Shown here one piece after another: positions 1 to 64,000 of a stretch of DNA of 64,000 nt. Location: the NCBI RefSeq assembly GCF_016411865.1, contig NZ_JAEKJA010000007.1:434001-498000 (forward strand), read 5' to 3'. Position 1 is the stretch's first letter; every line of letters starts with the position of its first letter. A program made the translations under genes and the position numbers. Under the pieces are notes generated by a model. It did no database searches and was not told the DNA's origin. It saw nothing but the letters and a program-made list of their open reading frames with translations. The stretch is from Acuticoccus mangrovi. Its GTDB lineage: Bacteria > Pseudomonadota > Alphaproteobacteria > Rhizobiales > Amorphaceae.

Positions 1-2
1 GC

Positions 3-392
3 CGGCTGCTCGCGGCCGAGGTGACGGCCGACGACGGCCGCGTGAAGGGAGTGCGTCCGCTCGGCGGCTCGGTGATGTTCGGCGAGACGCGCGAGGCGGC
101 GCTGCGGCGCGAGTTTCGCGAGGAGGTCGGCTGCGAGATCGCGATCGCCGGCGAGTGGCTGGTGTTCGACAACATCTACGAGCACGAGGGGACGGCGGGG
201 CACGAGGTGGTATTCGCCGCGCCGGTGGATCTCCTCGACCGGGGTCTTTACCGACGGCCCGAGATGCACTTGCGCGAGGACGACGGGACGCCCTTCCGCG
301 CCGCCTGGTTCGCGCCGGCCGAGCTCGCCGCCGCCGGCATCGCGCTCTATCCCGAGGGCCTCGAGGCGGTGTTGCCGGAGACGCCGTGCTAG
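3..392 (+). CDS. NUDIX hydrolase, 5' end missing
   Basis: This is the C-terminal part of a NUDIX-fold pyrophosphohydrolase, a family that cleaves nucleoside diphosphates linked to another group. The Nudix box is complete: G-x5-E-x7-REFREEVGC, starting at GSVMFGE (about nt 72-137), with the metal-binding REFREE core. The frame is open to the window edge. The first in-frame start, GTG at 21, would leave too little sequence before the box, so the real start is probably upstream of the window. The substrate cannot be told from this fragment. The next gene is on the same strand about 200 bases downstream. Confidence 0.8.
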   Translation, partial: RLLAAEVTADDGRVKGVRPLGGSVMFGETREAALRREFREEVGCEIAIAGEWLVFDNIYEHEGTAGHEVVFAAPVDLLDRGLYRRPEMHLREDDGTPFRAAWFAPAELAAAGIALYPEGLEAVLPETPC

Positions 393-399
393 GTCCCCC

Positions 400-462
400 G
401 GCGGGCGGTCCCATGCGCCCGGCGAGCGGCCCTATGCCACCGGCGGGCGGTCCTATGCGCCC
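400..462. repeat. three tandem copies of a 21-bp GC-rich repeat
   Basis: Units at 400-420, 421-441 and 442-462 are each 21 bp and begin GGCGGGCGG or GGCGAGCGG, with ATGC in the middle. Copies 1 and 3 differ at one position; copy 2 is more diverged. A partial fourth copy begins at 463. The array fills the gap between the NUDIX gene and the deacetylase-like gene. Its function is unknown. Confidence 0.7.
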
Positions 463-598
463 GGCGTATGGCTGCGCTTTGTCTGGGGATTGAGACTAAG
501 GGGTGACATGGCGCCGGCCGGGTGGCATGCGAAAGTGGGTGAGGCGCGGCGCGCGCCGATCTTCGCCCGCCGCGTCCGCCGATCGCGAAGGAGCCTCG

Positions 599-1627
599 AT
601 GCGCGTCTTCTATGCCGCCGAAACCGAACGCCACGCGCCCGAGTTCTTCCTGCTGCGCGGCCGCCCCGTCGCCAACGAGGAGCGCGCCGAGCGGGCGGAG
701 CGGCTGCTCGCCGGGGTCGCGGCTGCCGGCCTCACCCCCGAGGCGCCGCCGTCGGCGGGCCGCGCGCCGCTCGCGGCGGTCCATTCGCCCCGCTATCTCG
801 ACTTTCTGGAGACCGCCTGGGCGGCGTGGCAGGCACTGCCGGGCGCCTCGCCGGAAGTGGTCGCCAACGTTCAGCCACGGCGGGGCGAGGCGTCCTACCC
901 GGCCGGCGTCGTGGGCCGGGCCGGGTGGCACATGGGCGACCTCGCCTGCCCGGTGGGCGAGTTCACCTTCGCCGCCGCCGTTCGCGCGGCCGACTGCGCT
1001 GTCGCCGCGGCCGACGCCGTCGCCGGTGGCGCGGGTGCCGCCTACGCGCTGGCGCGACCCCCGGGCCACCACACGAGCCGCGAGGTGGCCGGCGGGCACT
1101 GCTTCCTCAACAACGCCGCCATCGCCGCCGAGCGGCTGGCGAAGGGCGGCGCGCGCCCCGCGGTGCTCGACATCGACGTCCACCACGGCAACGGCACCCA
1201 GGCGATCTTCTACGACCGGCCGGACGTGATGATGGTGTCGGTGCACACCGACCCCAACCACTTCTACCCCTGGTTCGTGGGGCACGCCCACGAGACCGGG
1301 ATCGGCGCCGGCGAGGGGACGAACCGCAACCTGCCGCTCAAGCTCGGGGCCGACGATGCCGCCTGGCACGAGGCGATCGCGGTCGGCCTCGACACGGTGA
1401 AGAGCTTCGGCGCCGACGTTCTGGTCCTGTCGCTCGGGCTCGACGTCCACGAGAGCGACCCGCTCGGCGGCATGACGATCACCACCGACGGGATCCGCAG
1501 GGCCGGCGCGCTGATCGCGGCGGCGGGGCTGCCGGTCGCGATCATCCAGGAGGGCGGCTATCTCGGCCCGGCCCTCACCGACAACATCGCGGGCTTCCTG
1601 GGCGGCTTTCTCGGGGCGCAGAGATGA
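599..1627 (+). CDS. histone deacetylase family / acetylpolyamine amidohydrolase-like protein
   Basis: This is a zinc amidohydrolase of the arginase/deacetylase fold, 342 residues, the usual size for bacterial class II HDAC-like and acetylpolyamine deacetylases. Family landmarks in order are RPPGHHTSREVAGGHCFLNN (active-site His pair), DIDVHHGNGTQ (zinc Asp and His), VSVHTDP, SLGLDVHESDPLGG (second zinc Asp) and IIQEGGY. ATG 599 is preferred because AAGGAG (588-593) sits 5 nt upstream; an open frame extends to 503 but that stretch does not look like protein. It probably removes acetyl groups from small amines such as polyamines in the cytoplasm. The pyr genes follow on the same strand after 64 bases. 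Substrate is inferred from the family only. Confidence 0.88.
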   Translation: MRVFYAAETERHAPEFFLLRGRPVANEERAERAERLLAGVAAAGLTPEAPPSAGRAPLAAVHSPRYLDFLETAWAAWQALPGASPEVVANVQPRRGEASYPAGVVGRAGWHMGDLACPVGEFTFAAAVRAADCAVAAADAVAGGAGAAYALARPPGHHTSREVAGGHCFLNNAAIAAERLAKGGARPAVLDIDVHHGNGTQAIFYDRPDVMMVSVHTDPNHFYPWFVGHAHETGIGAGEGTNRNLPLKLGADDAAWHEAIAVGLDTVKSFGADVLVLSLGLDVHESDPLGGMTITTDGIRRAGALIAAAGLPVAIIQEGGYLGPALTDNIAGFLGGFLGAQR

Positions 1628-1691
1628 GCGCCGGAGCGGGCATGGTCCCGGCGGCCGGCGAGGGAGCGGCGGGCAAGGGAAGGGACGGCCG

Positions 1692-2462
1692 ATGAGCGAG
1701 GCGCCGATCTTCGATGGCGATCTTAAGGTCCTCGGCGCGGAGGAGGAGGCCGGCGTCGTGATGATGACGCTCGAGAGCCCGCCGCAGTTCGCCGGCGCGC
1801 GGCCCGGTCAGTTTCTGCTCGCGAGCGCCAACCGGCCCGGCGCGCCGCTTCTCGGCCGGCCGCTCTCCATCCTGTCGGTGGAGCCGGAGCTGCGCTTCGG
1901 TTTCGGCATCGTGGGCGCCGGGACACGGGTGCTCGCCGAGGTCGCTGCGGGTGAGACGGTGCACGTGGTCGGCCCGCTCGGCCACCCCTTTCCCGACCTT
2001 GCCGACGATGTCTTGATCGTCACCGACACCTCCCATTTCGGCACGCTTCTGGCGCTGGCGGAGGAGCGCGACATCGCCGGCCAGCGGCTCAACGCGGTGT
2101 TCGTGACGCGGCCCGACGACGCGCCGGCCGGGGCGGTGGGCGCGGCCGAGCAGGACAGCTTCGTCCTCTCGCTGTTCGCCGGGGTATGCAACGATCTGAT
2201 CGCGACGCCGCTCGACGGGCTCGAAGCCGCGCTCGACGAGATCGGCCCCGCGATGATCGCGGCCGGCGCCTCGGACACGGTGATGGCTCGGCTGCAAGCC
2301 TACGCCGAGGCGCGTTCGATCCCCGGCCACGCGGCGCTCCAGGCGCCGATGGCGTGCGGCATCGGCGCCTGCCTCGTCTGCATCCGCCGGCTGCGCTCGG
2401 GCGAGGTGATCAACGTGTGCGAGGGGCCCGTCGCGCCGCTCGACGCGCCGGTGTTCGCGTGA
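1692..2462 (+). CDS. pyrK: dihydroorotate dehydrogenase electron-transfer subunit (PyrK-like)
   Basis: This 256-residue iron-sulfur flavoprotein subunit passes electrons between class 1B dihydroorotate dehydrogenase and NAD. A ferredoxin-reductase-like FAD domain comes first, with the GRPLSI flavin motif near residue 56. A C-terminal [2Fe-2S] site follows, with cysteines spaced C-x4-C-x2-C in MACGIGACLVC and a later one in VCEGPV. The identity is strengthened by overlap with pyrD: its TGA lies within GTGA at 2459-2462. One oddity is that the glycine-rich NAD-binding loop normally found after the FAD domain (of the GGGIG type) is not visible; the equivalent strand reads VLIVTDTSHFGTLL. NAD use is therefore uncertain. 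Confidence 0.83.
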   Translation: MSEAPIFDGDLKVLGAEEEAGVVMMTLESPPQFAGARPGQFLLASANRPGAPLLGRPLSILSVEPELRFGFGIVGAGTRVLAEVAAGETVHVVGPLGHPFPDLADDVLIVTDTSHFGTLLALAEERDIAGQRLNAVFVTRPDDAPAGAVGAAEQDSFVLSLFAGVCNDLIATPLDGLEAALDEIGPAMIAAGASDTVMARLQAYAEARSIPGHAALQAPMACGIGACLVCIRRLRSGEVINVCEGPVAPLDAPVFA

Positions 2463-3358
2463 GCGCCGTCGACCTCTCCGTCGATATCGGCGGCCTCAGG
2501 CTGAAGGCCCCGGTGGTGCCGGCGTCCGGCACCTTCTCCTACGCGCACGGGCGGATCTTTCCGCTCGGCCGCCTCGGCGCGCTGGTGCCGAAGACGGTGA
2601 TGCCGGAACCGCGGCCCGGCCACCCGGCGCCCCGCCTCACCGAGGAGGCGGGCGGCCTCGTCAACGCCATCGGTATTCCCTCGGTGGGCACCGACGCCTT
2701 CATCGCCGACGTGCTGCCGCGCTATCGCGACCAGGGCGCGCCGATCGTGGTCTCGGCGTCGGCCGACCGGGTCGATGCCTTCGCCGCCCTCGTCGCGCGC
2801 CTGTCCGGCGAAGGGCTCGGCGCGATCGAGCTCAACCTCTCCTGCCCCAACCTCGAGGCGGGCGGGCGCGCCTTCGCCCTCGATCCCGACGAGACGCACC
2901 GGGCGGTCGCCGCCTGTCGCGCCGCGACCGGGCTGCCGCTCTGGTGCAAGCTCTCGCCCAATGCGGGGGCACCGGTGGAGGTGGCGAAGGCCGCGGTGGC
3001 GGCCGGGGGCGACGCGCTCATCGTGTCGAACACCATGCTCGCCCTCGCCCTCGACGCGGAGGGGCGGCCGCGCCTCGCGAACCGCACCGGCGGCCTCTCC
3101 GGCGCCCCGGTGAAGCCCGTCAATCTGCGCATCGTCGACGAGATCGCCTCCGCCCTCGACGTGCCGATCATCGGCTGCGGCGGCGTCGCGAGCCTCAAGG
3201 ACGTGCTCGACTATTTCGCAGCGGGCGCCTCCGCCGTCGCCGTGGGGACGGCGACCCTTTCGCGCCCTTCCACCATGATCCATCTTATCGACGCCCTCGC
3301 CGACTATTGCCTGACCCACGGCGTCGGCGTCCGCGACCTCATCCGGAGAGCCTCTTGA
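2459..3358 (+). CDS. pyrD: dihydroorotate dehydrogenase, class 1B catalytic subunit
   Basis: It oxidises dihydroorotate to orotate, the fourth step of UMP synthesis, on FMN in the cytoplasm. The 299-residue TIM barrel carries PVVPASGTF at the N-terminus, NAIGIPSVG, the catalytic ELNLSCPN motif (Cys as base, which marks class 1 rather than the membrane class 2 with Ser), KLSPN, VSNT and the FMN phosphate loop IIGCGGV. GTG 2459 is chosen because it overlaps the pyrK stop as GTGA and gives the expected N-terminus; the longer open frame upstream is an out-of-frame reading of pyrK. Its stop overlaps the pyrC start, so pyrK, pyrD and pyrC are translationally coupled. Confidence 0.92.
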   Translation: MSAVDLSVDIGGLRLKAPVVPASGTFSYAHGRIFPLGRLGALVPKTVMPEPRPGHPAPRLTEEAGGLVNAIGIPSVGTDAFIADVLPRYRDQGAPIVVSASADRVDAFAALVARLSGEGLGAIELNLSCPNLEAGGRAFALDPDETHRAVAACRAATGLPLWCKLSPNAGAPVEVAKAAVAAGGDALIVSNTMLALALDAEGRPRLANRTGGLSGAPVKPVNLRIVDEIASALDVPIIGCGGVASLKDVLDYFAAGASAVAVGTATLSRPSTMIHLIDALADYCLTHGVGVRDLIRRAS

Positions 3359-4380
3359 GCGACCAGATCACCCTTCGCCGCCCCGACGACTTCCATCTCC
3401 ACCTGCGCGACGGGGCGATCCTCGAGGCCGTCGCCGGCGCGTCGACGGACTTTGCCCGCGCCATCGTCATGCCCAACCTCGTGCCTCCGCTGACGACGGC
3501 GGCGATGGTGGCCGACTATCGGGCGCGGATCGAGGAGGCGCTGCCCGAAGGGGCGCGCTTCGAGCCTTTGATGACGCTTTATCTCTGCGACGACACGAGC
3601 CCGGAGGAGATCGACGCCGCCGCCAATGTCTGCACCGCGGCGAAGCTCTACCCCGCCCACGCCACCACCAACTCCGCCTCCGGCGTCAACGACATCGAGG
3701 CACTGACGCCGGTGCTGGAGCGGATGGCCGAGCGCGGCCTTCTCCTCCTCATCCACGGCGAGGTGACGGACCACGCGGTGGACATCTTCGACCGCGAGGC
3801 GGTGTTTTTGGAGCGGGTGCTTGATCCGCTGCGCCGCCGGGTGCCGGAGCTGAAGGTGGTGCTCGAGCACGTCAGCTCGCGCACCGGCATCGACTACGTG
3901 ATGGCGGGCGGCGAGAATCTCGCCGGCACCATCACCGCCCACCACCTGGTGATCGACCGCAACGACCTCCTCGCCGGGGGCATCCGGCCGCACAACTACT
4001 GCCTGCCGGTGGTGAAGCGGGCCGAGGATCGCGAGGCGCTGGTGGCGGCCGCGACGTCCGATCATCCGCGCGTCTTCTTCGGCTCCGACTCCGCGCCCCA
4101 TACCGATCCGAAGAAGCTCGGCCCCTGCGGCGCGGCGGGCTGCTTCACGGCGCCGGTCTCGCTGCCGATCCTCGCCGAGGTGTTCGAGCGCGCCGGAGTG
4201 CTCGACAAGCTGGAGGGCTTCGTCGCCGAAAAGGGCGCCGCCTACTATGGGCTCGGCGCCAACGAGGGCACGGTGAGCCTGGTGCGAACCGACCCCTATC
4301 AGCTTCCCCCGATCGCGACGCCCGACGGACCCATCGCGATGTTCGATCCCGGCTTCGCCCTCACCTGGCGGGTCGCCTGA
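3355..4380 (+). CDS. pyrC: dihydroorotase, class II
   Basis: This zinc amidohydrolase closes carbamoyl-aspartate to dihydroorotate (third step of UMP synthesis). It is 341 residues, close to the E. coli-type enzyme. Visible motifs are the N-terminal metal motif DDFHLHLRDG, the segment KLYPAHATTNSASGV with the lysine expected to be carbamylated, LIHGE, LEHVSS, TITAHHL and the late metal Asp in FFGSDSAPH. The start is TTG 3355, which overlaps the pyrD stop as TTGA and places the RRPDDFHLHLRD block where the family has it. A 25-base gap separates it from pyrE. The type II sequence (not the longer type I) fits a free-standing dihydroorotase. Confidence 0.94.
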   Translation: MSDQITLRRPDDFHLHLRDGAILEAVAGASTDFARAIVMPNLVPPLTTAAMVADYRARIEEALPEGARFEPLMTLYLCDDTSPEEIDAAANVCTAAKLYPAHATTNSASGVNDIEALTPVLERMAERGLLLLIHGEVTDHAVDIFDREAVFLERVLDPLRRRVPELKVVLEHVSSRTGIDYVMAGGENLAGTITAHHLVIDRNDLLAGGIRPHNYCLPVVKRAEDREALVAAATSDHPRVFFGSDSAPHTDPKKLGPCGAAGCFTAPVSLPILAEVFERAGVLDKLEGFVAEKGAAYYGLGANEGTVSLVRTDPYQLPPIATPDGPIAMFDPGFALTWRVA

Positions 4381-4405
4381 TGCCGCACGCGAAGAGGAGC
4401 CCCAC

Positions 4406-5107
4406 ATGCTGACCGTCCCGATCGCGAGCCGCGAGGACGTCGCACGCGTCGCGGCGCGGGCGCTGATCGAGGTGCAGGCAGTGCATCTGCGCCCCGACGA
4501 GCCGTTCACCTACACCTCGGGCCTCAAGTCGCCGGTCTATGTCGACTGCCGCAAGCTGATCGGCTTTCCGCGGCTGCGCTCGATGCTGATGCAGCTCGGC
4601 GTCGGCACCATGGTGCGCGAGGTGGGGCTCGAGCGCTTCGACGCGGTGGCGGGCGGCGAGACGGCGGGCATCCCCTTCGCCGCCTGGATGGCCGACATCA
4701 TGGGTCTGCCGATGCAATATATCCGCAAGGCGCCCAAGGGGTTCGGCCGGAACGCCCAGATCGAGGGCCACTTCACCGAAGGCCAGCGGACGCTGCTGGT
4801 GGAGGATCTCGCCACCGACGGGGGCTCCAAGATCCGCTTCCTGAAGGCGCTGCGCGACGCCGGGGCGGAGGTGTCGCACTGCTTCGTCGTCTTCCACCAC
4901 GACATCTTCCCCGACAGCCACGAGCGGATGGCCGCGCACGGGCTGAAGATCCATGCGCTGGCGCGCTGGTCGGACGTTCTGAAGGTGGCGGCGGATGACA
5001 AGACCTTCGATCCGGACCTCATCGCCGAGGTCAACGCCTTCCTCGCCGCCCCGCTCGCCTGGAGCGGAGCGCGCGGCGGCATCGACAGGCTCGAGCCGGC
5101 CGGCTGA
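4406..5107 (+). CDS. pyrE: orotate phosphoribosyltransferase
   Basis: It transfers phosphoribose from PRPP to orotate, giving OMP. The 233-residue type I phosphoribosyltransferase has FTYTSGLKSPVYVDCR near the N-terminus (orotate and PRPP contacts), a central block with GGETAGIPFAAW, the flexible loop RKAPKGFGRNAQIEG, and the PRPP-binding LVEDLATDGGS loop. It is the last of four same-strand pyr genes, so dihydroorotase, dehydrogenase and transferase come from one transcript; pyrF, which finishes UMP, is not in the window. A GC-rich hairpin just after the stop may end the transcript. Confidence 0.94.
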   Translation: MLTVPIASREDVARVAARALIEVQAVHLRPDEPFTYTSGLKSPVYVDCRKLIGFPRLRSMLMQLGVGTMVREVGLERFDAVAGGETAGIPFAAWMADIMGLPMQYIRKAPKGFGRNAQIEGHFTEGQRTLLVEDLATDGGSKIRFLKALRDAGAEVSHCFVVFHHDIFPDSHERMAAHGLKIHALARWSDVLKVAADDKTFDPDLIAEVNAFLAAPLAWSGARGGIDRLEPAG

Positions 5108-5113
5108 GGCGCC

Positions 5114-5131
5114 GGCCGGTCGCCTCCGGCC
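5114..5131 (+). terminator. possible terminator after pyrE
   Basis: GGCCGG (5114-5119) and CCGGCC (5126-5131) form a 6-bp perfect GC stem with a 6-base loop immediately after the pyrE stop. No clear T-run follows, so intrinsic termination is uncertain. Confidence 0.35.
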
Positions 5132-5205
5132 AGAAGATTGTTGACGCAATCTGTAACGGACCTCATACAGCTTCAGAACGTACTCGGGGCCTTGGTGGGG
5201 CGACG

Positions 5206-6021
5206 GTGAGGCTAGCAACCGATCCTTTGAAGACCCAGAAGGTGTATCTCCTGCTGCGCGATCAGATTGCCACGGGCGATCTGCCGGCGGGGTCCCGCCT
5301 TCCGGGCGAGCCGAGCCTCGCGGTCGACTTCAACGTCTCGCGCGTCACCATCCGCCGTGCTCTCGCCCGCTTGGCGGAGGAGGGGATGGTGGAGCGCCGC
5401 GCCGGCTCCGGCACCTTCGTCAAGGGCGAGAAGCCCAAGGTGCACGCCGTCATCGCGGACGTCGCCAACGTGTTCGGCCATCTCATCGAGATGGGCCGGT
5501 CGACCGACGTGCGGCTGTTGTCCTTCGAATATATGCGCCCGCCGGAGGTGGTGCGCGACGCGCTCCACCTCGCGGTGGACGAGCAGGTGCAGCGCTCGAC
5601 GCGCGTGCGCCTCGTCGACGGCGTCGCCTTCTCCTACCTGACCGCCTACGTGCCGGAGCGGATCGGCCGGGTCTATTCGGAAGCCGATCTCGCTCAGATG
5701 CCGCTGTTGGAGCTGATGGAGCGGACCGGGTTGCGCTCGGAGGAGGCGCGGCAGGAAATCAGCGCCGTGCTCGCGGGACCGGACGTCGCCGAGGCGCTCG
5801 ACGTCGACGTGGGGGCGCCGCTGGTGTCGCTCACCCGCGTGGTCTACGGGCCGCAGGAGCAGGGGATGGAGTATCTCCACGCCCTCTACCGGCCGGATCG
5901 CTATACGCTGCAGATGGATTTGGTGCGCACGGGGTCGAAGTCGGCCCGCCACTGGAGCCCGACGGTGCGGGCGCGACCGCGCACGGTGCGCCGTCAGCGG
6001 GTCGCCGCGAAGAAGCGCTGA
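5206..6021 (+). CDS. GntR-family regulator with UTRA ligand domain
   Basis: This is a 271-residue transcription factor of the HutC/FarR type. An N-terminal winged helix-turn-helix covers about residues 10-75 (SRLPGEPSLAVDFNVSRVTI, then RRALARLAEEGMVERRAGSG). A UTRA effector domain follows, with the typical LTRVVYGP strand and YLHALYRPDRYTLQMDL near the end. The start is GTG 5206. It lies about 100 bases after pyrE on the same strand and could read from that transcript or its own promoter. A paralogue with the same ending style is at 40240-41070. Ligand and targets are unknown; control of the pyr operon is possible but not shown. Confidence 0.88.
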   Translation: MRLATDPLKTQKVYLLLRDQIATGDLPAGSRLPGEPSLAVDFNVSRVTIRRALARLAEEGMVERRAGSGTFVKGEKPKVHAVIADVANVFGHLIEMGRSTDVRLLSFEYMRPPEVVRDALHLAVDEQVQRSTRVRLVDGVAFSYLTAYVPERIGRVYSEADLAQMPLLELMERTGLRSEEARQEISAVLAGPDVAEALDVDVGAPLVSLTRVVYGPQEQGMEYLHALYRPDRYTLQMDLVRTGSKSARHWSPTVRARPRTVRRQRVAAKKR

Positions 6022-6146
6022 TCGCACCGGCGGCGCGCGCTCCCCGTCTCGGGGGATGATGCCCGGCCGCCGCGGCGGTAGGGGGCGACGCCGCCCGGAG
6101 GCGACGCCGTTTCGTTGTGTTGCATGGGCCTGCTCGTCGGCACGGA

Positions 6147-6473
6147 TCAGCGGCAGAAGCGGCGGGGCTGAAACACGTAGCTGCCGAAGTAGGGATCCCA
6201 GAGCCGGACGCGCTTGACGTAGCAGCGGCGGTGATGCGGGCGGTACCAGCCGTGGCGGTGACCGTGGAAGCGGTGGCCGTGGCGATGGCCGTGATGGCGG
6301 TGGCCGTGATGCTTCTTGTGCCCCACCTGTTGGATCCCGGAGTCCACGGTGCCCGACTGGGACAGATTGGCCGTGGCGAGCGGGGCGGCCTGCGCGGCGC
6401 CACCGACCGCGAGAGCGCCGAGGCCGATGGCGATCGCGGTACCGAAGGCGATCATACGAGTCTTCATGGTCAT
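6147..6473 (-). CDS. small exported histidine-rich protein
   Basis: This 108-residue protein has a clear Sec signal peptide: MTMKTRM, a hydrophobic stretch to about residue 25, and a likely cut after GGAAQA. The mature part has a short linker and then about 35 residues dominated by His, Arg and Gly (for example HGHRHHGHRHGHRFHGHRHG). It ends in an Arg-rich tail with two cysteines about 20 residues apart. AAGGAG lies 7 bases before the ATG at 6473. The composition suggests a periplasmic metal-binding protein for zinc, nickel or copper. I do not recognise a named family, and the function is inferred from composition only. Confidence 0.75.
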   Translation of the reverse strand: MTMKTRMIAFGTAIAIGLGALAVGGAAQAAPLATANLSQSGTVDSGIQQVGHKKHHGHRHHGHRHGHRFHGHRHGWYRPHHRRCYVKRVRLWDPYFGSYVFQPRRFCR

Positions 6474-6533
6474 TGGTCATCTCCTTGATTTTGTTTCCTG
6501 TCTCCGGAACCTCCCGGCGACAGGATGGAGATG

Positions 6534-6569
6534 GTGAGCCCTCGAAGGGGCTCACGTGACCACGGTCAC
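6534..6569. other. hairpin plus adjacent palindrome between the His-rich gene and dctM
   Basis: GTGAGCCC (6534-6541) and GGGCTCAC (6548-6555) form a perfect 8-bp stem with a 6-base loop. The near-perfect palindrome GTGACCACGGTCAC follows at 6556-6569. It could terminate the leftward dctPQM transcript or serve as an operator for the His-rich gene that starts at 6473. There is no T-run on either strand. Confidence 0.45.
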
Positions 6570-6618
6570 AGGATGCGCCATTGGCGGGTGGAGGGGTCTC
6601 GTCCGCTCCGCCGACGCC

Positions 6619-7899
6619 TCAGCGATAGATCAGCGTCGGCAGCCAGAGGGTGACCGCCGGGATGAAGGTGATGAGGAGGAGCACCAGCCCGAGCGGGATC
6701 AGGAAGGGTGCCGTGGCGGTGACGCAGCGCTCGAACGGCACGCCCGACACCCGCGAGAGCACGTAGAGCACCATCCCGATGGGCGGCGTCAGCAGGCCGA
6801 TCATCAGGTTGAGCACCATGATGACGCCGAAGTGGACCGGGTCGACGCCGACGCTGACGGCGATCGGCAGGAGCACCGGCACGAGGATGGTGATCGCCGC
6901 CACCGTCTCCATGAAGCAGCCGACCACCAGGAGGATCAGGTTGATGAGGATCAGGATGACGATGGGGTTGTCCGACGCGCCGAGGAGGAGCGAGGCGAAC
7001 TGCTCCGGCAGGCGGTTGGAGGTGAGCACCCAGGCGAAGATCGAGGCCGCGGCGACGATGAAGAGCACCACGGCGGTGGTCTCGATGGTGTCGAAGGAGA
7101 CGCGCAGGAAGCGCTTCCACGACAGCGTGCGGTAGACCACGAGGCCGAGGATCAGTGCCCAGACGCAGGCCGCGATCGCCGCCTCCGTCGGCGTGAACGC
7201 GCCGGTGAGGATGCCGCCCACGATGATGACGGGGGTGAGCAGCGACAGGAAGGCCTGGCGGAAGGTGGTGCCGAGGCGAACGATCGAGAAGCGCTGGTCG
7301 CGCGGGTAGCCGCGCACGCGGGAGTAGTAGGCGACCATGATCATCAGCGCCACGGCCATCACGAGGCCCGGGATGAAGCCGGCGGCGAAGAGCTGGCCGA
7401 TCGAGGCGCCGGCGACGACGCCGTAGATCACCATCGGCAGCGAGGGCGGGATGATCGGGCCGATGGTGGAGGAGGCGGCGGTGATGCCGACGGCAAAGCC
7501 GGGGTCGTATTTGGCGTCGCGCATCGCCTTGATCTCGATGGCGCCGAGGCCGCCGGCGTCGGCGACGGCGGCGCCGGACATGCCGGCGAAGATCACCGAG
7601 GCGCCGATGTTCACGTGGCCGAGGCCGCCGCGCATCCACCCGATCAGCGCCTTGGCGAACTCGAAGATGCGCTCGGTGATGCCGGCGGTGTTCATGAGGT
7701 TGCCGGCGAGGATGAAGAACGGCACGGCGAGGAGGGGGAAGGAATCCACGCCGTTGATCATCCGGTGGGCGACGACCATCTCGGGCACCTGGCCCGTGAC
7801 GGCGATGAAGATGGCGGACGAGCCGGCGAGCGCGATGGCGACCGGGAAGCCCAGCGCGATGGCTCCGAACAGGAGCCCGAAGAGGATGACGAATTCCAT
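6619..7899 (-). CDS. dctM: TRAP transporter large permease (DctM)
   Basis: This is the 426-residue ion-coupled permease subunit of a tripartite ATP-independent periplasmic transporter, with about 12 hydrophobic segments across the whole length. Family signatures are the N-terminal MEFVILFGLLFGAIALGFPV, PFFILAGNLMNTAGIT, the GASVIFAGMSGAAVADAGG segment, ASSTIGPIIPPSLPMVIYG, and GLLTPPIGMVLYV near the end. Its ATG follows directly on the dctQ stop, so the two are coupled. It is the last gene of a P-Q-M operon with no enzyme gene attached. The binding protein resembles sugar-acid TRAP receptors, so the cargo is inferred to be a uronate or aldonate. Confidence 0.95.
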   Translation of the reverse strand: MEFVILFGLLFGAIALGFPVAIALAGSSAIFIAVTGQVPEMVVAHRMINGVDSFPLLAVPFFILAGNLMNTAGITERIFEFAKALIGWMRGGLGHVNIGASVIFAGMSGAAVADAGGLGAIEIKAMRDAKYDPGFAVGITAASSTIGPIIPPSLPMVIYGVVAGASIGQLFAAGFIPGLVMAVALMIMVAYYSRVRGYPRDQRFSIVRLGTTFRQAFLSLLTPVIIVGGILTGAFTPTEAAIAACVWALILGLVVYRTLSWKRFLRVSFDTIETTAVVLFIVAAASIFAWVLTSNRLPEQFASLLLGASDNPIVILILINLILLVVGCFMETVAAITILVPVLLPIAVSVGVDPVHFGVIMVLNLMIGLLTPPIGMVLYVLSRVSGVPFERCVTATAPFLIPLGLVLLLITFIPAVTLWLPTLIYR

Positions 7900-8442
7900 T
7901 CAATCCATCGAGGGCGTGGCGGTGTGCCGCTCAGGGTCGATGAGGCGGCTCGTGCCGGTGACGAGGTGGCGGATCGCGACGAGGACGGCGTAGAGCGTCA
8001 TGGCGGCGAAGCAGACCGCGACGCCCCAGTAGACGTACGCTTTGGGCACGTCGATCGAGACCATCATCTGGAAGGTGCGGCCGGCGAGCTGCACGGTGCA
8101 CCAGGTGAGGAAGCCGTAGAAGGCGACCGCGGTGAGGTCGACGATGGTCTGAAGCACCCGGCGCAGACCCCGCGGCATCCAGCGATAGAGGATCTCCACC
8201 GCGATGTGGCTGCTTTTGCGCACCGCCATGACGGCGCCGATGAAGGTCACCGCGATGAGCAGGAAGCGGGCGATCTCCTCGGTCCAGCCGAGCGAGTTGT
8301 TGAGCACGTAGCGGGTGAAGAACTGCAGGAAGACGACGCCCGCGAGCGCCCAGAAGACGACGAGCACGATGCCGTCGTCCCATTGGAGATCGGACAGGTC
8401 GATCTCCTCCTCTTCGGCGGGAAGGGCCGGTTCTGTAGTCAT
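7900..8442 (-). CDS. dctQ: TRAP transporter small permease (DctQ)
   Basis: This 180-residue protein has four predicted membrane segments and an acidic cytoplasmic N-terminus (EEEEIDLSDL). The DctQ hallmarks are a first helix followed by RYVLNNSLGWTEEIARFLLI and the charged loop KSSHIAVEILYRWMP. It pairs with the adjacent large permease to form the membrane unit. It starts 57 bases after dctP; the gap contains a strong hairpin, which would let the binding protein be made in excess over the permease. Confidence 0.93.
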   Translation of the reverse strand: MTTEPALPAEEEEIDLSDLQWDDGIVLVVFWALAGVVFLQFFTRYVLNNSLGWTEEIARFLLIAVTFIGAVMAVRKSSHIAVEILYRWMPRGLRRVLQTIVDLTAVAFYGFLTWCTVQLAGRTFQMMVSIDVPKAYVYWGVAVCFAAMTLYAVLVAIRHLVTGTSRLIDPERHTATPSMD

Positions 8443-8468
8443 CGAGGCCTCGATCGCAGAGGGGGAAG

Positions 8469-8493
8469 CCGGCCCGCCCGGGCGGCGGGCCGG
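8469..8493 (-). terminator. hairpin in the dctP-dctQ gap (partial terminator or mRNA stabiliser)
   Basis: CCGGCCCGC (8469-8477) and GCGGGCCGG (8485-8493) form a 9-bp perfect stem with a 7-base loop between the dctP stop and dctQ start. It lacks a T-run, so read-through or protection of the dctP mRNA end is more likely than full termination. Confidence 0.6.
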
Positions 8494-8499
8494 GTCGTC

Positions 8500-9474
8500 C
8501 TATTGGATCGCCTGGAGGCGGTCGTAGGTGTCCTGGTCCCAGGTGGCCATGTCGCCGTTGTGGAGCTTCATGGTGGCTTCGCGGAACGGGGTGCGGTCGA
8601 CCTCGTTCACGTTGACGCCCTGGTCGCGGAACCACTGAACGAGGTTCTTCTCGTTCTCGATGATCTGGTTCGTGGCGCACTCGGCGGTCTCGTCGAGCAC
8701 CTTGTCGAGGGCGGCCTTGTCCTCGTCGGAGAGCTGGTTCCAGCGCGGCCCGCCGACGATGGTGAGGAGGGCGTCGGTGATGTGGCCGGTGAGGTTGATG
8801 TCCGACTGGACCTCGTAGAACTTCTTCGCCTGGATGGTGGGCAGCGGGTTTTCCTGCGCGTCCACCGTGCCCTGCTGCAGGGCGAGATAGACCTCGGCGA
8901 AAGCGATCGGCGTCGGATTGGCGCCGACGGCGCGGGGGAACATCATGTAGAGCGGGGCGTTCGGCACGCGAATCTTCATGCCCTTCATGTCCTCGGGCTT
9001 GAGCACGGGCTTGTTCGAGGTCACGTGGCGGGCGCCGTAGTAGGTCACCGAGGTGATGTGGTTGCCGGTGGCCTTCTCGTAGCCGTCCGCAAGCTCCTGG
9101 AAGAGGTCGGAGTTGCGATACTTGTCCCAGTGGTCGAAGTCGCGGAACATGAACGGCGCGCCGCCGATGGCGACGGGGCCGTAGGCGCGGCCGGCGAAGA
9201 GCTGGCCGGTGTAGATGACGTCGACGGTGCCGAGGCCGAGGCCCTCGTTGATGTCGACCTCCTTGCCGAGCGAGGAGGCGGGAAACACCTCGAAGCCGTA
9301 GCGGCCGTCGGTGGCCTCCATGAGCTTGTCGCTCGCGGCGACGGCGCACGTGTGATAGGGCTCGCTCGCCTCGTAGACGTGCGCGAACTTCAGCATGGTC
9401 TGTGCCGAGGCGGCGAGCGGGGTGAGCGCGGTGGCGGCCACCGCCGCGAGCGCGAGAATGGTCCGGTGGGCCAT
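8500..9474 (-). CDS. dctP: TRAP transporter substrate-binding protein (DctP)
   Basis: This is a 324-residue periplasmic receptor with a Sec signal peptide (hydrophobic to LAASAQ, about residue 25). Family features are FAHVYEASEPYHTCA at the mature N-terminus, FPASSLGKEVDINEGLGLGT, the ligand-contact segment GMKIRVPNAPLYMM with the arginine that normally salt-bridges a substrate carboxylate, and YLALQQGTVDAQENPL. ATG 9474 is preferred over an in-frame TTG at 9477 because GGAGG lies 8 bases before the ATG. It begins the P-Q-M operon. The second DctP in this window (12679-13656) is similar in the ligand segment and sits beside uxuA, supporting a sugar-acid ligand. Confidence 0.93.
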   Translation of the reverse strand: MAHRTILALAAVAATALTPLAASAQTMLKFAHVYEASEPYHTCAVAASDKLMEATDGRYGFEVFPASSLGKEVDINEGLGLGTVDVIYTGQLFAGRAYGPVAIGGAPFMFRDFDHWDKYRNSDLFQELADGYEKATGNHITSVTYYGARHVTSNKPVLKPEDMKGMKIRVPNAPLYMMFPRAVGANPTPIAFAEVYLALQQGTVDAQENPLPTIQAKKFYEVQSDINLTGHITDALLTIVGGPRWNQLSDEDKAALDKVLDETAECATNQIIENEKNLVQWFRDQGVNVNEVDRTPFREATMKLHNGDMATWDQDTYDRLQAIQ

Positions 9475-9714
9475 CAAGAATACCTCCCAAGTGATACGGA
9501 CTTTTGCCGCTTGCTGCGGAGGCTAGTGCAAAGTTCTGTCGTGCTCAACCCGCTTGGGCTATCGTTTTACATTCGGTATTTCTGCGATTTTTCGAGTCCC
9601 GATACCGTCTCCGTGCTGAGGGCGCAGGACATCGTTCCGCGAAACGCTGAGTTTGCGGAAAAGCAACTTCACAACCGGCCGGCCGCGCCCCGAAGGGACG
9701 GCTGGTTCGTGGCG

Positions 9715-10755
9715 TCAGCCGCCGAAGGCGAGCTGGACCTTGACGGCGCGCGCCCGGTCGCCGGCGAGGGCGAAGGCCGCCTCGGCGTCGGCGAGGGGCA
9801 GCGTGCCGGTGAGGATCGGCGTGACGTCGATGCGGCCGCCGTCGATCATGCCGGCGGCCTCGCCAAACTCCGCGTGGAAGCGGAAGGAGCCCTTGAAGGC
9901 GATCTCCTTGGCGACGATGAGGTTGAGCGGCACGGTGATGTCGGCGGCGATACCGACCTGCACCATGGTCCCGGTGGCGGCGACGCACTCCACCATGGAG
10001 CGGATCGCGGGCGCGGCGGCGGTGCACTCGAAGCCGACGTCGAAGGTGCCCTTGTCGGCCGCGTAGACGGAGAGGGCGTCGCTCTCGGCGACGTTGACGG
10101 TCTCGTCGGCGCCCATCGCCTCGGCGACGGCGAGGGGAGCGGCGGCGAGGTCGGTGGCGACGATCCGCGCCGCACCGGCCGCCCGCGCCACCGCCACCAT
10201 CAGGGCGCCGATGGGGCCGGCACCGGTGACGAGCACCTTGGCGCCGAGGAGGCTCGGGGCCTGGTGGGCGGCGTGGAGGCACACCGAGAGGGGCTCCACG
10301 CATGCCGCGGCCGCGGCGCTTGCGTTGGGCATCGGGACGGCCCGTTCGGCCGGCACCGTCATCAGATCGCGGAAGGCGCCGTTCTCGTGCGGGCGGAACA
10401 TCGCCGAGCCGAGGAAGCGCATCTCGAGGCACTGGTTCTGCTTGCCGGCGAGGCAGAAGCGGCAGCTCCCGCAGGGGCGCGACGGGTTGACCGCCACGAG
10501 ATCGCCGACGGCGAGGCCGCCGACGCCCGCGCCCAGCGCGGCGATGCGCCCGGAGGCCTCGTGGCCGAGGATGATCGGGTCGCGCACGATCGCCGAGCCC
10601 GCCCGGCCGGCATGGAAATAGTGAAGGTCGGAGCCGCAGATGCCGCCTCGCTCCATGGCGATCAGCACGTCGCCGGGCCCGGGCGCGGCGACGGGCTCTT
10701 CCTCGACGCGAATGTCGTGGACGGCGTGGAGGCGAAGGACGCGCGTTGCGGTCAT
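9715..10755 (-). CDS. idnD: zinc alcohol dehydrogenase, L-idonate 5-dehydrogenase type
   Basis: This 346-residue medium-chain dehydrogenase has the catalytic zinc motif GICGSDLHYFHAGR and GHEASG. A structural zinc site is present, with three closely spaced cysteines in CGSCRFC and a fourth in QNQCLE. The Rossmann motif is VLVTGAGPIGALM. The CGSDLHY pattern and the length match the L-idonate 5-dehydrogenase group, which interconverts idonate and 5-ketogluconate. It is the last gene of the leftward operon gntR-dctP-dctQ-dctM-idnD (3 bases after dctM), opposite uxuA-uxuB. It probably oxidises an imported sugar acid to a keto acid that can enter the uronate route. The exact substrate is uncertain. 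Confidence 0.8.
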   Translation of the reverse strand: MTATRVLRLHAVHDIRVEEEPVAAPGPGDVLIAMERGGICGSDLHYFHAGRAGSAIVRDPIILGHEASGRIAALGAGVGGLAVGDLVAVNPSRPCGSCRFCLAGKQNQCLEMRFLGSAMFRPHENGAFRDLMTVPAERAVPMPNASAAAAACVEPLSVCLHAAHQAPSLLGAKVLVTGAGPIGALMVAVARAAGAARIVATDLAAAPLAVAEAMGADETVNVAESDALSVYAADKGTFDVGFECTAAAPAIRSMVECVAATGTMVQVGIAADITVPLNLIVAKEIAFKGSFRFHAEFGEAAGMIDGGRIDVTPILTGTLPLADAEAAFALAGDRARAVKVQLAFGG

Positions 10756-10758
10756 GGC

Positions 10759-12036
10759 TCAATCCATCAGGAGGCTGGGCAGCCAGGTGGCGGTGGCCGG
10801 CACGTAGGAGACGAGCAGGAGCACGGCGATGTTGGCGATGAGGAAGGGGACGATCGCCTTCACCACCGGCGCGAGCGGCAGCCGCGCGATGTTGGCGCAG
10901 ACGAAGAGGCACACCCCGACCGGCGGCGTGGTGAGGCCGAGCATCAGGTTCAGCACGGCGAAGGTCGCGAAGTGGAGCGGGTCGATGCCCACCGCCGTCG
11001 CGAGCTGGAGGAGCGGCACGAAGAGGATGATCAGCGCCGCGATCGTCTCCATGAAGGTGCCGATGAAGAGGAGCAGGATGTTGATGAGGAGGATCACCAG
11101 GAACTTGTTTTCGGTGATCGACAGGACGCCCGCCGCGATTGTCTGGGGAATGCGCTCGGAGGCGAGGATCCAGCCGAACACGTTGGCGAAGCCGACGAGG
11201 GCGAGGATCGCCGCGGAGGAGACGGCGCTGTCGACGATGATCGACGGGATCTTCTTCAGCGGCAGCTCGCGGTAGACGAAGAGGCCGACGATGGTGGCGT
11301 AGATGCAGGCGACGACCGCCGTCTCGGTCGGGGTCGCGAGGCCGGAGAGCAGGCCGCCGATGATGAGGGCGGTCATGGCGATCGCCCAGAAGGCGGAGGC
11401 GAAGGCGCGGCCGAGCTCGCCGAGCCCCTGCCACGGCTCGCGCGGGAAGTTGCGCCGCCGGGCGATGAGGTAGCAGGCGATCATCATCGCGATGCCCATC
11501 AGGACGCCGGGGATGGCACCGGCGAGGAACATGCGCCCCACCGAGATGCCGGAGAGGGCGCCGACGATGATCATCGGCACCGAGGGCGGGATCATCGGCC
11601 CGACGGTGGAGGAGGCGGCGGTGACGGCCGCGGAGAAGGCGCCGGGATAGCCGGCCTTCTTCATGCCGGGGATCATCATGCCGCCGATCGAGGCGGCGTC
11701 GGCGACGGCGGTGCCGGAGATGCCGCCGAACAGCATGGAGCCGGCGATGTTGGTGAGGCCGAGGCCGCCGCGCATCCAGCCGACGAGGGCGGTGGCGAAG
11801 CGGATGATCCGCTCGGTGATGCCGCCGCTGTTCATCAGGTTGCCGGCGAGGATGAAGCCGGGGATGCACAGGAGGACGAAGACGTCGATGCCCGCGTACA
11901 TCTTCTGCGGGATGACGGCGAGCGGCAGGCCGGTGAAGAGGATGTAGCCGAACGAGGCGAGCCCCAGCGACACCGCCACCGGCACCCCGGCGGCAAGGGC
12001 GACGACGAAGCCGCCGATGAGGACCACGACGTCCAT
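10759..12036 (-). CDS. dctM: TRAP transporter large permease (DctM)
   Basis: This 425-residue permease has many membrane segments. Landmarks are the N-terminal MDVVVLIGGFVVALAAGVPV, IPGFILAGNLMNSGGIT, SMLFGGISGTAVADAASIGG, ASSTVGPMIPPSVPMIIVG and GLTTPPVGVCLFV. ATG 12036 overlaps the dctQ stop by one base (TGATG); the open frame continuing upstream is dctQ read out of frame. It works with the dctQ and dctP genes just upstream. Because the operon also holds idnD and a GntR regulator facing uxuA, the cargo is probably a hexuronate or related acid. Confidence 0.95.
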   Translation of the reverse strand: MDVVVLIGGFVVALAAGVPVAVSLGLASFGYILFTGLPLAVIPQKMYAGIDVFVLLCIPGFILAGNLMNSGGITERIIRFATALVGWMRGGLGLTNIAGSMLFGGISGTAVADAASIGGMMIPGMKKAGYPGAFSAAVTAASSTVGPMIPPSVPMIIVGALSGISVGRMFLAGAIPGVLMGIAMMIACYLIARRRNFPREPWQGLGELGRAFASAFWAIAMTALIIGGLLSGLATPTETAVVACIYATIVGLFVYRELPLKKIPSIIVDSAVSSAAILALVGFANVFGWILASERIPQTIAAGVLSITENKFLVILLINILLLFIGTFMETIAALIILFVPLLQLATAVGIDPLHFATFAVLNLMLGLTTPPVGVCLFVCANIARLPLAPVVKAIVPFLIANIAVLLLVSYVPATATWLPSLLMD

Positions 12037-12593
12037 CAGTGCCGCTCCTCGTGGGCGAGGGCCTCGGGGCTGTCGCCCATCGGCAGGCCGTCGTCGTGGC
12101 CGCGCAGCATGCCCCAGATCCTGAGCGCGGCGAAGACTCCGAGGAGGGCGAGGAGGACGAGCATCGAGGCGTGGATGTAGGTCATGCGCCAGCCGAGGGC
12201 GGGCGAGGTCTGGAACGCGCCGATGGAGGTGAAGCGCCAGGCGGCCGACATGAGGGCGAGCGACAGGACGAGGACGGCGGCCGCCGAGAGGAGGCGCAGG
12301 AGCCAGGCGAAGGGGCGCGGCATCGCCTCGGCCACGAGGTCCACGTTGACGAGGTCGCCCGTGCGCAATGCGAGCCCGGTGCCGAAGGCGGCGAGATAGA
12401 GGAGGGCGAAGCGGGTCAGCTCCTCCGTCCACACCGGCGAGGAGCCGATGGTGCGCCCGACCACCTGCACGGTGACCGACAGGAGGAGGACGCCGAAGGC
12501 GCCGCCGGTGCCGACACGGCAGATCAGGGTGAACCAGCGGGCGACGCGCTGGTCGAAAGGCATGGCGTCCGGCCGTGGGGATCGGTCACTCAT
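12036..12593 (-). CDS. dctQ: TRAP transporter small permease (DctQ)
   Basis: This 185-residue protein has four predicted membrane helices and the DctQ signature SSPVWTEELTRFALLYLA, followed by LRTGDLVNVDLV. The cytoplasmic ends are hydrophilic. It is stop/start coupled with the large permease. An 85-base gap with a 10-bp hairpin separates it from the binding-protein gene, the same arrangement as in the other two leftward TRAP operons here. Confidence 0.93.
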   Translation of the reverse strand: MSDRSPRPDAMPFDQRVARWFTLICRVGTGGAFGVLLLSVTVQVVGRTIGSSPVWTEELTRFALLYLAAFGTGLALRTGDLVNVDLVAEAMPRPFAWLLRLLSAAAVLVLSLALMSAAWRFTSIGAFQTSPALGWRMTYIHASMLVLLALLGVFAALRIWGMLRGHDDGLPMGDSPEALAHEERH

Positions 12594-12626
12594 CGCAAGT
12601 TGCGCTTCTTCCTGCCACGTGAGGGT

Positions 12627-12653
12627 GGCCGCGCGGGAAGAGTCCGCACGGCC
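12627..12653 (-). terminator. hairpin in the dctP-dctQ gap of the second TRAP operon
   Basis: GGCCGCGCGG (12627-12636) and CCGCACGGCC (12644-12653) pair over 10 positions. The single C/A mismatch on the plus strand becomes a U-G wobble in the leftward RNA, so the RNA stem is continuous with a 7-base loop. There is no T-run. Confidence 0.5.
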
Positions 12654-12678
12654 GTCGGATCGTCGTCGAGACGTCGGA

Positions 12679-13656
12679 TCAGTCGTTGAAGAGCTGCTCG
12701 ACGGTCGGCTTGATCTCGTCCGACACGTTGGCGAGCACGGCGTCCTTGGCCTTGGCGGCGAAGGCGGCGCTGTCGACCTCGACGAACTCCATGCCCTTGT
12801 CCTGCAGCTCCTTCTTCAGCGCGTCCTCATCGGCGAGGAAGAGCTCGCGCTCGTAGGCCTGTGCCGCCTTGGCGGCCGCGGCGACCGCCTCCTGATCCTC
12901 CGGCGAGAGCTGGTTCCAGGTCATCTCGCTGATGACGAGATAGATCCAGGAGCGCACGTGTTCGGTGAGGTTCACGTAGTCCTGCACTTCGTTGAAGTTG
13001 GCGGACTTGATGAGGGCGAGCGGGTTTTCCTGGGCGTCGATCGTGCCGTTCTGGAGCGAGGTGAAGACCTCGGAGAAGGCCATCGGGGTGGGCTGGGCGC
13101 CGAGGGCGGCCCATACGTCGACGAAGAGCGGCACGTTGGGCACGCGCAGCTTCAGCCCGTCGAGATCGTCGGGGGTCTTGATCGGGCGGTTGGAGGTGAG
13201 GTTGCGCGGACCGCGGGCGAAGTAGGCGAGCGGGCGGACCTGGGCGCGCTCGATGATCTGATCGACGATGGCGTCGCCGATCTCGCCGCCGGCGACCGCG
13301 TCCATCTCCTCGAGCGACCCGTAGGCGTAGGGCACGGCGAGGAGGGCGGCCATGGGCGCCCAGTTCTGCAGGCTCTCGCCGGTGATCGTCATGTCGGCGG
13401 TGCCGAGCTGCATGCCGTTGATGAGGTCCATCTCCTTGCCGAGAGACTCGTTGGGATAGACCTCGACGACGATGCGGCCGTCGGTGTTCGCCTCGACCTC
13501 TTCGGCGAACTTCAGCGCGGCCTTGTGCCAGACATTGTCCTCGTTGGCGAGGTGGCCGAGCTTCAGGGTGCGCTCCTGCGCCAGGGCGGCGCCGGAAAGG
13601 GTGGCAAGGGCCGCCGCGAGCGCGGTGGCGCCCAGGATGAGCTTCGTGCGGTTCAT
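12679..13656 (-). CDS. dctP: TRAP transporter substrate-binding protein (DctP)
   Basis: This 325-residue periplasmic receptor has a signal peptide cut near LSGAALAQ. Family segments include LKLGHLANEDNVWHKAALKF, YPNESLGKEMDLINGMQLGT, LKLRVPNVPLFVDV with the carboxylate-binding arginine, and VFTSLQNGTIDAQENPL. A GGGAGG ribosome site lies inside the end of the upstream gntR gene, and the start overlaps that gene's stop as ATGA. Operon partners are dctQ, dctM and idnD. Its position next to a regulator facing uxuA-uxuB suggests it captures glucuronate, fructuronate, mannonate or a related acid. That ligand is inferred from context. Confidence 0.94.
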   Translation of the reverse strand: MNRTKLILGATALAAALATLSGAALAQERTLKLGHLANEDNVWHKAALKFAEEVEANTDGRIVVEVYPNESLGKEMDLINGMQLGTADMTITGESLQNWAPMAALLAVPYAYGSLEEMDAVAGGEIGDAIVDQIIERAQVRPLAYFARGPRNLTSNRPIKTPDDLDGLKLRVPNVPLFVDVWAALGAQPTPMAFSEVFTSLQNGTIDAQENPLALIKSANFNEVQDYVNLTEHVRSWIYLVISEMTWNQLSPEDQEAVAAAAKAAQAYERELFLADEDALKKELQDKGMEFVEVDSAAFAAKAKDAVLANVSDEIKPTVEQLFND

Positions 13657-14405
13657 GTTGTATCCTCCCGTTGCGTGCGACGCGACCGGCGCAGGGGGCC
13701 GGAGCGCGGGTTGCGGTCCCGCTGGAAAAGGGCGGGGTGTCGTTCGGCGATCAGCCGGACCGATCGCAGAATCTCGGTGAGATGCTCGCGCATCACCGCG
13801 ATGGCGGTGTCGCCGTCACCTCTTGCGAGCGCGTCGGTCACGGCGCGGTGCTGGCCGATCAGGCGGCGGCAGTGGAAGTCTTCCATCGAGAGGTAGCGGA
13901 CGCGGTCCATCTGGGCCTTCACCGTGTCGATCATGGCGTAGGCGTCGGCGCCGCCGGCGAGTTCGGCGAGGGTGCGGTGGAAGGCCTCGTCGAGGGCGAG
14001 GAAGCGGGTGGGGTTCTCGCTCGCCACCTCCTGAGCGGCGATCAGCTTCTGGAGCGGCCGCGCCCGCTGGCCGAGCGGGCCGGTGGCGGCGATGCGGCGC
14101 AGGAGCTCCACCTCCACCGCCTCGCGCACCAGGCGGGCGCCGTGGATGATCTCCTCGTCGATCGGGCAGACGAGGGTGCCGCTCTTGGGGCGCACCTCCA
14201 CGAGGCGGGCCTGGGCGAGGCGGATGAAGGCCTCGCGCACCGGCTGACGGCTCACCCCGTAATGGCGCGACACCTCGGCCTCCGACAACACGTCTCCGGG
14301 CGACAATTCGCACCGCACGATCGCCTCGCGCAGCGCGTGCGCGACGCGTTCGGCGCCCGACGGGCTGTCGGTCGTCCCTTCGGCGAGCGGAGTGGCCTCG
14401 GTCAT
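13653..14405 (-). CDS. GntR-family regulator, FCD subgroup, of the uronate operons
   Basis: This 250-residue regulator has an N-terminal winged helix-turn-helix (about residues 18-80, with SEAEVSRHYGVSRQPVREAF) and an all-helical FCD ligand domain containing DEAFHRTLAELAGG, the metal/ligand region, and a later IGQHRAV. FCD regulators of this type often sense uronic or aldonic acids. It is the first gene of the leftward TRAP-idnD operon and is divergent from uxuA, with only 89 bases between them. Two near-identical 13-bp direct repeats lie in that gap. It probably represses both operons and is relieved by a pathway intermediate. This is inferred from position and the repeats. Confidence 0.9.
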   Translation of the reverse strand: MTEATPLAEGTTDSPSGAERVAHALREAIVRCELSPGDVLSEAEVSRHYGVSRQPVREAFIRLAQARLVEVRPKSGTLVCPIDEEIIHGARLVREAVEVELLRRIAATGPLGQRARPLQKLIAAQEVASENPTRFLALDEAFHRTLAELAGGADAYAMIDTVKAQMDRVRYLSMEDFHCRRLIGQHRAVTDALARGDGDTAIAVMREHLTEILRSVRLIAERHPALFQRDRNPRSGPLRRSRRTQREDTT

Positions 14406-14448
14406 CGCGTTCTTGCCCTTGCCAATGGGTCAGGACGCTTGCATTAGT

Positions 14449-14478
14449 CTTCCATACTAGTCAACCTTCCATACAAGT
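14449..14478. promoter_or_regulatory. tandem operator half-sites in the gntR / uxuA divergent promoter
   Basis: CTTCCATACTAGT (14449-14461) and CTTCCATACAAGT (14466-14478) are direct repeats with 12 of 13 bases identical, 17 bp apart start to start. They lie between the start of gntR (14405) and of uxuA (14495). The second copy ends 17 bases before the uxuA ATG. Position and repetition make them the best candidate for the regulator's binding sites. Confidence 0.6.
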
Positions 14479-14494
14479 TTTCGGGAGAGGTGGA

Positions 14495-15706
14495 ATGCTG
14501 CACACTTGGCGTTGGTTCGGGCCGCAGGATCGGGCGAGCCTCACGGACGTGCGGCAGGCCGGAGCCGTGGGCGTCGTCACCGCTCTCCATCACATTCCCG
14601 AGGGCGTCGTCTGGAGCCCCGAGGAGATCGCCAAGCGCAAGGCGATGATCGAGACGGACGGGGGCGAGCCCACCGGCCTCACCTGGGTGGTGGCGGAGAG
14701 CCTGCCGGTCTCGGAGGACATCAAGCGCCAGGTCGGCGACTACAAGGCCCACTTCGCCGCCTATCGCGAGAGCCTCGGGAATCTCGCGGCGGCGGGGGTG
14801 ACGGTGATCTGCTACAACTTCATGCCGGTGCTCGACTGGACGCGCACCCACCTCAACTGGCGCCTACCCCACGGGGGCACCGCGATGCGTTTCGACCTCG
14901 TCGACTTTGCCGTGTTCGACATCCACCTCGCCGCGCGGGCCGGGGCGGCGGAGGCGCACGGCGCCGCGCTCGCGCAAGCCGCCGAAGAGCGCTTCGCGGC
15001 GATGAGCGAGGCGCGCAAGAAGGAGCTCGCGGCCGCCATCACCGCCGGCCTGCCGGGGTCGGACCGCACCCTGACGCTCGACGACGTGAAGGCGGCGATC
15101 GCCACCTATGACGGTGTCGACGCCGACCGGCTGCGTCGCCACATGGCCGACTTCCTCGCCGAGGTGGTGCCGACCGCCGAGCGGCTCGGCGTGCGCCTCT
15201 GCTGCCATCCGGACGACCCGCCCGTGCCGCTCCTGGGCTTGCCCCGCATCGTCTCCACCGAGGCCGACTATCGGGCGATGCTCGATGCCGTCGACAGTCC
15301 GGCGAACGGGGTGACGCTCTGCTCCGGCTCGCTCGGCGCGCGCGCCGGCAACGATCTGCCGGGCATGATGGCGCGGCTCGGCGACCGGGTGCACTTCCTC
15401 CACCTCCGGAACGTGCGGCACGAGCCGGGGCCGGGCACCGCGCCCTATACGAGCTTCCACGAGAGCGACCATCTCGACGGCGAGGTGGACATGGTGGCGC
15501 TCGTCGCCGCGGTCCTCGCCGAGGAGGCGAAGCGCGCCGCCGCGGGCCGCGCGGACGCGGTGATCCCGATGCGTCCCGACCACGGCCACGACCTCGCCGA
15601 CGACCTGAAGCGCGGCGCCCAGCCGGGCTATCCGACGGTCGGGCGCATCAAGGGGCTCGCCGAGCTGCGCGGGGTGGAGGCCGCCCTAAGAGCGGTGCGA
15701 CGATGA
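14495..15706 (+). CDS. uxuA: mannonate dehydratase
   Basis: It dehydrates D-mannonate to 2-keto-3-deoxygluconate in hexuronate breakdown, using Mn or Fe. The 403-residue TIM barrel starts with MLHTWRWFGPQD, typical of UxuA, and has VTALHHIPEGVVW, VICYNFMPVLDWTRT, LCCHPDDPPVPLLGLPRI, LCSGSLGAR and FLHLRNV, then MRPDHGHDLADD. The metal ligands of the family lie in the CHPDDPP, CSGS, HLRN and PDHG blocks, all present. GGGAGAGG precedes the ATG. Its stop overlaps the next gene as ATGA, coupling it to uxuB. Confidence 0.96.
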   Translation: MLHTWRWFGPQDRASLTDVRQAGAVGVVTALHHIPEGVVWSPEEIAKRKAMIETDGGEPTGLTWVVAESLPVSEDIKRQVGDYKAHFAAYRESLGNLAAAGVTVICYNFMPVLDWTRTHLNWRLPHGGTAMRFDLVDFAVFDIHLAARAGAAEAHGAALAQAAEERFAAMSEARKKELAAAITAGLPGSDRTLTLDDVKAAIATYDGVDADRLRRHMADFLAEVVPTAERLGVRLCCHPDDPPVPLLGLPRIVSTEADYRAMLDAVDSPANGVTLCSGSLGARAGNDLPGMMARLGDRVHFLHLRNVRHEPGPGTAPYTSFHESDHLDGEVDMVALVAAVLAEEAKRAAAGRADAVIPMRPDHGHDLADDLKRGAQPGYPTVGRIKGLAELRGVEAALRAVRR

Positions 15707-17103
15707 CGGGCCGGCTCGACGAGGACACGCGGCTTCCACCGACCGTCCGCGCGCCGGCCTACGATCGGCGCCGCGTCAACTGCGGCGTCGTCCATATCGG
15801 CGTCGGCGCCTTCCACCGGGCCCATCAGGCGGTCTACACCGACGACGCCATTGCCGCAGAGGGTGGCGACTGGCGCATTCTGGGCGTGAGCCTGCGCCGG
15901 CCGGACGCCGCCGCCGCGCTCAACCCGCAGAGCGGGCTCTACTCGCTGATCGAGCGCGGGGCGGACGTGCCGGTGCGCGTGATCGGCAGTCTCGGCCGCG
16001 TGCTCGGGCCCCTCGCCACCCATCGCGGCGCCATCATGGCCGCGCTGACCGATCCGGCGACGCGGGTCGTCACGATCACCGTGAGCGAGAAGGGCTACGG
16101 GCGGGACGCCGTGACGGGCGGGCTCGACGACACCGACCCCGCCGTGATGGGCGACCTCATGCGGCGGCGCAGCGGAGTGATCGAGGAGCCGCAGAGCCTG
16201 CCGGGGCTGATCGGGGCGGCGCTCCTCCTGCGCCACGAGGAGGGGGTCGCCCCGTTCACGACCCTGTCCTGCGACAATCTCCCGGAAAACGGTGCCGTCC
16301 TGCACCGCCTCGTGACGGAGATCGTCCCGCGCGGCGTCCGCTCGATGATCGCCGACGCGGCCTTTCCCTCCTCGATGGTCGATCGCATCACGCCGGCCGC
16401 GACGGCGGCGACGCGGGCCGACGCGGCCGCCGCCCTCGGCGTGGAGGACGCCGCGGCGATCGAGACCGAGCCGTTCAGCCAGTGGGTGATCGAGGACCGC
16501 TTCCCCGCCGGCCGGCCGGCCTGGGAGGCGGGTGGCGCGCTCTTCGTGTCCGACGTCGTGCCCTACGAGCGCATGAAGTTGCGCATGCTGAACGGCGCCC
16601 ACTCGCTGATCGCCTATATCGGCACCACCGAAGGGCTGCCGCTGGTGCGCGACGTGCTCGCCGTGCCGCAATATGAGGAAGCGGTACGTGCGCACTTCGC
16701 TGCGGCCCGGGCAACGCTCGCGCCGGTGCCGGGCGTCGATCTCGACGCCTACGCCGACGCTCTGGTGACGCGCTTCAAGAACCCCGCCATCGCCCATCGC
16801 ACGGCGCAGATCGCGATGGACGGCACCGAGAAGCTCGGCCCGCGCATCTTCGAGCCGGCGCTCGTCGCCCTCGCCGGGCGGACACCCATTGACGCTTTCG
16901 CCCGGGTGGCGGGGTTGTGGATGACCCATGCCGCCCGCGCCTCGGCGGCCGGCACGCTCGACGATCCGCGCGCCGGCGAGATCGCCGCGGCACTCCGCGG
17001 CGCCGACCCGCTGTCGGGCCTCGCCAAGGCGGCGGCGATGCCGATGGAGCTGCGCAAGGCGCCCGAGTTCTGGGATCGCGTCGTCGCCTCCGCCCAACTC
17101 TGA
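15703..17103 (+). CDS. uxuB: mannitol dehydrogenase family oxidoreductase, probable fructuronate reductase
   Basis: This is a 466-residue polyol-specific long-chain dehydrogenase. The N-terminal Rossmann domain has VVHIGVGAFHRAHQAVYTDD and SVSEKGYG-like segments; the central domain carries LSCDNLPENG, and the catalytic MKLRMLNGAHSLIAYIG contains the K-x4-N-x2-H arrangement. In this context it should reduce D-fructuronate to D-mannonate with NADH, the substrate of UxuA. It is translationally coupled to uxuA and is the last gene of the operon. Close relatives reduce mannitol or arabinitol, so the assignment depends on the neighbour. Confidence 0.9.
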   Translation: MTGRLDEDTRLPPTVRAPAYDRRRVNCGVVHIGVGAFHRAHQAVYTDDAIAAEGGDWRILGVSLRRPDAAAALNPQSGLYSLIERGADVPVRVIGSLGRVLGPLATHRGAIMAALTDPATRVVTITVSEKGYGRDAVTGGLDDTDPAVMGDLMRRRSGVIEEPQSLPGLIGAALLLRHEEGVAPFTTLSCDNLPENGAVLHRLVTEIVPRGVRSMIADAAFPSSMVDRITPAATAATRADAAAALGVEDAAAIETEPFSQWVIEDRFPAGRPAWEAGGALFVSDVVPYERMKLRMLNGAHSLIAYIGTTEGLPLVRDVLAVPQYEEAVRAHFAAARATLAPVPGVDLDAYADALVTRFKNPAIAHRTAQIAMDGTEKLGPRIFEPALVALAGRTPIDAFARVAGLWMTHAARASAAGTLDDPRAGEIAAALRGADPLSGLAKAAAMPMELRKAPEFWDRVVASAQL

Positions 17104-17269
17104 GAGCGAGCCCCTACGGCGCGCTGCGCCCGCTGGCCCTCCGCCGCGGCGATCGCCCACACCTATGGGGCACGCGGTGGCGAGTGGGTGCCGCTCTCAT
17201 CGGCCGCACTCGTGGAGAGCCCGAGTCGGGCGCCGTGCCGGCGGGCGGGTGGGGCGCAGTCGTCGCCGG

Positions 17270-17764
17270 CTATTCGACGGTGGGCGGGGGAGAGGGCGGC
17301 AGCATGTGGTAGCCGCGGCCTTCGTAGTCGAACTCATGGAGCCTGTTGACGGGCGTCGCCTTGTCGACCGGCGAAGCGTAGTAGGCGCGGATCTCGGCGA
17401 TCTTGGTGACGCCCTCGTTGAAGACGTACCACTCGTCGCCGCGCAGGGCCTCGCCGACGGCGGTCTTCCAGTGGGTCCACTCGATCACCGCTTCGCGGCC
17501 TTGCGGGCCGGTGAGGATCTTCTCGATGGTCCATCGGCTGCCGAGCGTCTTCACGCACCAGAGCCAGCCGTCGGCGATGGCCTCGGCGCCGCGCCACGGG
17601 GCGCCGGGCAGCCCCGGCGGGAAATAGTGCACCGCGTCCGGCGTGAAGCAGTCGACGAGGCCGGCGTGGTCGGCGTCGTTGCACATGCGGAAATAGTGCA
17701 GGATCAGCGCTTCGGCGCGGGCCGCGGGATCGCGAAGGCCGGTGAGGATGTCGGCGGTTCTCAA
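17270..17764 (-). CDS. SnoaL-like (NTF2-fold) protein
   Basis: This 164-residue protein has the polyketide-cyclase/NTF2 pattern: a helical start (EALILHYFRMCNDADHAGLV), CFTPDAVHYFPPG, WRGAEAIADGW, TIEKILTGPQGREAVIEWTH and WYVFNEGVTKIAEIRAYY. The fold forms a cone-shaped pocket used by isomerases, cyclases or non-enzymatic ligand binders. The start is TTG 17764, which overlaps the upstream stop as TTGA; no better start exists in frame. It is the last gene of the seven-gene LysR-led operon, so it may act on a keto-deoxy sugar acid. That role is an inference from position. Confidence 0.8.
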   Translation of the reverse strand: MRTADILTGLRDPAARAEALILHYFRMCNDADHAGLVDCFTPDAVHYFPPGLPGAPWRGAEAIADGWLWCVKTLGSRWTIEKILTGPQGREAVIEWTHWKTAVGEALRGDEWYVFNEGVTKIAEIRAYYASPVDKATPVNRLHEFDYEGRGYHMLPPSPPPTVE

Positions 17765-18486
17765 AGGGTGTGGCCCTCCCGCTTCCAGGCTTCGAACTCG
17801 GCGAGCGTCGCCTCGTCGGCGGGATAGGTTCCCCAGAGCGGCGCGCCGGCGTCGATCTTGGTGAAGAGGAATTTTTCGCGCAACTCCTGTTCGACCCCGG
17901 CCTCGGCTATCTCCTCGGCGAGGTGCCGGGGGATCACCGTCACGCCGTCGGCGTCTCCCACCACGATGTCGCCGGGATAGACGGCGACGTCGGCGCAGCC
18001 GATCGGCTCCTGCATCGCCACCGCGCGGTGAAAGGCGGGGCGGGTCGAGGCGGTGTTCGCCCGGCAGTAGGTGGGGAAGTCCATCGCCGCGATCTCGGTG
18101 CCGTCGCGAAAGGCCCCGTCGGTGACCGCGGCGGCGACGCCCTTCCGCATCATCCGCGTCATCAGCATGTTGCCGGCGGAGGCGGCGCGCGGGTCGTTGC
18201 GCGAATCGATCATCAGCACGGCCCCCGCGCCGATCGTCTCGACGGCCTCCCACTGCATGTTGTCCTCGCCCCGCTTCTTGAGGTCGCCAAGGTCCCAGTC
18301 CTTGTCCTCCCGGCTCGGGATGAAGCGCAGGGTGAAGGCTTCACCCGCGAACGGCCCCGCCTTGGGATTGAGCGGGGTGAGCCCCACCAAAAATTGCTGG
18401 CGGAAGCCGCGGCGGAAGAGCTGCGTCGTCAGCGTCCCCTGGCTGCACTTCTTGAGTTTCGCCAGAGTGTCGGCGGTGATCGCCAT
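17761..18486 (-). CDS. RraA-family protein (class II pyruvate aldolase-like)
   Basis: This 241-residue protein of the RraA/HMG-aldolase fold has LMIDSRNDPRAASAGNMLMT, TRMMRKGVAAAVTDGAFRDG with the Arg and Asp of the active site, and GCADVAVYPGDIVVGDADGV. Family members include metal-dependent 4-hydroxy-4-methyl-2-oxoglutarate and related oxo-acid aldolases, and the RNase E inhibitor RraA itself. Being inside a sugar-acid dehydratase operon, it more likely cleaves or processes a keto-deoxy acid than regulates RNase E. It has a paralogue at 20046-20795 in the same operon. The substrate is unproven. Confidence 0.85.
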   Translation of the reverse strand: MAITADTLAKLKKCSQGTLTTQLFRRGFRQQFLVGLTPLNPKAGPFAGEAFTLRFIPSREDKDWDLGDLKKRGEDNMQWEAVETIGAGAVLMIDSRNDPRAASAGNMLMTRMMRKGVAAAVTDGAFRDGTEIAAMDFPTYCRANTASTRPAFHRAVAMQEPIGCADVAVYPGDIVVGDADGVTVIPRHLAEEIAEAGVEQELREKFLFTKIDAGAPLWGTYPADEATLAEFEAWKREGHTL

Positions 18487-18495
18487 GAAAGCCTC

Positions 18496-20043
18496 CTATC
18501 CGGTGACGCCGATGGGCCAGGGGGCGAACTCTTCTTCCCCCACCCCAAGCGCCTCGCTCTTCGACCTCTGCCCCGAGGCGACGGCGAGGATCTTGGCGAA
18601 GATCTCCTCGCCCATCTCCTCGAGGCTCTTGGTGCCGTCGATGACGGTGCCGCAATTGATGTCCATGTCGCCGGTCATGCGCTCGTACATCGGCGTGTTC
18701 GTGGCGAGCTTGATCGTGGGCGCGGGGTAGGAGCCGAAGCAGGAGCCTCGCCCCGTGGTGAAGCACACGAGGTTGGCGCCGCCGGCGATCTGGCCCGTCG
18801 CCGAGACCGGGTCGAAGCCCGGCGTGTCCATGATGACGAGGCCGTGCTCGGTGACGGGCTCGGCATATTTGTAGACGGCGTTGATCCCCGTCGAGCCGCC
18901 CTTCTTCGAGCCGCCGAGCGACTTTTCGATGATGTTGGCGAGCCCGCCGGCGTTGTTGCCGGGGGAGACGCGCCCGTTCATCTGGGTGTCGCGGCCGCGG
19001 TTGTATTCGAGCCACCACTCGATGCGCTCGATGAAGCGCTTGCCCACCTCCGGCGTCTTGGCGCGGGCGGTGAGGGTGTGCTCGACGCCGTAGAGCTCGG
19101 GCGTTTCGGACAGGATCGCCGTCCCCCCGTGGCGCACCAGGATGTCGACCGCCTTGCCGAGCGCGGGGTTCGCCGAAAGCCCGGAAAATCCGTCCGACCC
19201 GCCGCACTGGAGGCCCACCAGGATGTGCTCGGCCGACGAGGGCACCCGCTCGATGACGTTGGCGAGCGGCAGCATTTCGCGCACCGCGGCCTTGCCGGCG
19301 TCGATGGCGGCCTTGGTGCCGCCGAGGCCCTGCATCGAGACGGTGTGCAGCATCTTGCCGGCGGCGAGGCTCTCCTTCTCGAAGAACTCCTGGAGATTGT
19401 TGCGCTCGCAGCCGAGCGAGCACACCACCGCGCCCGCGACGTTGGGATGGCGGATGTAGCCCGCCAGCGTGCGGCGGAGGAGATCCATGGGCTCGCCGGT
19501 CATCTCCATGCCGCAGCCCTGCTCGTGCACGAAGGGGACGACGGCGTCGACGTTGGGGAAGTCTTCGAGGCGGTCCTCGTCGAAATAGTTGGCGATCTTA
19601 CGGGCGACCGTCGCCGAGCAGTTCACCGTGATGAAGAGGCCGATGACGTTGCGCGTGCCGACGCGGCCGTCGGCGCGGCGGTAGCCCATGAAGGTGGCCC
19701 GTTCGTCGGGCGGCAGGAGCTCGGTCGGGCGGTAGTCCTCGCCGTAGCGGTAGTCTTTCTCGAAGCCGTCCATCAGCACGTTGTGGGAGTGCATCCAGGT
19801 GCCGGGCGCGATGTCCTCGCCGGCGAAGCCGATGATGGTGGCGTATTTCAGCACCGGCTCGCCCTTGGCGATGGGGCGGGTCGCGATCTTGTGGCCGAAG
19901 GGGACGTCTTGAAGCGTCGTCACCTCTTCGGAGCCGATCGTCGTGCCCGCCGGCAGCGCCTCGCGGGCGACGACCACGTTGTCGGCCGGATCGAGCCGGA
20001 TGACGGGATCGTTGGGGCGGGTGGGGGCGTCGAGAGTGGGCAT
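18496..20043 (-). CDS. uxaA: UxaA-family altronate/aldarate dehydratase with SAF domain
   Basis: This is a 515-residue full-length member of the UxaA/GarD family. Residues to about 90 form a SAF domain (VIRLDPADNVVVAREALPAG). The large catalytic part has GYRRADGRVGTRNVIGLFIT, VNCSATVARKIA, VPFVHEQGCGME, LGCERNN, LQCGGSDGFSGLSANPALG, SPGNNAGGL and CFTTGRGSCFG. The VNCSATV and ATGQIAGGA segments are closer to altronate than to galactarate dehydratases. ATG 20043 has GGGAGG 6 bases upstream; the frame open beyond it overlaps the next gene and is not coding. Substrate could be altronate, galactarate or a talarate-derived acid. Confidence 0.88.
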   Translation of the reverse strand: MPTLDAPTRPNDPVIRLDPADNVVVAREALPAGTTIGSEEVTTLQDVPFGHKIATRPIAKGEPVLKYATIIGFAGEDIAPGTWMHSHNVLMDGFEKDYRYGEDYRPTELLPPDERATFMGYRRADGRVGTRNVIGLFITVNCSATVARKIANYFDEDRLEDFPNVDAVVPFVHEQGCGMEMTGEPMDLLRRTLAGYIRHPNVAGAVVCSLGCERNNLQEFFEKESLAAGKMLHTVSMQGLGGTKAAIDAGKAAVREMLPLANVIERVPSSAEHILVGLQCGGSDGFSGLSANPALGKAVDILVRHGGTAILSETPELYGVEHTLTARAKTPEVGKRFIERIEWWLEYNRGRDTQMNGRVSPGNNAGGLANIIEKSLGGSKKGGSTGINAVYKYAEPVTEHGLVIMDTPGFDPVSATGQIAGGANLVCFTTGRGSCFGSYPAPTIKLATNTPMYERMTGDMDINCGTVIDGTKSLEEMGEEIFAKILAVASGQRSKSEALGVGEEEFAPWPIGVTG

Positions 20044-20045
20044 TC

Positions 20046-20795
20046 CTACCTCCCGTTCTGTTTCCGCCAGGCGGCGAAGCGCTCGAGGTTTTCCTCTTTC
20101 GTGGCCGGGTAGAGGCCGATGATGGTTTCGCCCGCCTTCACCTTTTCGAGGGCGAAGTCCTCGTAGGCGGTCATCTCCACCGCCTCGGTGGCGATCTCGT
20201 CGGCGAGGTGGGCGGGGATCACGATCACGCAGTCGTCGTCGCCCACCACGATGTCGCCCGGGAACACCGGCGCGTCGCCGCAGCCGATGGGGACGTTGAT
20301 GTCGATCGCCTCGTTGTGGGTGAGGTTCGTGGGGGACGACGGGCGGTGGTGGTAGGCGGGGATGTCGAGCGTCGCGATGGTCATCGCGTCGCGGAAGCCG
20401 CCGTCGGTGACGACGCCTTCGGCGCCGCGGGTCATCAGGCGGGTGATGAGGATGTCGCCGGCGGAGGCGGCGCGCGCGTCCTTGCGCGAATCCATGACGA
20501 GGACGGCGCCCGGCGGGCACGTCTCGATGGCGTGGCGCTGGGGGTGTTCGGGATTGCGGAAGGCGGCCAGCGTGTTGCGGTCTTCGCGGGCGGGCATGTA
20601 GCGCAGGGTGAAGGCGGGGCCCACCATGTTGCGGCCCTTGGCGCCCACGGGGTGGACGTCCTGGATCACCTGGTTGCGGAAGCCGCGCTTGAAGAGGGCG
20701 GTCGCGAGGGTCGCCACCGAAACGGTGCGCAGCTTCTCGATGGTCTCCGGCAAAACGGGGGCGGGCGAAACGGGAGTGGGCGAAGGGGTGGTCAC
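20046..20795 (-). CDS. RraA-family protein, second copy
   Basis: This 249-residue paralogue of the gene at 17761-18486 has the same blocks: LVMDSRKDARAASAGDILIT, RLMTRGAEGVVTDGGFRDAM and GCGDAPVFPGDIVVGDDDCV. GTG 20795 overlaps the upstream stop as GTGA. A low-complexity Ser/Thr/Pro N-terminus precedes the conserved LFKRGFRNQ segment also present in the other copy. Two diverged copies in one operon suggest either a hetero-oligomer or aldolases for two different dehydratase products. Confidence 0.85.
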   Translation of the reverse strand: MTTPSPTPVSPAPVLPETIEKLRTVSVATLATALFKRGFRNQVIQDVHPVGAKGRNMVGPAFTLRYMPAREDRNTLAAFRNPEHPQRHAIETCPPGAVLVMDSRKDARAASAGDILITRLMTRGAEGVVTDGGFRDAMTIATLDIPAYHHRPSSPTNLTHNEAIDINVPIGCGDAPVFPGDIVVGDDDCVIVIPAHLADEIATEAVEMTAYEDFALEKVKAGETIIGLYPATKEENLERFAAWRKQNGR

Positions 20796-21970
20796 GGGCG
20801 GGCCTCGTGGGTGGCGGTTGTCCAGGGGGTCGCTTCGTCCGACAGGGTGAAGCCGAGGCCGGGGCGGTCGGACACCCACATGCGGCCGTCGCGGATTTCG
20901 AGGCGCTCGTTGAAGAGGGGTTCGAGCCACTCGAAGTGCTCGACCCACGGCTCCTGGGGGTAGGCGGCGGAGAGGTGGAGATGGATCTCCATCACGAAGT
21001 GCGGCGCGAGGCGGATGCGCTTGTGGTCGGCGGCCGCCATCACCTTGAGGCACGGCGTGATGCCGCCGATGCGCGGGGCGTCGGGCTGGAGGAAGTCGAC
21101 GGCGTTAAGGTCGACGAGGCGCATCAGTTCGGCGGCGGAGGTCAGCATCTCGCCGGTGGCGATGGGAGTGGCGAGCTCGGCGGCGAGGGCGGCGTGGCCT
21201 TCGGCGTCGTGGGCGTCGAGGGGCTCTTCGATCCACACGAGGTTCAAGGGCTCGACGATGCGGCCGAAGCGCAGCGCGGTGATGCGGTCCCATTGCTGGT
21301 TGGCGTCGATCATGATCGGGGTGTCGGGGGCGACGCGGCGGACCATTTCGAGCCGCTCGATGTCCTTCATCGGGTCGGGCTGGCCGACCTTCAGCTTGAT
21401 GCCGCCGATGCCGCGCTCCACCGCGCGGGCGACGCCCTCGCGCACGGCGCCGTCGTCGGAAGAGAAATAGCCGGCGGAGGTGTTGTAGACGCGCACCCCG
21501 TCGCGGTGGGCGCCGAGGAGTTTGGCGAGCGGCAGGCCGGCGCGCTTGGCCTTCATGTCCCACAGCGCGATGTCGAAGGCGGCGATCGCCTGCATCGCGA
21601 GGCCCGACCGGCCCATGGAGGCGCCAGCCCAGGCGAGCTTTTCGGCGAGGCGGGCGATGTCGTTCGGGTCTTCGCCCAGAAGCTCGCCGGCGATCTCCTT
21701 GGCGTGGGCGAACATCCCTTCGCCGCCGGCGCGGATCGAATAGGCGAAGCCGAGGCCCGTCGGCCCGTGCGCGCTCTCGATCTCGGCGATGAGGCACGGG
21801 ACGTCGGAGAACGGCTTCTGCCGCCCCGTCATCACCTTGGCATCGGCGACCGGGGGCACATTGAGCGGCACACGCACGAGGCGCACCACCACGCGGGTGA
21901 TGCGGTCGAGGGTGGCGGGGCCGGTGGCGAGACCCGCGGCGACGGGGTTTTCCGGGATCAGGCGCTGCAT
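20792..21970 (-). CDS. enolase-superfamily dehydratase, L-talarate/galactarate dehydratase-like (copy A)
   Basis: This 392-residue mandelate racemase-group enzyme has the superfamily catalytic motifs: the KxK lysine pair in GIGGIKLKVGQPD, the metal ligands in MIDANQQWDR, WIEEPLDAHD and IATGEML, and the C-terminal catalytic histidine in RLAPHFVMEIHLHL. The string DANQQWD plus the C-terminal FEWLEPLFNERLEI matches the talarate/galactarate dehydratase group, which removes water from hexarates. ATG 21970 is used; GTG 21976, two codons earlier, overlaps the upstream stop and is possible. It follows copy B directly in the operon. Substrate is assigned by motif similarity only. Confidence 0.85.
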   Translation of the reverse strand: MQRLIPENPVAAGLATGPATLDRITRVVVRLVRVPLNVPPVADAKVMTGRQKPFSDVPCLIAEIESAHGPTGLGFAYSIRAGGEGMFAHAKEIAGELLGEDPNDIARLAEKLAWAGASMGRSGLAMQAIAAFDIALWDMKAKRAGLPLAKLLGAHRDGVRVYNTSAGYFSSDDGAVREGVARAVERGIGGIKLKVGQPDPMKDIERLEMVRRVAPDTPIMIDANQQWDRITALRFGRIVEPLNLVWIEEPLDAHDAEGHAALAAELATPIATGEMLTSAAELMRLVDLNAVDFLQPDAPRIGGITPCLKVMAAADHKRIRLAPHFVMEIHLHLSAAYPQEPWVEHFEWLEPLFNERLEIRDGRMWVSDRPGLGFTLSDEATPWTTATHEARP

Positions 21971-21972
21971 GG

Positions 21973-23169
21973 TCACGCCGTGTGGGTCGCGGACGTCCAG
22001 GCTCTCGCCTGGTCCGACAGGGTGAGGCCGAGGCCGGGGCGGTCCGGCACCCACATGCGGCCGTCGCGGATCTCGAGGCGCTCGTTGAAGAGGGGTTCCA
22101 GCCACTCGAAGTGCTCCACCCACGGCTCGTGCGGATAGGCGGCGGCGAGGTGGAGGTGGATCTCCATGGCGAAATGGGGGGCGAGGCGCATGCGCTTGTG
22201 GTCGGCGAGGGCGCAGATCTTCAGAAACGGCGTGATGCCGCCGACGCGCGGCGCGTCGGGCTGGATGAAGTCGACGCTATTGCAGCGGATCAGCTCGGCA
22301 TGCTCGGCGGCGCTCGTCAGCATCTCGCCGGTGGCGATGGGGGTGGCGAGCTCGGCGGCGAGGGCGGCGTGACCCTCCGCGTCATAGGCGTCGAGGGGCT
22401 CTTCGATCCAGGTGAGGTTGAGCGGCTCGACGATGCGGCCGAAGCGCAACGCCGTCACCCGGTCCCATTGCTGGTTGGCGTCGATCATCACGGGCATCGA
22501 GCCGCCGACGTGGGCGCGCACCTCTTCGAGGCGCGCGATGTCGACCATCGGATCGGGCTGGCCGACCTTCAGCTTGATGCCGCCGATGCCGCGGGCGATG
22601 GCGGTGTCGATGCGCGCCTTCACCTCGTCCATCGCCATCGACAGGTAGCCGGACGAGGTGTTGTAGCAGCGCACCCCGTCGCGGTGGGCGCCCAGCAGCT
22701 TGGCGAGGGGGAGGCCGGCGCGCTTCGCCTTCATGTCCCACAGCGCGATGTCCATCGCGGCGATCGCCTGCACCGCGAGGCCCGAGCGGCCCATGGAGGC
22801 ACCGGCCCAGCAGAGCTTGTCGTAGAGGCGGGCGGTGTCGTTGGGATCTTCGCCGATGAGTTCGCCGCAGATCTCCTTGGCGTGGGCGAAGAGGCCGGGG
22901 CCGCCGGCGCGCTTGGAATAGGAAAAGCCGAGCCCGGTGTGGCCGCCTTCGGAGGTGATCTCGGCGAACAGGAAGGCGATCTCGGTGAGGGGCTTTTGGC
23001 GGCCCGTCAGCACCTTGGCGTCGGAAATCGGGGAATGGAGCGGGAGGGCGGCGAGGCTCACCGTGACCTTGGCGATGCGGTCGAGGGTGGCGGGGCCGGG
23101 GGCAAGGCCCGCCTGCATCGGGTTCGCCGGAATCAGGCGCTCGCGCTGCGGCTTCTCGATCATGTTCAT
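21973..23169 (-). CDS. enolase-superfamily dehydratase, L-talarate/galactarate dehydratase-like (copy B)
   Basis: This 398-residue paralogue of the next gene has every catalytic motif: GIGGIKLKVGQPD, MIDANQQWDR, WIEEPLDAYD, IATGEML and RLAPHFAMEIHLHL. ATG 23169 overlaps the LysR stop as ATGA. The two copies are nearly identical at DNA level across the last third and diverge in the N-terminal capping domain, which sets substrate specificity in this superfamily. They could therefore handle two epimeric hexarates while sharing the barrel chemistry. Confidence 0.86.
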   Translation of the reverse strand: MNMIEKPQRERLIPANPMQAGLAPGPATLDRIAKVTVSLAALPLHSPISDAKVLTGRQKPLTEIAFLFAEITSEGGHTGLGFSYSKRAGGPGLFAHAKEICGELIGEDPNDTARLYDKLCWAGASMGRSGLAVQAIAAMDIALWDMKAKRAGLPLAKLLGAHRDGVRCYNTSSGYLSMAMDEVKARIDTAIARGIGGIKLKVGQPDPMVDIARLEEVRAHVGGSMPVMIDANQQWDRVTALRFGRIVEPLNLTWIEEPLDAYDAEGHAALAAELATPIATGEMLTSAAEHAELIRCNSVDFIQPDAPRVGGITPFLKICALADHKRMRLAPHFAMEIHLHLAAAYPHEPWVEHFEWLEPLFNERLEIRDGRMWVPDRPGLGLTLSDQARAWTSATHTA

Positions 23170-24047
23170 GGCATGGATCCGTTGGGGGTCGTGAGCGTCT
23201 CGCGGGCGACGCTGGCAAGGGTGTGGGTGAGGTCGTCGGCCCCCGGACGCAGGCACATGTGCGTCGCGACATTGCCGAGGGCGGGCAGACCGAGGTCGGG
23301 GCTCGCGCGCTCGAGCTGCGGGGTGATGTAGCTCGCCGGCAGCGGCGAGATGGCGAGGTCGGCCATCAACGCGGCCATCTGGCCGTGGGAGTATTCGCAG
23401 GAGAAGGCGGTGCGATAGGCGATCCCCGCCCGCTCCAGCGCCTCGACCGCCATGTGGCGCCACGGGCAGTTGTAGCCCGGCAGCGCCAGCGGCACGGGGC
23501 GCTGGAACATTGCCGTACCCCCCGCGCGCCCCAGCCACACGAGCGGCTCGGCGTGGAGGATCTCGCCCGGCAGCCCGCCCTTTTGGGCGGCCTCGGCGGC
23601 GACGAAGGCGATGTCGAGCTCGCCGCGCCCGAGGCGCTCCACCAATGTTGGGCTGAGGCCGAGGACGAGCTCGATCTCCGCCTCCGGGCAGAGCTTGGAG
23701 AACCGGGCGAGGGTGGGGGGCAGGAGGCGCGTCTCGTAGTCGTCCGGCGCGCCGACGCGCACGAGGCCCGAGAGGCGCGGTCCCAGGAAGCGCGACACCG
23801 CCTCCTCGTTGAGCGAGAGGATGCGCCGGGCGTAGTTCAGAAGCTCCTCGCCCGCCGAGGACAGGGCGACCGATCGGCCGGATTTTTCGAAGAGGCGCGT
23901 GGTGAGCTGGTCTTCGAGCCGCGCCATCTGCATCGACACCGCCGAGGGCGTGCGACGGACGCGCTCGGCGGCCGCCTTGAAGCTGCCGGTCTCGCACACC
24001 GAGACGAAGGTGCGGATGAGGTCGTGCTCCAGGAGAGGGGTCGGCAT
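23166..24047 (-). CDS. LysR-family regulator, first gene of the aldarate operon
   Basis: This 293-residue LTTR has an N-terminal helix-turn-helix (FVSVCETGSFKAAAERVRRT, then PSAVSMQMARLEDQL) and a periplasmic-binding-like effector domain. ATG 24047 is chosen because GGAG lies 6 bases before it; another ATG at 24059 has no ribosome site. Unusually for an LTTR it is the promoter-proximal gene of the operon it probably controls: its stop overlaps the first dehydratase gene as ATGA. It would thus co-vary with the operon. The divergent gene is a DUF1127 protein 119 bases away. Confidence 0.92.
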   Translation of the reverse strand: MPTPLLEHDLIRTFVSVCETGSFKAAAERVRRTPSAVSMQMARLEDQLTTRLFEKSGRSVALSSAGEELLNYARRILSLNEEAVSRFLGPRLSGLVRVGAPDDYETRLLPPTLARFSKLCPEAEIELVLGLSPTLVERLGRGELDIAFVAAEAAQKGGLPGEILHAEPLVWLGRAGGTAMFQRPVPLALPGYNCPWRHMAVEALERAGIAYRTAFSCEYSHGQMAALMADLAISPLPASYITPQLERASPDLGLPALGNVATHMCLRPGADDLTHTLASVARETLTTPNGSMP

Positions 24048-24089
24048 GGCGGGCTCCATCGTTGGCGATGGATCAAAATGACTGACCTT

Positions 24090-24110
24090 TGACGTCAGAA
24101 CAATTCGTTC
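24090..24110. promoter_or_regulatory. palindromes in the lysR / DUF1127 divergent gap
   Basis: TGACGTCA (24090-24097) is a perfect 8-bp palindrome, followed directly by the inverted repeat GAAC-AATTC-GTTC (24098-24110). They lie about 45-65 bases from the LysR start and are plausible regulator sites. LysR boxes are usually T-N11-A; this fit is loose. Confidence 0.35.
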
Positions 24111-24166
24111 GACTGATGTGTCGTGCGGGCGCACAGTCCCCCTCGTCCAATCGACGAGGTGATGTG

Positions 24167-24529
24167 ATGACGGAACGGACCGCGCTGCGGGATCGAACGG
24201 GCCTCCTCGGCGTCGCCGCCCGCTGGCGTGACGCGCGGCGGCGCCGACGGGCGATCGCGACGCTCTTGGAGCTGTCTCCGGCGGAGCTTGCCGACCTCGG
24301 CGTCGTGCGGGGCGAGGTCGAGGCGGCGCTTGCCGGGCGGGGCGATGCGCCGCGCCGCTTGGCGGAGGCGATGGCGGAGCGGGCGCGCACGGAGCGCGCC
24401 CCGGCACGGGTGCCCGGCGCGAAGCCTCTCCTCGCGCTCCTCGTGACGCCGGAGGGGCGGACGCGGACGATGGCGCGGCCGTTGCCTGGGGCGTGGAGCG
24501 AGGGGCGCGGGGCACGGCGGGCGGCCTAG
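24167..24529 (+). CDS. DUF1127-like small basic protein with C-terminal extension
   Basis: This 120-residue Arg-rich protein carries the YjiS/DUF1127 signature ATLLELSPAELADLGVVRGE, preceded by the typical basic WRDARRRRRAI helix. DUF1127 proteins are small, common in alphaproteobacteria, and linked in some species to RNA turnover and phosphate or carbon regulation. Most are about 50-80 residues and end soon after the motif; this one continues for roughly 65 residues of basic, unrecognised sequence. ATG 24167 has GAGG 7 bases upstream; the frame open from 24089 lacks a ribosome site. Its TAG shares the CTAG at 24526-24529 with the stop of the convergent dehydratase gene. Confidence 0.72.
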   Translation: MTERTALRDRTGLLGVAARWRDARRRRRAIATLLELSPAELADLGVVRGEVEAALAGRGDAPRRLAEAMAERARTERAPARVPGAKPLLALLVTPEGRTRTMARPLPGAWSEGRGARRAA

Positions 24530-26259
24530 TTGATCGCCGGCTCGGGCACGGCGGGGCCATATGCCGTCGTCAGGAAGTCGAAGTCGCAGCCCGAGTCCGC
24601 CTGCATGATGTGCTTGGTGAACATCACCCCATAGCCGCGCCCGTAGCGCGGGGCGGGCGGCGTCCAGGCGGCGCGGCGACGCTCCAGCTCCTCGTCCGAC
24701 ACGCGCATGTTGAGGGTGCGGTTCGGCACGTCGAGCTCGACGATGTCGCCCGTGCGCAGCAGCGCCAGCGGGCCGCCCACATAGGCCTCGGGAGCGACGT
24801 GCAGGATGCAGGCGCCGTAGGAGGTGCCGGACATCCGCGCGTCGGAGAGGCGCACCATGTCGCGATGGCCCTTCTTCAGCAGCGCCTGGGGCATCGGGAT
24901 CATGCCCCATTCGGGCATGCCCGGCCCGCCTTGGGGTCCGGCGTTGCGCAGCACCAGCACCGTGTCGGGCGTCATCGGATGGTCGGGGTCGTTGATGATC
25001 GCCTTCAATTCGTCGTAGCTGTCGGCGACGAGGGCGCGGCCGGCGTGCACGCGGAACTTCGGATCGCAGGCGGCCGGCTTGATCACCGCGCCGTCGGGGG
25101 CGAGGTTGCCGCGCAGCACCGCGAGCGAGCCTTCGTGGTAGACCGGATTGTCGATCGGGCGGATGACGTCGTCGTTGAAGACGCGCGCTGTCTCGAGGCC
25201 TTCGCCGAGCGTCTTACCCGTCACCGTGATCACCGAGGTGTCGAGCTTGTCGCCGAGCACCTTCATGAGCGCGCGCAGGCCCCCGGCGTAGAAGAAGTCC
25301 TCCATCAGGTAGCCCTTGCCGGTGGGGCGGACGTTGGCGATCACCGGGGTGGTGTGGCCGATGGCGTCGAGGTCGTCGAGCGTCAGCGGGATGCCGGCGC
25401 GCCGGGCCATGGCGATGAGATGGATGATGGCGTTGGTCGAGCAGCCGGTCGCCATCGCCACCGTCACGGCGTTTCTGACGGCGGCTTCGGTGATGATCTT
25501 GTCGGGTGTGAGGTCCTCCCACACCATGTCGACGATGCGCCGGCCGCACTCCGCCGCCATGCGCTGGTGGTTGGCGTCGGCGGCCGGGATGGAGGAGGCG
25601 CCCGGCAGGGTGAGGCCGAGCCCTTCGGCGATGGCGGTCATGGTGGAGGCCGTGCCCATCGTCATGCAGTGGCCGTAGGAGCGGGCGATGCCGCCCTCGA
25701 TGCCTTGCCACTCCTCCTTGGTGATGGTGCCGGCGCGCCGCTCGTCCCAGTATTTGAAGGAATCGGTGCCCGAGCCGAGCACCTGGCCGGCGTAGTTGCC
25801 GCGCAGCATCGGCCCGGCGGGCAGGTAGATGAACGGCACCCCCATGGAGACCGCCCCCATGGTGAGGCCGGGGGTGGTCTTGTCGCAGCCGCCCATCAGG
25901 ACGGCGCCGTCGATCGGGTGGGAGCGCAACAGCTCCTCGGTCTCCATGGCGAGCATGTTGCGGTAGAGCATCGTCGTCGGCTTGACGAAGTTCTCCGACA
26001 GCGACAGCGCCGGCAGCTCCATCGGGAAGCCGCCGGCCTGCAGGATCCCCCGCTTCACCCACTCCACGCGATCCTTGAAATGCATGTGGCAGGGCTGCGC
26101 GTCGGACCAGGTGTTGACGATGGCGATGATCGGCTTGCCTTCCCAATCCTGCGGTCCGTAGCCCATCTGCATGGTGCGCGAACGGTGACCGAAGGAGCGG
26201 AAGTCGTCCGGTGCCATCCAGCGAGCGGAGCGGAGTTGGTCGTAGGTCTTGCGGGTCAT
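24526..26259 (-). CDS. IlvD/Edd-family sugar-acid dehydratase (arabinonate/xylonate type)
   Basis: This 577-residue iron-sulfur dehydratase belongs to the dihydroxyacid/6-phosphogluconate dehydratase family. Cluster and metal ligands appear in NTWSDAQPCHMHF, LMGGCDKTTPG and ATGCSTNAIIHL, with the C-terminal SDARMSGTSYGACILHVAPE. Length and the WSDAQPC segment fit the sugar-acid branch (L-arabinonate, D-xylonate, related aldonates) rather than biosynthetic IlvD. It lies 12 bases after a 40-residue membrane-protein gene and downstream of the fused TRAP permease, so the pathway is uptake of an aldonate by that TRAP system and dehydration here. Confidence 0.9.
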   Translation of the reverse strand: MTRKTYDQLRSARWMAPDDFRSFGHRSRTMQMGYGPQDWEGKPIIAIVNTWSDAQPCHMHFKDRVEWVKRGILQAGGFPMELPALSLSENFVKPTTMLYRNMLAMETEELLRSHPIDGAVLMGGCDKTTPGLTMGAVSMGVPFIYLPAGPMLRGNYAGQVLGSGTDSFKYWDERRAGTITKEEWQGIEGGIARSYGHCMTMGTASTMTAIAEGLGLTLPGASSIPAADANHQRMAAECGRRIVDMVWEDLTPDKIITEAAVRNAVTVAMATGCSTNAIIHLIAMARRAGIPLTLDDLDAIGHTTPVIANVRPTGKGYLMEDFFYAGGLRALMKVLGDKLDTSVITVTGKTLGEGLETARVFNDDVIRPIDNPVYHEGSLAVLRGNLAPDGAVIKPAACDPKFRVHAGRALVADSYDELKAIINDPDHPMTPDTVLVLRNAGPQGGPGMPEWGMIPMPQALLKKGHRDMVRLSDARMSGTSYGACILHVAPEAYVGGPLALLRTGDIVELDVPNRTLNMRVSDEELERRRAAWTPPAPRYGRGYGVMFTKHIMQADSGCDFDFLTTAYGPAVPEPAIN

Positions 26260-26271
26260 CGGGGTCTCGAA

Positions 26272-26394
26272 TCAGGAAATGGGTGCAGCAAACTCGAACA
26301 TGAGGGCGATGAGGCCGGCAGCGAGGAAGACGCCGACGATCCACGGCGCGAAGCCGTAGGCGTCCATGTCTTTGCGGGCGTCGCGTCCCATCAT
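26272..26394 (-). CDS. 40-residue single-span membrane protein in the TRAP operon
   Basis: A very small gene sits between the fused permease and the dehydratase. AAGGAG lies 8 bases before the ATG at 26394. The protein begins MMGRDARKDMDAYGFAPW, then has one hydrophobic span of about 18 residues (IVGVFLAAGLIALMF) and a short acidic end. The charged N-terminus suggests N-inside. The spacing is tight on both sides: 15 bases after the permease stop and 12 before the dehydratase start, so it is almost certainly co-translated. I know no family for it. It may be an accessory or assembly subunit of the transporter; that is inference. Confidence 0.72.
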   Translation of the reverse strand: MMGRDARKDMDAYGFAPWIVGVFLAAGLIALMFEFAAPIS

Positions 26395-26409
26395 GGCGGG
26401 TCTCCTTTT

Positions 26410-28491
26410 CTAACTGAGCGCGGCCGGAAGCCAGAGGGCGATCTGGGGAAAGATCATCACCAGGGCGAGACCGATGATCTGAAGGACGATGAAGGGCAGC
26501 ACGGAGAGGAAGATTTCCTGCAGCGTCACGTCCCGCGGGGCCACCGACTTCAGCCAGAAGCAGGCCGGGCCGAAGGGCGGCGACAGGAAGTAGATCTGGA
26601 TGTTCATCACGAAGAGGATGCCGAACCACACCTTCGCCTGGTCGACGGTGAGGCCGAGGTCGGGCGCCAGCGTCTCCACCACCGGCGCGAACACGGGCAC
26701 GGTGATGAACACGATGGCGATCCACTCCATGAAGGTGCCGAGCACGACGAGGATCGCCATCATCACGAGGATCGTGCCGATCGCCGGCAGACCGAGGTCG
26801 AGGAAGAGGGAGCGCATGAAGTCGCCCCCGCCGACGAGGTTGAAGATGCCGACGAAGGAGACGGCGCCGAGGATCAGCCAGATGATGGTGCCGACGGTGG
26901 TCATGGAGCCGAGCAGCGCCGCCGAAATCACACTCCAGCGGAACTGGTTGCGCACGGCCGCGACGACGAGCGAGCCGAGGCAGCCGACGGCCGCCGCTTC
27001 GGTGACGGAGGCGACGCCGCCGTAGATCGAGCCCATCACCGCCGCGATCAGGATGATGCAGAGGATGACGGCCGTCATCCGCGCGCGCGAGAGGCCGCCC
27101 TTGTGGCCGGTGATCTCCGCCACCTCGGCCGCCGTCGGCGCCATCTTGGGGTTGAGGTTGACGCGCAGGAGCACGTAGCCGGCGTAGAAGAGGGCGAGCA
27201 TGATGCCGGGGATCGCGCCGGCCATGAAGAGATCGCCGATGCCCACTTCCGCGGAGAGGCCGTAGACGATCATGATGATCGACGGCGGAATGAGGGTGGC
27301 GAGGGCGCCCGAGGCGCAGATCAGGCCGATCGTCAGCTTGCGGTCGTAGCCGAGGCGGAACATCTGCGGCAGCGCGACGAGGCCGAGCATGACGATCTCG
27401 CCGCCCATCACGCCCGACATCGCCGCGAGGATCACCGCCACGATGACGGTCTGCACCGCGACGCCGCCGCGCAGGTTGCCGGAGAAGATGCTCATCGCGT
27501 CGAAGAGGTCCTCGGCGATGCCGGCGCGCTCCAGGATCGATGCCATCAGCACGAAGAAGGGGATGGCGACGAGGGTGTAGTGCTCCAGAAGTCCCGCGGC
27601 GTTGGTCGAGACGAGATAGAGGCCGCGCGGTCCGAAGAAGGCGATCGCCATGATCACCGACACGATGAGGGTGACGATGCCGAGCGGCATTCCCGTCATC
27701 ATCAGCGCGACGAGGAGGATCACCATGATGACGGAGATCGTGCCGAGGTCGTAGGCGCGCATGTTGAGGGCGCGGGAGGGATCGAGCGCGGCGGCGATGT
27801 CGGAGAAGAAGCCGGAGACGGTGCCGAACACCGAGGCCTCGCCCATGATCGCGGTGAGCGCGGCGGCGAGGAAGTAGATCAGCATGAACGCCGCGACGAG
27901 CTTCACCACGAGCCGCGACAGCGGCAGCCTCAGGTGGCGGTGAAGGTTGACGAGGAGCTGGGTGAGATAGAGGAAGCCGCCGAGCACCAGGAGCGACTTC
28001 AGCACCATCGGCATCGGCGAGTTGAAGGCGCTGCCGGTCTTCTCGAGCTGGCTGATGGAGATGTAGGCGCGCAGCGAGGCGTCGGACAGCAGCATGTAGA
28101 GCGCGACGATGCCGACGATCATCGCGAACGTGTCGAGCCACCAGCGGGTGCGCTCGGAGGCCATCACGTGGAAGACGGTGATGCCGATATGGCGCTGCTT
28201 CAGCGTGATGTAGCCCGACGACAGCATCCAGGTGGTGGCGCACAGCACCATCACCACCTCGAAGGCCCACAGCGTCGGCGCGTTGAAGAGGTAGCGGGCG
28301 AACACCTCGTAGAGGGTCACCCCGGCGGCGACCATGTAGAGCACGGAGACCGCGATGCCGCTGAAGTGGCTGACATGGTCGACCGGGCCATAGCGATCGA
28401 AGGGGAGCGTGCCCTCGGCATGGATCGGGTCGTCACCGGCGATCTCGACGTCGGTGTCCCGGTCGATACGCTGTTGCGTGTCGGTAGCCAT
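26410..28491 (-). CDS. fused TRAP transporter permease (DctQ-DctM in one chain)
   Basis: This 693-residue protein has a hydrophilic N-terminus of about 40 residues, a DctQ-like four-helix part to about residue 200, a linking helix, and then a DctM-like permease. The DctM part shows FFVLMASILERAGIAEDLFD, AMSGVMGGEIVMLG, IPPSIIMIVYGLSAEV, SVTEAAAVG and FLSPPFGPACFWLKS. Natural Q-M fusions are known in TRAP systems; here the two modules are clear by length and hydropathy. The ATG at 28491 lies 188 bases after the dctP stop. Partners are the binding protein at 28680 and possibly the 40-residue protein that follows. Confidence 0.9.
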   Translation of the reverse strand: MATDTQQRIDRDTDVEIAGDDPIHAEGTLPFDRYGPVDHVSHFSGIAVSVLYMVAAGVTLYEVFARYLFNAPTLWAFEVVMVLCATTWMLSSGYITLKQRHIGITVFHVMASERTRWWLDTFAMIVGIVALYMLLSDASLRAYISISQLEKTGSAFNSPMPMVLKSLLVLGGFLYLTQLLVNLHRHLRLPLSRLVVKLVAAFMLIYFLAAALTAIMGEASVFGTVSGFFSDIAAALDPSRALNMRAYDLGTISVIMVILLVALMMTGMPLGIVTLIVSVIMAIAFFGPRGLYLVSTNAAGLLEHYTLVAIPFFVLMASILERAGIAEDLFDAMSIFSGNLRGGVAVQTVIVAVILAAMSGVMGGEIVMLGLVALPQMFRLGYDRKLTIGLICASGALATLIPPSIIMIVYGLSAEVGIGDLFMAGAIPGIMLALFYAGYVLLRVNLNPKMAPTAAEVAEITGHKGGLSRARMTAVILCIILIAAVMGSIYGGVASVTEAAAVGCLGSLVVAAVRNQFRWSVISAALLGSMTTVGTIIWLILGAVSFVGIFNLVGGGDFMRSLFLDLGLPAIGTILVMMAILVVLGTFMEWIAIVFITVPVFAPVVETLAPDLGLTVDQAKVWFGILFVMNIQIYFLSPPFGPACFWLKSVAPRDVTLQEIFLSVLPFIVLQIIGLALVMIFPQIALWLPAALS

Positions 28492-28642
28492 GTCGTCTCC
28501 CCCTTGCGACGGCAGGTGGCGGCGGGTGATGCGGCGTCCGGTGGCCGGCGCCGGCCGCCACGATGGGCGGCTTCAGGCGGTCGGCGCGGCACGCGTCGCC
28601 CGCTCGGCAACGCAAGATGTTGTTCTGATTGTCGTCGTGATG

Positions 28643-28667
28643 GTGGGCGCGGTGGTGCCGCGCCCAC
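28643..28667 (-). terminator. hairpin in the gap between dctP and the fused permease
   Basis: GTGGGCGCGG (28643-28652) and CCGCGCCCAC (28658-28667) form a 10-bp perfect stem with a 5-base loop, starting about 12 bases after the dctP stop in the leftward direction. No T-run follows. It probably limits read-through or protects the dctP message. Confidence 0.65.
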
Positions 28668-28679
28668 GGGACGTGGCCG

Positions 28680-29723
28680 TCAGTCGGCCAGGAGGCCGGC
28701 TTCCTTCATGAAGCTGAGGTGCGACTCGTAGGTCTCCTTGGCGAGCGGAGAGCCGGCCGCGAAGGCCTCCCACGCCTCCACCGCGATGGCGCGCAGCTTG
28801 TCGCGCTCCTCCTGCGACCAGTCGATGATCTCGAGGTCGCCGGCGGCGCGGTCGCGGGCCACGAGCTTGCGGTCCTGCAGATCGACGGCGCGGCGCAGGT
28901 CGTTGTAGGCGGCCTCGTACCAGACCTCGAGGGCGGTCTGCTCGGCCGGCGTCAGCTCGTCCCACACCTGCTGGTTGAGGGTGAATTGCAGGATCGGGGT
29001 GGAGTGGATGCCCGGGAAGATCGGGAACTTGGCGATCTTGTGCATCCCGTTGGCGTCGTTGTTGGCGTAGGCCGAATTGTCGGCCGCGTCGATCACGCCG
29101 CGCTCGAGGGCGCCGTAGGTCTCCGATCCCGGCAGGGCGACGGGGGCGGCGCCGGCGCGCTTGAACACGTCCGAGGCGAGGCCTTCCGGCGAGCGGATCT
29201 TCTTGCCGGCGAGGTCGGCGACGCCGCGGATGGGCACGGTGGAGACGAACGCCTCGCGGGCGTAGGCGCCGCAGCCCACCACCTTCACGCCGGGGTGGTA
29301 CTTGTCGTGGATCTTCTGCAGCATCTCCTTGCCGCCGCCACGCGCGCAGTAGGTCTGGATCTGGTCGGCCGTGTCGTAGCCGGCGATGAGGTCGCCCATC
29401 AGCGCGAAGGCCGGGTCCTTGCCGGCGAAGTAGTTGATGGAGGTGAGGTCGCCGTCGAGGATGCCGACGCCGATCGCCTCGGGTGTCTCGCGCCGCGGCA
29501 CCACCGACTCGATGGGCAGGAGATCGATCTCCAGCGAGCCGTTGGTCATCTCCTTGAGCTTCGGCAACCACTCCTCGCGCAGGAACACGAGGCTGTAGTG
29601 GCTGGCGTTGGAGCTCGTCTGAACCTTGAGCGTGCGCGCTTCGGCCCCATCGGGCGAGGTGAAGCCCACCATCACTGCAATGGCGGTCGACATGGCGAGG
29701 GTCGCCATTCCTCTGACCATCAT
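28680..29723 (-). CDS. dctP: TRAP transporter substrate-binding protein
   Basis: This 347-residue periplasmic receptor has a signal peptide to about SPDGAEA. It belongs to a different DctP branch from the two upstream ones: LKVQTSSNASHYSLVFLREE opens the mature protein, followed by FALMGDLIAGYDT, LAGKKIRSPEGLASDVFKRA with the ligand arginine, and ETYGALERGVIDAADNSAYA. GGAGG lies 6 bases before ATG 29723. It serves the fused permease at 26410-28491. The aldonate dehydratase in the same operon suggests an aldonic acid ligand. Confidence 0.9.
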   Translation of the reverse strand: MMVRGMATLAMSTAIAVMVGFTSPDGAEARTLKVQTSSNASHYSLVFLREEWLPKLKEMTNGSLEIDLLPIESVVPRRETPEAIGVGILDGDLTSINYFAGKDPAFALMGDLIAGYDTADQIQTYCARGGGKEMLQKIHDKYHPGVKVVGCGAYAREAFVSTVPIRGVADLAGKKIRSPEGLASDVFKRAGAAPVALPGSETYGALERGVIDAADNSAYANNDANGMHKIAKFPIFPGIHSTPILQFTLNQQVWDELTPAEQTALEVWYEAAYNDLRRAVDLQDRKLVARDRAAGDLEIIDWSQEERDKLRAIAVEAWEAFAAGSPLAKETYESHLSFMKEAGLLAD

Positions 29724-29793
29724 ATCCGTCCTCCCTTGTTATTCGGTTCACCGGGCCCCGCAAGAATGGGACGTTGGTGCCGTTGAAGAATAG

Positions 29794-29803
29794 TAATATA
29801 TTA
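29794..29803. promoter_or_regulatory. AT-rich palindrome in the dctP / gntR divergent gap
   Basis: TAATATATTA is a perfect 10-bp palindrome in the 167-base gap between the starts of dctP (29723) and gntR (29891). It is an AT-rich island in GC-rich DNA and a plausible FCD-regulator operator or promoter element. Confidence 0.4.
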
Positions 29804-29890
29804 GTTGGGTGATATTCGCAAACGGTTGGGAGTACCCGCTTTCGCAGTGCGGCGTGCCGCCTTAAACACCCGTGTCGAAGGGGATTGGCG

Positions 29891-30613
29891 ATGGTTCTGG
29901 ACGACGGTGCCGACCGCAGTGGCATGGGCCGAGGCATGGTGTCCGGCGCGGGCTCGTCCGCGGCGGCGCGGCTCTATGACGATGTGCGTCGCCGCATCAT
30001 CTCGATGGAGATCGCGCCGGACTCGATCCTGTCGCGCGCCGAGCTCGCGCGCGAATACGGCGTTTCCCTCACACCGGTGCGCGAGGCGATCCAGCACCTC
30101 GAGCGCGACGGGCTGGTGGTGACTTTTCCGCAGTCGCGCACCGTCGTGACGCGGATCGACGCCTCGGCGATGTTCGAGGCGCACTTCCTGCGCGTTTCGG
30201 TGGAAACCGAGGTGGTGCGTAAGCTTGCCGCAGGTCGCCACGACGATGCCTGGCGGCAGGCCGGGGCGCTCATTCGCATGCAGGAGTCGCTGGTCGGCGA
30301 CATCGACCAGATCGGCATGTTCTACAGCCTCGACGACACCTTCCACCGGCTGCTCTTCACCGAGATCGGCCATCTCGGCATCTACGGGCTCCTCAGCGGC
30401 CTGTCGGGCCATCTGGCGCGGGCGCGCCGGCTCGACGTGCCCCGGACCGAGAAGATGCAGGCGGTGGTGGACGAGCACCGGGCGGTGCTCGACGCGCTCC
30501 TCGTCAACGACCCGGAGGGCGCCGCGGAGGCGATGCGGGGCCATCTCAGCGGGACGATCCGACGGATCCAGGCCCTGCGGGCGGCGCACCCGAACGCCTT
30601 CATCGCCGCCTGA
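29891..30613 (+). CDS. GntR-family regulator, FCD subgroup
   Basis: This 240-residue regulator has a winged helix-turn-helix at about residues 25-85 (RAELAREYGVSLTPVREAIQ, then HLERDGLVV) and an FCD domain with LDDTFHRLLFTEIGH and VDEHRAV, which normally hold the metal ligands. ATG 29891 is preferred over TTG 29885 because AAGGGG lies 7 bases before it. It is divergent from the dctP-dctQM-dehydratase operon and probably controls it. It resembles the regulator at 13653-14405 in architecture but is not closely similar in sequence. Confidence 0.9.
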   Translation: MVLDDGADRSGMGRGMVSGAGSSAAARLYDDVRRRIISMEIAPDSILSRAELAREYGVSLTPVREAIQHLERDGLVVTFPQSRTVVTRIDASAMFEAHFLRVSVETEVVRKLAAGRHDDAWRQAGALIRMQESLVGDIDQIGMFYSLDDTFHRLLFTEIGHLGIYGLLSGLSGHLARARRLDVPRTEKMQAVVDEHRAVLDALLVNDPEGAAEAMRGHLSGTIRRIQALRAAHPNAFIAA

Positions 30614-30877
30614 GGGGAGCAACCCTTGGTATCGAAACCGGGGAGACTTGCGCAATACGCGAGTGGAATGCTAGCATTTTACAAAACATTGCATTTTATA
30701 TTCTCTTTAATCGCCTATGATCCCTTTGCTTCTTATTGCCGTTTCCAGGCAGCTGCAGGGATTCGACCCGAGTAGCCAAGCTTATTTATCGGTAGCGGGA
30801 GTGTGGTAAGCGTTGCGCGTTGAGTTTAGGAATGATGCCATCGTCTGTGCCAGCTCCTCGAAGACCCAAGCCGCATA
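30614..30877. promoter_or_regulatory. AT-rich upstream region of the first sensor operon
   Basis: This 264-base gap contains no gene I can support. It includes a strongly AT-rich stretch (about 30670-30735) unlike the surrounding DNA and the motif GGAGACTTGCGC (30642-30653), which recurs upstream of the second sensor operon. It probably carries the promoter. Confidence 0.4.
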
Positions 30878-31990
30878 ATGATCAGCGATGGCAGCTCGAA
30901 GATGCATGACATTTTGGTTGTCGCTGAAGATGTGACACGAGTAGCACGGTCCGATGCCGGCCGATCCGGGCGGACGGCGCGTGCCTGGGCTTGGCTGATA
31001 CTGGCGCTCGTCATGGCCGCCGGACCTGCCGCCGCCCAGACCGATCCCCATCAGAGCACGACGCCCGACTACGCCGATCTGCCGATGATCGTCGCGGAGG
31101 AGTTGTCGCTCTTCGCCAAGAATGCCGTCGAGGGGCGGCTGCGCTCCATCGGGTCGGTTGCGCAGGACCTCATGGCCCTGCGCAACAGCGAGATCGACTT
31201 CACCACCCTCGGGCTGGCCGCCTTCGCCGAGGATCTCGCACGCGATCCCGCCCCCGGCGAGCCCAACGATCCGGTCATTCTGGCGAGCCTCGGTCAGTCG
31301 ACGGACTACGAGCACGTCGTCGCCTATGGCGGCGACGCGGTGACCGACCCTTCCTGGCTGCGGGGGCATCGCGTCGGGGTCCCGAACGCGCCGGATCCGC
31401 GTCTTCTCTGGGCCACCTTCTCCTCCTACTACGGGCTCGCCCCGCAGGATGTGGAGGTGGTGGACATCGACGCCGAGGAGGCCGGCGACAGGCTCGCCGG
31501 CGGCGACGTTCAGGCGGTGGTGACCTGGCAGCCCTTCACCGCACGCCTGAAGCGGCGCTTCGGCGAGAAGGCGCACATCTTCTCGGTCAACCACCTCTAC
31601 ACCTCGCGCTGGGTGCTGGTGACGCGGCGCGAGCTCGTTGAGGCGAGCGCGGAGACGTGCTCGCGCGTCCTCGCGGCGCTCGGCGAGGCGATTGAGCAGA
31701 TCGAGGCGGATCCGGCGCTGGCCGGCGCCATCTTCGCCGACTATGCGGGCCTCGATACGGCGGATACGGCGGCGCTCGAGGGGGCGATCAGCTTCGACCT
31801 CAGCGTCGACTGGTCGCTGATTGCGGAGCTTCAGCACCGTCTCGCATGGCTGGCGCACGAACACGGCAAGCCGGTGGAGGCGAACGGCCGGCTGCTCGAC
31901 ATCATTCGCATCGATCCCTTGGCGACGGTCACGCCTTCGGCAGCGCGGCTGCCGGGCGCCCTGGGCGCAAGACATCGCGGCGCTCCGTGA
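30878..31990 (+). CDS. periplasmic NMT1/ABC-type binding protein coupled to a histidine kinase
   Basis: This protein of up to 370 residues has an internal signal-like hydrophobic segment (AWAWLILALVMAAGPAAAQ, ending near residue 54). A substrate-binding domain of the NMT1/taurine/nitrate type follows, with MIVAEELSLFAKNAVEG, a SEIDFTTLGLAAF-like segment, LRGHRVGVPNAPDPR and VQAVVTWQPF. The N-terminus before the signal is long, so the true start may be further in (ATG 30902 or GTG 30932). No ABC permease or ATPase is near. Its stop overlaps the start of the hybrid kinase as GTGA. It therefore probably acts as the ligand-sensing partner of that kinase rather than as a transporter subunit. Confidence 0.75.
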   Translation: MISDGSSKMHDILVVAEDVTRVARSDAGRSGRTARAWAWLILALVMAAGPAAAQTDPHQSTTPDYADLPMIVAEELSLFAKNAVEGRLRSIGSVAQDLMALRNSEIDFTTLGLAAFAEDLARDPAPGEPNDPVILASLGQSTDYEHVVAYGGDAVTDPSWLRGHRVGVPNAPDPRLLWATFSSYYGLAPQDVEVVDIDAEEAGDRLAGGDVQAVVTWQPFTARLKRRFGEKAHIFSVNHLYTSRWVLVTRRELVEASAETCSRVLAALGEAIEQIEADPALAGAIFADYAGLDTADTAALEGAISFDLSVDWSLIAELQHRLAWLAHEHGKPVEANGRLLDIIRIDPLATVTPSAARLPGALGARHRGAP

Positions 31991-34665
31991 AGCTCTATCG
32001 CCTCGCGATCGTCGTCATCATCGTTGCCTTCACGGGCATCGCTGCGCTCGCGGGCCTCGGCTGGGTCACCTATGTCGAGGCACGCAAGAGTCAGGTGGTG
32101 CTCACCGAGCTCGTCGATCTGAAGAGCGACATCGACGCCTTCTCCGTCGCCGCCGACAGCCTGCTCCTCTACGAGACCGACGGTGCGCTTCTCGGTGCCG
32201 TGATCGCCGATGGGGAAGGGATCGTCCGCCGTCTCGACGCGGTCGCCGCCGTCGCCCCCGAGGCGCACAAGGCGGCGCAGCGGGTCGAGCCGATGCTGCT
32301 GCTGCTGACCGAGTTCGGCCGGGGGCTGCCGGAGGCCTCCGACGCGGGCGGTGCCAACGATCCCGCGGGGCCGCTCGCGATTCCGATGCGTGCGCGATCG
32401 CTGATCAGCCAGATGGCCAATCTCGGCATCGCGCTCGACATCGCCATGGACCGTGCGCACAGCTACCAGCGCCAGGTGATCGACAAGGCGCTGGCGCGTC
32501 TCATCGCCATCTTGGCGATTGCCGGCGGCGGCCTCGGCCTTCTGGTGGTTGCGGGCTTCGCCATGAGCTTCCGCGTGATCGCGGTGCCGCTGCGGCAGAT
32601 GACGCGGGTGATCGCCCGCATCGAGAGCGGCGAGCCCGAGGCGCGCATGCGCGGCGGCGGCTTCAGCGAGCTCCACGACCTCGCCAACGCGTTCAACCGG
32701 CTGGTGGAGCGCGAGCACACCGCCAAGGCGCAGCTGGTCGCCTCCCAGCAGGACCTTGCCGACCGCGCTCGTCTCCTCGCCGAATCGCAGCGCATCGCGC
32801 ACATCTGCAGCTGGCAGCGCGATCTCAGAACCCAGGAGGTGAAGTGGACCGAGGAGGCGCGCGAGATCCTCGGCATCGACACTACCTACGTCGACGGCGA
32901 AGGCACGGTGTTCATCGACCTCGTCCACCCGGACGACCGGGCGGCCTTCATGGCGGCGCGCGAGGCGTCCTATTGCGGAGACGGGCCGACGGCGATCAAG
33001 CACCGCATTATCCGGCCCGACGGCGAGCTGCGCTTCTGCGTCACGCGGTCGGTGGCGAAGGTGGAGGAGAACGGCCGGGCGGTGGTGATGGCCGGCACGC
33101 TGCAGGACGTGACCGATCAGGAGATCGCCGAGCGGGCCGACGCCGAGCAGCGCCGCATCCTGGAGATGGCCGGCCGCATCGCCCGGTTCGGCGGCTGGAC
33201 GGTGGATGTCGGCACGTGGCGGGTGACGTGGTCGCGCGAGATGTGCGCCCTCCACGGCCTGCCGGAGGGGGCGACGCCGACGCTGCAGCAGGTGCTCGCC
33301 TTCATCGTGGCCGAGGACCGGGAAAAGATGACGCGGGCCATGATGGCCTGCATCAACCAGGGCACGCCCTACGACGAGGAATGCCGCGTCGAGAACGCCC
33401 AGGGCAACGTCCTGTGGGTGCGCACCGTCGGTGAGGCGGTGCGGGACGAGAACGGCAACATCGTCAAGCTCGCCGGCGCGTTACAGGACCTGACGACCCA
33501 GAAGAACGTGGAGGAGATGCTCCGCCACACCCAGCGCCTCGAGGCGGTGGGTAAGCTGACGGGCGGCGTCGCGCACGACTTCAACAACATGCTGACGGTG
33601 ATCATCGGCGCGGCGCAGATCATGGTGGATCGGGTGTCGAACGATCCGATGCTGAGCAAACTCGCCGACATGACGCTGACGGCGGCCAACCGTGGGGCGA
33701 AGCTGACGAGCCGGCTCCTCGCGGTGGCGCAGCGCCAGACGCTGGCGCCGAAGCCGACCGACCTCGTCGGCCTGCTCCTCGGCATGGAGAACCTGCTCCG
33801 GCGGGCGATCGGCGAGGACATCGAGCTCGAGATCAACTCGCCGGCGAACCTGTCGCGGGCGATGATCGATCCGAACGAGCTCGAGAACGCCATCCTCAAC
33901 CTGTGCATCAATGCGCGCGACGCGATGCCGGACGGCGGGGTGCTGCGGATCGACGTGGAGGAGTGCTGGCTCGGCGAGAGCATGACGCGCAAGAACGGCA
34001 GCGTCTTGCCCGGCACCTACGTGATGGTGTCGATCTCCGACACCGGCCACGGCATGGACCAGGCGACGGTGAGCCGCTGCTTCGAGCCCTTCTTCACGAC
34101 CAAGGAGGAGGGGCGCGGCTCCGGCCTCGGCCTGTCCATGGTGTTCGGCTTCGTGAAGCAGTCGAACGGCCACATCGAGCTCGATTCGGAGGTCGGGGTC
34201 GGGACCACCATCAAGCTCTACCTGCCGGTGGTGACCGGCGACGTCGAGCTCGAGGAGGAGCCGGAGGATCTCGGCACCGCCGAATCGGGCAACGAGTTCG
34301 TGCTGGTGGTGGAGGACGACGACCTCGTAGCCGCCTCGCTGGAGAGCAAGCTGGAGCGGCTGAACTATCGCGTGGAGGTGGCCCGCAACGGCCCCGAGGC
34401 GATGCGCATCCTGCGCCAGCATCCCGACATCGACCTCCTGTTGACCGACATCGTCATGCCGGGCGGCATGAACGGGCGTCGTCTCGCCAAGGAGGCGGGC
34501 CAGCTGCGACCGGGGCTCAGCGTCGTTCTGATGTCCGGTTATTCGGACCAGCTCACCGCCACCGAAGGGGCGGAAGGGCCGAAGATCCTGCTGCGCAAAC
34601 CGTTCACACGCGAACAGCTCGCGGCGGCCCTCCGCCGGGCTCTCGAGACGGCCGACACCGTCTGA
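31987..34665 (+). CDS. membrane hybrid histidine kinase (HAMP, two PAS, kinase, receiver)
   Basis: This 892-residue kinase starts at GTG 31987, overlapping the binding-protein stop. Order: a membrane helix at about residues 4-26, a periplasmic loop of about 140 residues, a second helix near 168-195, HAMP, two PAS domains (about 265-370 and 385-505), a HisKA dimerisation helix with KLTGGVAHDFNNMLTVI (His530), an ATPase with ENAILNLCINARDAM and SDTGHGMD, and a C-terminal receiver with the phosphoacceptor in LLLTDIVMPGG (Asp821). The periplasmic loop is the likely docking site for the binding protein. No separate response regulator lies nearby, so the phosphate must pass to a distant partner or the receiver acts as a sink. 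Confidence 0.92.
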   Translation: MKLYRLAIVVIIVAFTGIAALAGLGWVTYVEARKSQVVLTELVDLKSDIDAFSVAADSLLLYETDGALLGAVIADGEGIVRRLDAVAAVAPEAHKAAQRVEPMLLLLTEFGRGLPEASDAGGANDPAGPLAIPMRARSLISQMANLGIALDIAMDRAHSYQRQVIDKALARLIAILAIAGGGLGLLVVAGFAMSFRVIAVPLRQMTRVIARIESGEPEARMRGGGFSELHDLANAFNRLVEREHTAKAQLVASQQDLADRARLLAESQRIAHICSWQRDLRTQEVKWTEEAREILGIDTTYVDGEGTVFIDLVHPDDRAAFMAAREASYCGDGPTAIKHRIIRPDGELRFCVTRSVAKVEENGRAVVMAGTLQDVTDQEIAERADAEQRRILEMAGRIARFGGWTVDVGTWRVTWSREMCALHGLPEGATPTLQQVLAFIVAEDREKMTRAMMACINQGTPYDEECRVENAQGNVLWVRTVGEAVRDENGNIVKLAGALQDLTTQKNVEEMLRHTQRLEAVGKLTGGVAHDFNNMLTVIIGAAQIMVDRVSNDPMLSKLADMTLTAANRGAKLTSRLLAVAQRQTLAPKPTDLVGLLLGMENLLRRAIGEDIELEINSPANLSRAMIDPNELENAILNLCINARDAMPDGGVLRIDVEECWLGESMTRKNGSVLPGTYVMVSISDTGHGMDQATVSRCFEPFFTTKEEGRGSGLGLSMVFGFVKQSNGHIELDSEVGVGTTIKLYLPVVTGDVELEEEPEDLGTAESGNEFVLVVEDDDLVAASLESKLERLNYRVEVARNGPEAMRILRQHPDIDLLLTDIVMPGGMNGRRLAKEAGQLRPGLSVVLMSGYSDQLTATEGAEGPKILLRKPFTREQLAAALRRALETADTV

Positions 34666-35148
34666 CGACGGGTGCCGCAGGGCCGAGATATCGGCGCTGC
34701 GAGACGGCCGTCCCACCCCTCCAATACTCGACCGATCATGAGGCGGCGCCGCATTCTCGCCACGGTCTGCGCTGGAATGGGACGATTCGGAGACTTGCGC
34801 TTAGGAATTGCTTATAGGATCTCGCTATAGGGTGAATTGTTAAGAAATTGTTGTCTTTGTGTAATTGGAGCGCTATTCTTCCAAGGAAAGTAACGTGACG
34901 CTTTTTGGTCATATATTGCATAAAGCCGGCGGGGTTGATTGATCGCTTTCGGGCTCCGAGGGGTTGCGTTGCAGAAAAGTGCTGAATATCAGGGGTCCAC
35001 GTCATATTGACGCCTTGGCCCAATTGCCTGCATATGAGGGTTGAGACATAGCGGCGTGAGGGCCGTGCTCTGTCGCACAGCGGTGACAGCGTTCACAGCG
35101 TCTTTAATGACTAAGAATGTTTGCTTAAAAAATAGCCCTCACGGAAAG
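34666..35148. promoter_or_regulatory. AT-rich gap upstream of the KaiB-kinase operon
   Basis: This 483-base gap has an unusually AT-rich stretch from about 34795 to 35140. The motif GGAGACTTGCGC lies at 34789-34800. A leftward reading frame (34736-35023) gives an unconvincing peptide. I see no gene; promoter and regulatory DNA is the best description. Confidence 0.4.
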
Positions 35149-35457
35149 ATGGAGCGTCGCTTGGAAATCGTTCTCTATGTCTTTGGCGATGCCCCCAATT
35201 CGTCACGTGCGAGACGAAATCTCGCCGCATTTTGCCATGCCAATCCAGCCATGACACAGCGCTTCGAAGTGGTCGATCTGATCACCGAGCCCGAGCGCGG
35301 CGTGACGGATCGGGTGGTGGTGACGCCTCATGTCGTGGTCAAGTCCGCTTCAATGGTCCGTCATATTATCGGAGACCTCTCCGATACGACCGCGCTTGCC
35401 GAGGCATGCGCCGGCGTGGTGGCAACTCAGTCGGTAGATGACGCAAAGGCAGGGTAA
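35149..35457 (+). CDS. KaiB-like thioredoxin-fold protein
   Basis: This 102-residue protein matches the KaiB family along its length: LEIVLYVFGDAPNSSRARRN, an EVVDLITEPE strand, VVVTPHVVVK and RHIIGDLSDTTALAEA. KaiB proteins change fold and bind KaiC in the cyanobacterial clock; the same domain is the N-terminal sensor of kinase SasA, and many bacteria have KaiB-like proteins of unknown role. No KaiC is in the window. The last 20 bases overlap the start of the six-PAS kinase, so the two are probably made together. The ribosome site before ATG 35149 is weak (GGAAAG). A direct physical partnership with the kinase is inferred. Confidence 0.82.
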   Translation: MERRLEIVLYVFGDAPNSSRARRNLAAFCHANPAMTQRFEVVDLITEPERGVTDRVVVTPHVVVKSASMVRHIIGDLSDTTALAEACAGVVATQSVDDAKAG

Positions 35458-38400
35458 TCCTTCCGAGCAGGACGAACGGGCGGCCAAAGGCGATGGCGAG
35501 ACGCTCAACGAGCTGATCGCGCAGCTCGAGGCGTTGACGACGCGGATCGAAGCGATGGGCGGCGGCGGCGTCGACGCCATCGTCGGTCAGAGCGGTTCGA
35601 TCTATCTCGGCCACGCCGCCCGATCGCACTTCGTGCAGCAGGCGAACCTGTTGCGGCCGATCTTTCGCAGCGCCGCCACCGGCATGGTGCTGCTCGATCC
35701 GCAAAAGGCGATCGTGTCCGCCAATCCCGCCTTCTGCGAGATGCTGCGCGCCCCCGAGGACAAGGTGGCCGGCCTCGCCTTTCTCGACCTCATCATGGAG
35801 GCGCCGGGCAGCGAGGCCGATCCCTTTGCCGAGCTCAACGCGACGCGAACGACGAGCCGCATCTTCGAAGCGCTGCTGCGCGGTCTCAACGGCCGCTTCA
35901 TCGCGACCCGCATCAGCGCCTCCGCCGACCGCGACGGCGACGGCGAGGTGCTCGGCTACGTCGCCATCGTGGAGAACATCACGCCGCAGAAGCTCGCCGA
36001 GGCGGAGCGTTCGCGCATCGCCCAGTTGGAGCGCGCCGCCCGCCAGGAGGCGGCGATCAAGGGCATCCAGTTCAACACCCTCTTCGAGGCTCTACCCGGG
36101 CTCTATTTCGTGTGCACCAGCGACCTCGTGGTGGTCGGCGCGAGCGACGCCTTCGTCGAGGCGATCGGCGTGGAGCGGGGCGACTTCGTGGGGCGCGAGC
36201 TGTTCGACGCGCTGCCGCCGGAGCCGTTCGGCTACTCGCCCGCGACGGCGGCCCTCTTGCGCACCTCGCTCGAAAAGGTCCGCGCCACCGGCCGGCCGGA
36301 CCCGATGCCGCTGCAGCAGCGGGTGATTCCGGGGGCGGCCGGCGAGGACGGCGACACGCGCTACTGGGAGCCGCTCAACTCGCCCGTCTTCGGCATCGGC
36401 GGCAAGGTCGAGTTCATCATCCACCGGGCCGACGACATCACCGACACGCGCCGTCGCGAGGAGGCGCTGGAGCGCTCGGTGCGGGCCGTCAGCCAGAGCG
36501 AGGAACGCTTTCGCCAGCTCGCCAACGCGCTGCCCCAGAAGGTGTGGGTCGCCGATGCGGGCGGTGGGCTGCAGTTCGCAAGCCACCGCCTCGTCAACTT
36601 CATCGGCGAACCCAACGTCCTCGAGCACGAGCAGCTCTTCGACGGCGTGGTCCATCCGGAAGAGGCCGAGGGCTTCGCTCTTTTGTGGTCCGAATCGCTC
36701 GCCACCGGCATCCCCTTCGCCACCGACTTCCGCATGCGGCGGGGGTCGGACGGCATGTATCGCTGGCAGCACGCGACGGCGGTGCCGATCCGCAACGAGG
36801 CGGGCGGGGTGGTCGAGTGGTACGGCACGCTCAACGACGTGCACGACCTCAAGATCGCCGAGGCCAATGCGCGCCGCCTCGCCCAGCAGCTCGACGGCAC
36901 GCTGCGCAGCATCACCGACGGGGTGATCACCTGGGACCGGGCGTGGCGCTACACCTTCGTCAATGCCGAGGCCGAGCGCCTCGTGCGCCGCAATCAGGAC
37001 GAGCTTCTCGGCCATTGCCTGTGGGACGAGTTCCCCGAGCTGATCGGCACCGAGCTCGACTACAACTTCCGCCGCGCGGTCGACGAGATGGCCTCGCGCC
37101 GCTTCACCTACGCCTCGCCGGTGATGCGCAAATGGGTCACGGTGTCGATCTTCCCGTTCGCCGACGGGGTGACGGTGATCTTCCGCGACGTGGAGCGCGA
37201 GAGGGTGCGCGAGCAGCGCCTGCGCCTCCTCGAGGCGGCGGTGTCCCAGCTCAACGACATCGTCCTCATCACCGAGGCCTATCCGCTCGACCCGCCCGGC
37301 CCGCGCATCGTTTTCCTCAACGAGGCGTTTCAGGCGAACACGGGATATACGATGGCCGAAGCCATCGGGTCGACGCCGCGCCTTCTCCAGGGGCCGGGCA
37401 CCAACCGCGCCGAAACGCGGCGGATCCGCGAGGCGCTGGTGCGCCGCGAGCCGGTGCGCGCCGAGCTCCTCAACTACAAGAAGGGCGGCGACCCGTTCTG
37501 GCTCGAGCTCGACATTCTGCCCCTCTTCGACACCTCCGGCGACGTGACCCACTTCGTGTCGGTGATGCGCGACGTGACCTCCCGCAAGCGGCAGCAGTCG
37601 CTGATGACGTGGCAGGCGGAAATGCTCGACAAGTCCGCCGACGCGATCATCGTGCGCGACACCGCCAACGTCGTGACCTACTGGAACCGCACGGCCGAGC
37701 GGGTCTACGGCTTCTCGGCGGAGGAGGCGATCGGGCGGCACATTTCCGACCTCATCGACCACAATCCGGTGGCGCTGCGGGCGGCGATGCGCGAGACGAT
37801 CGAAACCGGCCACTGGGTCGGGCGGATGGACAAATACCGCAAGGACGGCTCGGTGCTGACGGTGCAGGCCAACTGGTCGCTGATCCCGGCGAGCGACGAG
37901 CGCGACGCGGCGATCCTGACGATCAACACCGACATCTCCGAGAAGGTGCGCCTGGAGCAGCAGATCGCCCAGAGCGCGCGGCTCGATTCGCTCGGCAAGC
38001 TGACCGGTGGCATCGCTCACGACCTCAACAATCTCCTCACCATCATGGTGGGCAGCACCGACCTGCTCCTCAAGAAGGCGGTCGACCGGCCCGACCTCAT
38101 GACGCTCCTCACCATGTCGCGCTCGGCGGCGGAGCGCGGGTCGGATCTCGTGCAGCGCCTGTTGTCGTTCGCCCGGCGTCAGCCGCTCGACCCGCGCCCC
38201 ACCGACGTCAACACCCTCATCACCAACTTCGAGCCGCTGCTGCGGCGGGCGATCGGCGAGAATATCGAGGTCGAGATCGTGATGCCGGGCGAGGTCTGGC
38301 TCGCCGAGGTCGACCCCGGGCAGCTCGAGAACGCCATCCTCAACCTGTGCATCAACGCCCGCGACGCGATGCAACCCGACGGCGGCCACCTCACCATCGA

Positions 38401-39115
38401 GACCAGCAACGTCGTGCTCGACGAGGACTATGTGAACCGCACAGTGGAGGTGGAGGCGGGCGACTACGTGCTCGTGAGCGTGACCGACACCGGCCACGGC
38501 ATGGACGCGGCGACGCTCGACCGGGTGTTCGAGCCCTTCTTCACCACCAAGTCGGCGGGCTCGAGCAGCGGCCTCGGCCTCTCGATGGTCTACGGCTTCG
38601 TCAAGCAGTCGGGCGGCCATATCGCCGTCTATTCGGAGGAAGGGCAGGGCACCAGCGTCCGCCTGTTCCTGCCGCGCTCGGTGTCGACGTCCGACCCCAT
38701 CGACGAGCCGACCCGGCGCGGCGAGATCGTCGGCGGCGACGAGGTGGTGCTTCTCGTCGAGGACGACGACATGGTGCGCGACCACGCGACCGATCTCCTC
38801 AAGGGGCTCGGCTACACCGTGATCGCTGCGGAGAGCGGACCGAGCGCGATGATCATGCTGCGCGACCACCCGGAGGTGGAGCTGCTCTTCACCGATGTGG
38901 TGATGCCCGGCGGCATGAACGGGAAGCAGCTCGCCGAGGCCGCGCGCGAGATGCGCCCCGACCTGCCGGTGCTCTACACTTCCGGCTACACCGACCACAC
39001 GATCATCGCCCATGGGCGGCTGGAGCCCGGCGTCGTTCTCCTGAGCAAGCCCTACCGCCTCGCCGATCTCGCCAGCAAGCTGCGCCAGGCGCTGGAGGAC
39101 GGCGGCACGCCCTGA
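35438..39115 (+). CDS. soluble hybrid histidine kinase with six PAS domains
   Basis: This 1225-residue protein has no membrane segment. A short coiled coil (about 18-42) is followed by PAS-type domains at roughly 70-185, 210-335, 350-475, 485-590, 600-715 and 720-840. A HisKA helix follows with KLTGGIAHDLNNLLTIM (His861), an ATPase domain with NAILNLCINARDAM and TDTGHGMD, and a receiver with FTDVVMPGG (Asp1153). The fifth PAS is LOV-like (LLNYKKGGDPFW, HFVSVMRDVT) but reads GSTPRLLQ where photoactive LOV domains have GxNCRFLQ. The kinase, ATPase and receiver parts closely resemble those of the preceding hybrid kinase, so the cores are probably paralogous. It overlaps the KaiB-like gene by 20 bases. 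Confidence 0.92.
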   Translation: MTQRQGNPSEQDERAAKGDGETLNELIAQLEALTTRIEAMGGGGVDAIVGQSGSIYLGHAARSHFVQQANLLRPIFRSAATGMVLLDPQKAIVSANPAFCEMLRAPEDKVAGLAFLDLIMEAPGSEADPFAELNATRTTSRIFEALLRGLNGRFIATRISASADRDGDGEVLGYVAIVENITPQKLAEAERSRIAQLERAARQEAAIKGIQFNTLFEALPGLYFVCTSDLVVVGASDAFVEAIGVERGDFVGRELFDALPPEPFGYSPATAALLRTSLEKVRATGRPDPMPLQQRVIPGAAGEDGDTRYWEPLNSPVFGIGGKVEFIIHRADDITDTRRREEALERSVRAVSQSEERFRQLANALPQKVWVADAGGGLQFASHRLVNFIGEPNVLEHEQLFDGVVHPEEAEGFALLWSESLATGIPFATDFRMRRGSDGMYRWQHATAVPIRNEAGGVVEWYGTLNDVHDLKIAEANARRLAQQLDGTLRSITDGVITWDRAWRYTFVNAEAERLVRRNQDELLGHCLWDEFPELIGTELDYNFRRAVDEMASRRFTYASPVMRKWVTVSIFPFADGVTVIFRDVERERVREQRLRLLEAAVSQLNDIVLITEAYPLDPPGPRIVFLNEAFQANTGYTMAEAIGSTPRLLQGPGTNRAETRRIREALVRREPVRAELLNYKKGGDPFWLELDILPLFDTSGDVTHFVSVMRDVTSRKRQQSLMTWQAEMLDKSADAIIVRDTANVVTYWNRTAERVYGFSAEEAIGRHISDLIDHNPVALRAAMRETIETGHWVGRMDKYRKDGSVLTVQANWSLIPASDERDAAILTINTDISEKVRLEQQIAQSARLDSLGKLTGGIAHDLNNLLTIMVGSTDLLLKKAVDRPDLMTLLTMSRSAAERGSDLVQRLLSFARRQPLDPRPTDVNTLITNFEPLLRRAIGENIEVEIVMPGEVWLAEVDPGQLENAILNLCINARDAMQPDGGHLTIETSNVVLDEDYVNRTVEVEAGDYVLVSVTDTGHGMDAATLDRVFEPFFTTKSAGSSSGLGLSMVYGFVKQSGGHIAVYSEEGQGTSVRLFLPRSVSTSDPIDEPTRRGEIVGGDEVVLLVEDDDMVRDHATDLLKGLGYTVIAAESGPSAMIMLRDHPEVELLFTDVVMPGGMNGKQLAEAAREMRPDLPVLYTSGYTDHTIIAHGRLEPGVVLLSKPYRLADLASKLRQALEDGGTP

Positions 39116-39121
39116 CCCGCA

Positions 39122-39152
39122 TTCCGGCGAACCGCACATGTACGCGCCGGAA
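39122..39152. terminator. possible bidirectional terminator between convergent genes
   Basis: TTCCGGCG (39122-39129) and CGCCGGAA (39145-39152) form an 8-bp perfect stem with a 15-base loop in the 56-base gap between the rightward kinase and the leftward monooxygenase gene. Confidence 0.4.
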
Positions 39153-39171
39153 CGCCCGTGAAATCAGGGTT

Positions 39172-40239
39172 TTAGGGGAGAGCGGTGAAGCGGGTCAGGC
39201 GAGGGACGACGTTGTCGATGAAGTCGTCGAGGTCGGGCGCGAAGTCGGGGAAGACGAGGCAGGCGCCGGTGACGCCGGTATCAGCGAGGGCGTCGAGGTG
39301 GGCGGCGACGGTGGCATGGCTGCCCACCACCAGATGGAAGCCCATGAAGGTGCGCTGCAGCGTGGGCATCGCCGCGTGGCCGGCCCGGTGGGAGTCGTTG
39401 CCGGAGGCGCCGAGCCAGTTGGCGATCGCCTCGGTGTCGGCGCCCGCGACGTAGGCGTCGCGGCGGGCGAGGGCGGCGGCGTCGGTGTCGGCCGCGATGA
39501 CGGTCATCAGCACATAGGCGCCGACGGTGCGGCCCTCGGCGGCGGCGGCCTCGGCGATTTTGCCGGCGAGGGCGCCGAGGGCGGGGATGTCGTCCTTCAT
39601 GCGGCCGACGAAGGCGTAGTCGGCCTGGCGGGCGGTGAAGGCGATCGCCTCGTCGGACTGGCCGGCGCAGACGATCGGCAGCCGCCGCGCCGGGGTGGGC
39701 CAGGAGGTGCAGTCCTCGAGGGTGAAGAAGCGCCCCTCGTGGGACACGCGGCCGTCGGCCCAGAGGCGGGTCATCACCTCCAGATACTCCGCCGCGTAGT
39801 CGTAACGGTGGGCGTAGTAGTCGTCCTCCGCCCAGAGGCCCATCTGGGCGTACTCGAACTTGTTCCAGCCGGCGACGATGTTCACCCCGAACCGCCCCGG
39901 CGCCACGTCGTCGATGGTGGCGGCCATCTTGGCGACGACGGCGGGGTGAATGGTGCGGATCGCCACGGAGGCGAAGAGGCGCATGCGGGAGGTGGTCGCG
40001 GCGAGGGCGGCGGTGAGGGTGAACGATTCGAGCGCGTAGTCCCAGTGGCGTGACGGGCCGCCATAGCCGCGCCACTTCACCTGCGACAGGGCAAAGTCGA
40101 AGCCGGCCGCCTCGGCGCGGGCGACGATGGCACGGTTCGTCGCGAAGGTGGGCAGATTGTCGGGCGGCAGCGTCGCCCCCATCACGGTCCCGCCGGAGGT
40201 GTTAGGCAGGAAGAGGCCGAGTTCGAAGCGCGGGGCCAT
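39172..40239 (-). CDS. LLM-class flavin monooxygenase, RutA-like
   Basis: This 355-residue FMN-dependent luciferase-like monooxygenase has DNLPTFATNRAIVARAEAAG, FDFALSQVKWRGYGG, AATIDDVAPGRFGVNIVAGW, DDYYAHRYDYAAEY and IVCAGQSDEAIAF. These blocks match pyrimidine monooxygenase RutA, which opens the uracil ring, better than alkanesulfonate or dimethylsulfone monooxygenases. None of the other rut genes is nearby, so the substrate may differ. It starts directly after the stop of the GntR/UTRA regulator upstream, and both are divergent from a TRAP transporter that may bring in the substrate. A separate flavin reductase would be needed. Confidence 0.83.
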   Translation of the reverse strand: MAPRFELGLFLPNTSGGTVMGATLPPDNLPTFATNRAIVARAEAAGFDFALSQVKWRGYGGPSRHWDYALESFTLTAALAATTSRMRLFASVAIRTIHPAVVAKMAATIDDVAPGRFGVNIVAGWNKFEYAQMGLWAEDDYYAHRYDYAAEYLEVMTRLWADGRVSHEGRFFTLEDCTSWPTPARRLPIVCAGQSDEAIAFTARQADYAFVGRMKDDIPALGALAGKIAEAAAAEGRTVGAYVLMTVIAADTDAAALARRDAYVAGADTEAIANWLGASGNDSHRAGHAAMPTLQRTFMGFHLVVGSHATVAAHLDALADTGVTGACLVFPDFAPDLDDFIDNVVPRLTRFTALP

Positions 40240-41070
40240 TCAGCTCTCCGTGGAGGCGGCGAAGGGATCGGTGGGGTCGAGCGGGGCGACGTCGGTGAGC
40301 CGCTCGTCGGTCGTGAGGACCATGTCGAGCTGGTAGCGGTCGGGACGGTAGAGGGCGGTGAGATATTCGACCGGTGCGCCGCTCGTCGCGTGCACCACCC
40401 TCTGCACCTTGAGAAGCGGCGCCCCGACGTCGATGCCGAGATGGGCGGCCGTCGCCTGATTGGCGAGGGTCGCGCTGATCGCCTGGCGGGCCTCGCCGAT
40501 GCCGACGCCCGCCGCCCGCATCAGCGCGATGAGGGGTGTGGTCTCGAGCGTGGCCTCGTCGAAGGTGCGGCCGATGGCGGCGGGCAGGACGGTCGCCAGC
40601 AGCGAGAAGGGCTCGCCGGCGTGGCTGCGCCGCCGCAGCGAGCGCTGCACCTCGGCGCCCTCCTGGAGGGCTAGGGCGTCCGCCTCTTCGCCGTTGGCGG
40701 CGCCGTAGGAGAATTCCAGCACCTCCACCGTCGTGTCGCGGCCCATGGCGGCGAGCGAGCGGAGCCAGTTGGCCGCGGAAGCGCGCAGCGGCGGATCCGG
40801 CCGCTCGTAGGCGACGGTGGTACCGCGGCCGCGGTGGCGGCGGACGAGGCCCGCATCCGCGAGCTCCGACAGAGCGCGCTTGGCGGTGATGCGGGAGACG
40901 CCGTAGAGGCGGGCGAGCTCGTGCTCCGAGGGCAGCCGGTCGCCCGCCTTGTGCGAGCCGGCGAGGATCTCGTCGCGATAGATCAGATAGATCTGGTGGT
41001 AGAGGGGCGAGCGGCTGGCGGCCGAGACGCCGGCCTCGCCGTGACCGCGTGCGGGCGGCGGCTTCACCAC
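40240..41070 (-). CDS. GntR-family regulator with UTRA domain
   Basis: This regulator of about 276 residues has a winged helix-turn-helix (DRLPSEHELARLYGVSRITA, then KRALSELADAGLVRRHRG) and a UTRA domain with VQRVVHATSGAPVEYLTALY and RPDRYQLDMVL. The start is uncertain: GTG 41070 is proposed because the frame continuing to 41427 reads as low-quality Arg/Pro/Cys sequence. It is the first gene of a two-gene leftward operon with the RutA-like enzyme and is divergent from the fourth TRAP system, both of which it may control. It is a paralogue of the regulator at 5206-6021. Confidence 0.85.
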   Translation of the reverse strand: MVKPPPARGHGEAGVSAASRSPLYHQIYLIYRDEILAGSHKAGDRLPSEHELARLYGVSRITAKRALSELADAGLVRRHRGRGTTVAYERPDPPLRASAANWLRSLAAMGRDTTVEVLEFSYGAANGEEADALALQEGAEVQRSLRRRSHAGEPFSLLATVLPAAIGRTFDEATLETTPLIALMRAAGVGIGEARQAISATLANQATAAHLGIDVGAPLLKVQRVVHATSGAPVEYLTALYRPDRYQLDMVLTTDERLTDVAPLDPTDPFAASTES

Positions 41071-41438
41071 CCCGGCGTCCCCGGTTGGAACGCGGGTTGC
41101 AAGGCGGCGCCGGATACGTCGGCCGGGCGGCCGTGCCGCGCCGACGCGGATTCGCCCGGGCCCGGCGCCGGACGAGGCAAGACCGGCGGAGTATTCATGC
41201 CGTGCCGCATTCGGTTTCGTGCCGGTTATCCGCCATCGGCCTCTGCACCCATCCCCCACGATGTCGCATTCGCGGCTGGACAACTTGTTCGATTGAGATA
41301 ACAATATGCCAAATGCATGGGGAGGCGTGCAAGCGTGACGTGCCGCGTGGTGTCGGGTAACGGCAAGATCGAGCCGCGGCGGCATCGCGGACGGGGCGCG
41401 CCGGCACCCGTCGTCGATCTTGGACATGGAGGCTCTCG
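41071..41438. promoter_or_regulatory. divergent promoter region between gntR and the fourth TRAP operon
   Basis: This 368-base gap contains no supported gene. An AT-rich stretch at about 41280-41320 contains TTGTT and AACAA arms (41285-41289, 41300-41304) and ATGCAT (41313-41318). These are weak operator candidates for the UTRA regulator. Confidence 0.35.
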
Positions 41439-41951
41439 ATGGGCAAAGAGAGCGGTCGCCGCCTGACTTGGTTGCGCTACGGCGCCGGTCTCGTCTGCGG
41501 GCTCGTGCTGATCACCTTCACCGGCCTCGTCCTCTACTCGGTGGCGATGCGCTATTTCTTTCACGCTCCGCCGATCTGGGGCGAGGACATCCCCAAGCTG
41601 CTGTTCGTGTGGATGAGCTTCATTGGCGCCGGGTTCGCCTACCTGTTCGGCTTCAACATCCGCATGACGGTGCTCATCGACAAGGTGCCGCGCAATCCGC
41701 GGCGCGTCATCGAGTTCGTCATGCATCTGTCCATCGTGGCGATGCTCCTGGTGATCCTGTGGTACTCGCAACCGATCCTGAAGCTCACCGCCCGCAACAC
41801 GGTGCTGTCCACCGGCCTCAAGGACATCTGGACCTATCTGCCGCTGCCCATCGCCTGCGTGCTGCTGCTGGCGAACGAGGTCTGGCGCCTCTACCGCATC
41901 GCCCGCGGTGAGGTGGACCGCTCCGGCCAGGAGGCCGATGATGCGCTCTGA
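41439..41951 (+). CDS. dctQ: TRAP transporter small permease (DctQ)
   Basis: This 170-residue protein has four predicted membrane helices. The DctQ signature is MRYFFHAPPIWGEDIPKLLF followed by the charged loop FNIRMTVLIDKVPRNPRRVI. It is the first gene of a Q-M-P operon, a different order from the P-Q-M operons at 6.6-13.7 kb. The ATG at 41439 is 24 bases into a run after a weak GGAGG-containing stretch (41429-41433). The next gene begins 24 bases downstream. Confidence 0.92.
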   Translation: MGKESGRRLTWLRYGAGLVCGLVLITFTGLVLYSVAMRYFFHAPPIWGEDIPKLLFVWMSFIGAGFAYLFGFNIRMTVLIDKVPRNPRRVIEFVMHLSIVAMLLVILWYSQPILKLTARNTVLSTGLKDIWTYLPLPIACVLLLANEVWRLYRIARGEVDRSGQEADDAL

Positions 41952-41975
41952 CGCTCGCCGCCGCGGAGCGCGCTG

Positions 41976-43268
41976 ATGCTGCTCGCCGTCGTCATCGTCC
42001 TGCTCTTCATCTTCGTGTTCCTCGGGATGGACATCGCGTTCGCCGTGGGGGTGGCCTCGCTCGCCTTCATCGGCCTTTCCCAGTTCGAGGCGCGGCCGAT
42101 CAACCCGGTGCTCTTCGTGCAGGAGCTGACGGCGGGGGTGGATTCCTTCTCCCTCCTCGCCATCCCGATGTTCATCTTCGCCGGCGAGCTGATGACGAAG
42201 TCCGGCGTCACCCGACGGCTGATCTCGCTCGCCTCGAGCCTCGTCGGCCATCGGCCGGGCGGTCTCGCCAACGTCGGTATCACCGGCAACCTCTTCATGG
42301 CGGGGATCTCCGGCTCGGCGATCGCCGACACCGCCGCCATCGGTACCGTGCTGGTGCCGGAAATGAAGCAGCGCGGCTACACGGCGCGCTACGCGGCAGG
42401 GGTCATCTCGGCGGCGGCGTGCGTCGCGCCGATCATCCCGCCATCGATCATGTTCATCCTGCTCGGCTCGATCGCCAACATCTCGGTGGGCGAGCTCTTC
42501 ATCGCGGGCATCCTGCCGGGCTTCGTGATGTTCCTCGCCCTCATCGCGATGAGCGGCTTTCTCGCCCGCCGGCGCGGCCTGCCGGTGGAGGAGAAGTTGA
42601 CGGGACCTGCCCGCCGCGCCGCGATCTATGGCGGGCTCCTGCCGCTCGGCGCGCCCATCCTCATCGTCGCCTGCAAGGTGTTCGGCATCGCGACCCCCAC
42701 CGAGTCGGCGGCGATCGTGGTGCTCTACACCCTCGTGCTCGGCGCGCTCGTCTATCGCGACCTGTCGCTGACGGGCTTCTTCAACGCCGCGATCTCCGCC
42801 GCCATGACCACAGCGGTGGTGATGATGACGGTGGCGACGAGCCAGATCTTCGGCTCGCTGGCCGTGCTCGCCGGTCTCGGCCGGGTGCTGACCGACACCA
42901 TCCTGTCGATCAGCGACAACCCCTACGTCATCCTCATGCTGGTCAATGTCGGCCTGTTGGTGCTCGGCACCATCATGGAGCCGCTGCCGCTGATGCTGAT
43001 CCTGGTGCCGATCCTGTTTCCGCTCCTCGGCGGGCTCGGGATCGATCCCATCCATTTCGGCCTCGTGATGGTGCTCAACCTCGTCTTGGGCGGCGTCACT
43101 CCGCCGATCGGGCTCAACCTCTTCGTGATGGCCCGTGTCGCCAAGATCGGCGTCATGGACGTCTTCCTCGGAGGCTGGCCCTACTACCTCGTGCTCTTCG
43201 GGGTGCTGCTGTTCCTCACCTACGTGCCCTGGGTCACTCTCGTTCTGCCGACGTTGTTGATGCGGTAA
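41976..43268 (+). CDS. dctM: TRAP transporter large permease (DctM)
   Basis: This 430-residue multi-span permease has family blocks IPMFIFAGELMTKSGVT, NLFMAGISGSAIADTAAIGT, VAPIIPPSIMFILLG, TPTESAAIVVLYT and GGVTPPIGLNLFVMARV. It works with the small permease just upstream and the Tat-exported binding protein downstream. The neighbouring RutA-like monooxygenase suggests a nitrogen- or sulfur-containing organic substrate rather than the sugar acids of the other TRAP systems, but this is only context. Confidence 0.95.
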   Translation: MLLAVVIVLLFIFVFLGMDIAFAVGVASLAFIGLSQFEARPINPVLFVQELTAGVDSFSLLAIPMFIFAGELMTKSGVTRRLISLASSLVGHRPGGLANVGITGNLFMAGISGSAIADTAAIGTVLVPEMKQRGYTARYAAGVISAAACVAPIIPPSIMFILLGSIANISVGELFIAGILPGFVMFLALIAMSGFLARRRGLPVEEKLTGPARRAAIYGGLLPLGAPILIVACKVFGIATPTESAAIVVLYTLVLGALVYRDLSLTGFFNAAISAAMTTAVVMMTVATSQIFGSLAVLAGLGRVLTDTILSISDNPYVILMLVNVGLLVLGTIMEPLPLMLILVPILFPLLGGLGIDPIHFGLVMVLNLVLGGVTPPIGLNLFVMARVAKIGVMDVFLGGWPYYLVLFGVLLFLTYVPWVTLVLPTLLMR

Positions 43269-43306
43269 CGGCCGCCACAAGCTCATCAAAAGGGGGAGCA
43301 TCGACC

Positions 43307-44290
43307 ATGACCATCACTCGCCGCACGGCCCTTGCCGGGCTCGGCGCCCTCGGTGCCGGGGCGCTCGCTCCGGGTCTCGCCCGGGCCCAGGCGCCCACCA
43401 TCCTGCGCTACGCCAACGCGGGCGCGCCCACGAGCATCTCCAACCAGTTCAATGAGAAGCTCTCCGCCGCCCTGAAGGCGAAGACGGACGACGCGCTGTC
43501 GCTCGAGATCTTCGCCGGCTCGCTCGGCGGCGAGCAGAAGTTGCTCAACTCGCTCGCCCTCGGCTCGGTGGACATCTACAACGGCGCCTACACCGGCACG
43601 CGCGAGTTCGACGCTCTCTACAGCCCCTACTTCTTCAAGGATGGGCAGCAGGCCAAGCGCGTGATGGAAGGCGAGATCGGCCAGAAGGCCTCCGCCGTGC
43701 TCGAGGACCGCTACAATGGCCGCCTGCTCGGCGTCGGCCGCCTCGGCTCCTTCAACCTGATGCTCAAGGAGCCGATCTCCTCGCTGTCGGACATCAAGGG
43801 TCGCAAGATCCGCTCCGCCCAGATCGAAGGGTGCCTCGAGGGCCTCTCCTTCTTCGGTGCGGTGCCGACGCCGATCCCCTTCAACGAGATCTATCTGGCG
43901 CTCCAGCAGGGCATCGTCGACGGCGTGCTGACGGCGCTCAACCCCGGCGTCACCTCCAAGTTCTACGAAGTGTGCAAGTACGTGGTGTCGGCCGATTTCG
44001 GGCTGGCGCTCGACAAGGAGGTGATCTCCTCGGCCGCCTGGGGCGGGCTGCCGGAGGAAGAGCAGAACATCCTGCAGTCGACCTTCGACGAGCTGGAGGG
44101 GCCCGAATATTACGAGGTGGGCCTCGCCCAGAAGAGCAAGGACCTCGACGCCTGGGCCGGGGCCAACGGTCCGGACAGCGTGATCGACCTGCCGACGGAC
44201 GGTCTCGCCGAAGAGCTCGCGCCGCTCAACAAGCGCCTGGCCGACGAGATCTACGGGCCCGGCGCCTGGGACATGATCCAGGCGGCCTGA
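43307..44290 (+). CDS. dctP: TRAP transporter substrate-binding protein with Tat-type signal
   Basis: This 327-residue receptor begins MTITRRTALAGLGALGAGAL, with a twin-arginine motif and a cleavage site near LARAQA, so it is likely exported folded by the Tat route, unlike the other three DctP proteins here. Other segments are IFAGSLGGEQKLLNSLALGS, IKGRKIRSAQIEGCLEG with the ligand arginine, and EIYLALQQGIVDGVLTALN. GGGGGAG lies 9 bases before ATG 43307; the open frame back to 42419 is an out-of-frame reading of dctM. It is the last gene of the operon, with a strong hairpin terminator 10 bases after the stop. Confidence 0.93.
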   Translation: MTITRRTALAGLGALGAGALAPGLARAQAPTILRYANAGAPTSISNQFNEKLSAALKAKTDDALSLEIFAGSLGGEQKLLNSLALGSVDIYNGAYTGTREFDALYSPYFFKDGQQAKRVMEGEIGQKASAVLEDRYNGRLLGVGRLGSFNLMLKEPISSLSDIKGRKIRSAQIEGCLEGLSFFGAVPTPIPFNEIYLALQQGIVDGVLTALNPGVTSKFYEVCKYVVSADFGLALDKEVISSAAWGGLPEEEQNILQSTFDELEGPEYYEVGLAQKSKDLDAWAGANGPDSVIDLPTDGLAEELAPLNKRLADEIYGPGAWDMIQAA

Positions 44291-44299
44291 TCGTCGTGC

Positions 44300-44322
44300 G
44301 CCGGGGCCTTGGTGGCCCCGGC
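44300..44322 (+). terminator. Rho-independent-like terminator of the fourth TRAP operon
   Basis: GCCGGGGCC (44300-44308) and GGCCCCGGC (44314-44322) form a 9-bp perfect stem with a 5-base loop, followed by TTCT. It lies just after the dctP stop and ends the rightward operon. Confidence 0.65.
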
Positions 44323-44357
44323 TTCTGCGCGGCGACCGAGCCCGTCGGCGTCTCCGC

Positions 44358-44984
44358 CTACGCGGCGAACGGGGCGGGGATGTCGAGTTCCGGTGCGGCT
44401 TTCGCCCAGATCTCGACCGCCTCGATGAGGAGGTTGGCGCCGAGCGGCAGGAACAGGAAGGCCAGCGCCTCGGAGAGGGCGTCCGCGCTGCCGCCGAGAT
44501 GGAAATAGGATTCCAGATGGAGCCGCATCGGCTTCTCGTCGGTGCGGGCGGCGTGGCAGATGATCAGTGCCAGCTCGGCGACGCGCGGCTCGATCGGCCC
44601 GCGCGCCGTCGCGATCAGCGAGCGGTAGGCCGTCAGCATGGTGTCGGCGGGGGTGTATTCGGCCCAATGGGTCGCCGCGAAATGGGTGGCGGTGTAGGCC
44701 TCCGACACCGCCGACAGGGCGACGGCCGCCTGGATCTCCTCGCGGCTCAGGCCCGCCTCCTCGCCGCGCTTCAGGTGCAGCTTGCCCACCCCCTCGCGGG
44801 CGGCGGCGAGAAGGGCGATCCACACGATCTCCTTCTCCTGCGGCGGCAGCACCTTCTCCGTCAGCGTCAGGCGCGAATAGAAGGTGTCGTAGGCTGACAG
44901 AAGCTCCGGGTCGTGCTCGGCGAGCATCCGGTGGTAGGGCAGAAGATAGCCGCGCTTCCGGCCGACACTGTCGATGATGGTCAC
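44358..44984 (-). CDS. carboxymuconolactone decarboxylase (CMD/AhpD) family protein
   Basis: This 208-residue helical protein has a duplicated CMD-like pattern: RGYLLPYHRMLAEHDPELLS, then EKEIVWIALLAAAREGVGKL and a LHLKRGEEAGLSREEI segment. GTG 44984 has AAGGAAA 9 bases upstream and is preferred over a longer frame from 45023. The CxxC pair of peroxidase-type AhpD is absent, so it is unlikely to be a thiol peroxidase; the conserved His in LHLKRG is retained. A paralogue lies 63 bases upstream on the same strand. Probably the pair forms a mixed oligomer acting on a lactone or keto acid. Function is otherwise unknown. Confidence 0.78.
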   Translation of the reverse strand: MTIIDSVGRKRGYLLPYHRMLAEHDPELLSAYDTFYSRLTLTEKVLPPQEKEIVWIALLAAAREGVGKLHLKRGEEAGLSREEIQAAVALSAVSEAYTATHFAATHWAEYTPADTMLTAYRSLIATARGPIEPRVAELALIICHAARTDEKPMRLHLESYFHLGGSADALSEALAFLFLPLGANLLIEAVEIWAKAAPELDIPAPFAA

Positions 44985-45047
44985 AGGGCGATTTCCTTGT
45001 GGAGACAGCCGCCCGGCCCCCATCGGGTGGTGCGGGCGAGGAGGGGT

Positions 45048-45767
45048 TCAGGCGGTCTTGCCGGCCGCCTCGTCGTAGCCACCTTGCCCGGAAAGCGAGG
45101 CCCAGGCGAGGTAGCGTGGCGACGCAGCGACCCGGCCGGCCCGAATGAGATCGAGCCACACCCCCGCCGCGCGCACGAAGCGGGGCACGCTCGCGGGAAA
45201 CATCGTGAGGCCCAGCGTCTCGGCGAGCACGTCCTCGCCGATGCCGGCGGCGTAGGCGTCCTCGATGGCGTGGGCGAGCTCGTCCCACTGGTCGAGGCAG
45301 ACGCGCATCGCCGCGTCGGCGAGGAGGGCGTGGGTCGGGTCGGCGCCGAAGCGGGCGACCACGTCCTCGCGGGCGGAGCGGATCGCGGCGCGGGCGTCGT
45401 AGTCCGGCCGATGAACCTGCCAGTGGGCGGCGACGAAGCGATAGGCCGCGGTGCCGCGGGCGAGGGCGGCGAGGCGCACCACCGCGTCGAACTCGGCCGC
45501 GGTGCCGCCGGCGTCGGCGAATTTCTTGAGATGATGGGTCGCCTCGGCCTCGTCGGTGGCGATCAGGATCGCGAGCCAGACGAACTCCTTGGTGTGGGCG
45601 TCGAGGGTCCGCGAGGCGAGGGTCATCGCCCGGTAGGCGGCACCGTAGGCGTCGAGGAATTCGGGAGCGGCGACGGCGAGAAGGCCATGGTGGGGAAGAA
45701 GATAGCCGCGCTCCGCCTTGATCGTCGCGAGGCGCTCCTCGAGCGCCGTCACTTCGTCCTTCGCCAT
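45048..45767 (-). CDS. carboxymuconolactone decarboxylase family protein, paralogue
   Basis: This 239-residue protein has the same plan as the next gene: RGYLLPHHGLLAVAAPEFLD, KEFVWLAILIATDEAEATHH, LKKFADAGGTAAEF, and a second helical repeat. It too lacks a CxxC motif. The two proteins share the RGYLLP-H opening and the K/HLK core but little else, so the duplication is old. It is the first gene of the pair and divergent from the SDR-GMC oxidoreductase operon, with a 331-base gap between the starts. Confidence 0.78.
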   Translation of the reverse strand: MAKDEVTALEERLATIKAERGYLLPHHGLLAVAAPEFLDAYGAAYRAMTLASRTLDAHTKEFVWLAILIATDEAEATHHLKKFADAGGTAAEFDAVVRLAALARGTAAYRFVAAHWQVHRPDYDARAAIRSAREDVVARFGADPTHALLADAAMRVCLDQWDELAHAIEDAYAAGIGEDVLAETLGLTMFPASVPRFVRAAGVWLDLIRAGRVAASPRYLAWASLSGQGGYDEAAGKTA

Positions 45768-46015
45768 GCTGTTCTCCCTCGGCCCGCAGCGGCCTATTGA
45801 TATATGTTTAGTACAACTTCACAATGCCCGAACCGGCGCAGTGCGGCAGAAGGTGGCGATCGCGACGGCCTGATCGCGACGGCCCGATCTTTCGGCGGCC
45901 TTCGGGCGTTCCGCCTCGGCGAGCCGCAGCGGAAGGGCACCCCATCGTGACGCCGCTCATGGAGAGCGGCCGCGGCACGAGGCATCATGGTGGGAGCTTC
46001 ATGGAGGTTGATATC
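45768..46015. promoter_or_regulatory. divergent promoter region between the CMD pair and the SDR operon
   Basis: This is about 250 bases without a supported gene. A short AT-rich stretch (45795-45825, containing TGATATATG) beside the CMD start is the probable promoter of the leftward genes. Confidence 0.35.
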
Positions 46016-46102
46016 ATGCGAGTGGACAAGATGCCGAGACCGGCACCGGGAGGCCACGCCGGGCGCGCGGCGCGGATCGTGACGCGGGTGCGGGCGGCAT
46101 GA
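46016..46102 (+). CDS. possible 28-residue leader peptide coupled to the SDR gene
   Basis: A short frame starts at ATG 46016 with GGAGG (46003-46007) 8 bases upstream. It encodes a basic peptide (MRVDKMPRPAPGGHAGRAAR and eight more residues). Its TGA overlaps the SDR ATG as ATGA at 46099-46102. The SDR gene has no good ribosome site of its own, so translation of this leader may deliver ribosomes to it. It may have no function as a peptide. Confidence 0.45.
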   Translation: MRVDKMPRPAPGGHAGRAARIVTRVRAA

Positions 46103-46884
46103 GCATGGTGGTGGAGGAAGCCGAGTTGCCGGAGCGGGCGGGCAAGCCGCTCGTCGACATGGTGGGAGTTCGCCTCCTCGTGATCGGCGCCGGGTCGGGG
46201 ATCGGCCAGGCCGCTGTCGCGCTCGCCGTGGCCGCGGGGGCGGACGTCGCCGGCACCATGCTGCCGTCCGTCGGCGAGAGCGGCGACGATGTGCCGTGCG
46301 ACATCGTCCTGCCGTGCGACGTCACCAGCCAGGAAGAGGTGACGGAGGCGGTGGAATCGGCCGAGATCGCCCTCGGCGGGCTCGACGCGGTGATCGTCTC
46401 GGCCGGAGTGTTCGAGCATCGCGGGCTCGGCGAGACCGACGACGCCGACTTCGAACGCATCCTCGGCATCAATCTCGGCGGCGCCTTCCATGCGGCGAAG
46501 GCGGTGGAGCGCATCTTCCGCCGGGATGGGACGGGGAGCCTCGTTCTCTTCTCCAGCCAGATCGGCCTCGTGGGCCATCGCCGGGCGACGGCCTACGCGG
46601 CCTCCAAGGCGGCCGTCAACGGCCTCACGAAGACGCTGGCGGTGGAGTTCGCCACCTTCGGCGCCCGGGTCAACGCCGTGGCGCCGGGGCCGATCGAGAC
46701 GCCGATGACGGCGATCGCCCGCGCCGACCCGGAGCGTCACGCCGGCCTCGTGGCGCAGGTCCCGTTGGGTCGGCTCGGCGCTCCCGACGAGGTGGCTCGC
46801 GCGGCGCTCTTCCTCGCCACCCCCGCCGCCGCCTTCATCACCGGCCACGTCCTGGTGGTGGACGGCGGCGTGACCGCGGTATGA
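46099..46884 (+). CDS. short-chain dehydrogenase/reductase
   Basis: This 261-residue classical SDR has the cofactor motif LLVIGAGSGIGQAA, LDAVIVSAGVFEHRG, the active-site Ser in LVLFSSQIG, the YAASKAAVNG catalytic Tyr-x3-Lys, NAVAPGPIETPM, and the ending FITGHVLVVDGG. The usual NNAG motif reads VSAG here. It is coupled to the GMC oxidoreductase by an ATGA overlap, so the two probably act on the same alcohol and aldehyde or ketone. The substrate is not evident. Confidence 0.9.
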   Translation: MSMVVEEAELPERAGKPLVDMVGVRLLVIGAGSGIGQAAVALAVAAGADVAGTMLPSVGESGDDVPCDIVLPCDVTSQEEVTEAVESAEIALGGLDAVIVSAGVFEHRGLGETDDADFERILGINLGGAFHAAKAVERIFRRDGTGSLVLFSSQIGLVGHRRATAYAASKAAVNGLTKTLAVEFATFGARVNAVAPGPIETPMTAIARADPERHAGLVAQVPLGRLGAPDEVARAALFLATPAAAFITGHVLVVDGGVTAV

Positions 46885-48503
46885 GCCACCACGCGACGGG
46901 CCTTCCCGTCCTCGCGGAGGCCGACATCGTCGTCGTGGGGGCGGGGTCGGCGGGGGCGATGCTCGCCGCCACCCTCGCCGAGCGGACCGACCTCTCGATC
47001 TTGGTGGTGGAGGCGGGGCCGCCGGCGCGCGACCCCTTGCTGTCGGTGCCGCTTCTCACCGGCTACTTCCTGCGCTCGCCGCGCTATATCTGGCCCTTCG
47101 CCACCACCCCCCAGGCCCATCTCGACGGGCGGTCGCTGCACTTTCCGCGCGGACGCGTGGTCGGCGGCTCCGGCGCGATCAACGGCATGGTGTGGGCGCG
47201 CGGCCTTCCCTCCGACTACGACCACTGGGCCCAGCGCGGCTTGCGGGACTGGTCGTGGCAGCAGGTGGAGCCGGCGTTTCAGAGCGTGGAGGACCTGTCG
47301 GACCCGCGCGGCGGGCGGGCGCTCGGTATCGAAATGCCGGGGTGGTGGACCGACCTCTACGACGCCTTCCTCGACGGCGCCGCGGCGGCGGGCCTCGGCC
47401 GCACCGACGACTTCAACGGCCCCGCACCGGAGGGGGCGGGGCGCTATCGCTTCACCATCCGCCACGGCCGGCGGGCGCCGACCGGCACCCTCCTGATGCG
47501 CGCCGTGAAGGCGGGGCGGGTGCGTCTCGTCACCGGCGCGACGGTGATGCGGCTCGACATCGCGGACGGCGAAGCGACGGGGATCACCATCCGGCGCGAC
47601 GGGGTCGAGCAGCGCATCTTCGCCCGGCGCGAGGTGGTGCTGTCGGCCGGGACGGTCGGCTCGCCGCACATTCTGATGGCCTCGGGCGTCGGTCCGGCGG
47701 CGGAGCTCGCGGCGGCGGGGGTCACCCCGGTGGTCGACGCTCCGTGCGTCGGGCGCAATCTCCACGACCATCTCCTGGTGCGGGTGGAGCATCGGGCGCT
47801 GCAGCCCGGCGGGCTCAACCGGCTGCTGCGGGCCGATCGGGCGGCGTTGGCGCTCGCCGAGGCGCTGGTGTTCGGCCGCGGGCCGGCGGCCTGCTTCCCG
47901 CTCCTCACGGGCGGTTTCTTCCGCTCCGATCCCACTCTCCCCGAGCCCGATCTGCAGAGCCACTTCATGCCGGCGCTGACGAGCGCCACGATCCGGGTCA
48001 ATCCGTTCCGTGCCCCGCCCGGGGTGCGGGAGGGGGACGGCTTCTTCGCCAACATCTTTCAGATGCGGCCGGAAAGCCGCGGCACCATCCGCCTCGCGGG
48101 GCCCGAACCCGATACGCCGCCGCTCATCGACCCGGCCTATCTGTCGGCCGAGGCCGACCGGCGGGTGCTGCGCGAGGGGGTGCGGCTCCTGCGGCGGATC
48201 TTCGCCGGCGCCGCATTCGATCCCTGGCGCGGCGAGGAGATGCAGCCGGGCGCCGCGGTGAGGAGCGACGACGAGATCGATGCCTTCATCCGCGCCGCCG
48301 CCGACACCGTGTTCCACCCGGTCGGCACCTGCCGCATGGGGACCGACGATGCCGCGGTGGTCGACGGTCGGCTCAAGGCGCGCGGGGTGGGTCGGCTGCG
48401 CATCGTCGACGCCTCGGTGATGCCGGCGATCACCTCCTCCAACACCAACGCCCCCACGGTGATGATCGCCCGCCGCGCCGCCGACTTCATCGCCGCGGAG
48501 TGA
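46881..48503 (+). CDS. GMC-family FAD oxidoreductase (choline/alcohol dehydrogenase type)
   Basis: This 540-residue flavoprotein has the N-terminal ADP-binding motif IVVVGAGSAGAMLA, the GMC signature RGRVVGGSGAINGMVWARG, the second signature SAGTVGSPHILMASGVG, and the active-site His in FHPVGTCRMG. The C-terminal VMPAITSSNTNAPTVMIA supplies the paired Asn. Length and order match choline dehydrogenase-like alcohol oxidases. ATG 46881 overlaps the SDR stop; the frame open back to 46296 is a false extension. There is no betaine-aldehyde dehydrogenase or choline transporter nearby, so choline is not the obvious substrate. Confidence 0.92.
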   Translation: MSHHATGLPVLAEADIVVVGAGSAGAMLAATLAERTDLSILVVEAGPPARDPLLSVPLLTGYFLRSPRYIWPFATTPQAHLDGRSLHFPRGRVVGGSGAINGMVWARGLPSDYDHWAQRGLRDWSWQQVEPAFQSVEDLSDPRGGRALGIEMPGWWTDLYDAFLDGAAAAGLGRTDDFNGPAPEGAGRYRFTIRHGRRAPTGTLLMRAVKAGRVRLVTGATVMRLDIADGEATGITIRRDGVEQRIFARREVVLSAGTVGSPHILMASGVGPAAELAAAGVTPVVDAPCVGRNLHDHLLVRVEHRALQPGGLNRLLRADRAALALAEALVFGRGPAACFPLLTGGFFRSDPTLPEPDLQSHFMPALTSATIRVNPFRAPPGVREGDGFFANIFQMRPESRGTIRLAGPEPDTPPLIDPAYLSAEADRRVLREGVRLLRRIFAGAAFDPWRGEEMQPGAAVRSDDEIDAFIRAAADTVFHPVGTCRMGTDDAAVVDGRLKARGVGRLRIVDASVMPAITSSNTNAPTVMIARRAADFIAAE

Positions 48504-48509
48504 GGCGCC

Positions 48510-49502
48510 TCAGGGCCTGAGCGTCGCCTCGAAGAAGGCGACGAGGGCGGCGTTCAGCTCGCCATGGAAGGCGGCGCGGTCGAAGCCCTCGGCGTCGACG
48601 CAGACCATGTCCCAGATCCGGCGGTTGAACGCCTTCAGCCGCGGATTGCAGGGGGCGAGGAAGGCGAAGTGGCCGGCCTGCGGCACCACCGTCACGCGGG
48701 TGAGGTGGGGGAGGGCGGCGGCGACATGGGCGCCGTTGGTCGCGTGCGGCACGCGCTCGTCGGCGGCGCCGGACCAGAGGGCGACGGGCACGTCCACCGT
48801 GGCGAGCGCCTCCGCGGGGAAGGCGAAGGCGAGGCCTGGCGCCGCGAGCGCGACGGCGCCGATGCGCGGATCGGCGACGAAGGCGTCGGGATCGGCTTCG
48901 GCGCCCGCGTCTCCCATGCCGGAGACGATGCCGATGCGGCAGGCGAATTCCGCCGGATCCTCCTCGCAGTGGTGCCGGGCGAGGGCGAGATCGGGCCGCG
49001 CGCCCGCCGCGGCGAGCGCGGTGTAGCCGCCGGACGAGAAGCCGTAGAGGCCCACCGTCTCGGCGTCGACCGCGCCGGCCGCCGGCCAGTCCGTCGCGAG
49101 ATAGTCGATGGTGGCGCGGATGTCGGCGGGGCGGGAGACCATCCACTCGGCCGGCGAGGCGCTTTCGTCCTCGCTGTTGTCGCCGCGGTGGTTGGGGGCG
49201 GCGACCACGAAGCCGGCGCGCGCGAGGGCGAGGGCGAGGTCGGCGTGGCCGCCCATCCAGCCGCCGTTGCCGTGGGAGATGACGACGAGGGGAAGGTCCT
49301 TGCCCGCGACCGGCGCGCCGAGGGCGAGGGCTTGACGGAAGGGCGTGTTGGGCTCTTGCGGCGCCGCCGCGTCGGTCGGGTACCAGACGCCCACCGTGAG
49401 CCCCGCCGGCGAGGGCATGGTGACGCGCTGGAAGCCGACGGCGCCATCGGCGAGCGCCGGACCGGCGAGGAGACCGGCGATGAGCACGAGGAACCGTCGC
49501 AT
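48510..49502 (-). CDS. secreted alpha/beta hydrolase (PAF-acetylhydrolase/dienelactone-hydrolase type)
   Basis: This 330-residue protein has a signal peptide (MRRFLVLIAGLLAGPALADG). The fold is marked by LPLVVISHGNGGWMGGHADL, the nucleophile elbow VGLYGFSSGGYTAL (Ser in GFSSGG), a cysteine-containing lid, and a late VVPQAGHFAFL with the catalytic His. Its organisation matches the predicted periplasmic dienelactone-hydrolase-like esterases. It stands alone, convergent with the GMC gene (7 bases between stops). The substrate is probably a small ester or lactone. Confidence 0.85.
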   Translation of the reverse strand: MRRFLVLIAGLLAGPALADGAVGFQRVTMPSPAGLTVGVWYPTDAAAPQEPNTPFRQALALGAPVAGKDLPLVVISHGNGGWMGGHADLALALARAGFVVAAPNHRGDNSEDESASPAEWMVSRPADIRATIDYLATDWPAAGAVDAETVGLYGFSSGGYTALAAAGARPDLALARHHCEEDPAEFACRIGIVSGMGDAGAEADPDAFVADPRIGAVALAAPGLAFAFPAEALATVDVPVALWSGAADERVPHATNGAHVAAALPHLTRVTVVPQAGHFAFLAPCNPRLKAFNRRIWDMVCVDAEGFDRAAFHGELNAALVAFFEATLRP

Positions 49503-49648
49503 TGGGAGGCCTTTCCGGATGGTCGCCGCGGCGTGCCCGCGCCGACGATCTTACCATCCGCGGCCGACGGGTGCGTGACGGCCTCGGCGGCAGCGGTTCG
49601 GCGGTGGCGAGGATGGGGAGCGGCGAGGGTGGGGGCGGCGAAACGAAG

Positions 49649-49677
49649 ACGCCCCGCCGCATCCGGCGGCGGGGCGT
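49649..49677 (-). terminator. strong terminator after the giant coiled-coil gene
   Basis: ACGCCCCGCCGC (49649-49660) and GCGGCGGGGCGT (49666-49677) form a 12-bp perfect stem with a 5-base loop. Read leftward it follows the gene's stop at 49705 and is followed by a T-rich CTTCGTTTC. It is the strongest intrinsic terminator candidate in the window. Confidence 0.75.
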
Positions 49678-49704
49678 TGTGGCGTTCGGCCGGTCGGCGG
49701 CCGG

Positions 49705-52700
49705 CTAGTTGAGGCGGCCGGAGGCGTGGGCGAGCAGGGTGTAGAGCTTGCCCTCGTCCGACATCAGCGTGTCGCGGGTCCGGCGGCCGGACGTGTCGCT
49801 GCGCGAGGTGTCGGCGATCGCCTTCTCGAACTCGTCGACATAGCGGTCGACGTAGCCGCGAAAGTCCCGGTCGCGCTGATAGCGGCGGCGCACGTCCTCG
49901 AAGGTCTGCTGGCCGTCCAGCGTGTAGAGCTGGCGGGAGAAGACCTGGCGCTCGCCGCGATTGAAGCGCTGCCACAGCTCGCGGTAGATGCCGTCCTCGA
50001 TGGCCCGCGCGGCGGGCTTGGCGAGGCGGGACAGCTCGTTGTCGGCGGACGGTGCGGACTGCGGCGCGGCGGGAAGGCTCTCCTCCTCGGAGTCGGCGCG
50101 GCGCAGCAGGCCGTTCATCCAGCCGCTCTCGCTCGGCAGGCGATTGCCGGCGCGGCCGTTGGTGGCCGCCCGCTCGGGCGTCTGGCGGCTCTCCGGCACG
50201 CGCCGTTCGGCGCGGCGGTAGGCGTCGCGGCCGGCGCTGCTGCCCTCGGTCGCGGCGGCCATCTCGCCCTGGCCGGAGTGGCGGGCGACGATGGCGCCGA
50301 GCTCGCGCACGGCGGCGAGCTGGTCGGTCACCGCCCGGCGCAGCGCTTCGGCGTTCTGCACCGTCTCCTCCGGCAGCTCCATCACCGAGCGCTCGAGGGC
50401 GGAGCGCGTCGTCTCGAACTCCTCCTGAACGCTGCGGGCCGACTGGCGCATGTCGGAGGTGGCCGACTGGAAGCGGTCCGCCACCGCCTGCAGCGCCTCG
50501 ATGAGCTCGGCGGCCATCGCCTCGTGCGAGATGCGCAGATTCTCGCGGATGCGCTCGGCATCGGCGCTGGCATTCTCGTGCAGGGCTTCGAGCTGCGGGC
50601 CGACGGCGCGGGCGGCCTCGTCGAGCGTGCGCTCCAGCAGGATGCGGGCGTCGTGCACGCGCTCCTCGGTGCTGCGCAGCTGGTCGTCGACGCGCTCGGT
50701 GAAGGAGCGCATCAGCGAGTCCACCTGCTCCGACTTCGTCATCAGGTTGGCCGAGAGGTCCTCGAGCGCGGCGCGGCGCTCGTCCATGCGGCTGTCGAAG
50801 GCCGACGCGTCGCCCTCGAAGCGCTCCACGATACCGGCCAGGAACTCGCCGTCGCGCTCGATGCGCTGGGCGATGGAGGCGAGGTCACCGAGGGCGTTGT
50901 CGGCCGCCTCGCGCAGGGCGTTCGCCTGGCGCGACATCTCCTCGCCGGTGCGGTTGGTGTCGGCCAGAGCCGCCTGCACCACCTGGCGCAAGCCCTCGCC
51001 ACGGGTGGAGAGATTGTTCTCCATGTCGGCGAGGGTGGTGCCGACCGAGCCGAGCATGTCGTGCAGCGCCGCGTTGGTGGCCTGCACCCGCTCCAGCGTG
51101 CCGCCGAGCTCGTCGATGAGGGCGGCGTGGGTCTCGCGCAGCTCCGAGATGGCGCCGGCACCGCGCTCGGCGAGGGCGTTGAGGAACTGGTCGCCGTGCT
51201 CGTCGATGACGACGCGGAGGTCGGACAGCGACGCGGCGGCGTCGCGCGCCACCTGCTGCATGGCGTCGGTGGTGCGGCCGCCCTCCTCGGTGAGGGCGTG
51301 ATGAGCACTGGCCATCGTCTCGGTGATGGCGCTGCGGGTCGCTTCGGTGCGCTCGTCGATCATGCGCAGGAGCTGGTCGAGGGCTTCGACCATCGCGTCG
51401 CGCATCATCTGGCCGCCGGAGGCGACCTCGCCGGACATCGAGGCCATGGTGTCGGCCAGCATCTGGTTGACCGAGGTCGTCTCCTGCGAGAGCTGGTCGG
51501 CGATCCGCTGCATCGGCTCGAGGATGTCGTGCTGCGTCGCCTCCACGAGGGTGCGCAGAGCGTCCTGGGCCCGCTCGCCTTCGCCGGCGAGGCCGTCGGC
51601 GATGCCGTGGGTGGCCTCGCGGCTGAGCTGCGTCACCTCCTCGAGGCGGGCGGCGAAGGCGTCGTTGATGGAGGCCTGGCCGTCGGCGAGGGCATCGGAG
51701 ATGGTGCGGGCGCGCTCCACGAGGGCGTCGGACACCTTCTCGACGCGTCCGTCGAGCGCCTCTTCCATCGCCTCGAGGCGCTCGGTGAGGACGCTCGCCA
51801 CCTCGGTCGCGTGGGTCGTCAGCGCCGACACCACCTGGGTGGAGCGCTCGTTGACGAGCTCGTCGTAGCGCTCGATCGTCTCGGCGAGCTCGCGCGCCAC
51901 CGGCGTGCCCCGCTCGTCGAGCAGGGTGGAGAGGCGGGTGAGGTCGCTGCCGATCTGCTCGCGCAGCATGTCCATGCGGCCCGCGAAGGCGCTGGTCTCG
52001 GCGTCGAAGGAGGCCGACATGGTGTCGATGCGATCGCTCAGCGTGCGCTCGTAGCTCTCGGCGGTGGTTGCGACGATCGCCTCGAGGCGGGCCGAGTTGT
52101 CGGCCACCACGGCCTCGTAGCGCGTCACCTCGTTTTCGAGCGACACGCGGATGGCGTTGCCGCGATCGGCGATGATGTCGGCGATCTGCATGGCCGACTG
52201 GCTGATCTCGCGAGCCGCGGTGGAGCCCCGGTCCGACACCGCCTCGGCGATCTCCACCCCGGCGTGGGCGAGCGTCTCGGCAATGTCGGTGGTGTGCTTC
52301 TTCATCGCCGACGACACGTCGTGGGTGGCGTCGGAAAGGCTCTCGCGCACCCGGTCGGTGTTGGCCTTCATGTTCTCCTGGAAGGCGTCGGTGGAATGAC
52401 GCAGCGTGGCGTCGAGCGTCGCGCCCTCGGAGGTGATGGCGTGCTCGATGCGGTCGGCCGTGCCTTCGATGCGGGAGGCGAGCTCGCCGCCGGAGACGGT
52501 GATCGTCTGGCTCATGCTGCCGTGGATCGTCTCGAGGCGATCGGTGAAGGCCTCGGCGCGCACCGCGAGATCCTCGACCAGCGAGGAGCCGGAGCCGGCG
52601 ATGACGTCGGCCACGCGGTCGACCTCGCCGCTGATGCGCTCGACCACGTTGTCGGTGCGCACCGACAGCGTGTTGCCGGCCTGCTCGGTACCGTCCACGA

Positions 52701-55700
52701 AGGTCCGCTCCAGCGCCTCGGAGAAGTGGTTGAGGCTCGTCTCGAAGGTCGCCGCGTAGCTGATGAAGCTCTGCTCGAGCTGGGTCTGGCGCTCCTTGAG
52801 GAGCTCGTCGGAGCGGTCGGCCTGGCGCAGCAGCGTCTCCGACAGCGACGTCGAGGTCTGCGTGACGGAATCGGTGAGCCGGTCGCCCAGCGCGTTGATC
52901 GAGGATTCGATCTGGTCGATCTGCGCGAACACCGCGTCGTGCATCTGGGTGGAGGCGCCCGAGATCGACTCGGTCATGCGGTCGCCGAGGTGGGTGAGGC
53001 GTTCCTCCACCTCGTGGATGTGGCCGCCGAACGATTCCAGCATCGCCGTGGTGGTCGACTGCACGGTGCCCGACAGGTGGTCGGAGAGGGCGTGCACGCG
53101 GTGCTCCATATCGTCCACCTGGCGGCCGATCGTTTCGGAGAACTCGGAGGTGGCGGAGCTGACGACGTTGCCCACCCGGTCGCCCAGCACGTTCAGCGTC
53201 TCTTCGAGCTGGTCGGCGCGGGTGATGAGGGTGTCGCTCATCTGCGAGGAGGAGGCGGTGACGGCGTCGGTCAGGCGGTCGCCCAGCACGCCGAGGGTGG
53301 AGCTGACCTGGTCCACCTGGTTGAGGAGCTGGTTGGAGAGCTCCTCGGTGGCGGCCTGGATGGCGTTGGAGGTGAGCGAGCCGCTCTGGCCGATGGTGGC
53401 GTCGAGCTCGCCCATCTTGTTCTCGATGGCGGCGACGAGGCGCGAGGCGGTCTCGGTGAGGCGCTCGTCGACCATGGTGGAGCGCAGCGACACCGTTTCG
53501 GCCGCGCGCTCGGCCGACTCCGACACCTCGCGCTCCATCAGGCTCATGCGCTCGGCCATGGTGGAGGAGACGTGACGCGACACGGCGTCGACGCGCTCGT
53601 CGATCTCGCCGAGGCGGCCTTCGATCATCCCGCCGATACGCTGGGCCGCGTCGGAGAGGGTGGTGTCGAGATGGCTCAGCGAGCCGGAGACGACGCCGGT
53701 CAGCCGCTCGCCGGCTTCCGACATCTGCGTCGTCACCACGGTGAGGCGGTCGCTCACCTGGTTCTCCAGCGTCTGCGACGCGGTGACCACGGTGGACTCG
53801 ATGGTGGCGAGGCGCTCGTCGACGGTCGCCACCACCTCCTCGGACACGCGCGACAGCGTGTTGTCGATGCTGGCGAGCTGGGTGTCGAAGGTCGCGGTGA
53901 GCTGCTCGTTGGCGCGCGTCATCTCGGTGGTGACGGCGCCGGCCCGCTCGGTGAGGTTGTTGGTGAGGTACTCGGCGGTGCGCGTCAGGGCGCCGTCGAC
54001 GTCGCCGAGGCGGCCCTCGACGATCTCGATCAGAGTGCGCGAGGAGCGCTCCAGCGTCCCGTCGAGGCTCTGGACGGAGGTGTCGACGAGGCTCGTGAAG
54101 TGCTCGGCGGTGCCGGACACGGCGTTCTCCAGCGTCTCCAGGCGCTCGTCGAGCATGTTCGTCAGCCGCTCGGAGGCGTAGGTGACCGAGGTGTCGACCG
54201 CGTTCATGCGATCCTCGACCGTGTTCGACAGCCGCTCGGACGACAGCGACACGCTCGCGTCGAGCGCGCCCATGCGATCGGCGATGGTGGTGTTGAAGCG
54301 GTCGCTGGCGTCGGCGAGGGTGGCCTGCACCTCGCCGAGCTTGGAATCGACGGTGATGTTGAGGGTGGCGTTCACCTCGTTGATGGCGCCCGACACCTTC
54401 TCGCCGGCCGACATCAGCACCCTGGTGACCTCCTCGGCGCGTTCCAGCACCGTGTCGGCCATGGTGGAGCCCGTCGAGGCGAAGCTCTCCGTCATCGCCA
54501 CCGTGCGGTCGGCGAGGGTGTCGACCAGCTCCTGGCCGACGCGGCCGAACTCGTCGGTGATCTCCTTCGACTGGCCGGCGATGGAATCGATCAGGATGTC
54601 GGCGGTGGAGCGGATCGTCTCCGTCGCCGAGCCCGCCTCGGCCTGAAGGCTGCCGACGAGATATTCGGCCGTTGAGCGGATCGTCTCCACGGTCTGGCCG
54701 GTCTCCGAATGGAGGCTGCCGACGAGCGCTCCGGAGGCGCCCTTGACCGCGGCGATGGTCGCCTCGGACTGGTCGTTGAGCGCGTTGATGAGGGCCTCGA
54801 CGAAGGAGTGGACCGCGTCGGACTGGGACTGCGAGGCGGTCTCGAGCTTGGCCACCACGGCGTCGCCGGTGTCGGTGAGCCGCATCTCCAGTTCGTGCGA
54901 GCGGTCGACGAGCTTGCCCACATAGGCATCGCCGCTCTGCGAGAAGGTGGTGAGGAGCGACTGGCCGGAGGTGCGCAGATCGTCGGCGATGCGCTGGGTC
55001 TCGGCCTCGAAGGTGGAGCCGATGGAGCCGGTCGCCTCCGACAGGCGGTTCGACACGGTATCCTGCAGGTCGCCCACCAGCGCGGCGAGGCCGGTCTTGG
55101 CGGTCTCCAGCTCCTCGCGGATCTGGTCGGAGTTCGCCATCAGCATCTGGCGCTCGGCGACGAGCTCCTCGAAGAGGGCGCGGATCTTCGCCTCGTGGTC
55201 GCCGTAGGAGCGCTCCAGCGCCGACACCTCGCGGTGGACGAGGACCTCGAGCTCGCTCGCCCGCTCGAGCGCCTGCTCGATGCCCGCGCTCATGCCGGCG
55301 ACCTCGCGGCGGATCGCCTGGCCGATGTTGGCGACCCCTTCGGTGGCGTTGATCTCGGGCTCAGTGAGGCGCTGGGCGAGTTCGCTCATCGCCTGGGAGG
55401 TGGAGCGCAGCTCCTCCGACCGCTGCACCAGGAAGGCGACCATATAGAAGAGGAGGATCGGGGCGACCGTGGCGCCGAGGAGGGCGAAGCCTTCGGCCGA
55501 TTGCACGAACCCCATCACCCCGCTCTGGGCGACGAGGCCGATGCCGATGAGGGCGGCGAGCCCGATCCAGACGAGGGAGATGACGGTGGCGATGGACACC
55601 GCCGTGATGCCCCGCCGGCGGCCGGCCTTCTCCGCCGCCTCGAAGCGGGCGCGATCGTCGTTGGCGGCGGCCTGCTGCTTGGCAAGGGCGCGGTGGCGGC

Positions 55701-55968
55701 GGCGCCGGGGCCGGCTCGCGGCGTCACCGTCGTCCACGTCGTTGGCGGCGGCGAAGGCCGCGGCGTCCGCCTCGACGTCGTCCACCGCCGACTCCTCGGC
55801 GGTTGGCACGCTCGCGCTGAGCGAGTCCTCGATCCCGGAGACGAGATCGACCTGTTCGTCCTCGTTGCTGCCGAGGTCGAACTTCAGCGCCTCCTCGACG
55901 GCCGACAAGGCGGCGTCGGAAGGATCCGAGCCGGTCGCCTCGGAAGAGCGGTGCGGGTCTGTCGCCAT
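49705..55968 (-). CDS. giant membrane-anchored coiled-coil protein, growth pole ring (GPR)-like
   Basis: This is a 2087-residue protein. Residues 1-115 are acidic then Arg-rich; two membrane helices follow at about 121-148 and 160-181, leaving a cytoplasmic C-terminal part of about 1900 residues. That part is almost all amphipathic helix. Residues 533-862 are fifteen contiguous 22-residue repeats, and 891-1055 are five 33-residue repeats, as in apolipoproteins. The last ~230 residues are a proline-rich linker and a compact conserved end (RELWQRFNRGERQVFSRQLY). Size, membrane topology and apolipoprotein-like repeats match the growth pole ring protein of Agrobacterium, which organises polar growth in Rhizobiales. 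ATG 55968 has GAGG 8 bases upstream. Function is inferred from that similarity of form. Confidence 0.85.
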   Translation of the reverse strand: MATDPHRSSEATGSDPSDAALSAVEEALKFDLGSNEDEQVDLVSGIEDSLSASVPTAEESAVDDVEADAAAFAAANDVDDGDAASRPRRRRHRALAKQQAAANDDRARFEAAEKAGRRRGITAVSIATVISLVWIGLAALIGIGLVAQSGVMGFVQSAEGFALLGATVAPILLFYMVAFLVQRSEELRSTSQAMSELAQRLTEPEINATEGVANIGQAIRREVAGMSAGIEQALERASELEVLVHREVSALERSYGDHEAKIRALFEELVAERQMLMANSDQIREELETAKTGLAALVGDLQDTVSNRLSEATGSIGSTFEAETQRIADDLRTSGQSLLTTFSQSGDAYVGKLVDRSHELEMRLTDTGDAVVAKLETASQSQSDAVHSFVEALINALNDQSEATIAAVKGASGALVGSLHSETGQTVETIRSTAEYLVGSLQAEAGSATETIRSTADILIDSIAGQSKEITDEFGRVGQELVDTLADRTVAMTESFASTGSTMADTVLERAEEVTRVLMSAGEKVSGAINEVNATLNITVDSKLGEVQATLADASDRFNTTIADRMGALDASVSLSSERLSNTVEDRMNAVDTSVTYASERLTNMLDERLETLENAVSGTAEHFTSLVDTSVQSLDGTLERSSRTLIEIVEGRLGDVDGALTRTAEYLTNNLTERAGAVTTEMTRANEQLTATFDTQLASIDNTLSRVSEEVVATVDERLATIESTVVTASQTLENQVSDRLTVVTTQMSEAGERLTGVVSGSLSHLDTTLSDAAQRIGGMIEGRLGEIDERVDAVSRHVSSTMAERMSLMEREVSESAERAAETVSLRSTMVDERLTETASRLVAAIENKMGELDATIGQSGSLTSNAIQAATEELSNQLLNQVDQVSSTLGVLGDRLTDAVTASSSQMSDTLITRADQLEETLNVLGDRVGNVVSSATSEFSETIGRQVDDMEHRVHALSDHLSGTVQSTTTAMLESFGGHIHEVEERLTHLGDRMTESISGASTQMHDAVFAQIDQIESSINALGDRLTDSVTQTSTSLSETLLRQADRSDELLKERQTQLEQSFISYAATFETSLNHFSEALERTFVDGTEQAGNTLSVRTDNVVERISGEVDRVADVIAGSGSSLVEDLAVRAEAFTDRLETIHGSMSQTITVSGGELASRIEGTADRIEHAITSEGATLDATLRHSTDAFQENMKANTDRVRESLSDATHDVSSAMKKHTTDIAETLAHAGVEIAEAVSDRGSTAAREISQSAMQIADIIADRGNAIRVSLENEVTRYEAVVADNSARLEAIVATTAESYERTLSDRIDTMSASFDAETSAFAGRMDMLREQIGSDLTRLSTLLDERGTPVARELAETIERYDELVNERSTQVVSALTTHATEVASVLTERLEAMEEALDGRVEKVSDALVERARTISDALADGQASINDAFAARLEEVTQLSREATHGIADGLAGEGERAQDALRTLVEATQHDILEPMQRIADQLSQETTSVNQMLADTMASMSGEVASGGQMMRDAMVEALDQLLRMIDERTEATRSAITETMASAHHALTEEGGRTTDAMQQVARDAAASLSDLRVVIDEHGDQFLNALAERGAGAISELRETHAALIDELGGTLERVQATNAALHDMLGSVGTTLADMENNLSTRGEGLRQVVQAALADTNRTGEEMSRQANALREAADNALGDLASIAQRIERDGEFLAGIVERFEGDASAFDSRMDERRAALEDLSANLMTKSEQVDSLMRSFTERVDDQLRSTEERVHDARILLERTLDEAARAVGPQLEALHENASADAERIRENLRISHEAMAAELIEALQAVADRFQSATSDMRQSARSVQEEFETTRSALERSVMELPEETVQNAEALRRAVTDQLAAVRELGAIVARHSGQGEMAAATEGSSAGRDAYRRAERRVPESRQTPERAATNGRAGNRLPSESGWMNGLLRRADSEEESLPAAPQSAPSADNELSRLAKPAARAIEDGIYRELWQRFNRGERQVFSRQLYTLDGQQTFEDVRRRYQRDRDFRGYVDRYVDEFEKAIADTSRSDTSGRRTRDTLMSDEGKLYTLLAHASGRLN
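52804..53298 (-). repeat. five 33-residue repeats in the GPR-like protein
   Basis: Residues about 891-1055. Units begin TLGVLGDRLTDAV, TLNVLGDRVGNVV, RVHALSDHLSGTV, RLTHLGDRMTESI and SINALGDRLTDSV, each exactly 33 residues (99 bases) with no gaps. Three turns of 11 residues per unit is the apolipoprotein periodicity. Confidence 0.85.
53383..54372 (-). repeat. fifteen contiguous 22-residue repeats in the GPR-like protein
   Basis: Residues 533-862. The pattern is roughly S-E-R-L-x-x-x-V-x-x-R-L-x-x-V-D-x-x-V-x-x-A, for example SERLSNTVEDRMNAV and SERLTNMLDERLETL. I counted fifteen units of exactly 22 residues (66 bases each) without insertions. Confidence 0.88.
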
Positions 55969-56284
55969 GAACATCGCCTCGATCGTACGCGTACTGAAGG
56001 TGCCGGACACTGCGCCCGGCGCGCCAACGTGACCAGCGGCCGCGGGCGGGATTCGCCGGGCGGTCGCGGCCATTCGTTAAGAATTGGCTAATGCCATACT
56101 ACACGGGGTCGAACAAGGAACGCACGTCCTGAAGATCGTTAAGGTTAATTCTGTTAACCTTTGGCCGTCGCTCGGTTTTTGCGGTGAGGGGGGTTGCCTC
56201 CCGCAGCACGGCTGGACGGCGGCCGCGTTGCTTGACGCGCTCTGGTTAATCGCTATGTCGCTCGCAGCGTCCTAGCGAGGTTCC
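55969..56284. promoter_or_regulatory. divergent promoter of the GPR-like gene and the ferredoxin gene, with a CtrA-like site
   Basis: This 316-base gap has no supported gene. TTAA-N7-CTAA at 56077-56091 differs by one base from the alphaproteobacterial CtrA consensus TTAA-N7-TTAA. A perfect inverted repeat GGTTAA-N5-TTAACC lies at 56143-56159. The region around both is AT-rich. Confidence 0.5.
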
Positions 56285-56605
56285 ATGGTCAACATCACCT
56301 TTATCACCCACGATGGCGAGACCCACCAAGTGAGCGCCGACTCCGGCGGCTCGGTGATGGAGGCCGCGGTTCGCGCCATGGTGCCCGGCATCGACGCCGA
56401 ATGCGGCGGGGCGTGCGCCTGCGCCACCTGCCACGTCTATATCGACGAGGCGTGGCGGGAAAAGGTCGGCGACCCGTCGCCGATGGAGGAGGACATGCTG
56501 GACTTCGCCTTCGAGGTGCAGGAGGGCTCGCGCCTGTCCTGCCAGGTCAAGCTGAGTGACGAGCTCGACGGTCTCGTGGTGCGCATCCCAGAGCGCCAGG
56601 CGTGA
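56285..56605 (+). CDS. [2Fe-2S] ferredoxin, adrenodoxin/vertebrate-type
   Basis: This 106-residue electron carrier has the cluster cysteines in [15 protein letters not shown] (C-x5-C-x2-C) and the fourth in RLSCQVKL, the pattern of FdVI/adrenodoxin-like ferredoxins used by cytochrome P450s or Fe-S assembly. The acidic stretch [17 protein letters not shown] is the usual partner-docking face. It is followed after 15 bases by a hydrolase gene. No reductase or P450 is in the window, so its partner is unknown. Confidence 0.93.
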
Positions 56606-56620
56606 GCGGGCGGCGCTGAG

Positions 56621-57376
56621 ATGGCGACGTTCGACAGCGACGGCGTCCTCATCGACTATCTCGACGACGGCGAGGGGCCGGCGGTGGTTCTCGTCCACGG
56701 CTTCGCCTCCAACCAGGTGGTGAACTGGGTGAACACCACCTGGGTCACGCATTTGAAGCGGGCCGGCTACCGGGTGATCGCGCTCGACAATCGCGGCCAC
56801 GGCAAGTCGCAGAAGCTCTACGATCCCGCGCTCTACAGCACCGACCTGATGGCCGACGACGTGGTGCGGCTGATCGACCATCTGACGCTCGATCGGCCGG
56901 TGGTGATGGGCTACTCGATGGGCGCCCGCATCGCCGCCTTCACCGCGCTCAAGGCGCCGCAGAAGCTGCGCGGGCTGGTCTTGTCGGGGCTTGCGAGCAA
57001 TCTCGTGAACGGCGTCGAGGGCGGACCGCGGATCGCCGAGGCGCTGGAGGCACCCTCGCTCGACGACGTGTCGGGCCAGCAGCCGCGCATGTTCCGCGCC
57101 TTCGCCGAGCAGACCGGCGGTGATCTCAAGGCGCTCGCCTCCTGCATCCGCGCCTCGCGCCAGACGCTGTCGGCCGCGGACGTCGCCCGCATCGCGGTGC
57201 CGACGCTGGTGGTCGCGGGGGCCGACGACGAGATCGCGGGCTCGGCCGAGGCGCTCGCCGCCCTCATTCCGGGAGCGCGGGCGCTGACGATCCCCGGCCG
57301 CGATCACATGAGCGCCGTCGGCGACCGCACCCACAAGGCCGAGGTGGTCAACTTTCTGGGTAGCCTCGCAAATTGA
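56621..57376 (+). CDS. alpha/beta hydrolase
   Basis: This 251-residue hydrolase has the oxyanion segment VVLVHGFASNQ, the LDNRGHGKS motif, the nucleophile elbow VVMGYSMGARIA (Ser in GYSMG), an Asp in VVAGADDEI and the catalytic His in GRDHMSAV. No signal peptide. It has the general form of carboxylesterase/haloperoxidase-type hydrolases; the substrate is unclear. It sits between the ferredoxin and cysE on the same strand and is probably co-transcribed with the ferredoxin. Confidence 0.9.
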   Translation: MATFDSDGVLIDYLDDGEGPAVVLVHGFASNQVVNWVNTTWVTHLKRAGYRVIALDNRGHGKSQKLYDPALYSTDLMADDVVRLIDHLTLDRPVVMGYSMGARIAAFTALKAPQKLRGLVLSGLASNLVNGVEGGPRIAEALEAPSLDDVSGQQPRMFRAFAEQTGGDLKALASCIRASRQTLSAADVARIAVPTLVVAGADDEIAGSAEALAALIPGARALTIPGRDHMSAVGDRTHKAEVVNFLGSLAN

Positions 57377-57434
57377 ATTGCTGCTATGGCACGCATCCAC
57401 TATCTGGGTACGGTATCGTAGGAGGGAGGGGCCC

Positions 57435-58247
57435 ATGGCAGAGGCGGCGATCTATTCCCACGATCCGGTTTGGCGCCGGGTACGCGACGATGCTGCGGAG
57501 ATCGCCCGGCGCGAGCCCTCGCTCGCCGGTATGGTCCACGCGGTGATCCTCGATCAGCCTTCGATGGAGGATGCGATCGCCGAGCGCGTCGCCCACCGCT
57601 TGGCCGATCCGCAGCTCGACGCGACCCACATCCGCAACGCCTTCCGCGACGCGCTCGACGACGATCCGGACCTCGCCGAGGTGATGCGGATCGACGTCTT
57701 CGCCGTCTGCGACCGCGACGCGGCGTGCGAGCGGCTGATCGAGCCGATCCTCTATTTCAAGGGCTTCCATGCCCTGATGAGCCACCGCGTCGCCCACTCC
57801 ATGTGGACGCGCGGCCGGCGCGACTTCGCGCTGATGCTGCAGAGCCGCGCCTCGGCGGCCTTGCAGGTGGACATTCATCCCGCCGTGCCGATGGGGCGCG
57901 GCATCTTCATCGACCATGCGACCGGGGTGGTGATCGGCGCCACCGCGCGGCTCGGGGACGACGTGTCGCTGCTCCAGGGCGTCACCCTCGGCGGCACCGG
58001 CAAGGACAGGGGCGACCGCCATCCGAAGATCGGCTCCGGCGTGCTCCTGGGCGCCGGAGCGAAGGTGCTCGGCAACTTCGAGATCGGCCACTCCTCCCGC
58101 GTCGCGGCGGGTTCGGTGGTGCTCTCGGCCGTGCCGCCCAACGTCACGGTGGCGGGCGTTCCGGCCCGCATCGTGGGCGAGGCCGGCTGCCGCGAGCCGT
58201 CGCGCTCCATGGACCAGATCCTCGCCGATCTCGCCACCGGCGGCTGA
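57435..58247 (+). CDS. cysE: serine acetyltransferase
   Basis: It makes O-acetylserine from serine and acetyl-CoA, the first committed step of cysteine synthesis. The 270-residue protein has an N-terminal helical domain (VWRRVRDDAAEIARREPSLA) and a C-terminal hexapeptide-repeat helix with MGRGIFIDHATGVVIGATA, GVTLGGTGKDRGDRHPKIGS and VVLSAVPPNVTVAGVPARIV. The catalytic His is in FIDHATG. ATG 57435 follows GGAGGGAGGGG; the frame open from 57378 is rejected. Confidence 0.95.
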   Translation: MAEAAIYSHDPVWRRVRDDAAEIARREPSLAGMVHAVILDQPSMEDAIAERVAHRLADPQLDATHIRNAFRDALDDDPDLAEVMRIDVFAVCDRDAACERLIEPILYFKGFHALMSHRVAHSMWTRGRRDFALMLQSRASAALQVDIHPAVPMGRGIFIDHATGVVIGATARLGDDVSLLQGVTLGGTGKDRGDRHPKIGSGVLLGAGAKVLGNFEIGHSSRVAAGSVVLSAVPPNVTVAGVPARIVGEAGCREPSRSMDQILADLATGG

Positions 58248-58536
58248 CGCGGCCACTCTCGCTGGCGCGGCCGCTCTTGGCATCGGCGGCCAACGCGGCC
58301 GCCTTGCCGTCCGCTGCGAAGTTGGTGGGTTTTCTTCGCGGCGAACGCCGTCAAGGGTTTCGCCGGACGTCCGCTTAGCCTACATCGGGCGCTCACGCCG
58401 CGGGGGAGACCCCGCCTGTCATTTGTCGGTGTCGCCGCCTGCCTCCGGCGCCGTCGGCTGCCGTGCGGAGTCGCGCGGTCGGTTGATCGGGCGCCGGCCT
58501 TAGGGCAGCGTGACGCACCCGATCCCACCGAGAAAC

Positions 58537-58764
58537 ATGGAGACGAAGGTGGATAAGAAAGAGTTGGCCAAGCTGCAGGCGTACATGCGCCGCACCTTCG
58601 GCAACGAAACCATCAACGTGCGGGCGCGGCCCCGCAAGGACGATTCGGCCGAAGTCTATCTTGGCGAGGAGTTCATCGGCGTCCTCTACCGCGACGAGGA
58701 CGAGGGCGAGCTCTCCTGGAATTTCACGATGGCGATCCTCGAGGTCGACCTCGAGAGCGTCTGA
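58537..58764 (+). CDS. DUF3126 family protein
   Basis: This 75-residue protein is conserved in alphaproteobacteria. It contains LQAYMRRTFGNETINVRARP, DDSAEVYLGEEFIGVLYRDE and FTMAILEVDL, matching DUF3126 across the length. ATG 58537 gives the expected N-terminus; the frame open from 58510 is slightly longer. The gamma carbonic anhydrase gene begins 7 bases after its stop, so the two are an operon. The role is unknown. Confidence 0.85.
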   Translation: METKVDKKELAKLQAYMRRTFGNETINVRARPRKDDSAEVYLGEEFIGVLYRDEDEGELSWNFTMAILEVDLESV

Positions 58765-58771
58765 GGTCGAC

Positions 58772-59293
58772 ATGGCGCTCTATAGTCTCGAAGGGGTGTC
58801 GCCCGACCTCCACATCGCCTCCTGGGCGGCGCCGACGGCGGTGCTGATCGGCCGCGTTCGCCTCCTCGCCGACGCGTCGGTGTGGTGGGGCGCGGTGGTG
58901 CGCGGCGACAACGAGTGGATCGAAGTCGGCGAGGGCGCCAACATCCAGGACAACACCGTCTGCCACACCGACGCGGGGGCGCCGCTCACCATCGGGGCGG
59001 GCGCCACCGTCGGCCACAGCGTGATCCTGCACGGCTGCACCATCGGCGAGGGAAGCCTCGTCGGCATGGGGGCGACGGTGCTGAACCACGCGGTGATCGG
59101 CAAGAACGCGCTGGTCGGCGCCAACGCGCTGGTGCCGGAGGGCAAGGTCATTCCCGACGGGGTGCTGGCGCTCGGCGCGCCGGCCAAGGTGATCCGCGAG
59201 CTGACCGACGAGGAGATCGCCGGCATCGCCAAGGGCTCGGAGCACTATGTCGCAAACTGGAAGCGCTACAAAGCCGCTTGCCTGCCCATCTAG
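58772..59293 (+). CDS. gamma carbonic anhydrase family protein
   Basis: This 173-residue left-handed beta-helix protein is built of hexapeptide repeats. The three zinc-type histidines of the family are present: one in VCHTDAG and two in GHSVILHG (H-x4-H). Other landmarks are VWWGAVVRGDNEWIEVGEGA and NIQDNTV. The C-terminal helix ends at KRYKAACLPI. Many such proteins are annotated as YrdA/CaiE-like; whether this one is an active carbonic anhydrase is not certain. It follows DUF3126 directly. Confidence 0.9.
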   Translation: MALYSLEGVSPDLHIASWAAPTAVLIGRVRLLADASVWWGAVVRGDNEWIEVGEGANIQDNTVCHTDAGAPLTIGAGATVGHSVILHGCTIGEGSLVGMGATVLNHAVIGKNALVGANALVPEGKVIPDGVLALGAPAKVIRELTDEEIAGIAKGSEHYVANWKRYKAACLPI

Positions 59294-59374
59294 CGGCCCC
59301 ACCTTGGGCACCATGGCCGCGCTCCGCCCCGCTTCTCTCGCCCGTCCGGGACGCTTCGTGACGGTGGCGTCGCG

Positions 59375-60178
59375 GTGAGCCACGTTCCCCGCATCCCGCG
59401 CGGCGGCGAGCCGGCCCCCGCGGCCGACCGCCATCAGGGGCCGGGCGCCGGCGATCCGCCACCGCCGGGACGGCCGCCGCGCGAGGCGGTCTTCACCATG
59501 CCGGGGTCGGTCACCGCGATGCTCGGCCTGCTCGTGGTGATCCACATCGTGCGCGGCACGCTGTCGATCCCGTTCGACAACTGGGTGCTGATGGAGTTCG
59601 CCTTCATCCCGGCGCGCTATGTCGAGGGGCGAGCGGGGCTGCCCGGCGGGACGGCGGCGGATATCTGGACCTTCTTCACCTACGCGCTGCTCCACGGCTC
59701 CTGGATCCACCTCGTGACCAACGCGGTCTGGCTCGTCGCCTTCGGCAGCGCCGTGGCGCGCCGCTTCGGGCCGCTGCGCTTCTGGATCTTCTCGGCGATG
59801 GCGGCGGCGTCGGGTGCGGCGCTCCACCTCGCCCTGCACTTCGGCGAGCCCATCCCGGTGGTCGGCGCCTCGGCGGCGATCGCCGGGCAGATGGCGGCGG
59901 CGGCGCGCTTCGTGTTCGACGTCGGCGGCCCGGCGGGGATGCGTCGCAGCGCCGGTGACGCGGCCTATCGCCGGCCGGCCCGATCGCTGCTCGCCATCTT
60001 CGCCAATCGTTCGGCGGTGATCTTCGTCGCCATCTGGTTCGGCGTGAACCTGATGGTGGGGATCGGCGGCTTCATGTCGGGCGGCGTCGCCGTGGCGTGG
60101 GAGGCGCACATCGGCGGCTTCCTGTTCGGCCTGCTCGCCTTCCGCCTGTTCGACCCGGTGCCCACCCTGCGGCGCTGA
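59375..60178 (+). CDS. rhomboid-family intramembrane serine protease
   Basis: This 267-residue membrane protein has a Pro/Arg-rich cytoplasmic N-terminus of about 40 residues and six or seven hydrophobic segments. Rhomboid landmarks are the HGSWIHLVTNAVWL helix, the catalytic Ser in VVGASAAIAGQM (GxSxxxxG form) and the catalytic His in AWEAHIGGFLFG. Start GTG 59375 is the best available, without a strong ribosome site. Substrates are unknown. Confidence 0.88.
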   Translation: MSHVPRIPRGGEPAPAADRHQGPGAGDPPPPGRPPREAVFTMPGSVTAMLGLLVVIHIVRGTLSIPFDNWVLMEFAFIPARYVEGRAGLPGGTAADIWTFFTYALLHGSWIHLVTNAVWLVAFGSAVARRFGPLRFWIFSAMAAASGAALHLALHFGEPIPVVGASAAIAGQMAAAARFVFDVGGPAGMRRSAGDAAYRRPARSLLAIFANRSAVIFVAIWFGVNLMVGIGGFMSGGVAVAWEAHIGGFLFGLLAFRLFDPVPTLRR

Positions 60179-60357
60179 GTATCCGCAAGCTTCGCGCAAG
60201 CCCCGATCAACCGGTGGTAGGCAGCGCCGCGAATTTGTGGAACCATGCTCCTCCGAACAACACTCCACCCAATGCGGTGGTTCGCGGTGTGAGGCTGGCG
60301 CAAAGGCAGCTCGTAACGCACCGCATCTCGACCATGTCAGATCGAGGGAGGCTGGTC

Positions 60358-60786
60358 ATGAGCGTGAAGAATATCTTGAAGCAGAAGGGCTCGGACGTGT
60401 TCGCGATGAGCCCCGATTCCACGCTGCTCGAGGTCGCGAACGAGTTGACCGAGCGGCGTATCGGCGCGGTGGTGATCATGGACGGAGACCGGCTCGCCGG
60501 CATCCTGTCGGAGCGCGACATCGTGCGTCAGGTCGCCCATCGCGGCCCCGTGGCGCTGGAGCTGCCGGCGGCGAGCACCATGACGCAGAAGGTCGAGACC
60601 TGCGGGGTCGACGATCTGATCGACGATTTGATGACCCGCATGACCAACAGCCGCTTCCGTCACATGCCGGTGGTGGACGAGGGTCGCCTCGTTGGCGTCA
60701 TCTCCATCGGCGACGTGGTGAAGCTGCGCATCGAGGAAGCGGTGCGCGAGCGCGACGACATGCGGGCCTACATCCTGTCCACCTAG
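60358..60786 (+). CDS. protein with two CBS domains
   Basis: This 142-residue protein is a CBS pair (Bateman module): VANELTERRIGAVVIMDGDR with LAGILSERDIV for the first, and MTNSRFRHMPVVDEGR with LVGVISIGDVVKLRI for the second. Such stand-alone modules bind adenine nucleotides and regulate partners. ATG 60358 has GGGAGG 6 bases upstream. In related Rhizobiales a CBS protein is often found near hisI, as here (convergent, 142 bases apart). Confidence 0.92.
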   Translation: MSVKNILKQKGSDVFAMSPDSTLLEVANELTERRIGAVVIMDGDRLAGILSERDIVRQVAHRGPVALELPAASTMTQKVETCGVDDLIDDLMTRMTNSRFRHMPVVDEGRLVGVISIGDVVKLRIEEAVRERDDMRAYILST

Positions 60787-60892
60787 AGCACGGCTCCGCT
60801 CGAGCAGCATCGCTCGGGCGGATAGAACACGCTCGCATTCAAAGAGATCGAGCATTCTGCGCGCGATAGGGCGCGGGATGCTCCGAGGCGGA

Positions 60893-60926
60893 GGGCGGGG
60901 CCTGCCGGACGCGGCGCGCCCCGCCC
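60893..60926 (-). terminator. terminator-like hairpin after hisI
   Basis: GGGCGGGGC (60893-60901) and GCCCCGCCC (60918-60926) form a 9-bp perfect stem with a 16-base loop beside the hisI stop at 60929. A second stem with wobble pairs starts at GAGCAT (about 60850-60883). They lie between convergent genes and could end both transcripts. Confidence 0.55.
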
Positions 60927-60928
60927 GC

Positions 60929-61363
60929 TCACTCGTCGATCCGGCGCAACCCCCCCTCGGGCGTCACGGCGCGGAAGAAGCACGATCGCGCTCCGGTGTG
61001 GCAGGCACCACCGTCGCCCCCGACGGACACGCGCAGCACCACCGCGTCCTGGTCGCAATCCACCAGCATCTGCCGCACGGTCTGGATCTGGCCCGACGTC
61101 TCGCCCTTCTTCCAGAGGCTCCGGCGCGAGCGGCTATAATAGTGCGCCTCGCCGGTTTCCATCGTCGCGGCGAGGGCGGCGGCGTTCATGTGGGCGAGCA
61201 TCAGGATATCGCCCGTCGCATCGTCCACCGCCACGGCGGTCACGAGGCCGTTGGCGTCGAACTTCGGGCGGAAGGTCGTCCCGAGCTCCTGTTCGGCCAT
61301 GTCGGGGGAGGGGGGCAGAAGGTCACGCAAAGGGGAGAAACTCGCTGTTTGGTTGGCGTTCAC
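60929..61363 (-). CDS. hisI: phosphoribosyl-AMP cyclohydrolase
   Basis: It opens the adenine ring of phosphoribosyl-AMP, the third step of histidine synthesis. The 144-residue zinc enzyme has LMLAHMNAAAL, HYYSRSRRSLWKKGETSG, and the zinc cysteines in VDCDQDA, ACHTGARSC. It is the stand-alone form without HisE. The N-terminal 20 residues are variable. It is divergent from the IscU-like gene with only 34 bases between the starts. Confidence 0.95.
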   Translation of the reverse strand: MNANQTASFSPLRDLLPPSPDMAEQELGTTFRPKFDANGLVTAVAVDDATGDILMLAHMNAAALAATMETGEAHYYSRSRRSLWKKGETSGQIQTVRQMLVDCDQDAVVLRVSVGGDGGACHTGARSCFFRAVTPEGGLRRIDE

Positions 61364-61397
61364 ATCGCCTTATATTGAGGCGAGACGGAGGATCGTC

Positions 61398-61838
61398 ATG
61401 CTCAGCGACCTTTATAACGAAAAGATCCTGGCCTTCGCGGCCGATATCCCGCGCCTCGGCCGGCTCGACGCGCCAGACGGCACGTCTACCCAGCGCTCGC
61501 GCCTGTGCGGCAGCCAGGTGACGGTGGACGTCGCGATGGAGGACGGCCGGGTGAGCGACTTCGCCCACGAGGTGAAGGCATGCGCCCTCGGTCAGGCCTC
61601 GTCCTCCATCATGGCGCGCCACGTGATCGGCGCCACGGTGGAGGAGCTGCGCCAGGTGGAGCGCGAGATGACGGCGATGCTGAAGGAGAACGGCCCGCCG
61701 CCCACGGGCCGCTTCGCCGAGCTCGCCTGCATGGAGCCCGTGCGCGAGCACAAGTCGCGCCACGCGAGCACGCTCCTCACGTTTACCGCCACCCGCGAGG
61801 CGGCGGAGAAGGCGACCGCGGCGAAGCAAGCCGCGTGA
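61398..61838 (+). CDS. IscU/NifU N-domain-like iron-sulfur scaffold protein
   Basis: This 146-residue protein begins MLSDLYNEKILAFAADIPRL and has the three cluster cysteines of the scaffold family, in SRLCGSQVT, EVKACALGQASSS and ELACMEPVREHKSRH. The C-terminus ends in a basic Ala-rich tail. Scaffolds hold a nascent [2Fe-2S] cluster before delivery. GGAGG lies 6 bases before ATG 61398. yidD follows after 10 bases. This is the short alphaproteobacterial type rather than canonical IscU, and no cysteine desulfurase is nearby. Confidence 0.85.
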   Translation: MLSDLYNEKILAFAADIPRLGRLDAPDGTSTQRSRLCGSQVTVDVAMEDGRVSDFAHEVKACALGQASSSIMARHVIGATVEELRQVEREMTAMLKENGPPPTGRFAELACMEPVREHKSRHASTLLTFTATREAAEKATAAKQAA

Positions 61839-61848
61839 GGCCGCATCG

Positions 61849-62154
61849 ATGAGGCCCGCCGCCGCGGTGTTCCGCGGCCTGATCTTCACCTACCGCATCT
61901 TCCTGTCGCCGTTCTTGGGGCGCCAGTGCCGCTACCTTCCCACCTGCTCCGAGTATGGCGACGAGGCGATCCGCCGCTATGGCGGCTGGGTGGGGTCGTG
62001 GCTCATCCTGGCGCGCGTCCTGCGCTGCAATCCATGGGGTGCCTCGGGCTTCGACCCGGTGCCCGATCTTCCCCCCGACGCCGCCCGCCGCCCCTGGCGC
62101 TACGCCCGCTGGGGGGCGAGCCACATGGACCCCGCCTCCCGCCTCGACCGCTGA
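61849..62154 (+). CDS. yidD: membrane protein insertion efficiency factor
   Basis: This 101-residue protein of the YidD family assists YidC in inserting membrane proteins. It has an amphipathic N-terminal helix (FRGLIFTYRIFLSPFLGRQC), the conserved CRYLPTCSEYGDEAIRRYG block with two Cys, and LARVLRCNPW. The C-terminal ~25 residues are variable. It follows the scaffold gene by 10 bases and precedes thrS by about 320 bases. Confidence 0.95.
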   Translation: MRPAAAVFRGLIFTYRIFLSPFLGRQCRYLPTCSEYGDEAIRRYGGWVGSWLILARVLRCNPWGASGFDPVPDLPPDAARRPWRYARWGASHMDPASRLDR

Positions 62155-62172
62155 GGCGGTAAACCGGGGCAC

Positions 62173-62246
62173 GGGAGGCCGGTGCGCCTGTCAAGGACGC
62201 CGCAGGCGCCCGGAGGGCTTGTCCTTGACAGGCGTGCCGGCCTCCC
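62173..62246. other. 26-bp inverted repeat upstream of thrS
   Basis: The arms 62173-62198 and 62221-62246 pair over 26 positions: 10 bp, two positions that are G-U wobbles in RNA, then the 14-bp perfect arm CGCCTGTCAAGGAC (62185-62198) with GTCCTTGACAGGCG (62221-62234). The loop is 22 bases. It is too long for a plain terminator and suggests a mobile palindrome or leader structure. Confidence 0.7.
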
Positions 62247-62330
62247 CAGCCTGGTGCGAGGGGTCGGGAAAGCCGGGCGCGCAGCGTCCGTCTGCCCCGA
62301 ACCCCTGCCGGCCGGCGAGGCGGAGGGAGC

Positions 62331-62351
62331 GCGAGGGGGGAACCCCCTCGC
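62331..62351 (+). terminator. 9-bp hairpin in the thrS leader
   Basis: GCGAGGGGG (62331-62339), loop GAA, CCCCCTCGC (62343-62351): a 9-bp perfect stem with a 3-base loop, about 130 bases before the thrS start. No T-run follows. Confidence 0.5.
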
Positions 62352-62478
62352 ATGGTGCGGGCAATGTCGGCGCGCAGCGCCGTCCGTGCCGTTCCGCCGG
62401 TTTGCAATCGCCGCCCAAGTCGATAGATACGGGGCAGCTTACCTGCATCAGTAGGCAGCGATTGAGCGAGAGCTTTCC

Positions 62479-64000
62479 ATGATCACGATTACATTCCCCG
62501 ACGGGGCATCCCGTCAGTACGAGCCCGGCGTCTCCGGCGCGGACATCGCCGCCTCGATCTCCAAATCCCTCGCCAAGAAGGCCGTCGCGATGGCGGTTGA
62601 CGGCAGCCTGTGCGACCTCGCCGATCCGATCGGCACGGACGCCGAGGTGAAGATCGTCACCCGCACGGACCCCGAGGCGTTGGAGCTGATCCGCCACGAC
62701 GCGGCGCACGTGATGGCGGAGGCCGTCCAGGCGCTGTGGCCCGGCACCCAGGTCACCATCGGCCCGGTGATCCGCGACGGCTTCTATTACGACTTCTACC
62801 GCGAGACGCCGTTCACCACCGAGGAGCTCGGCGAGATCGAGGCGAAGATGCGCGAGATCATCGCCCTCAACCGTCCGTTCACCAAGGAGGTCTGGTCCCG
62901 CGACAAGGCGCGCGACACGTTCGCCGAGATGGGCGAGGGCTTCAAGGTGGAGCTCGTCGACGCGATCCCCGAGGATCAGGACGTCAAGATCTATCACCAG
63001 GGCGACTGGTTCGACCTCTGCCGCGGGCCGCATATGGTGTCCACCGGCAACGTGGGCGACGCCTTCAAGCTGACGAAGGTGGCGGGTGCCTATTGGCGCG
63101 GCGATTCCAACCGCGAGATGCTGTCGCGCATCTACGGCACCGCGTGGGCCGACAAGAAGGACCTCGCCGCCTACCTCACCATGCTGGAGGAGGCGGAGCG
63201 GCGCGACCATCGTCGGCTGGGGCGCGAGATGAGCCTCTTCCACTTCCAGGAGGAGGCGCCGGGGGCCGTGTTCTGGCACCAGAACGGCTGGCGCATGTTC
63301 CAGACGATGATCTCCTATATGCGCCGCCGCCAGGAGGCCGCGGGCTATGAGGAGATCAACACGCCGGAGCTGATGGACCTCGAGCTCTGGAAGAAGTCGG
63401 GCCACGCGGAGAAGTTCGCCGAGGCGATGTATCTCTCCGAGCCGAAGGACGAGCGCACCTTCGCGATCAAGCCGATGAACTGCCCGGGCCACGTCCAGGT
63501 GTTCAAGAACGGGCTGAAGTCGTACCGCGACCTTCCCGAGAAGGTGGCCGAGTTCGGCAAGGTGCACCGCTACGAGCCGTCCGGCGCGCTGCACGGGCTG
63601 ATGCGGGTGCGCGCCTTCACCCAGGACGACGCGCACATCTTCTGCACCGAGGATCAGATCACCGAGGAATGCCTCAAGGTGAATGACCTGATCCTGTCGA
63701 TCTACAAGGACTTCGGCTTCGACGACATCATCATCAAGTTCTCCGACCGCCCCGAGAAGCGCGTCGGCACGGACGAGGTGTGGGACCGGGCCGAGACCTC
63801 GCTGCGGACGGTGCTCGAGGCGACGGGCCGGGACTGGTCGCTCAACAAGGGCGAGGGCGCGTTCTACGGGCCGAAGCTCGAATACACCCTGCGCGACGCC
63901 ATCGGCCGCGAGTGGCAGTGCGGCACCCTGCAGGTGGACTTCAACATGCCGGGCCGCCTCGGTGCCTTCTACATCGGCCCCGACGGCGAGAAGCACGTGC
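62479..64000 (+). CDS. thrS: threonyl-tRNA synthetase, 3' end beyond the window
   Basis: The first 507 residues are present. Order: a TGS domain (residues 1-60, [20 protein letters not shown]), the second additional domain with [10 protein letters not shown] (editing-site H-x3-H) and [11 protein letters not shown], and the class II catalytic core with motif I around residues 275-300. Then come the Cys zinc ligand in [13 protein letters not shown], motif II in [20 protein letters not shown], and the catalytic segment [17 protein letters not shown]. The remaining catalytic end and anticodon domain are cut off. It charges tRNA-Thr in the cytoplasm. The ATG at 62479 gives the standard N-terminus. 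Confidence 0.97.

Follow-up and report, generated by a model that had tools for sequence, protein, structure and literature searches.

KaiC is the usual partner of KaiB, and the question raised by the locus described here is whether a KaiB-like protein encoded together with a histidine kinase could act on that kinase without it. The window, a stretch of 64,000 nucleotides from Acuticoccus mangrovi, includes the following features:

31846..34665, + strand: P0003, a second hybrid kinase with HAMP, PAS, HisKA, HATPase_c and receiver domains (Pfam, kinase tree)
34666..35148, + strand: AT-rich spacer of 483 bases (GC 0.53) upstream of the kaiB-like gene (composition)
35149..35457, + strand: P0001, a divergent KaiB-like protein of 102 aa (PF07689; KaiB chains among the PDB sequence matches)
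35438..35457, + strand: exactly 20 bases shared by the end of the kaiB-like gene and the beginning of the kinase gene (read from the sequence)
35438..39115, + strand: P0002, a hybrid histidine kinase of 1225 aa (Pfam, catalytic motifs, start codon)

The preliminary description of this DNA, in which a 102-residue KaiB-family protein overlaps a 1225-residue six-PAS hybrid kinase by 20 bases, was confirmed by Pfam and by the sequence. The Pfam KaiB model PF07689 identified a KaiB domain in P0001 (E 1.1e-8, 35.1 bits, cut-off 27), and among its 10 PDB sequence matches are 8 that bear the name KaiB, besides one hypothetical protein and one "circadian oscillation regulator". Its scores against the NCBIfam KaiB equivalog models were far under the cut-offs, 38.3 bits vs 145.3 for TIGR02654, which places it outside the clock KaiB equivalog, and 37.5 bits vs 110 for the other model; P0001 is therefore a divergent KaiB. 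Its reading frame is intact and conserved positions, including D43, P60 and GDLSD, are kept. Firm membership in a divergent KaiB clade is not claimed, because the support of 98/93 obtained with all rows fell to 67/66 in a second KaiB tree, from which three long rows were taken out and to which three rows were added. Modeling of the single sequence with AlphaFold2 was poor (pLDDT from 40.9 for the worst model to 67.3 for the best). In a Foldseek search no match reached E <= 0.001, and the 50 PDB matches listed include no KaiB. The order of strands and helices in this low-confidence model resembles what we take to be the ground-state KaiB order, and it was given no weight. Cyanobacterial KaiB was locked in the switched fold by changing two residues, G89 and D91. 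The matching positions in P0001, reached by ungapped extrapolation beyond the end of the alignment, are both Ala; this was not considered diagnostic of a locked switched fold because many KaiC-linked KaiB proteins of the order, inspected by eye, also lack the G89/D91 pair.

The kinase consists of six PAS stretches (PF00989), HisKA (852-915), HATPase_c (959-1080) and a receiver (1104-1215, PF00072), with motifs that we take to be the phospho-acceptor, ATP-binding and receiver motifs. The receiver keeps its aspartate motif (TDVVMPGG). The Pfam matches of P0002 include no membrane domain and no KaiB domain; the kinase is not an N-terminal fusion of the SasA type, and the KaiB-like domain is a separate protein, as first described. 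No clear ribosome-binding site was seen ahead of the P0002 start, and the next start-type codons are at codons 33 and 40. We infer that the two genes are translationally coupled through the 20-base overlap. The spacer would be the promoter region of the kaiB-like gene, and a scan of it for consensus promoters and terminators returned nothing. The neighboring kinase P0003, which was analyzed from 31981 as its start is uncertain, is a paralogue of P0002 (54% identity in the kinase core), and a kinase tree of 57 rows placed both in a genus-level clade (100/98) of kinases without kai linkage. No KaiB was found around the closest genus relatives of P0002, and by its place in this clade the kinase is not descended from any of the kai-cassette kinases sampled in the tree.

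No KaiC gene adjoins the pair. The absence of KaiC that had been noticed at the outset held within the window, where no match was found at E <= 1e-3, and failed for the genome as a whole (65 contigs, 97.4% complete), which has one two-domain KaiC on contig C20 and two further partial PF06745 matches of about 75 positions each on contigs C2 and C17. A tblastn search of the spacer with a set of KaiC sequences revealed no convincing kaiC remnant (best E 0.094 among the matches listed, chance level).

To place the locus, KaiB genes were compared in 397 genomes of the order and 9 other genomes of the family. A kaiC gene adjoins 39 of the 44 KaiB loci in the order sample, and the window locus is an exception. 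An intact kaiB without kaiC was found at three of the 44 loci, and in each of these cases the gene lies immediately upstream of a kinase gene and overlaps it. Conservation of the pair in relatives, by which the initial proposal was to be judged, was not borne out, as neither sample contained an orthologue of the window pair. The other possibility raised there, that the KaiB-like gene always occurs with kaiC, fits most loci in the order, to which the intact kaiC-less pairs of two species, G248 and G264, look like exceptions. One further sequence, from G390, was left out of the KaiB counts because of its WCGPC motif, which we take to mark a thioredoxin.

These two species belong to another family, and in both (loci L181 and L182) an intact kaiB overlaps the kinase gene, its stop codon and the start codon of the kinase together forming ATGA. 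When the KaiC family model and a full KaiC were used as queries, each genome gave only one partial match, of the RadA type; that of G264 was identified as RadA. Both genes are kept under purifying selection, as estimated from the substitutions between the two species (dN/dS: KaiB, 0.28/0.78; kinase, 0.15/0.73). In this lineage kaiC was probably lost while kaiB and the kinase stayed, because a genome of the same family, G899, has kaiB-kaiC-kinase at the corresponding site (54% identity in KaiB, 52% in the kinase, and 71% over 692 bp of DNA upstream of kaiB). No KaiB match was obtained in at least five further genomes of the G248 genus. Judging from these sequences, KaiB-kinase pairs without kaiC do exist, and the strongest support for the initial proposal comes from the G248/G264 pair. 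The window pair is like it in that kaiB overlaps the downstream kinase gene with no adjoining kaiC. It differs in that the G248/G264 pair probably derived from kaiB-kaiC-kinase by loss of kaiC, in genomes where the only KaiC matches are of the RadA type, and in the kinase, which in G248 is short and gave no receiver match; hence no docking surface is evidently common to both pairs.

The reading that we favor, although tentatively, is that the window pair is a KaiC-less signaling module derived from the widespread kaiB/kaiC/PAS-kinase kind, in which KaiB acts directly on the kinase. P0001 would be co-translated, and presumably co-expressed, with P0002, and would contact it as a small adaptor. 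The docking surface would most likely be that of a PAS, dimerisation or receiver domain, and docking would shift the kinase/phosphatase balance of P0002. Several observations speak against this reading: the window pair has no orthologue in the genomes sampled, P0001 has a long branch and low GC3, P0002 belongs to a kinase clade with no KaiB nearby, the two pairs have no evident docking surface in common, other genomes of the G248 genus lack a KaiB match, and in G260 about half of kaiB disappeared along with kaiC. A KaiB gene adjoining a PAS kinase gene is not new in itself, since PMC4794148 and PMC3164672 describe kaiC-kaiB-PAS/HK operons in the alphaproteobacteria Rhodopseudomonas palustris and Rhodobacter sphaeroides. 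The window shares with these operons a PAS histidine kinase gene that adjoins the KaiB gene in the same orientation; unlike them, it has no kaiC at the locus, its KaiB is more divergent and its kinase is outside the sampled kai-cassette lineages. The link between a KaiB-type domain and a histidine kinase also recalls cyanobacterial SasA, but here KaiB is a separate protein, the kinase P0002 carries a receiver as well as PAS domains, and a search for a suitable KaiC found none. Direct contact between KaiB and a receiver-like domain is documented in cyanobacteria, where, according to a passage of PMC6378743, a KaiB variant binds the CikA pseudo-receiver without KaiC. P0002 likewise has a receiver, although with its aspartate motif it is not a pseudo-receiver of the CikA type.

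The second case, in G248 and G264, suggests that KaiB may in some cases work on kinases directly. A broader proposal, that KaiB came at least twice to regulate histidine kinases directly and independently of KaiC, the metamorphic clock protein or a locked thioredoxin-like form of it gating the kinase unaided, seems rather unlikely at present. If true, KaiB would be a general kinase adaptor and not only a partner of KaiC. The selected G248/G264 pair, in genomes with no KaiC match beyond the RadA type, makes an effect of KaiB on a kinase without the clock ATPase testable, and such an action would bear on the origin of the output kinases SasA and CikA.

The main rival is that P0001 is a drifting remnant, or a recent arrival, that lies beside P0002 by chance, having once served a KaiC now lost and being now functionless. 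We consider this doubtful. The branch of P0001 in the KaiB tree is very long (4.5), but the frame is intact, the Pfam score above its cut-off and the conserved residues in place. The GC3 of P0001 is low (0.62, where the 44 window ORFs chosen by codon composition have a median of 0.91) and the AT-rich spacer lies alongside; however, three other KaiB genes of the genus are also lowish (0.67-0.68, the others 0.76-0.85). The GC3 value of one locus, L024, was out of frame and was left out. P0001 is the only KaiB match in its genome, pattern scans of genome contigs and viral contigs found no close relatives, and two matches with 37-41% identity are on Hymenobacter plasmids. The lack of close relatives, of orthologues in the family and order samples and of KaiB near the relatives of P0002 fits a remnant, whereas the same-strand overlap with P0002 does not. 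Comparable decay was seen in G260, where loss of kaiC was accompanied by loss of about half of kaiB, and in G147, which has a degenerate lone kaiB copy.

It is improbable that P0001 works in trans with the C20 KaiC and passes its state to P0002, in the manner of an ordinary KaiBC-kinase pathway whose genes are scattered. The genome does have a two-domain KaiC, and a passage of PMC3164672 places cyanobacterial sasA apart from the kai genes too, but by its sequence this KaiC looks unfit as a partner for KaiB. Together with the KaiC proteins of G005 and G147, none with an adjoining KaiB, it belongs to a distinct clade (100/100), apart from 47 KaiB-linked KaiC proteins. It lacks both catalytic glutamates of CI: at these two positions it has SQ, where 45 of the 47 have EE and two have EQ, and at the position of the B-loop, the KaiB-docking loop, it has 10 residues that do not end in DL, the ending found in 38 of the 47. 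Moreover, the congener G005 has a 53% identical relative of this KaiC and no KaiB match in its genome. The initial idea of KaiC-free KaiB-kinase signaling gains from this and from the G248/G264 pairs, and loses from the lack of conservation of the window pair. Finally, it is very improbable that the kaiB-like frame serves mainly to set the translation of P0002 through a coupled start, with a dispensable protein: the overlap and the lack of a clear ribosome-binding site would agree with it, but coupling needs no recognizable KaiB-family protein, and in G248 and G264 the protein sequence of KaiB itself is under purifying selection.

Two overlapping frames make up the pair of interest:

35149-35457, plus strand, KaiB-like protein P0001 (102 amino acids), passing the Pfam KaiB cut-off
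35438-39115, plus strand, hybrid kinase P0002 (1225 amino acids), with six PAS stretches (PF00989), HisKA, HATPase_c and a receiver

The coordinates and the 20-base gene overlap proposed in the preliminary description match the sequence. Eight of ten PDB sequence matches of P0001 are named KaiB, and its score falls far below the KaiB equivalog cut-offs. The first start-type codons following codon 1 of P0002 are codons 33 and 40. Upstream of P0001 is a 483-base AT-rich spacer preceded by P0003, a hybrid kinase with HAMP whose kinase core is 54% identical to that of P0002. Directly before P0003, possibly overlapping it, lies an NMT1-like binding protein gene (30878-34665 for both), and the two products could be a ligand sensor pair. 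Residues ~597-724 of P0002 (37226-37609) form a LOV-like PAS domain with a YtvA-family match; where the LOV motif has GxNCRFLQ, it reads GSTPRLLQ, so that the photoactive cysteine is missing.

Operons of the kaiC-kaiB-PAS/HK type are described in earlier papers (PMC4794148; PMC3164672), as is kaiC1-kaiB2-kaiB1-kaiR1 in M. extorquens AM1 (PMC8069551). PMC5520375, whose set was filtered on KaiC, reports KaiB exclusively alongside full-length KaiC, and passages of PMC8874327 contain nothing on KaiC-less KaiB. Literature on KaiC-less KaiB, KaiB with hybrid kinases and KaiC loss, judged mostly by titles and abstract openings, yielded no such pair.

The window genome yields a single KaiB match, against four for PF06745. 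A two-domain KaiC of 494 amino acids on contig C20 accounts for two of the four; the other two are partial. The absence of KaiC holds for the window alone. The C20 protein forms a clade (100/100), separate from 47 KaiB-linked KaiCs, with one KaiC from each of two other genomes:

8401-9975 of locus L026, KaiC on contig C20 of the window genome
locus L209, KaiC of genome G005
locus L208, KaiC of genome G147

Positions were read against S. elongatus KaiC. Where the CI glutamates are expected, this lone type reads SQ, SQ and SE; among the KaiB-linked proteins, 45 carry EE and 2 carry EQ. The stretch at the B-loop position has 10 residues and no DL end in the lone type; its length among the KaiB-linked KaiCs is 8 (34 proteins), 9 (11) or 10 (2), and 38 of the 47 have DL at the end. 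PMC6378743 gives the B-loop as the KaiB docking site and discusses the role of the CI ATPase. G005 holds a 53% relative of the C20 KaiC, yet has no KaiB match. The separate clade, the CI and B-loop positions and this relative make the C20 KaiC an unlikely partner of P0001. The two phosphorylation sites of the clade are SF (C20), SY (G005) and SY (G147).

In the kinase tree, P0002 and P0003 group (100/98) with kinases of G001, G002, G003, G005 and G007 that have no link to kai genes. The expected conservation of the pair was not borne out on the kinase side, as no KaiB was found around six kinases of this clade (in G003, over 495 bases upstream only), nor upstream of the nearest one, the G001 kinase, which shows 43-44% identity across about 860 residues. 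Since the clade is not kai-linked, the window pair did not, on this phylogeny, arise from a sampled cassette simply by losing kaiC, and so KaiB was brought next to, or stayed with, a kinase from a different lineage. P0001 tends to join a divergent KaiB group, with support falling to 67/66 once three long rows are taken out. Members of this group adjoin a matching divergent KaiC group (100/100), except for a degenerate copy in G147, and their scanned neighbours include two hybrid kinases and two PAS-GGDEF-EAL proteins. Within the window's own family, divergent kaiC-kaiB pairs (L016 in G009, L017 in G008) lie beside PAS-GGDEF-EAL proteins, not kinases. On a Hymenobacter tibetensis plasmid (L102, 5174-9709), a KaiB-family gene has a response regulator on one side and, on the other, a convergent PAS protein whose kinase match is weak; no KaiC match was found in the 12-kb stretch.

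A second, independent KaiC-free pair occurs in two genomes of a single genus, where a kinase of 365-368 amino acids directly follows kaiB, with stop and start fused as ATGA:

5637-7039 of locus L181 (G248), intact kaiB-kinase pair
5983-7394 of locus L182 (G264), intact kaiB-kinase pair

The G248 kinase, in which Pfam detects only HATPase_c at 1e-3, shares 48-49% identity with the G217 and G338 cassette kinases, and in the tree it clusters with these two and that of G899 (100/99). Both genomes were searched with the KaiC family model and with complete KaiC from G899, a query that recovered full-length KaiC in G899; each search gave one weak partial match per genome. The match in G264 is RadA (TIGR00416 above cut-off), beside DnaB; that in G248, a frame of similar size (485 amino acids), is counted as RadA-type. 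G899, of the same family as G248, carries a complete kaiB-kaiC-kinase cassette at the corresponding site (L206), and the DNA 5′ of kaiB is 71% identical over 692 bp between G248 and G899. From this correspondence, kaiC was probably lost in place in the G248/G264 lineage. Between G248 and G264, dN/dS is 0.28/0.78 for KaiB and 0.15/0.73 for the kinase. The pair is not universal in the genus, as at least 5 other genomes have no KaiB match.

The most likely mechanism is that KaiB would act directly on the co-encoded kinase. This reading draws on gene position, on the other KaiC-free pair, which is under selection, and on published work in which a variant of cyanobacterial KaiB, N29A, binds the pseudo-receiver of CikA with no KaiC present (PMC6378743). 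Residue 26 of P0001, matching N29, is Ala; this position varies among the other KaiBs of the divergent group, so that Ala26 is only a lead towards KaiC-independent binding. Fold-switching of P0001 is unsupported by the data here.

KaiB without adjacent kaiC was infrequent. Among the 397 genomes of the order sample, P0001 matched 36 and a profile of ten KaiBs matched 40; one of the 40 (G390) proved to be a thioredoxin and was removed, leaving 44 KaiB loci in 39 genomes. A same-strand kaiC was present within 300 bases at 39 of the 44 (1.5-kb flanks only for G319) and absent at five: the window, G248, G264, G260 and G147. All further KaiB genomes of the class sample (11/11; 385 genomes) and of the G248-family sample (10/10; 247 genomes) had adjacent kaiC. 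The phylum sample (398 genomes) had KaiB at E <= 1e-5 in 37; in 28 of 28 new KaiB genomes, at least one kaiB had a KaiC on its own retrieved stretch, a count that covers part of the kaiB rows, some with a second kaiB between. Kinase counts are lower bounds, because the query, the P0002 core, misses other kinase types.

In contrast to G248 and G264, G260 has lost kaiC plus about half of kaiB:

5951-7740 of locus L184 (G260), half-deleted kaiB, kaiC-less, directly before an intact PAS kinase

This kinase is 79-84% identical to those of six kaiC-kaiB-kinase loci of the same genus, and over its C-terminal part it matches models for a kinase type different from that of P0002.

Elsewhere in the window, a 1874-amino acid frame (6556-12180, plus strand) has low GC3 (0.65) and no Pfam match at 1e-5, and a 2122-amino acid frame (49705-56073, minus strand) with seven apolipoprotein-like stretches is perhaps a coiled-coil protein.
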